From Promethearchaeota archaeon Loki_b32 (GTDB taxonomy: Archaea; Asgardarchaeota; Lokiarchaeia; Sigyniarchaeales; SOKP01): DNA of 32,968 nt. A program made the translations under genes and the position numbers. The DNA is taken from the NCBI GenBank assembly GCA_005223125.1, contig NJBH01000039.1, forward strand, positions 1 through 32,968, in the 5' to 3' direction. The first letter of the stretch is position 1; each line of letters opens with the position of its first letter. The notes under the pieces are model-generated. The model was not told where the DNA came from. It saw only the letters and a list, made by a program, of their open reading frames with translations, and ran no database searches. This document shows positions 1 through 32,968 of the stretch, piece after piece.

Positions 1-126
1 TCTTCTGTCTAAATAAAAACAACGAGGACACTGTAAAAAAAGATCAATCTTTGAACGGCTTATTCTAAAAGGCTCTTTTAAATCAGGACTATATATATTT
101 CTTTGTCTTTTTCTGTATTTGTTCAT
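1..126 (-). CDS. PD-(D/E)XK nuclease family protein, 5' part only (cut by window edge)
   Basis: An open frame starts with ATG at 124-126 and runs off the left edge after 42 codons without a stop. The translated start contains FRISRSKIDLFLQCPRCFY (about residues 20-38). This S-x-S-x-I-x-x-F-x-x-CPR-x-FY signature is the N-terminal signature of Cas4/RecB-type PD-(D/E)XK nucleases, where the Cys often ligates an iron-sulfur cluster. The catalytic residues would lie beyond the edge and cannot be checked. The upstream stretch (127-140) is A-rich with no Shine-Dalgarno motif. A stand-alone nuclease of this type is often seen in CPR genomes; its role there is not known to me. The frame is short but the motif is specific. 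Confidence 0.7.
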   Translation of the reverse strand, partial: MNKYRKRQRNIYSPDLKEPFRISRSKIDLFLQCPRCFYLDRR

Positions 127-302
127 TTTTTTCTTTTTAATTCTGTAGAATTTGCGGTATTTTCTTCATGATAAATTGAAACAAAGCATCTTGTTCATTA
201 TATAATATACCTTATGATTCATTCTATATCAAAAATTTGAAACGAAGAATTGTTATTAATGAAAATGTCCTGCAAAAAAGTTTTCTTTTTTTGTGAATGG
301 CT

Positions 303-1025
303 TTAATAAAATCTGCCAAAAAAGTTTGATCGAATCTTGTTTGCTCTTAATAAATCCAATACAAGACTACTACGTATCACAATCGCATTTTCTACAGATA
401 TAGATCTTCCTGCTGCATTTTTACTCTCCCGTGGAGGAGTAACCGATCCCTGTATCCCAATCACTTTTCCTTTAACATCAAACACTGGCCCCCCACTCAT
501 GCCAAATAGACCAACATCTCTTACTAAAAAACCGTCATGTATCCTAGTAAACTCTCTGTTAATACAATTTACTTTTGCTCTGTCCAATACGAACGAAGGT
601 TGAAAGTACCTTCTCACGCCTCCTAGCTCTAATCCTCCTTGGTCATTAGGTTTAATTTTTGCCAAAGGATATCCACTCACACAAACAGATCTGCCAATAT
701 TCGGAATTTTCTTTTCAAGATTAAAGTATTTTTCACTATTTACTTCTATTTTGCCAACAAAAATATCGTAATCATTATTCCTAACAATTTCTCTTATTTT
801 CAATCTTGGTTTATGCACTTCTTCTGGCAGTCTTCCAATATACAAAAAACTAGTGCTTTCAACCGTATTATCAAATACATGAGCAGCTGATATGAAATAT
901 CCTTTTGAGTTGATAAAAAAACCCGTGCCAGCAATGGACACTCGTGCCTCTGTCGAAGAAATTTGTTCCCATCTAAAAATTGGGAACATAGCACTTTTTG
1001 CAATTTTAACCGCTTTTTCAAACAT
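303..1025 (-). CDS. trypsin-like serine protease (S1/S46-like fold)
   Basis: This 240-residue protein carries the three blocks of a chymotrypsin-fold protease: GTGFFI...SAAHVF with catalytic His49, NDYDIFVGKI with Asp87 as the likely acid, and GMSGGPVFD with the nucleophile Ser177 and its oxyanion glycines. There is no PDZ domain, unlike HtrA/DegP, and no clear signal peptide or membrane segment, so it is probably cytoplasmic or a soluble effector. It is transcribed divergently from the LexA-methyltransferase fusion, across a 120-base control region (1026-1146). Bacterial proteases of this bare type occur beside restriction-modification and other defence genes, which is the context here, but its substrate cannot be told from the sequence. 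Confidence 0.8.
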   Translation of the reverse strand: MFEKAVKIAKSAMFPIFRWEQISSTEARVSIAGTGFFINSKGYFISAAHVFDNTVESTSFLYIGRLPEEVHKPRLKIREIVRNNDYDIFVGKIEVNSEKYFNLEKKIPNIGRSVCVSGYPLAKIKPNDQGGLELGGVRRYFQPSFVLDRAKVNCINREFTRIHDGFLVRDVGLFGMSGGPVFDVKGKVIGIQGSVTPPRESKNAAGRSISVENAIVIRSSLVLDLLRANKIRSNFFGRFY

Positions 1026-1061
1026 GTTTATTTTTTTAAATTAATTTATAACCTTTAAAAG

Positions 1062-1070
1062 TTTTCCACA
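1062..1070 (+). promoter_or_regulatory. DnaA-box-like nonamer TTTTCCACA
   Basis: TTTTCCACA fits the loose DnaA-box consensus TTWTNCACA. It lies in the short region between the protease and the lexA-methyltransferase gene. A second, perfect copy on the other strand lies at 1146-1154. In A+T-rich DNA such nonamers also arise by chance. Confidence 0.3.
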
Positions 1071-1101
1071 GCGATTTACTTTCGCTTTTCTTTCGCCATG
1101 A

Positions 1102-1107
1102 TATAAT
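1102..1107 (+). promoter_or_regulatory. -10 box TATAAT of the LexA-methyltransferase gene
   Basis: A perfect TATAAT lies about 50 bases before the ATG at 1159. No good -35 hexamer is visible at the right distance (TTTCGC at 1080-1085 is the best), so the promoter may be weak or activator-dependent. It would give a leader of roughly 45 bases that contains the palindrome at 1127-1148. Confidence 0.45.
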
Positions 1108-1126
1108 AATTATAGACTTAATAAAA

Positions 1127-1154
1127 ACAGTGTCAATATAAATACTGTGGATAA
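1127..1154. promoter_or_regulatory. Palindrome ACAGT-N12-ACTGT with overlapping DnaA box, candidate autoregulatory operator
   Basis: ACAGT (1127-1131) and ACTGT (1144-1148) form an inverted repeat just downstream of the -10 box. This is a usual place for a LexA operator. It does not match the E. coli (CTGT-N8-ACAG) or Bacillus (CGAAC-N4-GTTCG) LexA box, but LexA boxes differ between phyla. TGTGGATAA at 1146-1154 is a perfect reverse complement of the DnaA box TTATCCACA and overlaps the right arm. That autoregulation happens here is an inference. Confidence 0.35.
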
Positions 1155-1158
1155 AATT

Positions 1159-2718
1159 ATGTTAACAAAAAAACAAAAACACATTTTTGATTATTTAAAA
1201 AAATTTATAGAAAAAAAAGGATACTCCCCTTCTTTAGAAGAAATAAAAAAACATTTTAGATTATCCTCTGTCGCTACAATACATAAACATCTTGAAAATT
1301 TAAAAAATAAAGGATATTTAGAAAAGCTTAAAAATCAACCAAGGTCAATAAAAATATCTAAAAATAAAAAATCTCAAGAATTAATACAAATCCCAATTCT
1401 TGGGACTATATCCGCTGGACAGCCAATTGAAGCAATAGAAACACCAAACGAAACTATTACAATAACACAAAATAGACTTGGAAAATCTGGTAATCATTAT
1501 GCCTTACGTGTTGAAGGAGACAGCATGATTGAAGAAGGAATTTTTAATGGAGATATTGTTGTGATTAAAAAACAATCTGTCGCTGAAAATGGACAAACAG
1601 TAGTGGCAATAATAGATGATAATCAAGCTACATTAAAAAAAATCTACATGGAAAAAGATAGATTTAAATTAAAGCCAGCAAATCAAACAATGCTCCCAAT
1701 CTACAGAAAAGAGGTTGAAATAAGAGGAGTGGTTATAAAAATAATCAGAAATTTAGAAGATTCATCAACCACCCAACGACATAGCACCCTAGATCTTTTT
1801 GCTGGAATTGGAGGAATAAGAATGGGTTTTAAAAAAAATGGATTTAAAACTGCTTTCGCAAACGATATAAACAAGCAATGCAAAAAGACTTATGACGCAA
1901 ATTTCAAAAAATCAAAATTAATAGTTGAAGATATTAAAAAATTAGGCATTAACGATTTGCCAAAATTTGATTTTCTTTTAGCCGGCTTCCCGTGCCAGGC
2001 ATTTTCAATAGCTGGATACAGAGAAGGCTTTAACGATAAAAAAGGCAGAGGAAATTTATTTTTTGACATAATCAAAATTTTAAAAGCACGAAAACCAAAA
2101 GGCTTTCTCTTAGAAAATGTTAAAAATTTAAAAGGACATGATGATGGAAAAACTTTTAAAATTATTAGGGAAACTCTTGGAAATCTTGGATATCATATCA
2201 AAGAAAAAACATTAAACAGCATGCATTACGGCAATGTTCCACAAAACAGAGAAAGAATATATATTCTTGGATTTAGAAATAAAAAATTTACAGAAAAATT
2301 TAACTTTCCAGAAAAAATTCCATTGACCAAAACAATAGAAGATATGCTGGAAAAAAATATAGACAAAAAATATTACTATAATGATAAACCTCTTTTTAAA
2401 AAACTTAAAGAATATAAATTTCTAAAAAATAAAGTTTATCAATGGAGAAGACAATATATAAGAGAAAATAAAAAGGGTGTCTGTCCGACCCTTACAGCAA
2501 ATATGGGAACAGGAGGACATAATGTTCCAATCATAAAAGACTCTAAAGGTGTTAGAAAACTTACACCTCGCGAGTGCCTGCGACTGCAAGGATTTCCTGA
2601 CAATTTTAAATTGCCAAGTAATCTGCCTGATTCTGCTCTTTATAAGCAAATTGGGAATTCAGTAACTGTTACTGTTATTGAAAGAATTGCAAGGGCAATA
2701 AATAAAGCTATAAATTAA
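1159..2718 (+). CDS. LexA repressor fused to cytosine-C5 DNA methyltransferase
   Basis: One uninterrupted frame encodes two complete proteins. An in-frame GTG at 1147 would add four residues; ATG 1159 is chosen because the product then starts MLTKKQK, as LexA proteins do. Residue numbers here count from the GTG. Residues 5-70 are a LexA winged HTH with a Bacillus-like recognition helix (SSVATIHKHLENL). Residues 82-203 are the S24 autoprotease: cleavage dipeptide Ala90-Gly91, nucleophile Ser126 (GDSM) and general base Lys164, spaced as in E. coli LexA. From residue 214 follows a full C5 methyltransferase: DLFAGIGG, GFPCQAFS with catalytic Cys283, LLENV (Glu323), QNRERIYILGF, a short target-recognition region around 430-460, RECLRLQGFPD and QIGNSV. 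The HTH and S24 parts imply an SOS-type repressor, the rest a modification enzyme. Cleavage would separate the HTH from the S24-methyltransferase part. The target site cannot be read from the sequence. Confidence 0.93.
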   Translation: MLTKKQKHIFDYLKKFIEKKGYSPSLEEIKKHFRLSSVATIHKHLENLKNKGYLEKLKNQPRSIKISKNKKSQELIQIPILGTISAGQPIEAIETPNETITITQNRLGKSGNHYALRVEGDSMIEEGIFNGDIVVIKKQSVAENGQTVVAIIDDNQATLKKIYMEKDRFKLKPANQTMLPIYRKEVEIRGVVIKIIRNLEDSSTTQRHSTLDLFAGIGGIRMGFKKNGFKTAFANDINKQCKKTYDANFKKSKLIVEDIKKLGINDLPKFDFLLAGFPCQAFSIAGYREGFNDKKGRGNLFFDIIKILKARKPKGFLLENVKNLKGHDDGKTFKIIRETLGNLGYHIKEKTLNSMHYGNVPQNRERIYILGFRNKKFTEKFNFPEKIPLTKTIEDMLEKNIDKKYYYNDKPLFKKLKEYKFLKNKVYQWRRQYIRENKKGVCPTLTANMGTGGHNVPIIKDSKGVRKLTPRECLRLQGFPDNFKLPSNLPDSALYKQIGNSVTVTVIERIARAINKAIN

Positions 2719-3551
2719 AGTTGTGCTATTAATTTCTTCCATTCCTCATCTGAACTACGCATCAATGCAACATTTTTAACATATCTGTGACCATTGCTAA
2801 AGTCTTGATTGGGTATTGCTGTAACTTTTTCTAATTCATCAAGATATACAAATCCACAAATCCAAACTGGTATGTTTTTTAATTCTTCTATTTTTCTGAA
2901 TTTTTCATTTTTATCAAAAAATTTTCTAACTTTTCCGAAAAACGAATGCTCTCTTAATATTCTGAATAAATGATCGCCAGGAAGATCAACTCTGGCAAAT
3001 ATATAAACATCGCTTTTTCTATCTGGCAAGTCAACTTCATTAGCTCCTAAAACTAAATAGGCATTTTTCATTTTACTTGCCTTAACACCAACTCCAAGCT
3101 TAGGCTCCCTGAAAGAGTTTCCGTCTTTAATTGAATCAAAATCCTGCGGAGTTATCTCTTCAGGATGAACTTCCTCATCAAGAGTGATTTCAGTATTGAA
3201 TTTTCTCTTTAAAAAAATTTTGATCGCATGTTCAGCTAATACGCCAAGAATAACATCATCAGCTGCTTGCACCTCGGTTCTATTGCCTCTTATTCCATGC
3301 AAAGAAAGCCCCCCATAAACCATTTTTATTGCAAACTCAAAACATTTTTCATATTCATTCATAGAAAGATTAATAGTTCTTTGCTCTTTTAATTTTTTCC
3401 AGCTCTCTAAGTGGTTTTTCTCAAAATACCATCTTCCATTGCTTTTCTTTTCCCCTTTTATTTCTTTGCTAAGTTTGAAATAATTTTCAAAACACTTATC
3501 TGAAATATCTAAATATTTTATTGCTTCTTTTTTAGTTAAATCATCTGGCAT
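2715..3551 (-). CDS. putative type II restriction endonuclease with N-terminal HTH
   Basis: This 278-residue protein has an N-terminal segment (about 1-55, LTKKEAIKYLDISDKCF...GRWYFEK) resembling the excisionase/MerR helix-turn-helix with a wing. An alpha/beta domain follows. A possible PD-(D/E)XK-like site is Glu107 in a helix (VLAEHAI), Asp139 (QDFDSI) and VGVK with Lys157, followed by a strand with SDVYIFARVD. I do not recognise the exact family. The reading as a restriction enzyme leans on position: it follows vsr by 4 bases and converges on the C5 methyltransferase gene, their stop codons overlapping at 2715-2718. It is the last gene of the row that starts at 5116. An alternative is a DNA-binding protein of unknown role. 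Confidence 0.55.
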   Translation of the reverse strand: MPDDLTKKEAIKYLDISDKCFENYFKLSKEIKGEKKSNGRWYFEKNHLESWKKLKEQRTINLSMNEYEKCFEFAIKMVYGGLSLHGIRGNRTEVQAADDVILGVLAEHAIKIFLKRKFNTEITLDEEVHPEEITPQDFDSIKDGNSFREPKLGVGVKASKMKNAYLVLGANEVDLPDRKSDVYIFARVDLPGDHLFRILREHSFFGKVRKFFDKNEKFRKIEELKNIPVWICGFVYLDELEKVTAIPNQDFSNGHRYVKNVALMRSSDEEWKKLIAQL

Positions 3552-3555
3552 ATTT

Positions 3556-3945
3556 TTAAATAATTTTATAAAAATTTCTTTTAAAATCTTTTTTAATCTG
3601 ATGCTCCCAAAATTTCACTACTCTCCAACCATTCCTTTTCAAAATATTGGTGTTAAGTCTATCTCTTTTAATATTTTTTTCAAGTTTAGGTAACCAATAC
3701 GTCTTTTTGCTTTTTGGTTTTTTAAAACATCGAGGACATTTATGCCAAAAACATCCGTGAACAAAAATAGCAATTTTTTTATCTGTTAAAATAATATCCG
3801 GACTACCCCTAGTTTTAGGATGCATGTTATGTTTCACTTTCCAGCCTTTTAAAAAATTATGAATTTTCCTTTCCGGGAAAGTCCACTTGCCTCTTATTCT
3901 AGACATACAATAACTTCTTTGTTTTTTCGTTAAAGTGTCCACCAT
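3556..3945 (-). CDS. vsr: very short patch repair endonuclease (Vsr)
   Basis: At 129 residues this is the usual length for Vsr. It has all the landmarks of the family: the N-terminal MSRIRGK segment, GSPDII with catalytic Asp50, FVHGCFWHKCP with His63, Trp67 and His68, and WLPKLEKNIKRD. Vsr nicks beside T:G mismatches made when 5-methylcytosine deaminates and so protects sites of a C5 methyltransferase from mutation. That fits the methyltransferase encoded across the convergent stop codons. ATG at 3943-3945 is followed at once by GTG; the ATG is the more likely start. It is tightly linked to the downstream restriction gene (4 bases) and lies 49 bases after the PUA-domain nuclease gene. Confidence 0.92.
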   Translation of the reverse strand: MVDTLTKKQRSYCMSRIRGKWTFPERKIHNFLKGWKVKHNMHPKTRGSPDIILTDKKIAIFVHGCFWHKCPRCFKKPKSKKTYWLPKLEKNIKRDRLNTNILKRNGWRVVKFWEHQIKKDFKRNFYKII

Positions 3946-3994
3946 AATCTTTTATCAAAACCTCTTTTAATTTTTCTCAATTTTTCTTTGATAA

Positions 3995-5116
3995 TTAAGT
4001 TAAAGATTCAGCTTTTTCTAAAAGCCAATTAATGTTTAAATCTTCTTTATTTCCTTTAAAATTATGATCTAACTCCCTTACAGAGTCATAAGACAGAAAC
4101 TTGATTATACGATCAAGGGCAAGGTAATTATTAGAAAATGTTGGCCTACGTAATTCTGTAAAAACTTTATTCTTCCTTTTTCTATCTGCAACTATAAAAA
4201 ATGGATAGGTTGAATTTGGAGTTAAAGTTCTTAAATCTGATAATCTTAATATTCCAGAATAGACACTTGTTGAATGCTCAATTTCAAACGCTGATTTAAT
4301 TGAATGTCCCAATTTCCAAACAGTATCAATGTTTTTAATATAAAGAGGAACATCAATTGTTTCTTGAAATTCTTTAATAACAAAATCTCTGAATTTTTTA
4401 CCATCAAACTCTTTAGACTGATCAGCAGATGGCACCCAAACATCAAAATTAGATTTATTTCCTAAATGAATAAGACGCCACTGTATTTCTGTATGTTCTG
4501 TTGGTGCTTTTTCAATCTTTTCTTCAATAACTTCACTGATTATTTTATTCTTTTCAAATTCAATTTCTTCAAGTTCTTGTCCACTATCTAATTTCTGTAA
4601 AAGCGATATTAAATCCCCATAAACTGAAAGTAATTTATCAACCTTTTCTTGCTTAATCGCCATAAACCCTTGAGGACGATATACTTGAGTATACCCCAAA
4701 TATTTATTTAATTTAGTCATATCAACATTAAAAGCAACATCATTAATCATAAAATAAATATACTCCCAAGTTCTTCCTTGATTATCTTCTTGCCAAAAAT
4801 ATTTTGCTAAATCAGCACTCCTAACTTTAGTAGCTATTTCAGCCGCAAGAATGATTTTTCCTTTTCTGTAAACCATTACATAATCCCCCTCCTCCATTGT
4901 GTCCCAATTTCTAATATTGCTTGGGCCCGGAACAGCGCCCCAAACAGCATAAGGCCTTCCATGACTATATTCATTTAATTTTTGAATTTCTTTTGAATTT
5001 AAAAACTTACTAAACTCATTAACAGATCGTCTATTTTTAATAGTATCGTAATAATGACGGTCGGTTTCGTGTCCACCTCCAGCCATCACAAAAAATATTT
5101 TACGCTTTTTAATCAT
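3995..5116 (-). CDS. PUA/EVE-like domain fused to putative PD-(D/E)XK endonuclease
   Basis: This 373-residue protein has two parts. Residues 55-160 look like an EVE/PUA-type fold: AVWGAVPG, MEEGDYVMVYRKGKI, LAKYFWQ and GYTQVYRPQGF. Such domains flip out and read modified bases. A charged helical linker (about 175-205) leads to a C-terminal domain with FDVWVPSAD (Asp225) and SAFEIEHSTSVYSGILRLSDL (Glu278, Glu280), which resembles PD-(D/E)XK nucleases with an E-x-E in place of E-x-K. The build suggests a modification-sensing (type IV-like) or type II endonuclease. It heads the minus-strand row with vsr and the 278-residue protein, opposite the C5 methyltransferase. No Shine-Dalgarno motif precedes the ATG. 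The domain reading is by motif only. Confidence 0.6.
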   Translation of the reverse strand: MIKKRKIFFVMAGGGHETDRHYYDTIKNRRSVNEFSKFLNSKEIQKLNEYSHGRPYAVWGAVPGPSNIRNWDTMEEGDYVMVYRKGKIILAAEIATKVRSADLAKYFWQEDNQGRTWEYIYFMINDVAFNVDMTKLNKYLGYTQVYRPQGFMAIKQEKVDKLLSVYGDLISLLQKLDSGQELEEIEFEKNKIISEVIEEKIEKAPTEHTEIQWRLIHLGNKSNFDVWVPSADQSKEFDGKKFRDFVIKEFQETIDVPLYIKNIDTVWKLGHSIKSAFEIEHSTSVYSGILRLSDLRTLTPNSTYPFFIVADRKRKNKVFTELRRPTFSNNYLALDRIIKFLSYDSVRELDHNFKGNKEDLNINWLLEKAESLT

Positions 5117-5172
5117 AGATCTTTTTCTATCTTCAATCTAACTCTATTTTTGGTAAAAAACAAGCTAAAAAA

Positions 5173-5192
5173 AACATCGCATAATCTATGTT
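5173..5192. promoter_or_regulatory. Palindrome AACAT-N10-ATGTT upstream of the endonuclease row
   Basis: This 20-base inverted repeat is in the 89-base gap before the gene starting at 5116, where that row's promoter should be. A possible minus-strand promoter (TTGTTT, 17 bases, TAGATT) lies downstream of it. It differs from the palindrome at 1127-1148, so a common repressor is not shown. Confidence 0.25.
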
Positions 5193-5205
5193 AAGCGTCT
5201 TTATA

Positions 5206-5595
5206 TTAAGTATTTTTAATCTTTGAGTGATTTCTTATCCATAATTCAATTTCTTTCAAACTAAGGTGTTTAGTCGCCACATCTATGGGAAATTTCTTTA
5301 ATTCTTTTGTTTCTACTTCAAAAGAGTAGTTGTTCCTGCTTAGAAAAACTTTTACAGCAGTTATGCTAGTTCTTTTATTGCCGTCTATAAAAATATGCCC
5401 TTTATTTATTGACCGCAAATAAAAAGCAGCTTTTGAAAATATGTTTGGATAAAGTTCTTGTCCAGAAAAGCTTTGAGCAGGCTGTGTTTCTAACATTAAA
5501 AGAGCGTGTTCATTTAACACGCCCTCTAAACCACCCGTTTTCCTTATGATTTCATCGTGCATTTCTTTAATCTCTTCGCTTGATAAATAATTCAT
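5206..5595 (-). CDS. doc: Doc/Fic family toxin (death-on-curing)
   Basis: This 129-residue protein carries the Doc version of the Fic motif, HIFIDGNKRTS (His67 to Ser77). It is of the typical Doc length, with the helical core of the family. Doc toxins phosphorylate EF-Tu and arrest translation. The gene lies 9 bases after a 67-residue gene that is the likely antitoxin, the usual antitoxin-first order. It may stabilise the neighbouring restriction block, but it could also be an independent module. Confidence 0.87.
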   Translation of the reverse strand: MNYLSSEEIKEMHDEIIRKTGGLEGVLNEHALLMLETQPAQSFSGQELYPNIFSKAAFYLRSINKGHIFIDGNKRTSITAVKVFLSRNNYSFEVETKELKKFPIDVATKHLSLKEIELWIRNHSKIKNT

Positions 5596-5604
5596 AATCC
5601 CTGA

Positions 5605-5808
5605 TTATTTATCCGCAAGATATTCAAAAGCTTCTCTATGTTTTTCTATAAAATCTGAAGTTTCTTTTCTAATATCAAAATCGTAATCTTCGTAAACAAA
5701 GAATGAGCTGGTCGTCCCAGCAACTCTTAGTGTAAATAAATTCTTCAACAAATTTGGCCTTTTCGTTTTTATGGTTTTAGTTCCCTGTAATTTAGTAATT
5801 GAGTTCAT
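5605..5808 (-). CDS. small protein, likely antitoxin partner of Doc
   Basis: This 67-residue protein is basic at the N-terminus and acidic and helical at the C-terminus (DIRKETSDFIEKHREAFEYL). That layout resembles antitoxins, whose C-terminal segment wraps the toxin. I do not recognise a Phd DNA-binding domain. Its start overlaps the stop of the preceding gene by 4 bases (ATGA-type coupling at 5805-5808), and it ends 9 bases before doc. The antitoxin call rests on size and position. Confidence 0.55.
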   Translation of the reverse strand: MNSITKLQGTKTIKTKRPNLLKNLFTLRVAGTTSSFFVYEDYDFDIRKETSDFIEKHREAFEYLADK

Positions 5809-6179
5809 AATTTAGGTATTTCTTTTAATAAATTTAAATTAAAATCTGTGGTCAATTCTTCTTTGTCAACAATCGCCTTAACTGCATAAACTCCGGGTTC
5901 AGGAAAAACGATGTCAGTAAATCGAGCAAAAAAGCGGTGATTCGTTCCAGTTGAAACCTCTTCGTTAACGCTTGCTATTTCCTTGTTATCTTTCGTGATA
6001 GAAATTTTATAATGATGTTTTCCTGCTGTTCCATGTGTAATAAGACTAACTGTTAGTTCTTTGTGTTTAGCGGGGAAATTTAAAGCACCTATAGAATCAA
6101 AAATACCCTCTATAGTAACTTTTTTCGTATCGTTATCAATGATTACTTTATCTGAAACAAGAAGAGATAAGATTTTCAT
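5805..6179 (-). CDS. DUF6941-like protein
   Basis: This 124-residue protein starts MKILSLLVSDKVIID and is rich in beta strands, with FPEPGVYAVKAIVD near the end. The start and layout match my memory of the DUF6941 family, small all-beta proteins of unknown function. There is no signal peptide or membrane segment. It is translationally coupled to the putative antitoxin that follows. A direct part in the toxin-antitoxin pair is not indicated by anything but position. Confidence 0.6.
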   Translation of the reverse strand: MKILSLLVSDKVIIDNDTKKVTIEGIFDSIGALNFPAKHKELTVSLITHGTAGKHHYKISITKDNKEIASVNEEVSTGTNHRFFARFTDIVFPEPGVYAVKAIVDKEELTTDFNLNLLKEIPKL

Positions 6180-6261
6180 ATCTTTAATTTACCATATCAA
6201 TAAGTAATTAACAATCAATGAAGACTGTTATGCGAGTCTTTTAAAAGATATGTAAAGTTTT

Positions 6262-6459
6262 TTATTGATTAGAGTCCTTTTTATCAAAATCAGAAGATGA
6301 GGGAGGCTCTATTTTCAAAAACTCTTTTTTTATCCAATAGTTTTTTATATTCTTTTGAGGATAGGTATTAAATCCCCATTTTCTATAAGCCTCATTTATA
6401 GAAGACAATAAATCAAATCCCTTCTCCTCTTTTTTCTTTTCAGTTTCTAAGAAAAACAT
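6262..6459 (-). CDS. hypothetical small charged protein
   Basis: This 65-residue protein is Lys/Glu-rich at its N-terminus, has a Trp/Tyr-rich middle (AYRKWGFNTYP...NYWIKKEF) and a Ser/Asp-rich tail. I recognise no family. It lies 21 bases after the Ntn-hydrolase gene on the same strand, which supports it being a real gene in that transcript. The call is uncertain because of its length. Confidence 0.4.
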   Translation of the reverse strand: MFFLETEKKKEEKGFDLLSSINEAYRKWGFNTYPQKNIKNYWIKKEFLKIEPPSSSDFDKKDSNQ

Positions 6460-6480
6460 TTTTAAAATTATTTTTATTAT

Positions 6481-7224
6481 TTAAGGTGATTCTATTCTAG
6501 ATGATTCAATCTCAGGAGGTTGTTGTATTTCCCTTGGCAATTCAATAATTGTTGTTTCTGTTCCAACTCCAGGAGCAACCTCACTTCTTCTTTTTGCTTC
6601 TTCCACAAGACCTCTAACTTCTATTTTACTCATTGTTTTTTTATAGTTTTCTCCGATTAAAAAGTAAGTTGCGTGAGGAGCTCCAATACCAACACATGCA
6701 TGTCCGAGAGCATCGTGAGAAACTAATATGCCTGGGTGTGTAATACTATAAATATGACATTTTTCTTCAGAGTCATGTCCTGCAATTATTAACTCTACCC
6801 CTATATTATCGTTTAATAGTGCTTTCTCAATTTCTTGAATCACACCAGGGTGGAGAGATTGCTGTTTTTCGTAATACTTTTCAATTGTAAGCCCCCGAGG
6901 CTCTAATGCCCTTCGTATCGCCATATTCCTACGATAATCTTGGTATTCTTTTCTAACAATTTCAGCTATTTGTCCTACTGTTTGAGGAGTTCCGCTTTCT
7001 GTATTCGCTGAGATGACTTTCTTGCGTGAGTTTTCAATAATTTCATGAGCAAAAAGTGCATTTCCCGCAGTTAATGCTACTACGTTTTCTCCTATTTCAT
7101 AAATTTTCTTAACATCATCAGTTTCAAACTGATAAGCAATTGGAATGCTGGCTGTAATCATTTGATCAGCAGCTAGAATTAATTTTTTTCCATCTTCTGC
7201 TAATGCTGCAATACAAATTGTCAT
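6481..7224 (-). CDS. proteasome-beta-like Ntn hydrolase
   Basis: This 247-residue protein starts MTICIAAL, so removal of Met exposes Thr as N-terminal nucleophile. LAADQ (Asp20) and VKKIYEI (Lys40) match the catalytic Asp/Glu17 and Lys33 of proteasome beta subunits, and VVALTAGNALFAHEI matches the second strand pair. The tail GVGTETTIIELP also fits the fold. No alpha subunit, ATPase ring or other proteasome gene lies in the window, so it is probably a self-standing peptidase of the bacterial Ntn group, perhaps a homo-oligomer. A Pro/Ser-rich tail of about 20 residues follows the fold. Substrate unknown. Confidence 0.8.
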   Translation of the reverse strand: MTICIAALAEDGKKLILAADQMITASIPIAYQFETDDVKKIYEIGENVVALTAGNALFAHEIIENSRKKVISANTESGTPQTVGQIAEIVRKEYQDYRRNMAIRRALEPRGLTIEKYYEKQQSLHPGVIQEIEKALLNDNIGVELIIAGHDSEEKCHIYSITHPGILVSHDALGHACVGIGAPHATYFLIGENYKKTMSKIEVRGLVEEAKRRSEVAPGVGTETTIIELPREIQQPPEIESSRIESP

Positions 7225-7231
7225 ACTATTT

Positions 7232-7246
7232 AACTATAATATAGTT
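7232..7246. promoter_or_regulatory. Perfect palindrome overlapping the Ntn hydrolase promoter
   Basis: AACTATA-A-TATAGTT is a perfect 7-1-7 inverted repeat centred 15 bases before the start codon. Read on the minus strand it contains TATATT/TATTAT, which can serve as a -10 box, so the leader would be very short. It may be an operator or only a symmetrical -10 region. Confidence 0.35.
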
Positions 7247-7386
7247 TTTTGAAAAGAGCCAATACCATTAGTCCCTATGGTGAAATCACGAAAATCTAAT
7301 TTCTGAATCATTCTTGCATCAGAGATTAAATAACCACAAGACATATTACAGGTTTTTAATTGCGCAGAACATAGATTGTAAGGCAG

Positions 7387-7412
7387 AAAAACCGTCTCTT
7401 AGGCGATTTTTT
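7387..7412. terminator. Rho-independent terminator-like hairpin
   Basis: An A5...T6 flanked short stem (CGTC/GGCG, loop TCTTA) lies about 80 bases downstream of the HNH gene, and the T-run allows reading from either side. The rest of 7247-7493 holds no frame or RNA gene that I recognise. Confidence 0.45.
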
Positions 7413-7493
7413 CTTGGCTCCAGGGGGCTGAACGATGTTAGAACTTATTTTGTAAAATTAATTACTCTGAAATACTTTGTCTAAATTAATTGA

Positions 7494-7838
7494 TTAAAAA
7501 TTACTTGATTTTTGACGATTACATTTTTGACACAAAAGTTGAATATTATTAGCCGTATTACTTCCCCCTTTCGTGAAAGGAATTATATGGTCAAATTCAA
7601 GATTCCTTCTACTTCCACAATAAACGCACTTTCCTTTATCTCTTTCGTACACTATTTCTTGTATATCCCGCGGTATCCCCGCTCTTTGTCCTTCTCGTTT
7701 TAGTCGCCTTCGAGTTAACTTTCTAAAAAATGAGTTAATTAATTCTATAAATATTGTCAAGCCTAATATAAAAACCCATACCCACCACAGTGATTTTATT
7801 ATTAGCCAAAACGTTTTTAAGATTTCGAACATATTCAT
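7494..7838 (-). CDS. membrane-anchored HNH nuclease
   Basis: This 114-residue protein begins with one long hydrophobic helix (about 8-36), then a basic stretch ([10 protein letters not shown]), then a compact HNH domain. The visible landmarks are [18 protein letters not shown] with the metal-binding Asp-His, NNIQLLC and CQKCN. The two CxxC pairs hold a structural zinc. With the basic segment next to the membrane, the positive-inside rule puts the HNH domain in the cytoplasm. An HNH enzyme tethered to the membrane could act on incoming DNA, but this is inference. It is a single gene with its own likely terminator at 7387-7412. Confidence 0.8.
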
Positions 7839-7934
7839 ATTTTTTCATGAAGCATAAAAACTTTCTTAACTTCGGGCTAAATTTTGATTATTTCTAAAAG
7901 TGTTTTTGTATTCTAAGATTTTTTAATTTAGAAT

Positions 7935-8927
7935 TTATAATCCCCGCATTATCTTTCTCAAACTTTCAACAATAAATGACAACCAGTAATTGTGAGAAAT
8001 AATAAAGTCCTGGGTTTTGATATATTCCTTAGTTTGACCCCCGAAGCCCTTTTTAAACAAGCTTAGTCCATACCAAGGGTGATTCTTTGCTTCGTCAGAT
8101 ACAATTCCCCAGAAATTAAATTTTTCACACCTCTTTTCTTTAGCTTTTTTAATAGCTTCCCAAAGAAGTAAATAAGAAACAGGAATTTTAGGATATTTTA
8201 AAGAAGAAGCTCCATGATGATAAAATCCAATCCCCTGCCAAAAAACAAAAATGCCGGAACTAACTATTTCCCCATTATGCTTTCCCAATAAAACTAAAAT
8301 CTGATTATCTTGAGAAAAAGCTTTAAATTCATTTTTCAAATAATTTAAAGGAAAAGGTATAAAATGCTGACGCGCTTTAGTTTGTTGATATAATTTATCA
8401 AATTCTTCAACATTATTCGTTTCAACAATTTCAACATTTTCTTTAATAGCTTTTTTAATTAAATAACGAGTTGTTTTTCGCATACTCTTTAACAACTCAT
8501 CTTCACTTAAAGTAATATCTAATTCCCATGTTAATTCTGGATGAACAAATGTAGACGCATTTCTAAAACCAAGCTTTTTAAACACAACCAATCCTGATTC
8601 TGTTATAGGAGCAATCCTAATATGGCTTACTTTCTCAACAACAGCCAAAGCTTTTAACTTTTTCATTAAAGTTTTTAAAACCAAAGCTTTAGCCCTTAAA
8701 ACAACAGGTCCATGAGGAATAAATAAGAAATCTCCTCTTTTAGCTTTAACTTTAATAATTAAAGCAACACCAATTAATTCATTATCATATACACCAAACC
8801 TCCATATCCTATCCCCCATCATCTTATTAAATTCCCCCCAATTCCAAGAATGAAGAAATGTTTTTTCTTCACATTTTTTTAAAAACTCTTCCCAAACATT
8901 TTTTTCAAAAATTTCTTTAATTTCCAT
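7935..8927 (-). CDS. FemAB-like aminoacyltransferase (peptidoglycan bridge formation)
   Basis: This 330-residue protein shows the twin acetyltransferase fold of the FemABX family: FLHSWNWGEF near the N-terminus, FLFIPHGPVV, RKTTRYLIKKA, and in the second half LLGKHNGEIVSSGIFVFW, FYHHGASS and FNFWGIVSD...WYGLSLFKKGFGG. Family members add amino acids from aminoacyl-tRNA to the peptidoglycan stem peptide. It is the last gene of the wall operon, overlapping murF by 11 bases. seryl- and lysyl-tRNA synthetase genes in the same row suggest, but do not prove, which tRNA it might use. It has no coiled-coil insert like that of S. aureus FemA. Confidence 0.82.
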   Translation of the reverse strand: MEIKEIFEKNVWEEFLKKCEEKTFLHSWNWGEFNKMMGDRIWRFGVYDNELIGVALIIKVKAKRGDFLFIPHGPVVLRAKALVLKTLMKKLKALAVVEKVSHIRIAPITESGLVVFKKLGFRNASTFVHPELTWELDITLSEDELLKSMRKTTRYLIKKAIKENVEIVETNNVEEFDKLYQQTKARQHFIPFPLNYLKNEFKAFSQDNQILVLLGKHNGEIVSSGIFVFWQGIGFYHHGASSLKYPKIPVSYLLLWEAIKKAKEKRCEKFNFWGIVSDEAKNHPWYGLSLFKKGFGGQTKEYIKTQDFIISHNYWLSFIVESLRKIMRGL

Positions 8928-10473
8928 AAATTAAATCTTTAATTTTTTTTGAAATTCTTCCTTCTAAAAGAATTACATTCTCAGAATTTAAAAAAGGTTT
9001 AATTTTTTCAAAAATTAATTCAGGATTTTCAATAAACACAACCTTATCACCCCCGCCTTTTTTAACATCATCAAACCTATCTTTAGTTGTAATAATTGCT
9101 AAATCACAAGTTTGAGCAATTTTCTCACCTACTTTTCTATGAATTTTGACTGAAGCACTGCCCAATTCAATTAAACAAGGCATAACAATAACTTTTTTAC
9201 CAGACCAAAACTTTAAATGATTTAAATGAGAAAACACACCATTAGGATTAGCTGAATAAGTAGAATCAATAACATTAACTCCATTAAAACCCCCAGAAAG
9301 TCTTGGATCAACAGCCTTAATATCTTCACAAGCTCTGGCAACCTCTTCCAAACTCATTCCCAATTCTTTTGCAACAGCGCTTACTAATAAAATGTTTTCT
9401 ATGTTTTCAACTCCTAAAACATCTACTTTAAACTGAGCTGAATTTTTGTCTTTAGAATTAATTCTAAAATTAACAGCTTCTTTTTTTACAAGCACATTCT
9501 TTGCCCAAAAATCTAATTCCTCTTTAACTGAACAAAGCAAAACATTACCAAACCCATGATCATAGTTTCTAATAATATCATTTGAAGCATTTAAAACTGC
9601 CAACCCGTTTTTAGGCAATGATTCAATTAATTCAAACTTAGTTTTAGTAATATTGTCCTGGCTTCCAAACAAAGCCATGTGCTGTTCATTAATACCAGTT
9701 AACACTCCTATTTTAGGTTTAGTAATATCACAAAGCAACTTTATTCCTCCACTGCCATATGCTCCCATCTCAACAATAAAAACTTCATGTTCAGCATTTA
9801 AATCATTTAAAATACACTGGCTTATCCCTACTTCTGAATTCTGATTTGCTTTTGTTTTTAAAACCTTGTACTTAGTCTCTAACACTTGAGCTAAAAACTC
9901 TTTACAAGATGTTTTCCCATAAGAACCAGTAATACCAATAACAATCAAATTTTTAAAGCTTTTTCTTTTTTCTTTTGCTTTTTTAATAATCCTGTTTCTT
10001 AACAACACTGTAATTGGCTGAAAAGCCAATACAATCACTGAAACAATTAAAGGAGTTAAAATATCAAACAACAATAAGCTTAAAATCAAATCTTTCCTGT
10101 AATAGAAAAAAACAACAAAAGAAATTAAAAAAATAACACTTACAATAATCAAAAAAACAGTTTTTACAGTAAAAACAGGTTTTTTAATTTTTTTCAAAAC
10201 TAAATCATAAAAAAACTTAGCTGATTCTAAAACATATATTATTAGCAATGCAATCTCACCAATAAAAAAAGAAATGGGGCAGAGAAAAAAAGGAATTAAA
10301 AACAATTTTAAAATCAAAACCTTGTTCAATAAAAGCTTTCTTCCCTTATAAGTTCTAAAATGATCAATAAACCTTCCAATATGGTATTCTTTAAGCTGCC
10401 ACAAATAAAGCCAAAACAAAAAAGCTTTAGTTTCGCGTATTAACCAGAGAAAACTAAGAAAAAAAACAATCAT
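8917..10473 (-). CDS. murF: MurF-type Mur ligase with N-terminal membrane domain
   Basis: The C-terminal two thirds is a Mur ligase: ATP loop GITGSYGKTS (180-189), ANQNSEVGISQ, VEMGAYGSGGI, LTGINEQHMALFGS and, near residue 400, DSTYSANPNGV. This pattern fits MurF, which adds D-Ala-D-Ala to UDP-MurNAc-tripeptide. The first 160 residues are unusual: about five hydrophobic segments (1-25, 52-72, 73-90, 103-125, 129-155) place the enzyme at the membrane. The total of 518 exceeds the usual 450 because of this. It overlaps femAB at its 3' end and starts 6 bases after the hydrolase gene. An alternative is a Mur ligase of another step, but MurF fits best. Confidence 0.82.
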   Translation of the reverse strand: MIVFFLSFLWLIRETKAFLFWLYLWQLKEYHIGRFIDHFRTYKGRKLLLNKVLILKLFLIPFFLCPISFFIGEIALLIIYVLESAKFFYDLVLKKIKKPVFTVKTVFLIIVSVIFLISFVVFFYYRKDLILSLLLFDILTPLIVSVIVLAFQPITVLLRNRIIKKAKEKRKSFKNLIVIGITGSYGKTSCKEFLAQVLETKYKVLKTKANQNSEVGISQCILNDLNAEHEVFIVEMGAYGSGGIKLLCDITKPKIGVLTGINEQHMALFGSQDNITKTKFELIESLPKNGLAVLNASNDIIRNYDHGFGNVLLCSVKEELDFWAKNVLVKKEAVNFRINSKDKNSAQFKVDVLGVENIENILLVSAVAKELGMSLEEVARACEDIKAVDPRLSGGFNGVNVIDSTYSANPNGVFSHLNHLKFWSGKKVIVMPCLIELGSASVKIHRKVGEKIAQTCDLAIITTKDRFDDVKKGGGDKVVFIENPELIFEKIKPFLNSENVILLEGRISKKIKDLIYGN

Positions 10474-10479
10474 GTTTTT

Positions 10480-11262
10480 TTAACTAGTTAAAAAACTAAC
10501 AATTATATTTGACAGCTTATCCGGCACTTCAACATGAGGACTATGGCCAACATCTTCTAAAAGTTCTAAAACAGAATCCTTGATTTGTTCTTTAAAAACA
10601 TATGAATACTTTACAGGAACCAGTTTATCTTTTTTGCCCCAAACAAGTAAAGTTTTTGTCTGAATTTCAGATAAACGAGGAAGCAAATCTTCATCAATGA
10701 TTTTTTTAATGATTTCTCTCATTACACCTTCTGCTTTTACATAATCTTTATGGCGTAAAAAAGAATAAAATATATTCCTGGCACCATCTTTAAACCTTGC
10801 TAAAATATGAGGAGAAAAAATAACATTACCAATATGAGCAGCATAAGCAATCATTGTATCTTTAAATCCTAATTTAGGCTTTATTCCAGCTGAATCACAA
10901 AGAATCAGATTCTTAACCACATTAGAATGATTGATGCTGAACTTAATTGCTATTCTTCCGCCAAAAGAATGTCCTAAAAGATAAAAATCCTTTAAATTCT
11001 GTGACTGAACAAATCCATTAAACCAGCTCATATAATTATCAACAGACCAAACACTTTTTGGGGTTTTACTTTTTCCAAAACCAGGAAAATCAGGACAAAC
11101 CACCCTGTATCCTTTATTAGATAATATTCCCATGACATCAGTCCAGGAATCAGATGAACTCCCCCAACCATGTAAAACCAAAATCACAGGACCTGATCCT
11201 GCAACTTTGTAATTAACTTCCAAATCATTAATTAGGATTGTTTTTTCTCCAATATTTTCCAT
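10480..11262 (-). CDS. alpha/beta hydrolase
   Basis: This 260-residue protein is a standard alpha/beta hydrolase: HGWGSSSDSW oxyanion region (31-40), nucleophile elbow GHSFGG with Ser99, acid Asp212 (WGKKDKLVP) and His240 (DVGHSPHVE). A cap domain lies between residues 130 and 195. The substrate cannot be told. There is no signal peptide. The gene sits between murF (6 bases) and serS (8 bases) in the wall operon, so a role in lipid or wall precursor turnover is possible. Confidence 0.85.
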   Translation of the reverse strand: MENIGEKTILINDLEVNYKVAGSGPVILVLHGWGSSSDSWTDVMGILSNKGYRVVCPDFPGFGKSKTPKSVWSVDNYMSWFNGFVQSQNLKDFYLLGHSFGGRIAIKFSINHSNVVKNLILCDSAGIKPKLGFKDTMIAYAAHIGNVIFSPHILARFKDGARNIFYSFLRHKDYVKAEGVMREIIKKIIDEDLLPRLSEIQTKTLLVWGKKDKLVPVKYSYVFKEQIKDSVLELLEDVGHSPHVEVPDKLSNIIVSFLTS

Positions 11263-11270
11263 AGATAAAC

Positions 11271-12530
11271 TTAACCAATTTTTTTAAATCCAGTATATTT
11301 CTGAAGCACCTTAGGTACTTCTATGCTTCCGTCTTTTTGCTGATAATTCTCAATAATAGCAATTATTGTTCTTCCAATAGCTACAGCAGTACCGTTTAAA
11401 GTATGAACAAAATTCAATTTATTTGATTTGTCCTTATAACGGATATTTAATCTTCTGGCCTGAAAATCAGTGCAATTAGAAGTAGAATGAGTTTCTCGAT
11501 AACGCTTCTGAGATGGAATCCAAACCTCAATATCATATTTTGAAGCTGCTGGATCACCTAAATCACCTGTGCACATCTGAACAACCCTGTAAGGAAGTTT
11601 TAATGCCTGCATAAATTTCTCTTCTAAAGATAGCAGATACTGATGCTCTTTAACAGATTCTTCAGGCCTACAGAACATAAACATTTCTACTTTATCAAAC
11701 TGATGAACCCTGAAAATTCCTTTAGTATCCTTACCATAAGAACCAGCTTCTCTTCTAAAGCATGGTGAAAAAGCAACGTATCTTTTAGGTAATTCTTTAT
11801 CATTAAAAGTTTCATTGGCATGCATTGGACCAATAATCTGCTCTGAGGTGCCAATCAAATAAAGCTTGTCTTTTTCAATATGATAAATCTCATCACCCCC
11901 TCTTTCAACATAACCCATGCCTTTCATCATTTCTGGCCTTATTAAAACAGGAGGAATAACAGGAGTGAATTTTTCTTTTTTTAATTCATCAAGCAAAAAA
12001 TTGACCATTGCAAGTTCTAAAAAAACAGCTTCATTTTTTAAAAAACCAAACCTAGTGCCAGATGTTTTAGCAGCACGCTTAACATCAATTAAATCAAGTT
12101 TTTCAGCAATCTCTAAATAATCCTTGAATTTAAAATCAAACTTAGTTTTTTTACCAACCTCTTTTACAACTACATTTTCTGATTCATCTTTTCCAACAGG
12201 AATATCATCAAAAGCAGGATTAGGAACCTGAAGCATTAACTCATTAAACTCTTTTTCAAGCTCTTTTAAGTTTTCATCTAATTTATCATTATTCCTATCA
12301 AGCTTTCTCATTTCCAGTATTATCTTTTCTTTTTCCTTCTTATCTTTTGTTCTAACTATGTCTTTTGAGGCCTTGTTCTTTTTAGCCTTCATATCCTCTA
12401 AGGCCTGTAAAAGTTCTATTCTTTTTTTATCCACTTTCAAAAGTTTGTCAATATCAACTTTAACCTGTTTATCTTTACAGGCTTTTTTTACTTTATCAGG
12501 ATTTTGACGAATAAATTTAATATCTAGCAT
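11271..12530 (-). CDS. serS: seryl-tRNA synthetase
   Basis: This 419-residue protein has the normal SerRS length and plan. It begins MLDIKFIRQNPDKV and continues into a long antiparallel coiled coil (about 25-110) that holds the extra arm of tRNA-Ser. The class II core follows, with FRREAGSYGKDTKGIFRVHQF (motif 2, positions around 260-280), QMCTGDLGDPAASKYDIE and NGTAVAIGRT (motif 3). It charges tRNA-Ser and tRNA-Sec with serine in the cytoplasm. It lies 1 base from lysS and 8 bases from the hydrolase gene, in the same row as the peptidoglycan genes. Confidence 0.96.
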   Translation of the reverse strand: MLDIKFIRQNPDKVKKACKDKQVKVDIDKLLKVDKKRIELLQALEDMKAKKNKASKDIVRTKDKKEKEKIILEMRKLDRNNDKLDENLKELEKEFNELMLQVPNPAFDDIPVGKDESENVVVKEVGKKTKFDFKFKDYLEIAEKLDLIDVKRAAKTSGTRFGFLKNEAVFLELAMVNFLLDELKKEKFTPVIPPVLIRPEMMKGMGYVERGGDEIYHIEKDKLYLIGTSEQIIGPMHANETFNDKELPKRYVAFSPCFRREAGSYGKDTKGIFRVHQFDKVEMFMFCRPEESVKEHQYLLSLEEKFMQALKLPYRVVQMCTGDLGDPAASKYDIEVWIPSQKRYRETHSTSNCTDFQARRLNIRYKDKSNKLNFVHTLNGTAVAIGRTIIAIIENYQQKDGSIEVPKVLQKYTGFKKIG

Positions 12531-12531
12531 A

Positions 12532-13998
12532 TTATTTTTTAGGCTTCATAGTTGGAAACAATATTACTTCCCGCAAAGCATGTGAATCAGTTAGTAAAAC
12601 TACCAACCTGTCAATTCCTAAACCAAATCCTGCTGCTGGAGGCATACCATATTCCATTGCTTCTAAATAATCATTATCTATTCTTTGAGCTTCTTCAAAG
12701 CCTTGTTTGAATAACTTCTCCTGCTCTTCAAATCTCTTGCGCTGTTCAATTGGATCATTTAATTCAGAAAAAGCATTTAAAAGCTCTGCTCCTCCAACAA
12801 CTAACTGAAAATTAGCTAATTTTTCTGAATCTTTTTCTAAAGATTTAGCCAGGGGCTGAAATCCTTTTGGATAATGAATAACAAAGGTTGGTTTAATTAT
12901 TTTAGGACGACAAACTTTAGCAAATATCTCATCAGCAATTTCAGCCTTAGGAGTTCCTTTTTCAATATCCAAACCCATTTTTTTAGCTTTTTTTGCTAAA
13001 GCTGTTTCATTTATTTCTTCTAAATCAATACCAGTTGTTTTTTTGAAAAACTGATAAAATTCAATCCGTTTCCAAGGAGCTTTGAAATTAATTTTTTTCC
13101 CATCATAAGTTATTTCTAACTTATTAAACACTTTTTTAAGAACATAAGAAAACATTTGTTCAGTTAATTTCATCAGGTCTTTGTAATCAGCATAAGCCCA
13201 GTAAAATTCTAAGATTGTAAAATCAGGATTATGATACCTATCAACACCTTCATTCCTAAAACATTTGCCAATTTCATAAACTTTTTCAAAACCTCCAACT
13301 AATAATCTTTTCAAATAAAGTTCAGGAGCAATACGCAAATACAGATCCATATTCATTGCATTTAAATGAGTTTTAAAAGGTTTAGCTCTTGCTCCCCCAT
13401 AAATAGGTTGTAAAATAGGAGTTTCAACTCCTAAAAACCCTTCTCCTTCTAAAAACTCTCTTAAAGATTTAATAATCAAAGAACGAATCTCAAACTTCTT
13501 TTTAACATCTTCATTAAAAATCAAATCAAGATACCTTTTCCTGAATCTTTCCTCAACATCTTTTAAGCCATGCCACTTTTCAGGCAAAGGCAGCAAGCTT
13601 TTAGCCAGCATATGAAAATCAGCCGCTTCAATCGTTTTTTCACCTTTTTTTGTTTTAAACAATACCCCCCTTACTTCAATAAAATCACCCAAATCAAAAT
13701 TATCCAAAAAAAACTTATACGCCTTCTCCCCTAGCCTGTCTTTTTTAAAATAGCCCTGGATCCTGCCAGTTCCATCTTCAATATGAATAAACGTTGAACC
13801 GCCATGAATTCTTAACAACCTTATTCTTCCCACTAAAACTATTTCTTTTTTTGAACGAACAAAAGAAGTAAAGCTTTTTAAAACTTCAGCTATTTTATGA
13901 GTTCTTTTTGTAAAAGCAGGATAAGGTAAAAACCCAAAGTTTCTGATTCTTTCCAGCTTTTTTAACCTATTTTTCCTAATATTGTCTTTGGTAGCCAT
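12532..13998 (-). CDS. lysS: lysyl-tRNA synthetase, class II
   Basis: This 488-residue protein has the LysRS-II plan. The N-terminal OB fold binds the anticodon (VLVGRIRLLRIHGG, FIHIEDGTGRIQGY). The catalytic core contains VETPILQPIYGGARAKPF, FRNEGVDRYHNPDFT (motif 2) and PPAAGFGLGIDRLV (motif 3). Length and motifs are ordinary, with no sign of truncation. It lies 41 bases after the PBP2 gene and 1 base before serS, so it is probably read in the same transcript. Confidence 0.96.
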   Translation of the reverse strand: MATKDNIRKNRLKKLERIRNFGFLPYPAFTKRTHKIAEVLKSFTSFVRSKKEIVLVGRIRLLRIHGGSTFIHIEDGTGRIQGYFKKDRLGEKAYKFFLDNFDLGDFIEVRGVLFKTKKGEKTIEAADFHMLAKSLLPLPEKWHGLKDVEERFRKRYLDLIFNEDVKKKFEIRSLIIKSLREFLEGEGFLGVETPILQPIYGGARAKPFKTHLNAMNMDLYLRIAPELYLKRLLVGGFEKVYEIGKCFRNEGVDRYHNPDFTILEFYWAYADYKDLMKLTEQMFSYVLKKVFNKLEITYDGKKINFKAPWKRIEFYQFFKKTTGIDLEEINETALAKKAKKMGLDIEKGTPKAEIADEIFAKVCRPKIIKPTFVIHYPKGFQPLAKSLEKDSEKLANFQLVVGGAELLNAFSELNDPIEQRKRFEEQEKLFKQGFEEAQRIDNDYLEAMEYGMPPAAGFGLGIDRLVVLLTDSHALREVILFPTMKPKK

Positions 13999-14039
13999 AA
14001 ATCTATTTTAAAGATTTTTAAGCTTATAGTAAAGTATTT

Positions 14040-15977
14040 TCACCTTGAAAAATACCAATTCAAAACTTCATAAGCAACTGGCAAGGTAGCTGCCCTTACC
14101 CCTTCAACATCCTCAATCATAATAGTTATCAGTATTTCAGGATCATCGTAAGGAGCAAAAACAGTTGCCCAGTTATGATATAAGTCCTCTCTCGGCGTTT
14201 CAGCTGTTCCGGTTTTAACAGCAGCTGAAACTGGCAAAGAACTTAAAAACATTGCTGAAGCATGAGGGCTGTTATAACCAGTTACAGCCTGCCTCATCCC
14301 CTCTCTCACAACCTGAATATTCTCAATATCAATAAAATCTTCTTTAATAATTTCCGGCTCTATTTCTTCTATCAATTCCGCTGTTTCACTGTTAATGATT
14401 TTTTTAACAACCTGAGGCTTAAACATCTTGCCATTATTAGCAATCGGCAAAAAGCTAGTAACAACCTCTATCGGAGTAATTTGAAGATAACCCTGGCCAA
14501 TGGAAAGATGATATGTGTCACCATCCCACCATCCCTGGCCTAAAACTCTTTTTTTCCATTCTTTATCAGGAATAAAACCATTAACTTCTCCAGGAATATC
14601 AATCCCTGTTTTATCCTGCCAGCCAAACATTTGTAAATACTTTTTAATTCTTGTCGGGCCTAATCCGTCTTGTTCTTTATAACCGCCGCCCAACCTGTAA
14701 AAATAAACATTGCAGGATTCAGCCAAAGCTTTTCTCATATCAGTATAGCCATGGGCTCTCAAGTCTTTATACTCCCAAACCACTTCAGGAGTCCAAAGAT
14801 CCTCAACAATAATGCTTCCATGACAATTAATGTATTTACCAGGACTAATAATCTTCTCCTCTAAACCTGCTAAAGCGATTAATGGTTTAATCGTGGAGCC
14901 AGTTACATAACGGCCAGAAATAACCCGGTTAAAAAGAGGTTTATTTTCATCGTTCAAAATCTTTTCGATACTAGAAGATTCACCTTTTGAAAAAACGTTA
15001 TTATCAAAAGAAGGTAAAGATACTAAACTTAAAATTCCTCCGGTTTTAGGATCCAAGGCAATAACCACGCCTTTCTTGCTCCCAACCTCATAAAGCTTGT
15101 TTTCCAACACTTCTTTAACTTTTTTCTGCAAATCAGAATCAAGCCATAAAACCAAGCTTTTGCCTGATTCTGGAAGAGCCTCTGTTTCCTGCGACAATAT
15201 GTTTCCCAGCGCATCCCTTTCAATTTTAACCTTACCTGGACTTTTCCTAAGAATATCCTCATAATAATTCTCCAAACCATCTCTTCCAACATAGTCTAAA
15301 ATTGAATAAAACTCTGGAGATCCTTCAAGCTCTTTTCTTTTAATCTTGCCCATATAGCCCATTAAATGAGCAAAAACTTCCCCGTCTTCATAATCCCTTG
15401 TTGATGTTTTCCTTATTTCAAACCCAGTTAATTCATTAATTTTAGTTTGTAGAATAATTAGTTTTTCACGTTCTAGATTAACAGAGACATAAACCAAAGA
15501 ATCTGTGCTGGACGCAATCTCATTTCTCAACCCTTCATAATCCTTTTCTAAAATCCTAGCAACCTCTTTTAAAACCTTATCCTCTTCCTCTTTAGACTGC
15601 TCAAGGCTTTCTTTATCATAAATCAAATCAAACTGAGGAATATTAAAAACCAATTGCTTTAAATTCTTATCATAAATTACCCCTCTTTCTGCCTCAATGC
15701 TTTGAATTATAAATTTATTTTCAACAGCCTGGGCTAAATAACTTTCCCCCTCAAGAACTTGAAGCTGGAATGTTTTAAAAAACAAAACCAGCATTATTAA
15801 AAACAAAACAACCAAAAATCCTGTTAAAGTCTTTTCCAAAAGAGGAACATTAACCCTTTTAATTGAAACACCCCACTCTTCCTCCTTTTCCCTGGCTAGC
15901 TTGTCTAATATAATCTCATGAGGCTCAATATCCCTTCTTTGCTTAAATTTTATCCTCCTTTTAAATCTGCCAAACAT
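14040..15977 (-). CDS. mrdA: penicillin-binding protein 2 (elongasome transpeptidase)
   Basis: This 645-residue class B PBP has a cytoplasmic basic tail, one membrane helix (about 51-69) and a dimerisation/pedestal region with AERGVIYDKN and DYVGRDGLENYYE. The transpeptidase domain has all three motifs: GSTIKP with Ser361 and Lys364, SCN (421-423) and KTGTAE (588-593). It cross-links peptidoglycan for cell elongation. Its start overlaps mreD by 17 bases, the usual mreC-mreD-mrdA arrangement. No rodA lies next to it in the window. Confidence 0.93.
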   Translation of the reverse strand: MFGRFKRRIKFKQRRDIEPHEIILDKLAREKEEEWGVSIKRVNVPLLEKTLTGFLVVLFLIMLVLFFKTFQLQVLEGESYLAQAVENKFIIQSIEAERGVIYDKNLKQLVFNIPQFDLIYDKESLEQSKEEEDKVLKEVARILEKDYEGLRNEIASSTDSLVYVSVNLEREKLIILQTKINELTGFEIRKTSTRDYEDGEVFAHLMGYMGKIKRKELEGSPEFYSILDYVGRDGLENYYEDILRKSPGKVKIERDALGNILSQETEALPESGKSLVLWLDSDLQKKVKEVLENKLYEVGSKKGVVIALDPKTGGILSLVSLPSFDNNVFSKGESSSIEKILNDENKPLFNRVISGRYVTGSTIKPLIALAGLEEKIISPGKYINCHGSIIVEDLWTPEVVWEYKDLRAHGYTDMRKALAESCNVYFYRLGGGYKEQDGLGPTRIKKYLQMFGWQDKTGIDIPGEVNGFIPDKEWKKRVLGQGWWDGDTYHLSIGQGYLQITPIEVVTSFLPIANNGKMFKPQVVKKIINSETAELIEEIEPEIIKEDFIDIENIQVVREGMRQAVTGYNSPHASAMFLSSLPVSAAVKTGTAETPREDLYHNWATVFAPYDDPEILITIMIEDVEGVRAATLPVAYEVLNWYFSR

Positions 15978-16251
15978 ATCTTTTAAAAATGAATTTCATA
16001 AAAATTGAAATGAAAAAAGAAATTAAAACATAATAACCAATATAACTGCTAAAAAATACATCTAAAAAAAATCCGCCAATCAGGCTTGAAATAATACCAA
16101 AATTATTTTTCTGTTTTTCAAAAAGATTAATTAAAACCACTGCTATCAAAACAAAATTTGGAACATAATTTGAAAAATGAACAAAAAAACTACTTTGAAG
16201 CAAAACTAGAAAATAAAACCCAATAATTACAAAAACAATCTTTTTAATCAT
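15961..16251 (-). CDS. mreD: short MreD-like rod-shape protein
   Basis: This 96-residue, almost wholly hydrophobic protein has three to four membrane segments, including LLQSSFF and GGFFLDVFFSSYIGYY, the latter typical of MreD. Known MreD proteins have about 160 residues and five to six segments, so this one is short. Both ends overlap true neighbours (mreC by 8 bases, mrdA by 17), so it is unlikely to be a broken gene. MreD links the cytoskeleton to the wall-building machinery together with MreC. Confidence 0.75.
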   Translation of the reverse strand: MIKKIVFVIIGFYFLVLLQSSFFVHFSNYVPNFVLIAVVLINLFEKQKNNFGIISSLIGGFFLDVFFSSYIGYYVLISFFISIFMKFIFKRYVWQI

Positions 16252-17101
16252 TCGAAGTAAAATCTTTGATAATAAATATATCTCTTAAATCTTTGATCTC
16301 AAAGCTAAGTTTTGCTTCAGCCTGCTGAAAAGCTGCTGTGTCTGATTTTTTAATATTTTTAACTTCTCCTACTAAAAGAGCTTTTGGGAAATTACCTCCT
16401 AAAGCGCTGGTAATCACCTTGTCCCCAATATCAATTTCTTCTTCCTTAGCAATTAAATCAAGAAGAATCTCAGAATTACCTTTTCCTTTTGCCAAACTAT
16501 AAATATCTTTCTCAAAAATCTCAATGTCAAAAGAGCTGTTTTTTGAACTCAAGAGCTCTACTATTGAAATGCTTTCATAAACTTCAGTTATTTTACCTAT
16601 CAAAACTTTATTTTCAGTAATTACCGGAAAACCAGACCTTATTCCACTATTAAACCCTTTGTTAATTATCAAATAATCATCTGAAGCTTCTTTTCCGATC
16701 ACTTGCGCCATTTCTAAATCAAATTCTTTTTCCAGACCCAGCCCTAAAGCTGTTCTTAAAATCTCGTTTTCTCTTTTTAATCCCTCCAGTTCTATATTCT
16801 CACTTATTAAGTCTTGATTCTGCGCTTTTAAAAATTCATTTTCTTGTTTTAAGTCTTCTGCTTTTAAGATTGAGCTGAAAAAACCAGAGGTGTTAGAGCC
16901 TTTTTCCCACAACCAAAGCTGAATAGGACTAGATATTGAATAAAAAAAATCCTTAATCCCCCTTGAAAACGGAGATAAATTTAAGATAAAAATGGCAATA
17001 ATAATAAAAATTATTATTCCGATTCTAAAACCCATGCCCTGGCCCAATAATCGAGAAAAAGAATTATTGTTATTATTTCCAAATTTTCTGTTTAATCTCA
17101 T
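16244..17101 (-). CDS. mreC: rod-shape-determining protein MreC
   Basis: This 285-residue protein has a short cytoplasmic tail, one membrane helix (about 26-44), a coiled coil (LKQENEFLKAQNQDL and following, about 85-115) and a two-barrel beta domain (AQVIGKE, GFNSGIRSGFPVI, LIGKITEVYES, DKVITSALGGNFPKALLVGEV). This is the standard MreC plan. It is the first gene of the wall operon and begins 62 bases after the 5S rRNA gene. There is no mreB upstream in the window, unlike the classical mreBCD order. Confidence 0.93.
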   Translation of the reverse strand: MRLNRKFGNNNNNSFSRLLGQGMGFRIGIIIFIIIAIFILNLSPFSRGIKDFFYSISSPIQLWLWEKGSNTSGFFSSILKAEDLKQENEFLKAQNQDLISENIELEGLKRENEILRTALGLGLEKEFDLEMAQVIGKEASDDYLIINKGFNSGIRSGFPVITENKVLIGKITEVYESISIVELLSSKNSSFDIEIFEKDIYSLAKGKGNSEILLDLIAKEEEIDIGDKVITSALGGNFPKALLVGEVKNIKKSDTAAFQQAEAKLSFEIKDLRDIFIIKDFTSND

Positions 17102-17149
17102 TAATTCATCTTATAACAAAACACATCTTAAAGTAAAACTTATTCAATC

Positions 17150-17163
17150 AAAAAAGGCGCTTT
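17150..17163 (-). terminator. 3' arm and T-tract closing the 5S gene
   Basis: The arm GCTAAAGCGCC pairs with GGCGTTTTAG upstream of the 5S 5' end (up to about 17284), extending 5S helix I to over 20 base pairs with only G-U wobbles. It is followed at once by a run of T on the minus strand. The 5S plus this stem therefore has the form of an intrinsic terminator and of a processing stem. Confidence 0.6.
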
Positions 17164-17273
17164 AGCGGCGGCTACCTACTTTCGCGGGCAACCCACTATC
17201 ATCGGCCTTGGCATATTTCACTTCTGTGTTCGAAATGGGAACAGGTGGAACAATACCAGTATAGCCGCCACTA
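17164..17273 (-). rRNA. rrf: 5S ribosomal RNA
   Basis: The minus strand shows GTGGCGGCTATAC, a CACCTGTTCCCATTTCGAAC block typical of loop B/C, GAAGTGAAA, CGATGATAGTGGG and the closing GTAGCCGCC. Length is about 110 bases, helix I is complete, and the ends are set by pairing rather than by experiment. It lies 47 bases after the 23S gene, so 23S and 5S form one unit. Confidence 0.95.
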
Positions 17274-17704
17274 AAACGCCTTTTAAGAATTTTAAGCTAA
17301 TGGCTTCGTAAAATTTTAGAGGACAAGATATTGATTTATTAGTACTGCTCGGCTAAATAGGTTGCCCTACTTACACCTACAGCCTATCAACCTCATCATC
17401 TTTGAGGAATCTAATAACGAGTCCTAATCTTGGAGTGGGTTTCGTACTTAGATGCTTTCAGTACTTATCCCTTCCCAACATAGCTACCCAGCGATGCTCC
17501 TGGCGGAACAACTGGTACACTAGAGGTTAGTTCAATCCGATCCTCTCGTACTAGGATCAAATCTCCTCAAGACTCTGCGCCTGCGGTAGAGAGAGACCGA
17601 CCTGTCTTACGACGGTCTGAACCCAGCTCGCGAACCACTTTAATGGACGAACAGTCCAACCCTTGGAAGCTTCTCCGCCTCCAGGATGTGACGAGCCGAC
17701 ATCG

Positions 17705-18020
17705 CTGTCAATTTTTCTTCTGTTACCAGAAGGTTCGGACTATATCTTCACCCTTCTAAATCGATTAAAGAAGGGGCTGGCGTATTAGCTCTCATCTAAA
17801 TCAAGATTTTACAATCTTGTCAGAGAACTCCGATCTATATAGATCAAGTCTCTACGAGGTTATAACTCAATTTATCTCTACTATCAATATCGATTCTTGG
17901 AATTGAGTTAAACTTCCCACGGTATTGTCCACATATAAGGTTCAATATATATGGAGTTCACCGTTATAAGCCAGATTTTTTATATGGCATTACTGCCATA
18001 GCACCCCGATTTTTAAATTA
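17705..18020 (-). ncRNA. group I intron without ORF in 23S (near E. coli position 2500)
   Basis: Deleting these 316 bases restores an unbroken 23S sequence in the peptidyl-transferase region. The 5' exon ends in T and pairs as GCACCT with the intron's GGGGTGC, giving the U-G pair at the 5' splice site. The intron ends in G. A core segment GAAGATATAGTCCG (P7 region) is visible near the 3' end, together with AATACGCCAGC, shared with the other intron. There is no frame of note inside. Confidence 0.9.
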
Positions 18021-18559
18021 AGGTGCCGAACAGGGCCGTTGATATGGACTCGCGGGCCCTACTAGCCTGTTATCCCTAGGGTAACTTTTATCTGATGATC
18101 TCCGGCGGTCCTACAAACCACCGTCGGTTCACTAAGCCCCGGTTTCCCGACAGTTCGCGACATTCTGCTCACTGTAAAGCTGGCATATGGCTTTGCCCTA
18201 AACGTACGATTTCCATCCGTACTTAGCCAACCTTTGGACGCCTCCGCTACTTTTTAGGAGGCAAGTGCCCCACTTAAACTGCCCGCCAGACACTGTCTCG
18301 CGTAAAACGCGATTAGAATCAAAGTTTTGAAAGAAGGGTGTTTCATTGGCGACTCCATCCTGTCCGAAAACAGGATTTCAAAGTCTACCCTCTACGCTAC
18401 GCATCCAAAACAAAAACTCAATATCAGGGTACAGTAAAGCTCCTAGGGTCTTTTCGTCTAGCCGCAGGTAGGGGGCATCTTCACCCCCATTGTATTTTCA
18501 CCGGGCTCCTCGTTGAGACAGTTCTCTAGTCGTTGAGCCTTTCATGCGGGCCGGAACTT

Positions 18560-19275
18560 CATTTTGTTAACTTTAATTTTCATTAAAGATCAGACTATAC
18601 CTTCATCTTGTCATAAATCTTAGGAGTTGTTGTTTAGTATATTTCCTTTTTCCACTAGGATTCATCTGATAAGCCTTGTCAATAATTCCTCGCAAATAAT
18701 CAAAATTCAAATGATGTTTCTGATATACTTGCTTACATATTTCAGTAAAAAGAAGAAAGTCTTTCTTTTTGCTGGTTTGTAATGGAAATTTCTGAAAATG
18801 AGGAATGATTTTTTTAATCAAATCATCAATTTTTCTAACTTCATACTTGTAATTATGGTCGCGACTAGAAAATCTAATCCCTCCACAATTAAAGTAATCA
18901 CGAATAGATTCCAGAATTTCCCTATTACGTTTATGTTGAGAAATTGAGAAACTAGGTCTTACTTCGATTTTGGTTTTAAGCTTTGCACGGAAGTTAAATG
19001 AAACTGAGAAAGTTCCTTCTCCATCCGTAAAGCCTGTAATATATGAACTAAACTCCATAATTTATTTTTTCTTAACAAGAGCTGGCGTATTGCCCAGTTT
19101 TAAAAAACCGAGCCTCTTCTTTCGAATCAGTCGTTACAGGTCCTTATTTATAAAATAAGGTTCCCTCGGTATTAGCATATTCTTTTGTGTTGAAAGAACT
19201 TAGCCTTCACCGATATTAGCCAGTTTACTAACAAAGTGTTGCCACTATGTTCGGGCAAGTTGTCCGACAACATTT
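18560..19275 (-). mobile_element. group I intron with LAGLIDADG gene in 23S (near E. coli position 1951)
   Basis: These 716 bases interrupt the highly conserved GTCGGGT/AAGTTCC. TCGGGT of the 5' exon pairs with GCCCGA inside the intron, with a U-G at the splice site, and the intron ends in G. The core block GAAGGTATAGTCTG lies near the 3' end, and AATACGCCAGC is shared with the intron at 17705-18020, so the two are related. The homing endonuclease gene fills most of the intron. Position 1951 is a known group I insertion site in bacterial 23S genes. Confidence 0.92.
18603..19058 (-). CDS. LAGLIDADG homing endonuclease (intron-encoded)
   Basis: This 151-residue protein has a single LAGLIDADG motif, YITGFTDGEGTF (residues 6-17), with Glu14 in the position of the catalytic acid. 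Single-motif enzymes act as homodimers and cut the intronless allele, so that the intron is copied into it. The second half (KKIIPHFQKFPL, TSKKKDFLLF, GIIDKAYQMN) follows the pattern of 23S-intron enzymes. The TGA stop lies inside the intron's conserved core (AGATGAAGGTATAGTC), so gene and ribozyme overlap. The frame is intact, so recent activity is possible. Confidence 0.93.
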   Translation of the reverse strand: MEFSSYITGFTDGEGTFSVSFNFRAKLKTKIEVRPSFSISQHKRNREILESIRDYFNCGGIRFSSRDHNYKYEVRKIDDLIKKIIPHFQKFPLQTSKKKDFLLFTEICKQVYQKHHLNFDYLRGIIDKAYQMNPSGKRKYTKQQLLRFMTR

Positions 19276-20735
19276 ACCCGACAAGGGATTACGCTACTTT
19301 AACACGGTTATAGTTACCGCGGACGTTCACCGGAGGCTTAACTCACTTAGCTATTCCATCCGAAGACGAAACAACCGATAAGCTTAACACTCCGGCACTG
19401 GTCAGGCCTCAGCCCCTATACATCCTCTTACGAGTTTAGCAGGGACCTGTGTTTTAGATAAACAGTCGCCAGAGAGACTTTCGCTGCGGCCACATTGCTG
19501 TGGCAAGGCATATTGCGAACGTACGCCTGCTTGTTTGCCGAGTTCCTTAACGAGGTTTCACCCGTTCACCTTAGTACACTTACACTCGCCCACCTGTGTT
19601 GGTTTGCGGTACGGATCCAACATTTTTAACTCTACGAGTTTTTCCAGGTAGCCTGCTCATCCGAATTTATTTTGCCGTAGCAAAACATCTTGTCGACTCT
19701 TGATAATTCTTAAGCAAACAACAAGAATCCAATAACTTGCCCGGATTACTAAACTACGTCACTCTTCGAAAAAATGCTGAAGGGTCGGAATATTAACCGA
19801 CTGTCCATCAGTTACGCCTTTCGGCTTCACCTTAGGACCGCCTAACCCTTGGTTGATTGTCATTGCCAAGGAAACCTTGGGCTTACGGTGTCAAGGAATC
19901 TCACCTTGATTGCGGTTACTCATACCAACATTCTCACTTCTTAGCGCTCCATCAAACCTTACAGTTTGACTTCAGTGCACTAAGAACGCTCCCCTACCAC
20001 GCATTAATAAATTAATGCATCCTTATCTTCGGTACTGAACTTTAGTCCCGTAAATTTTCGGCGCAGAATTCCTTAGCTAGTAAGCTATTACGCACTTTTT
20101 AAAGGGTAGCTGCTTCTAAGCTCACCTCCTAGCTATCCATGGAATTCCACCTCCTTTCTCACTTAGTTCTCAGTCTTGCGACTGATCTGTTAAAAACAGA
20201 AGATTTAGGGACCTTAGATTAAGGTCTGGGTTGTTTCCCTCTTGACTTCGGACATTAGCGCCCAAAGTCTTACTCTAGTGATTGCGAAATTGATATTCGG
20301 AGTTTGGTAGAAATACCTACCTTGCGGCACGATATCTCTTCCAGTGCTCTACCTTCAACTTCTACTCATCTAGGCTAGCCCCAGAGCTATTTCGGGGAGA
20401 ACCAGCTATTACCAGGTTCGATTAGGGTTTCCCAACTTACCACAACTCATCCCAGAGTTTTGCACTACCCACGGGTTCGGGCCTCCTCCATCTTTTCAGA
20501 TGGATTCACCCTGGTCATGGCAAGCTCACCTGGTTTCGGGTCTCGCACACTCCCTTATAAACGCGCTATTCACACTTGGTTTCCCTATGTCTCCATCCCA
20601 GAAGGACTTAGACAAGAAAGTGCACGAACTCGTTGGTGCCTGCTCCAAAAGGTACGCCGTCACTGCGAAAAACGCAGCTCCGACTTTTTGTTAGCAAATG
20701 GTTTCAGGTTCTATTTCACTGGGATCACCTCCCTG

Positions 20736-20774
<39 letters not shown>

Positions 20775-21051
20775 GAGATTGAGTATTTAGCCTTGGCTAG
20801 TAGTTTAGCCTGTTTCCCACAGAGGTTTCATCCCCGAGTGGTACTCAAGAAGAACATCAAGGAGCATAAAGAGGTTTTCAAGTACAGGACTATTACCTTC
20901 TACGGTATTCCTTTCCAGGAAATTTCCTTTAACCAATCTTTATTTTTTAATCTCCTTCGGGTTGCCCCGACGACGTTCCCTTACAACCCTCCATACAAAA
21001 GTATGAAGTTTGGGCTCCTCCCTCTTCGCTCGCCGCTACTAAGGGAATGTT

Positions 21052-21116
21052 ACTACTAATATTCACTAATTTCTGCGAATCAGATTCGTAAAAATTAGTG
21101 ATAAATTATTAGTAGT
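21052..21116 (-). other. extended hairpin insert in 23S domain I (IVS-like)
   Basis: ACTACTAAT (21052-21060) pairs with ATTAGTAGT (21108-21116), followed inward by CACTAATTT/AAATTAGTG and GCGAAT/ATTCGT. Together they form a long, A+T-rich stem where most bacteria have a short helix (around E. coli 250-275). It could be a stable expansion or an intervening sequence removed by RNase III. It is distinct from the group I introns. Confidence 0.6.
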
Positions 21117-21347
21117 TCTTTTTTTCTTTTCCTCCGCTTACTAAGATGTTTCAATTCAGCGGGTTTACTATCCTGTTATAAAAACAGGATTGAATCGTTT
21201 TATCAACGAAACAGGTTTCCCCATTCGGAAATCCCCGGATCAAAGGTTGGTAGACACCTCCCCGAGGCTTATCGCAGCCACCCCACGTCCTTCATCGCCT
21301 CAATCTCCCAAGGCATCCGCCATTTGCCGTTGAGTAATCTTGCCCTC

Positions 21348-21372
21348 AAAAATTTCACAAAACGAAATTTTT
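21348..21372 (-). other. hairpin just upstream of the 23S 5' end
   Basis: AAAAATTTC (21348-21356) and GAAATTTTT (21364-21372) form a 9-base stem with a 7-base loop directly before helix 1 of the 23S. It may serve in processing of the precursor. The gap 21373-21478 must also hold the 23S promoter if the hairpin at 21479-21504 terminates transcription; no convincing -35/-10 pair was found there (TTATAC on the minus strand is a candidate -10). Confidence 0.4.
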
Positions 21373-21478
21373 ATAAAATACTAAAGTGTATAATTTGGTG
21401 TTTTTAATTAATTTGGCTAGATTAAAATTTTACTTTTCCATATTAAGTTGTACAGTGCTTTCTATCCCTTTCAAACTT

Positions 21479-21504
21479 AAAAACCGCCTTCTGAAAGCGG
21501 TTTT
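21479..21504. terminator. bidirectional terminator between the channel gene and 23S
   Basis: The stem AAAACCGC (21480-21487)/GCGGTTTT (21497-21504) is flanked by T-runs in both readings. On the minus strand it separates the 23S gene from genes upstream. It indicates that the 23S-5S unit has its own promoter. Confidence 0.7.
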
Positions 21505-21599
21505 GTTTGTAAACAAAAATTAAGAAGTTACCGCTTCCAAAAATTATATTTTTTTCTTTGCATTATTCTCATTATGTTTTTATTCTAACAAAGTAAAAA

Positions 21600-21627
21600 G
21601 GGGTGTCAAGCTAAAAGAAAACACCCC
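21600..21627 (-). terminator. rho-independent terminator of the MscS-like gene
   Basis: GGGGTGT (21600-21606) pairs with ACACCCC (21621-21627). Read on the minus strand it is followed by five T. It lies about 45 bases after the stop of the gene at 21673-22353. Confidence 0.8.
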
Positions 21628-21672
21628 AAACTCAGGACACTGAATCTGGAGTGTTTCAATATATAGCAAAAT

Positions 21673-22353
21673 TTACCTTTCTGAGATTTTTTCTTTAACG
21701 TCAGCGATAAACTTAGCAGCAGCTTCTTTACCACCCAAGCCGAAAGACAATCCAAAAGCCAGTGTTATCATTCCTACAAAACCTTTAATTAAAGTATCAA
21801 TTATGGTCGGAGTAACTCCTAACTGAAGTAAAATTGCCAAACCTGCAAAAACATATATTGACCATCTGATTGCTACGCCTAAAAATCCAGCATAATCAAC
21901 TCCCATCTTCTTGACGCTAGCCTTGATAACTTTTTCTAAAATGTCTGTAATGATAATTGTTGCAACAAAAATAGCTGAGGCGACAATTAAATTAGGTAGC
22001 CAGGTTACGACTTTTTTTAAGAAGTCTGCAAACTGAACAAAACCCAAAATTTCAATTGAAGCTAGCAAAAATACAATAACTAAAATCCATTTTGCAATTG
22101 CTCCAATAAATTCAGATGGATTAACTTTTAATTCTGCTTTTTGTAATGCTTCTCTCCATCCAGCTCTTTCAAAAATTTTGTTAAATCTTATTTGCTTTAA
22201 AATTTCAGCTATTAATTTTCCTAAACCAATAGCTAGAAACCAGCCAATAATCAATACAACAAGCGCACCAATTAATCTTGGCAGAAACATTAGAAATCCT
22301 GCCCAGGCACTTTGTAGTGCCTCAAGTGTAATAATAGACCAATCTTGAACCAT
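21673..22353 (-). CDS. MscS-like membrane protein, transmembrane part only
   Basis: This 226-residue protein has about five hydrophobic helices (near 20-42, 80-102, 116-140, 157-178 and 183-203). AFGLSFGLGGKEAAAKFI near the end matches the glycine-rich pore helix of MscS-type channels (the conserved TM-helix repeat). The beta domain that follows the pore helix in MscS is absent; the protein ends 20 residues later in a charged helix. It may be a small channel or a CmpX-like membrane protein that responds to membrane tension. It is a single gene with its own terminator, between the tRNA pair and the 23S gene. Confidence 0.75.
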   Translation of the reverse strand: MVQDWSIITLEALQSAWAGFLMFLPRLIGALVVLIIGWFLAIGLGKLIAEILKQIRFNKIFERAGWREALQKAELKVNPSEFIGAIAKWILVIVFLLASIEILGFVQFADFLKKVVTWLPNLIVASAIFVATIIITDILEKVIKASVKKMGVDYAGFLGVAIRWSIYVFAGLAILLQLGVTPTIIDTLIKGFVGMITLAFGLSFGLGGKEAAAKFIADVKEKISER

Positions 22354-22404
22354 CGTAGTAAGAGATATTTACTAATTAGATTACCGACCTTTTTAAAAGA
22401 TATT

Positions 22405-22416
22405 GATATATTATAG
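22405..22416 (+). promoter_or_regulatory. extended -10 promoter before the CYTH gene
   Basis: TGATATATTATAG at 22404-22416 contains an extended -10 (TG-N-TATATT). It lies about 95 bases before the chosen start at 22511. No -35 box is evident. Confidence 0.4.
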
Positions 22417-22510
22417 CATTATGTCAAAAAAGCCCCTGTGGAAAACTTTTTGCTCAATTTTCATTGACTTTTTGCATATTTTACAGCATTATAAAGAAGT
22501 TAAAAACACT

Positions 22511-23083
22511 ATGAAAAAAACAGAAATAGAAATACAAGTTAATATTGAAAACAAAAAACCCTTAATGGAGTTTTTAAAAAACAATGCTGAATTTAAATCA
22601 GAAAACCAGCAAATTGATGAATATTTTTCTCCAATTCATCGTAATTTTATTGAAGTCAGGCCTGTAAAAGAATGGTTTAGATTAAGAGATTCGGAAAAAG
22701 ATTATTCAATAAATTACAAAAACTGGCACATTGATGATAAAGGAAGAAGTATTTATTGTGATGAATATGAAACCAAGATAGAAAATCTGGACACAGTCAA
22801 AGAAATGTTGAAAATTCTTAACTTTAAAACCATAGCCAAGGTTAAAAAGACAAGGAAAACCTGGAATTACAAGGATTATGAAATAAATATAGATTCAGTT
22901 GAAAATCTTGGTGATTTTGTAGAAATTGAATATATTGGCAAAGAAAATGTAAATCCAGAAGAAATTATCAGCCAAATGGTAGATTTTCTTAAAAGCTTAG
23001 ACTGTGGAACAATAAAAAGGAATTATAGAGGATATCCTTTTCAATTATTATTCCCAAATGAAGTTGAATACGAAGAATTATAA
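22511..23083 (+). CDS. CYTH domain protein (class IV adenylate cyclase / CyaB-like)
   Basis: This 190-residue protein begins MKKTEIEIQV, the CYTH signature E-x-E-x-K except that Gln replaces Lys. It continues with strands carrying alternating charged residues (EWFRLRDSEKDYSINYK, DEYETKIENLD, TRKTWNYKDYEINID, DFVEIEYIG) that line the triphosphate tunnel. CYTH enzymes act on triphosphates: cAMP synthesis, thiamine triphosphate or polyphosphate hydrolysis. The substrate cannot be told here. An upstream in-frame stretch to 22403 is not homologous and was left out. It is the only plus-strand gene in the right two thirds and meets the tRNAs at a shared terminator. Confidence 0.82.
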   Translation: MKKTEIEIQVNIENKKPLMEFLKNNAEFKSENQQIDEYFSPIHRNFIEVRPVKEWFRLRDSEKDYSINYKNWHIDDKGRSIYCDEYETKIENLDTVKEMLKILNFKTIAKVKKTRKTWNYKDYEINIDSVENLGDFVEIEYIGKENVNPEEIISQMVDFLKSLDCGTIKRNYRGYPFQLLFPNEVEYEEL

Positions 23084-23105
23084 ATTATTTCAATAGGACA
23101 AAACA

Positions 23106-23135
23106 AAAAGATAGGACACGATCGTCCTATCTTTT
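23106..23135. terminator. bidirectional rho-independent terminator
   Basis: AAAAGATAGGAC and GTCCTATCTTTT form a perfect 12-base stem with a 6-base loop. It lies 22 bases after the CYTH stop and 6 bases after tRNA-Ala, so it serves both convergent transcripts. Confidence 0.88.
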
Positions 23136-23141
23136 AGTTGT

Positions 23142-23218
23142 TGGTGGACCTGAGCGGACTCGAACCGCTGACCTCCACTATGCAAAAGTGGCGTTCTAGC
23201 CAACTGAACTACAGGCCC
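23142..23218 (-). tRNA. tRNA-Ala (anticodon TGC)
   Basis: The 77-base cloverleaf has acceptor GGGCCTG/CAGGTCC with the alanine identity pair G3-U70, anticodon stem CCACT/AGTGG with loop TTTGCAT (anticodon at 23182-23184), T-arm GCGG/CCGC with TTCGAGT, discriminator A and an encoded CCA. tRNA-Ile precedes it by 4 bases. Confidence 0.97.
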
Positions 23219-23222
23219 AATG

Positions 23223-23294
23223 TGGGCGCGGAAGGAATCGAACCTTCCACCTCTTCTTTATCAGAGAAGCGTTCTACCAATGAACTACGCGCCC
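23223..23294 (-). tRNA. tRNA-Ile (anticodon GAT)
   Basis: The cloverleaf has acceptor GGGCGCG/CGCGCCC, D-arm GTTC/GAAC, anticodon stem CTTCT/AGAAG with loop CTGATAA, T-arm GAAGG/CCTTC and discriminator A. CCA is not encoded (CAT follows), unlike tRNA-Ala next to it. The Ile-Ala order is that of a classical 16S-23S spacer. The first ten bases are shared with the end of the methyltransferase gene. Confidence 0.96.
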
Positions 23295-23860
23295 AAAACC
23301 TCTAAGACAAATAATTTCTTTTTAACTGGTTCAAAATTCAAAGAAACATATTTATCATGAACTAATTTAAGATCCAAACTCTTAAAAACCTCAAGCCATT
23401 CATCCTCTGTTTTAAATGTCGTCTTATCTTTATTACCAAAAAATTTGTCAAATGAAAAGCTATGAAAATAACAGATAAATTTAGACAAAAAATCTTCTGG
23501 CAAGTCCTCATAAATAAAAATCCTGTGTTTTGCAATTCTTTTTGCTTCTTTTAACAATGCGATTGGATCCTGGCTGTGATGAAGGGTATAAGCGATTAAA
23601 ACATTGTCGAAACTGTTGTCAGGAAAGTTTATTCTTTTACCATCAATCAAGCTAAATGCTATTGGGAAAATCCTTCTGTCTATTACATCAACCCCAATAA
23701 CTTCTGTATCAAAGAAACTCTGGAAAGTATTAGCAACTATTGCAGAACCACATCCAATATCAAGAATTTTAGATTTATTCTTAATAAACTCTTCACACTC
23801 CAAACACATTTTGTGAGCTGATTTTTGGTAAAGTTTTTGAAAAATACGGTAAAATTTCAT
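23285..23860 (-). CDS. class I SAM-dependent methyltransferase
   Basis: This 191-residue protein has motif I ILDIGCGSAIVANTF (about 34-48), the acidic end of strand 2 in VIGVDV, and DNVLIAYTLHHSQDP (motif IV region), as in the Methyltransf_11 family. The substrate cannot be told. The reading frame has no stop of its own: the TAG comes from bases 8-10 of tRNA-Ile, so gene and tRNA overlap by 10 bases. It is preceded by the terminator of the surface operon at 23972-23997. Confidence 0.85.
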   Translation of the reverse strand: MKFYRIFQKLYQKSAHKMCLECEEFIKNKSKILDIGCGSAIVANTFQSFFDTEVIGVDVIDRRIFPIAFSLIDGKRINFPDNSFDNVLIAYTLHHSQDPIALLKEAKRIAKHRIFIYEDLPEDFLSKFICYFHSFSFDKFFGNKDKTTFKTEDEWLEVFKSLDLKLVHDKYVSLNFEPVKKKLFVLEVLGA

Positions 23861-23971
23861 TGATTCTTTCTGGTTTTGGCAAAAATTCCTGTTATTAAAG
23901 GCGTTCGACTAAGCAACCTAGCATATATTAACTTTAGGTTAAATTTTATTATTTGACAAGATTTTTTACCT

Positions 23972-23997
23972 AAAACACGCCTAAATAGGCGTATTTT
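23972..23997 (-). terminator. terminator of the surface-protein operon
   Basis: AAAACACGCC and GGCGTATTTT form a stem with one C-A mismatch and a 6-base loop. It lies about 35 bases after the stop of the last surface gene, with T-rich sequence following on the minus strand. Confidence 0.6.
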
Positions 23998-24030
23998 ACA
24001 CATTCAGCTTGATTTATTTTCCCTAAACAA

Positions 24031-25788
24031 CTATTCTTCTAGTTCTTTTTCAATGTCTTTAATCTCTTTATCAATAGTTTCTTGAGTTGAATCAAGAGCT
24101 TCCTGTAATTTACCCTGAATTTCTTTTTCTCTTTTGCTTAAACCCTTTCTATCATCAAGATATTCTATTTGCTCTTCAATTTTTTTCTTTAAAACCTGGA
24201 AAGCCTTTTCAACACTTTTCTCTGCTTCTTTAGTTTCTCTCTTTACTCGTTTTTGCCAAAGAGTAAGCTGATTCCGAGCATAAAACATAATTCCAATTAA
24301 AGATATTATTAGAACAACTAATGTAAACATAATACTTAGATAATCAATTGCTATTTTACCAATTTTTAAAAAAGGAGAGGAGCCGACCCAAAAATTAACC
24401 TCCTCAGATGGTAAACTTAAAGCTCCCCGTTCATCTTTAGCTCGAGCCCAAGCTTTATAGTCTCCTTTTTTTAAAAACAAAGAGGTGAAAGTCCAATTAC
24501 CATTTTCATCAACATTAACCTGGCTTATTATTGGCTCTTTGCCAAATAATTCCAAATAAAGCCTAACTGTTACATCTGGAAAAGCTGTTCCTTCTATAAT
24601 TAGGCTTTCATCTGGTTTTAAGCTAGTTGGAGCTTTGGTGATTACAGGCGATTCAATAGAAGATATTTCTATTTCTACTGAATCTGATCTGAAATTACCT
24701 GCTCTGTCAAATGCTATAACTTCAACAAAATATTTACCTGGAAGTTGAGATGGCATATGGTAAGGCAGATCTTTATATTCTATTGTTGCCAGCAGTTTAC
24801 CATTTGATATAACTTCATAATGCTTTATACCTGAAAGAGAATCGCTGGTACTAAAATACAAAACAGGGCGAGGGCTAGTATCATCTCCATCATTATCAAC
24901 TTGTATTGTAAAAGATTTTGGAGCTTCGGTATCAACTAAAACTCTACGATGCGAAATCTGACCCCAGCCATATTCGTTTTTAAATCTAATATGAAAATAC
25001 CATTCACCATCTGCAATTTCTTCAATTTTCTTCTCTCTAATTAAAGATGTGTCTTCAGATGTATATTCAAACGTTGGATAAGAATTAGGATTATTGTTAA
25101 GCAATAATTTAATTGCAGTAATATCGCTTGGCAATTCCCATGAAAATCCTGGATCATTATTTGAATACCATTGATTAACATCAGGATGGGTTAAAGAGCT
25201 AACAATTGGGGCAGCAGGCGCTCCAATCGTTGGCGGCAAATCATATGTTTCTTCATCGTCCCCTGCACTTAAAACATAGGTTCCGCCGCTCATGCTTTCT
25301 AAAATATTTGTTCCTATGCCATCAGACGCCAAAATAAAACCAGAAACAAAATCTACTTTGGATATTGCGCTTGCTTTTGGTCTAAAATTAATGGTTATAA
25401 TAAGTCCCGATCTTCCAATAAAATCATTGGTCGCTCCTCCGCCAAAATTTATACTTCCTGCAGTATTGGAGAAAACAGGTTCAGTAGTCCAAAGATTAAA
25501 AATTGAACCGCTTTTTGAAATGCTAATTACCTGAAGTTCATCTGGATTAAAAGTCAAAACCCCTTCAGCAGCATTAATAACCATATCTGAACTATTTACT
25601 TTCACTGCAACAGAAAAAACATTACCAACCTGATATGTGCTGTCTCCAGGAGATAAATACAAAGAAACTGAATACGCTTTAACTGTTGCAGGTAAAATTC
25701 CAAAAGCTATTAATAAACCACCAAACAATGCAATTCTTTTAAAAGAAGACAAATTGATTTTATTTCTTTTGCAATATTTGATGGCCAC
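24031..25788 (-). CDS. membrane-anchored surface protein with N-terminal cohesin-like domain
   Basis: This 585-residue protein starts at GTG. A signal peptide (about 18-38) leads to a cohesin-like domain (about 40-175): SLYLSPGDSTYQVGNVFSVAV, a strand with EGVLTFNPDELQVISI, and SINFGGGATNDFIGRSGLIITINF. Immunoglobulin-like or carbohydrate-protein type beta repeats follow (about 190-470), then one membrane helix (about 481-505). The cytoplasmic tail of 78 residues is a charged coiled coil (SVEKAFQVLKKKIEEQIEYL and further). Cohesins bind dockerins, and a dockerin protein is encoded two genes upstream. It is the last gene of the row and follows its cohesin-bearing neighbour by 12 bases. The cohesin call is by pattern and needs a profile match. 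Confidence 0.75.
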   Translation of the reverse strand: MAIKYCKRNKINLSSFKRIALFGGLLIAFGILPATVKAYSVSLYLSPGDSTYQVGNVFSVAVKVNSSDMVINAAEGVLTFNPDELQVISISKSGSIFNLWTTEPVFSNTAGSINFGGGATNDFIGRSGLIITINFRPKASAISKVDFVSGFILASDGIGTNILESMSGGTYVLSAGDDEETYDLPPTIGAPAAPIVSSLTHPDVNQWYSNNDPGFSWELPSDITAIKLLLNNNPNSYPTFEYTSEDTSLIREKKIEEIADGEWYFHIRFKNEYGWGQISHRRVLVDTEAPKSFTIQVDNDGDDTSPRPVLYFSTSDSLSGIKHYEVISNGKLLATIEYKDLPYHMPSQLPGKYFVEVIAFDRAGNFRSDSVEIEISSIESPVITKAPTSLKPDESLIIEGTAFPDVTVRLYLELFGKEPIISQVNVDENGNWTFTSLFLKKGDYKAWARAKDERGALSLPSEEVNFWVGSSPFLKIGKIAIDYLSIMFTLVVLIISLIGIMFYARNQLTLWQKRVKRETKEAEKSVEKAFQVLKKKIEEQIEYLDDRKGLSKREKEIQGKLQEALDSTQETIDKEIKDIEKELEE

Positions 25789-25800
25789 AATTCTTGTATT

Positions 25801-26730
25801 TTAATTTTGGATATTTCTTTTTTTAATATTTTTCAAAATCCACCAGAATATTATGACACAAAGTATAAGGAAAATTGCCAAAAAAGTGAGCTGCCTTCTC
25901 AAAGGAGTATATTCTATAATTACTTGATTATCAGCTTGGTCAACTGCTTTTACTTTTATAATGCTTTGCAAGTTTTGATCTTTCAGCAAATACGGGCTTT
26001 GCGCAATTATCCACTCCCCTTTTCCTTCCTTAACTTCATAATAATCAATTCCTGTCTGTTTGTCAGCAGTAGAAAATACAATGAAGTATTTATTTTCAAA
26101 CATTTCAGGATTTTTATTAATTTCAACTTCAAATAATTCTGGAGGCACTAAATCTGTTTCAATTTGTTCTTGCCATTCGTTTTTAAAATCTTCTGATTGT
26201 CCAACTAAAAGAGTGAAAGAAGCATCTTTAAATTCAAGCTCTCCAGAAGCGCCAAAACCATCATTAAGCAAAACTCTTGAATTTTCTAAAAATTTAACAT
26301 TAGCAATGCTTGTTTGGAACAATTCTTTTACTTTAAATACTAATTTTCCAATCAAATTACTTTCACTCAGGTCTCCTGGCACTATTCCGCAATAACCGCC
26401 TGGAATTCCTCCAGCAAAAGAAATTGTTGCAGTTTCCTGGGAAATTAAAGGAGAGGAAACCCAAAGAGATAAAATAGAATTAGCTTTACTGAAATCAACT
26501 ATTTCTAAAACATCTTGAGAAAAAGATATGTCAGCTTCCACTATATTAATACATTCATCTTGTATATTTATTCTTGCTTCTACTATAAAAACATCTCCTT
26601 CATGATAAATATTATTTGCCGAAGAAAAATAAAGAACTGCTCCAAAGGCAGCTGATGGCAAACCAAAAAGAATAAAAAGTAAAAGCAAATAATAATTTTT
26701 AATTTTAAATTGTAAATTTATCTTTTTCAT
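25801..26730 (-). CDS. second membrane-anchored cohesin-like surface protein
   Basis: This 309-residue protein has a signal peptide (about 10-30) and then a cohesin-like domain (about 31-175): VLYFSSANNIYHEGDVFIVEARI, EADISFSQDVLEIVDFSKA, TISFAGGIPGGY and LIGKLVFKVK. The same order of strands appears in the 585-residue neighbour, so they are paralogues in this part. A short beta domain (VPPELFEVEINKNPEMF...IIKVKAVDQADN) and one membrane helix (about 281-300) with a basic tail finish the protein. It is placed between the dockerin gene (13 bases) and the other cohesin gene (12 bases). Likely role: a surface receptor for the dockerin protein. Confidence 0.75.
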   Translation of the reverse strand: MKKINLQFKIKNYYLLLLFILFGLPSAAFGAVLYFSSANNIYHEGDVFIVEARINIQDECINIVEADISFSQDVLEIVDFSKANSILSLWVSSPLISQETATISFAGGIPGGYCGIVPGDLSESNLIGKLVFKVKELFQTSIANVKFLENSRVLLNDGFGASGELEFKDASFTLLVGQSEDFKNEWQEQIETDLVPPELFEVEINKNPEMFENKYFIVFSTADKQTGIDYYEVKEGKGEWIIAQSPYLLKDQNLQSIIKVKAVDQADNQVIIEYTPLRRQLTFLAIFLILCVIIFWWILKNIKKRNIQN

Positions 26731-26743
26731 TTTAATTTAATTA

Positions 26744-27835
26744 TTATCCTGTCCAGTGATATAGCATAATTGAAAAATCTGGCAAATCTACTACATCATT
26801 CCCGTTTTGGTCAGCGCAGATATTGTATTTGCCGAACCAATAAAGCAAAATTGAAAAATCAATTAAATTTACCCTTCCATCTTTATTCAAATCAGCATAA
26901 AGGCAGAATAGATCCAAATCGTCAATGTCCCTATCTTCTCCTACATAAAAACTTAGAATTTGACCAAAACCACTTTTTTCCTCAGGAGTAATCTGAGATT
27001 GCGCTTTAATAACATGAGAACCATCTTCTAAAACAATTGTATCAAAAGGTAAAAGCCAAGCACCAATATTATCAGAGACAACAGTTTCAATATGCTCTGT
27101 AGAAAAAACATGCACTTTTACTTCTATTTCTGGCACAGTTTGACCAAAAATATTTAAAATCTCTCCTTTATTTAAACTTGTTTTATTAAGTCCAATGGTT
27201 GAGGGTAAAAAAATACCAGAAACAGTGGTAATGGTGTTTGCATTCACTCGAAAGGTTAAAGTATAAGTAATTGACTTTATATTATTTTTATCTTTTGCCC
27301 AAACACTAAAACTCCAAATACCAGCAGTAATGTCTGTAATTTCTGCTTTAAAATCTGCTTTAGAATCACTCTTAACTGTTTTTATTAATTTTCCATCCAT
27401 TAAAATACTCATATCAGAAAAAGGATAAGCTTTCCCCATAAGAACAACTTTGGTTGGAACAGGGGGAAGATAAGTTCCTCCTCCTCCACCGCCTCCACTA
27501 ATCACAGGTTCACTTTGACAACTTGAATCACATCCATCTCCAGAACTGGTATTTCCATCATCGCACTCTTCTCCATGTTCAGATTGAACAATTCCATCTC
27601 CACAACGAATTCCAAGCCCACTACAGTCAGCTTTACAATAACCATACTGGCCATTATCAACACCATGATCACAAACTTCTTCTATCTCAAGAATGCCATT
27701 TCCACATACTCCTAAGATTTTAGCGCCAACTAAAACTCCGCCTTGAGCTTGAGCGGAGTTAAAATAAAAAACTAATGAAAAAAATATGTAGCTAAAAACT
27801 AATATAATTAAAGATAAATTGAGCAATTTCTTCAT
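26744..27835 (-). CDS. secreted protein with Cys-rich repeats and C-terminal type I dockerin
   Basis: This 363-residue protein has a signal peptide (1-30, ending AQA). Cys-rich DUF4215-like repeats follow (about 43-107: CGNGILEIEEVCDHG, CGDGIVQSEHGEECDDGN, GDGCDSSC), then a Gly-rich linker (114-120) and two beta domains (130-300). At the C-terminus is a type I dockerin with two EF-hand-like calcium loops, DLNKDGRVNLID (315-326) and DQNGNDVVDLPD (342-353), each followed by the helix FSILLYWFG/FSIMLYHW. It has no membrane anchor, so it would be held by docking on the cohesin-like proteins encoded directly downstream. The dockerin is clear; the partner is inferred. Confidence 0.88.
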   Translation of the reverse strand: MKKLLNLSLIILVFSYIFFSLVFYFNSAQAQGGVLVGAKILGVCGNGILEIEEVCDHGVDNGQYGYCKADCSGLGIRCGDGIVQSEHGEECDDGNTSSGDGCDSSCQSEPVISGGGGGGGTYLPPVPTKVVLMGKAYPFSDMSILMDGKLIKTVKSDSKADFKAEITDITAGIWSFSVWAKDKNNIKSITYTLTFRVNANTITTVSGIFLPSTIGLNKTSLNKGEILNIFGQTVPEIEVKVHVFSTEHIETVVSDNIGAWLLPFDTIVLEDGSHVIKAQSQITPEEKSGFGQILSFYVGEDRDIDDLDLFCLYADLNKDGRVNLIDFSILLYWFGKYNICADQNGNDVVDLPDFSIMLYHWTG

Positions 27836-27838
27836 TTT

Positions 27839-28885
27839 TCATTCTTCTGCATTATTACTTCTTCTTGCTTGTTCTTTTTGTTTTTTTATTCTTGTTGATT
27901 TTCTTGGAATTCTCTCTTCACTTACTCCAGCTTTTGCTATTATCCAGTCATTATAACGTTTAATTCCTTGAAAAATAATAAATAATAACGTTATTACAAT
28001 CAAAGAATTTAATAACATTAACCTCCAGGGAAAAATCCAAAAATTTAAACTATCTTGAGCGCTTTTTCCTTCTTTCCCAAATTCTATATCTAAAACAGCA
28101 CTATAATAACCAAAACCAAAGCTATTTCTTTCTTTTTTTAATTTTCCAAAAAAACCCTGCGCATCTGCTTCGTCAACAGGGTTTTCTGCACTTAACGTAA
28201 TAGAATAAGCTCTTTCAGCTCCTGGCAATGCATAATATTTATTTGGATTAGCTGAAAAAACAGATATTTCACTACCAAAAATATTTTTAATTGTTATTTT
28301 TCCTTCAGGTTTTAAATGTACACTTCCATCATTTTTTAAAATATAACTAAAATTAATTGGAAAATAATTGAAAACTTTTTTATTCGTCTGAAAGTTCTTA
28401 ATCTGCCCATCTTCAATCACATCCCCTGAAACATTAAGCAAAACTAATATTGCTATTCTGTTGCTAATTCCAACGCTGCCAGTGCCAGATCCTTCTGAAG
28501 GAGAAGTTCCCCAGAAAATAGCTGCATAATTACCGCCTGCATTTGCATTTTCAGGAACTGTGATAGTAAAAGAGGTTCTTTTTCGCTCTCCTGGGCTTAA
28601 ATGCACTTCCAAGGGGGAAGCTTCAATCCATGAAGCCAACCCTGCTACTTCTCCAGTAAAAACTGGGTCTCCCCAGCTTCCTTGTGTTTCAACGCTTTCA
28701 AAAGAAGGATAATAAGTTGCTTCACGGCTCTCAGTATTAATTAAAGTAATTGTTCCAGAAATTACATCTCCTGGATTAGCTGAGTATTCAACTTTTGCCG
28801 GAGAAACAGTTAAGGCGTGAGAACTTGAGACAAAAATACTGCAACCCAATACAATAAAGATTATAAAAATAAGTGGTTTTTTCAT
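27839..28885 (-). CDS. DUF916-like membrane-anchored surface protein
   Basis: ATG at 28885 is chosen because a signal peptide follows at once (KKPLIFIIFIVLGCSIFVSSSHA); a TTG nine codons earlier is possible but unlikely. Two immunoglobulin-like domains (about 25-260 of the product) include LTVSPAKVEYSANPGDVISG, LEVHLSPGERKRTSFTITVP and GNYAAIFWG. One membrane helix (about 300-320) and a Lys/Arg-rich tail follow. The plan matches the DUF916/WxL-associated proteins of Firmicutes, which hold partner proteins on the cell wall. It starts the group of anchored proteins, 3 bases before the dockerin gene and 71 bases after the 205-residue protein gene. Confidence 0.7.
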   Translation of the reverse strand: MKKPLIFIIFIVLGCSIFVSSSHALTVSPAKVEYSANPGDVISGTITLINTESREATYYPSFESVETQGSWGDPVFTGEVAGLASWIEASPLEVHLSPGERKRTSFTITVPENANAGGNYAAIFWGTSPSEGSGTGSVGISNRIAILVLLNVSGDVIEDGQIKNFQTNKKVFNYFPINFSYILKNDGSVHLKPEGKITIKNIFGSEISVFSANPNKYYALPGAERAYSITLSAENPVDEADAQGFFGKLKKERNSFGFGYYSAVLDIEFGKEGKSAQDSLNFWIFPWRLMLLNSLIVITLLFIIFQGIKRYNDWIIAKAGVSEERIPRKSTRIKKQKEQARRSNNAEE

Positions 28886-28955
28886 TTCATTTAAATTAAA
28901 TAGCCAAGTCAATATAAAATCAACATGGAGCTAAATAATTTTTTCAAAAATCACC

Positions 28956-29573
28956 CTAAAGAGTATTAGAACAAGTATAAGTAATTATATCTGAATAACT
29001 ACCAGCTAAGTTTGAATCACTAACTGCTGCCTTATAATACATAATAACTCTTGCATTAGTTACACTACCTGTACTTGAAGCCATATTTAAATCAGTAATT
29101 TCAAATCCACCAACATCATTAGTTGTTGATGCATTATCATATCTGACAGCTATTGTCATAGCAGTTCCAAAATCAGTACTTGTAGCCTGCATACCATAAC
29201 CTTCTGTTTCTGCTGCTAAAGTAGCTGTATTTCCAGAAGCTGCATCAGCTGAACCAATTAAATCAGTAGCCCCAGCAGAATTATATAATCCTGGATCTGT
29301 AGTATCTCCATCATCCTGAACTTTAACAACAGCAACATCACTACTATTAACATTAATTGTGGTACTGCCAAAAGCAGTTGAAACTGCAGCTGTAGTTAAC
29401 TCTCCAAAACTAGCAGTGGTAGTGCTGAAATCACAAGTAATATCCGATGCTATTGTTGCTGAAACAGTAACGTCAGCACTCTTAGTCACATCTAAATTAG
29501 ATGACAATGAAATAATTAAAGCTAAACTTAATACTGCAATAAAAAATAAATCTTTTCTCTTTATTATTATCAT
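28956..29573 (-). CDS. exported single-domain surface protein, paralogue of the next
   Basis: This 205-residue protein has a signal peptide (about 8-32) and a single Ser/Thr/Ala/Gly-rich beta domain. It is framed by a Cys near its start (ITCDFSTTTASFGELTT) and one near its end (SYSDIITYTCS), which could form a disulfide. The rest has many short strands (KVQDDGDTTDPGLY, GYGMQATST, VGGFEITD). There is no membrane helix or LPXTG-like signal. I do not recognise a named family; ending and context beside a DUF916-like gene recall WxL proteins. The same domain forms the C-terminal half of the protein encoded at 29691-30794. Confidence 0.65.
   Translation of the reverse strand: MIIIKRKDLFFIAVLSLALIISLSSNLDVTKSADVTVSATIASDITCDFSTTTASFGELTTAAVSTAFGSTTINVNSSDVAVVKVQDDGDTTDPGLYNSAGATDLIGSADAASGNTATLAAETEGYGMQATSTDFGTAMTIAVRYDNASTTNDVGGFEITDLNMASSTGSVTNARVIMYYKAAVSDSNLAGSYSDIITYTCSNTL
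29391..29435 (+). repeat. 45-base segment repeated exactly at 30132-30176
   Basis: This is the most conserved part of the duplicated domain in the two neighbouring surface genes. The two copies are identical over 45 bases and similar over about 470. That points to a recent duplication or to gene conversion. Confidence 0.9.
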
Positions 29574-29690
29574 TCTTAATTCTATTTTAATTTCCTATCT
29601 TTAAATAAATTGAAAAACGACCTTTCTTTTTTTAATGTTATCTAATCAATTTACCATAATAAGCTAAACTTTAAAATTGTGGAAAACTTC

Positions 29691-30794
29691 TTATTCGCTC
29701 ATTGAACAAGTATAAGTAATTGTGTCTGAATAACTGCCCATTACGTTTGATGCATTAATTGCTGCTTTATAATACATAATAACTCGCCTATTGGTCACTG
29801 CGCCCGTAGTAGAAGCCATAGTAACGTCAGTAATTTCAAAACCGCCAACAGTATTAGTTGTTGATGCATAATCATATCTTACAGCTATTGTAAATTCTGC
29901 ACCGCTTCCCTCATTAGTGCTTGTAGCCTGCATACCATAACCTTCTGTCCCTGCTTCCAAAGTAGCTGTATTTCCAGAAGCTTCATTAGCTGAACCAATT
30001 AAATCAGTTGTAGCACTGGACTTCCATAATCCTGGATCTACACCGTCTCCATCATCCTGAACTTTAATAAAAACAGTATCGGCACTTATAACATTAATAG
30101 TAGTACTGCCATAAGCAGTTGAAACTACACTTGTAGTTAACTCTCCAAAACTAGCAGTGGTAGTGCTGAAATCACAGGTTAAAGAAACACCAGCACTCAC
30201 GTCAAGGCTGGTAGTATCAAACCAGGCAATAGCTTGAGCGCTATTATTATTTCCTGATTTAAGGTCAAAATACCATCTGAACTTATAGGATCCAGTTTCG
30301 TCAAAAAAATCACTAACATCTAACTCGGATGGTCCTGTCCATGCCGTAGCTCCATCAACAAGGGGAAGAGATTCATCACATCTCCAAATCTCTACCCAAT
30401 CATCAGGCAAAGAAGGTCTAGTAATTTCGGCTTTAAGAATGTTAATCCCAGAAGCAGTTGAAACTACACTTCTTTTGCTCCATTGAAGACTTAATTTAAC
30501 CACGTCATCAAGATTAATCTCTGTCCCAATGCTCTGCCAGGCATATCCTTGCATAACAGATCCTTTTGCTACTCCAGTCACACCCTTTAAAGACCCAGCA
30601 GTACCTCCATGATAATAAGTGCCATCGTAGGCAATGGATCCTGCTCCTTGGACATCATACACTACCGTCCAACCAGTAATATCCCCAGTAAAAGTGGGGT
30701 TGTTTAAATACTCGGCAGGATTAGCTTTCGCCACGAAGGCTATGGTCAGAACCACCAGAAGTATTAAAAAAAGACGGAAAGTAGATTTCTGCAT
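29691..30794 (-). CDS. exported protein: jelly-roll-like domain plus the repeated surface domain
   Basis: This 367-residue protein has a signal peptide (1-24) and then a domain of about 180 residues. Its start, PAEYLNNPTFTGDITGWTVV, and later KLSLQWSKR, SYKFRWYFDLKSG and AIAWFDTTSLDV resemble the jelly-roll carbohydrate-binding (CBM4/9-like) or discoidin-like modules. The C-terminal half (about 205-367) repeats the Cys-framed domain of the 205-residue neighbour, with the same LTCDFSTTTASFGELTT start and ITYTCS end. It has no anchor. It may bind glycans on a host or on the cell's own surface. The gene lies 3 bases after the spermidine-synthase-like gene. Confidence 0.65.
   Translation of the reverse strand: MQKSTFRLFLILLVVLTIAFVAKANPAEYLNNPTFTGDITGWTVVYDVQGAGSIAYDGTYYHGGTAGSLKGVTGVAKGSVMQGYAWQSIGTEINLDDVVKLSLQWSKRSVVSTASGINILKAEITRPSLPDDWVEIWRCDESLPLVDGATAWTGPSELDVSDFFDETGSYKFRWYFDLKSGNNNSAQAIAWFDTTSLDVSAGVSLTCDFSTTTASFGELTTSVVSTAYGSTTINVISADTVFIKVQDDGDGVDPGLWKSSATTDLIGSANEASGNTATLEAGTEGYGMQATSTNEGSGAEFTIAVRYDYASTTNTVGGFEITDVTMASTTGAVTNRRVIMYYKAAINASNVMGSYSDTITYTCSMSE
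30132..30176 (+). repeat. second copy of the 45-base repeat
   Basis: Identical to 29391-29435. The two surface genes share this domain. Confidence 0.9.
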
Positions 30795-30797
30795 AGT

Positions 30798-32492
30798 TTA
30801 AAATAAGTAAAGATCATTAAGAGTAATAAATTTCATGGTCAGCAAAGATCTTGGAGCCAAAAATTCAATGATCGGTTTGTCGTCAGTATTAAACCTTTTT
30901 TCATTTTGAACAAAACTTTGAACCTGCAAGTCTCCCATAACCATTAAAAAAAGGAAGTCTTCTGCAGAGTTTATACCCATTCCACCTAGATTTTTCTTTA
31001 TTATTTCTTTGCTTGCCATTTTATTTTTTATTTGTTCTCTGTCTATTTCTATTGGTTCAAATGAACCCAGCAAAAACGTTTCCACGCTACGATTAGGGTT
31101 TTCATTGAGTGCTTTTATGTCATCTATCCACAAAGAAATATTAGGAAAAACAGAATTAAAAGTATTAACCAAAATTTTATGTTCTTCTGGAGAAAATCTA
31201 TGGCCAGGAATCCATTGCAAGAACATTCCGTCCTTATTTAAATGTTCCTTAACCAGCTCAAAAAACTCTTTGGTAAAAAGATGTGAAACTCCAGTAGAAA
31301 CCGGATGAGATGGGGCAGAGATTATCACATCGTATTTTTCTTTTGTAGTTAAAAGATAATTTCTGCCATCAATAACAAAAACCTCAACCCTTGGATCTTT
31401 TAAAATATCATTATTAAATTCTGAAAAATATTTACTGCTCACGTCAACAATAATTGGATCAATTTCTATTGCATCCATTTTTTGAACATCAAAATTCCCT
31501 ATTGCTCCTAGGGTAAATCCTGCTCCCATTCCTATATTTAAAACTTTTTCTGGACTGTGATGCAACAACATAGGAATATAGGCCTGAATAAGCTGATGAC
31601 GCATGTCGTCTGGAAAAGTACTGGCTTCGCCATGACCATCAGATTTTAAACCTAGCCCGGTTTCAGTTTGGGCAACCACTACTGTAGAATAAGGCCCTTC
31701 TTTATAAAAAATAGGTTTTATGGCTGACAGTTCATCTTGAACCTGGTCCCAACTTTCATAAGTTCCCATAAACCACGAATTCAACAAAATTGGGGGCAAA
31801 GAGGTATAAAAACCCAAAACTAAAAAAATTAAAACAATTGGAAGAAGAAATTTGATTTCACTCCGAAAAGTGCTAAATCGAAACATTATTAAAGCCAAAA
31901 GAATATTTATTGTAGCAGCGACCATTACAGTTTTTGTTAATCCAATCAAAGGAATAAGAATAAACCCAGCTAGAAATGGTCCCAAAACTGAACCCAAAGA
32001 ATTAGCAGAATATACATAACTAATGTCTTCCCCTATTTTTTTTAAGTCTCTAGTGAAAATTTTACTCACCACTGGAAAAATTGCTCCCATCATTGTAGTA
32101 GGAATTAACAAAATTAAGAAATAAAATAAAAATTGGGCAAAGAGAAATGGCCAAAAATAGCTATGTAATAATTGATAAAGCCAAAAATAAGGAAACTGGA
32201 CATAGGGTAAAAGAATAATAAACATGATTCCATAAATTCCAATCCCTAATTCAAGCAAACCAAAATATTTTGCTAAATCTTTGAGTTTATCAACCCTCCG
32301 CCCCATTAAATAACTTCCTAAAGCAAGGCCAGCCATAAAAGCGCAAAGCATGGTAGCAACTGCATAGACGGTTGAACCAAAAATTAAAGAAAGTAGTCTT
32401 GACCAAGCTACCTCATAAATCAAGGCAGACATGCCCGAAAGACCAAAGGCAATAAGAGCTGTATTTCTTAATGTAAAAAGTTTCTTCAACAT
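30798..32492 (-). CDS. membrane protein with spermidine-synthase-like domain
   Basis: This 564-residue protein has an N-terminal half of about seven to eight membrane helices with GMSALIYEVAWSRLLSLIFG and FMAGLALGSYLMGR. The C-terminal half is a spermidine-synthase-like Rossmann domain: VLNIGMGAGFTLG, DAIEIDPIIVDVS, DGRNYL and GVSHLFTKEFFE. True spermidine synthases have D-S-(S/T)-D-P at the end of strand 4; here the segment reads ISAPSHP, so the catalytic Asp is missing. It belongs with the widespread membrane-fused relatives whose substrate is unknown, not with SpeE. It is the first gene of the surface operon, just after the 16S gene and its terminator. Confidence 0.85.
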   Translation of the reverse strand: MLKKLFTLRNTALIAFGLSGMSALIYEVAWSRLLSLIFGSTVYAVATMLCAFMAGLALGSYLMGRRVDKLKDLAKYFGLLELGIGIYGIMFIILLPYVQFPYFWLYQLLHSYFWPFLFAQFLFYFLILLIPTTMMGAIFPVVSKIFTRDLKKIGEDISYVYSANSLGSVLGPFLAGFILIPLIGLTKTVMVAATINILLALIMFRFSTFRSEIKFLLPIVLIFLVLGFYTSLPPILLNSWFMGTYESWDQVQDELSAIKPIFYKEGPYSTVVVAQTETGLGLKSDGHGEASTFPDDMRHQLIQAYIPMLLHHSPEKVLNIGMGAGFTLGAIGNFDVQKMDAIEIDPIIVDVSSKYFSEFNNDILKDPRVEVFVIDGRNYLLTTKEKYDVIISAPSHPVSTGVSHLFTKEFFELVKEHLNKDGMFLQWIPGHRFSPEEHKILVNTFNSVFPNISLWIDDIKALNENPNRSVETFLLGSFEPIEIDREQIKNKMASKEIIKKNLGGMGINSAEDFLFLMVMGDLQVQSFVQNEKRFNTDDKPIIEFLAPRSLLTMKFITLNDLYLF

Positions 32493-32603
32493 CTTATGTA
32501 AATTTTATCAAATTTCAGCAAAGAAAAATAGAGAGAATTAAAATATATCTTTATTTTCTCCATTCTAGTATTTTACCAAAAATAAAAAAATACTTAAACA
32601 GAC

Positions 32604-32630
32604 AAAAGCGCAAATTAAAATTGCGCTTTT
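32604..32630. terminator. terminator after 16S rRNA
   Basis: AAAAGCGCAA (32604-32613) pairs perfectly with TTGCGCTTTT (32621-32630). It lies about 115 bases after the 16S 3' end. T-rich sequence follows on both sides. It separates the 16S transcript from the protein operon. Confidence 0.75.
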
Positions 32631-32745
32631 TTTTGTTTTAGTTTCTTAGAGCTGTCCCGAATAATCGATCTTTTAGGAACTTCGATCAACTCCCCAAAAG
32701 TTAAAATCCAAATTTCAGACTTCAACCTTTATCAACCAAAATTTA

Positions 32746-32968
32746 AAATGTAGTGATCCACGGACAGCTTCCGCTACCCGTGCCTTGTTACAACTTCGCC
32801 CCTCTTACTGAACCCAGCTTAGGCCACATTAAATGCGGACTTCGGCTATTCTCAGCTCGCTTGGCGTGATGGGCGGTGAGTACAAGGCCCAGGGACGTAT
32901 TCATCGCGACATCGCTGATTCGCGATTACTAGCGATTCCAGCTTCATGAGGTCGAGTTGCAGACCTCA
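32746..32968 (-). rRNA. rrs: 16S ribosomal RNA, 3' end (cut by window edge), anti-SD replaced
   Basis: The minus strand carries the conserved 16S 3' minor domain: GAGGTCTGCAACTCGACC-type blocks, ATGAATACGTCCCTGGGCC, CGCCCATCACGCC, GTTGTAACAAGG and a fully paired helix 45 (ten base pairs around a GGAA tetraloop). GGATCAC follows. After that the usual CTCCTT is missing: positions 32749-32753 read CTACA on the rRNA strand, then TTTT. The gene continues beyond the right edge. It is not linked to the 23S gene. Confidence 0.97.

Follow-up and report, generated by a model that had tools for sequence, protein, structure and literature searches.

Within the CPR, absence of the anti-Shine-Dalgarno (anti-SD) core CCUCC together with scarce Shine-Dalgarno (SD) motifs is described, in PMC10783764, for Candidatus Wolfebacteria, Campbellbacteria, Absconditabacteria and Peribacter riflensis. 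The same combination is reported in PMC6107228 from Flavobacteriia (Chryseobacterium, Riemerella), Mycoplasma, Carsonella and Hodgkinia (128 taxids; Lim et al. 2012 cited there). In Flavobacterium johnsoniae and other Bacteroidetes (PMC6847099; Jha et al. 2021 cited in PMC9723584), initiation is SD-independent and the anti-SD is kept occluded by bS21.

The window analyzed here is a single contig of 32,968 nucleotides, on which CTACA replaces CCTCC at 32753-32749 of the minus strand in an otherwise healthy 16S rRNA. The order to which we assign it resembles the CPR lineages of PMC10783764 in that helix 45 is not followed by CCUCC and SD motifs are not in excess. It differs from them in that the whole order is concerned, with tens of tail variants and a U(-1) preference described here, and in that relatives in the class that keep CCTCC are also without a clear SD excess. 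The main text of PMC10783764 does not name this order of Wildermuthbacteria/Nealsonbacteria-type genomes. By its tail, its relatives and the small number of genes with pairing, the lineage of the window belongs to class iv of that study (no anti-SD, no SD). Flavobacteriia, Mycoplasma, Carsonella and Hodgkinia likewise combine a lost CCUCC with absent SD motifs but are unrelated to the present order, and the losses are independent. The state of F. johnsoniae and other Bacteroidetes, in which SD is disused and missing from the mRNA, resembles that of the class relatives keeping CCTCC. Unlike those Bacteroidetes, the present order has lost CCTCC, and in most of its sampled genomes bS21 goes undetected. 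An occluded anti-SD of the Bacteroidetes type is ruled out, CCUCC being absent from the 16S rRNA of the window and bS21 matched in 10 of 32 order genomes. In a limited collection of literature, the order-wide extent, the intermediates, the G-free tail, the U(-1) preference and the lack of a clear SD excess in keepers of CCTCC were not found. Anti-SD loss is already known from other CPR lineages, and a broad new one is added here.

Origin of the contig

The window is the entire contig C68 of the bin G000, which comprises 4.13 Mb in 71 contigs. A search of the bin with RF00177 gave 0 matches despite the presence of two 16S 3′ ends, and a pattern search was therefore used. The other 16S 3′ end, on contig C48, has CCTCC, as do the close relatives of the bin. 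The seryl-tRNA synthetase (SerRS) of the window (Table 1) has its 90% match in G154, a 0.6-Mb genome from the same order as G060 (Wildermuthbacteria), and three blocks of the window, 10382-18559 (80%), 19310-23899 (93%) and 32627-32968 (96%), are colinear with G154:C10. On these two grounds the contig is a misbinned piece of Patescibacteria, and its source organism is placed by sequence in the Patescibacteria (CPR), in the order holding Wildermuthbacteria/Nealsonbacteria-type genomes. The sequence-only reading had suggested looking for further 16S copies and had named one with CCTCC as a refutation; the bin does hold a copy with CCTCC, but SerRS and synteny show that this copy is from a different organism, and it is consequently no argument against anti-SD loss. 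The only match to the SerRS N-domain in the bin lies on the Patescibacteria contig C68, so that the quality figures of the bin may be partly borrowed.

Several other genes of the contig deserve mention. In a 523-aa ORF at 1147-2718, a LexA-type repressor, complete with HTH and S24 peptidase, is fused with a C5-cytosine DNA methylase, and a Vsr endonuclease is encoded nearby at 3556-3945. A proteasome-subunit-like protein is found at 6481-7224, on what is a bacterial contig.

Structure of the 16S rRNA 3′ end

The RF00177 match extends to the last position of the model, and its mismatches in the tail are the anti-SD columns. The 5′ part of the gene is absent because the contig stops at 32968. 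The sequence-only reading had placed CTACA correctly and read its letters correctly, as judged from the sequence and the cmscan alignment (187.8 bits). It had also described helix 45 and the adjoining GGATCA as intact and base-paired, which holds for the helix, where all pairs form, whereas GATCA, the Era-recognition sequence of other bacteria (PMC10582724), is single-stranded. Its statement that the rRNA is not decayed agrees with the paired helix 45 and with the occurrence of the same tail in independent genomes. Two other genomes, G060 and G154, are identical to the window over 48 bases at the 16S 3′ end, and the flanking DNA at 32502-32968 is about 86% identical to G158. The flank is kept in G154, so the sequence runs on naturally beyond the tail. 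Since the flanks match both G154 (96%) and G158, neither an intron nor an assembly join lies just after GGATCAC, possibilities that had been raised earlier.

Table 1. Sequence features of the window bearing on its placement and on the 16S rRNA 3′ end
Feature	Position	Strand	Evidence
Seryl-tRNA synthetase, placement marker	11271..12530	-	90% identical to G154:C10
Terminator-like hairpin and T run, ~115 bases 3′ of the 16S end	32603..32632	-	Sequence; predicted fold
16S 3′ flank, conserved in G154	32627..32745	-	Comparison with G154 (96% over 32627-32968)
TTTTA, remainder of the A/T-rich, G-free tail	32744..32748	-	Sequence
CTACA at the position of the anti-SD core (CCTCC)	32749..32753	-	Sequence, cmscan; same in G060 and G154; common to L033-L037
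GATCA, conserved, single-stranded	32754..32758	-	Sequence, cmscan
Helix 45 hairpin CACGGGTAGC-GGAA-GCTGTCCGTG, intact	32759..32782	-	cmscan alignment, 0 broken pairs; predicted fold
16S rRNA, 3′ portion	32746..32968	-	cmscan against RF00177, 187.8 bits, model 1299-1533

The rRNA operon of the contig is split, with about 8.7 kb of protein genes (23899-32627) between the 16S gene and the block of tRNA-Ile, tRNA-Ala, 23S and 5S. These genes encode cohesin- and dockerin-like surface proteins and a spermidine-synthase-like membrane protein. The same gap between 16S and tRNA is only about 0.5 kb in G154, and G158 has a homologue of the dockerin gene about 3.3 kb after its 16S gene. The 23S rRNA gene carries at least two insertions (18560-19273 and 17716-18030). 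One insert contains a LAGLIDADG endonuclease ORF (18603-19058) and is absent in G098; the 23S gene also has a group I intron match.

Distribution of anti-SD loss

When 84,980 species genomes were scanned for GGATCACTACA behind helix 45, five loci were returned (L033-L037), two from Wildermuthbacteria, two from Nealsonbacteria and one from a further MAG, all in genomes of 0.6-0.8 Mb. A survey of the 16S 3′ ends of relatives, whose comparison had been proposed earlier, revealed the same loss across the order, the 3′ end being recovered in 130 of the 247 genomes of the order of G060. Among these 130, CCTCC occurs only in G217:C43 and G236:C33, where helix 45 differs strongly in type and resembles that of the host bin. 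G217 also has a second, native-looking 16S copy with TATAT, and both CCTCC copies look like contaminants. After collapsing the order's tails to 90 rows, CCTCC directly following GGATCA is found in none, CCTCA in three and TCTCC in one. Over the same rows, mean GC at the five anti-SD core positions is 0.21 and G is nearly absent from the ten tail positions; the tails are A/T-rich and variable, and apparently kept G-free. GATCA is itself drifting, with T retained in 87% and C in 89% of distinct tails. Judged from these sequences, the whole order shares the loss. Among 384 sampled genomes from the class, whose other orders are mixed, CCTCC and non-CCTCC tails are both common across many helix-45 backgrounds, which suggests several, probably repeated, losses of CCTCC.

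Shine-Dalgarno use and start-codon context

In ORFs of at least 100 codons the first ATG was taken as the start, a procedure that dilutes start signals, and the SD 4-mers GGAG, GAGG and AGGA were counted at -20 to -5. The comparison was with an upstream control interval, and E. coli served as positive control; these replaced dinucleotide shuffles of 16-base leaders, a null that had turned out to be too conservative. For E. coli, the same script finds SD 4-mers before 43% of genes, against 11% in the control interval. In the window they occur in 2 of 28 leaders against 0 of 28 controls, with 2.2 expected from shuffles of 27 leaders, and there is no enrichment. The earlier statement that about 30 starts lack any SD motif is therefore not literally right, although its conclusion stands. 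The window by itself has low power, with 28 genes from an organism known from one contig, and relatives add 928 genes. Extending the count beyond the window, seven genomes of the order have no SD excess, with 11.2% near the start and 12.9% in the control interval (928 genes). These counts support the proposal that the organism has abandoned SD-guided initiation. Seven class relatives keeping CCTCC also lack a clear SD excess, at 13.5% against 11.7% (761 genes); possible SD remnants are seen among such relatives in G511 and G341, and in G403 GGAGG occurs 9 times against 0.

A second signal lies immediately before the start codon. T is found at -1 in 53% of the 928 order genes, which are without anti-SD, against a background of about 30-31% at -30 to -6 (p ~1e-44), and in 54% of the 761 genes of class relatives keeping CCTCC. 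Before in-frame internal ATGs the value is 24-37%, and neither E. coli nor the contig native to the bin has a significant excess. Operon-internal and first genes show the preference with equal strength, and it is therefore not merely a signature of transcription start. A fourth pair, formed by U(-1) with A37 of the initiator tRNA, was reportedly proposed by Esposito et al. in 2003 (cited in PMC9841429 and PMC9229432). A function of U(-1) is here a correlation, and the preference has the same strength in relatives that keep CCTCC. The CCTCC-keeping class relatives comprise L138-L167 and L200-L218, which combine the T(-1) preference with no clear SD excess.

Partners of the anti-SD core

CCTCC has three partners, the mRNA SD, Era and bS21. 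Era binds GAUCA and CCUCC (PMC10582724), bS21 contacts the CCUCC region (PMC9723584), and Era is reported to be mostly missing in Paceibacteria, the class concerned (PMC12641178). Of the ribosomal factors that the sequence-only reading had proposed to check, IF3 is present in 24 of 24 genomes, and ORFs with S1 repeats, of about 360-460 codons, occur in nearly all of this set. Matches to bS21, a small protein sought in incomplete genomes and often undetected, amount to 31% in the order, 75% of 81 CCTCC genomes and 55% of 29 other non-CCTCC genomes, kinship being uncorrected. A strict coupling of anti-SD loss to bS21 loss was clean in 24 genomes and weakened in the larger set, and was rejected. 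With the partners of CCTCC weak or absent, its decay is expected.

Alternative explanations

An assembly error, a chimera, an intron or a decayed 16S pseudogene of the host bin might leave a tail of this kind, and both the CCTCC in the bin's own 16S and the truncation of the gene by the contig end would fit such an artefact. Helix 45 and every pair up to the tail are nevertheless intact, the identical tail recurs in independent genomes, the 3′ flank is conserved in G154 and G158, and the contig is colinear with one from Patescibacteria. We regard an artefact as scarcely credible; the loss of the anti-SD is confirmed as real and due to no assembly error or pseudogene. A different possibility is a shifted or altered anti-SD, in which the new tail would pair with a new complementary mRNA motif. 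It would fit the tail CTACATTTTA, which is identical or nearly so across genomes whose SerRS identity is only about 57%, and the avoidance of G, which points to some constraint. Duplex energies were calculated for leaders at -20 to -4 and for a control interval, paired either with the tail of the respective genome or with CCUCC. With the own tail, pairing near the start is no better than in the control interval in the window (p=0.89), G060 (p=0.12), G158 (p=1), G285 (p=1), G112 (p=0.81) or G252 (p=0.92), against a strong excess in E. coli (p=3e-10) and a weak one in C48, the contig native to the bin (p=0.006); with CCUCC, neither the window nor any tested relative shows stronger pairing close to the start. 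The commonest leader k-mers are general A/T-rich words. SD 4-mers, for which relatives supply 928 genes, and duplex energies thus indicate tail-leader pairing in few genes, and a new leader motif complementary to the tail is excluded at the available power. Class iii of PMC10783764 (an altered anti-SD that still pairs) is likewise rejected, leaders not being enriched in tail complements, and an altered anti-SD seems to us very improbable.

Translation could instead be mostly leaderless, as proposed for Nanoarchaeia, and this, rather than leadered non-SD initiation, might have caused the loss. A TANNNT box peaks at -12 in the window and several relatives, a spacing that fits a transcription start at the ATG, and at -13 to -11 it is found before 17.5% of first genes against 10.1%. 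The signal is modest, however, is present in a minority of genes and precedes some operon-internal genes too; tightly packed operon genes would need internal promoters to be leaderless, and T(-1) is no weaker within operons than in first genes. That most genes are initiated leaderless is accordingly unsupported, and mostly leaderless translation appears unlikely as the cause of the loss.

Proposed sequence of events

The reading we favor, with a probability of roughly 85%, is that this CPR contig encodes an anti-SD-less ribosome, that SD was disused first and CCTCC then decayed, and that initiation rests on the start codon. A ribosome without an anti-SD cannot use SD pairing to position mRNA. 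We infer the order of events from the class relatives that keep CCTCC without an SD excess, since these indicate that SD disuse is probably older than CCTCC decay. Once SD use had been given up, CCTCC, freed from SD pairing and, in this class, probably also from Era, could have decayed stepwise, from CCTCC through CCTCA to CTTCA, CTACA or TTTTT, and on to an A/T-rich tail still avoiding G. Initiation would then most likely be centered on the start codon itself, with A/T-rich unstructured leaders loaded with the help of an S1-type protein and the start selected by IF3 and the initiator tRNA, U at -1 being a possible fourth pair with A37; leaderless mRNAs may serve part of the genes. A bolder version, which we put forward tentatively and with the odds somewhat against it, holds that the class dropped SD early in favor of a start-codon-centered code with U(-1) as the fourth initiator-tRNA pair, and that the idle CCTCC decayed in one order, and repeatedly elsewhere, to a tail free of G that is retained solely as an unstructured 3′ end.

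Implications

The anti-SD is one of the best conserved segments of bacterial rRNA, and its loss was previously known from scattered lineages as an exception. The present order displays many steps of its decay (CCTCA, CTTCA, CTACA, TTTTT) beside sister orders in which CCTCC is kept without a clear SD excess, which makes the order of events testable. In these widespread bacteria, gene callers rewarding SD motifs can mislead, and so can 16S annotations that take CCTCC for granted.
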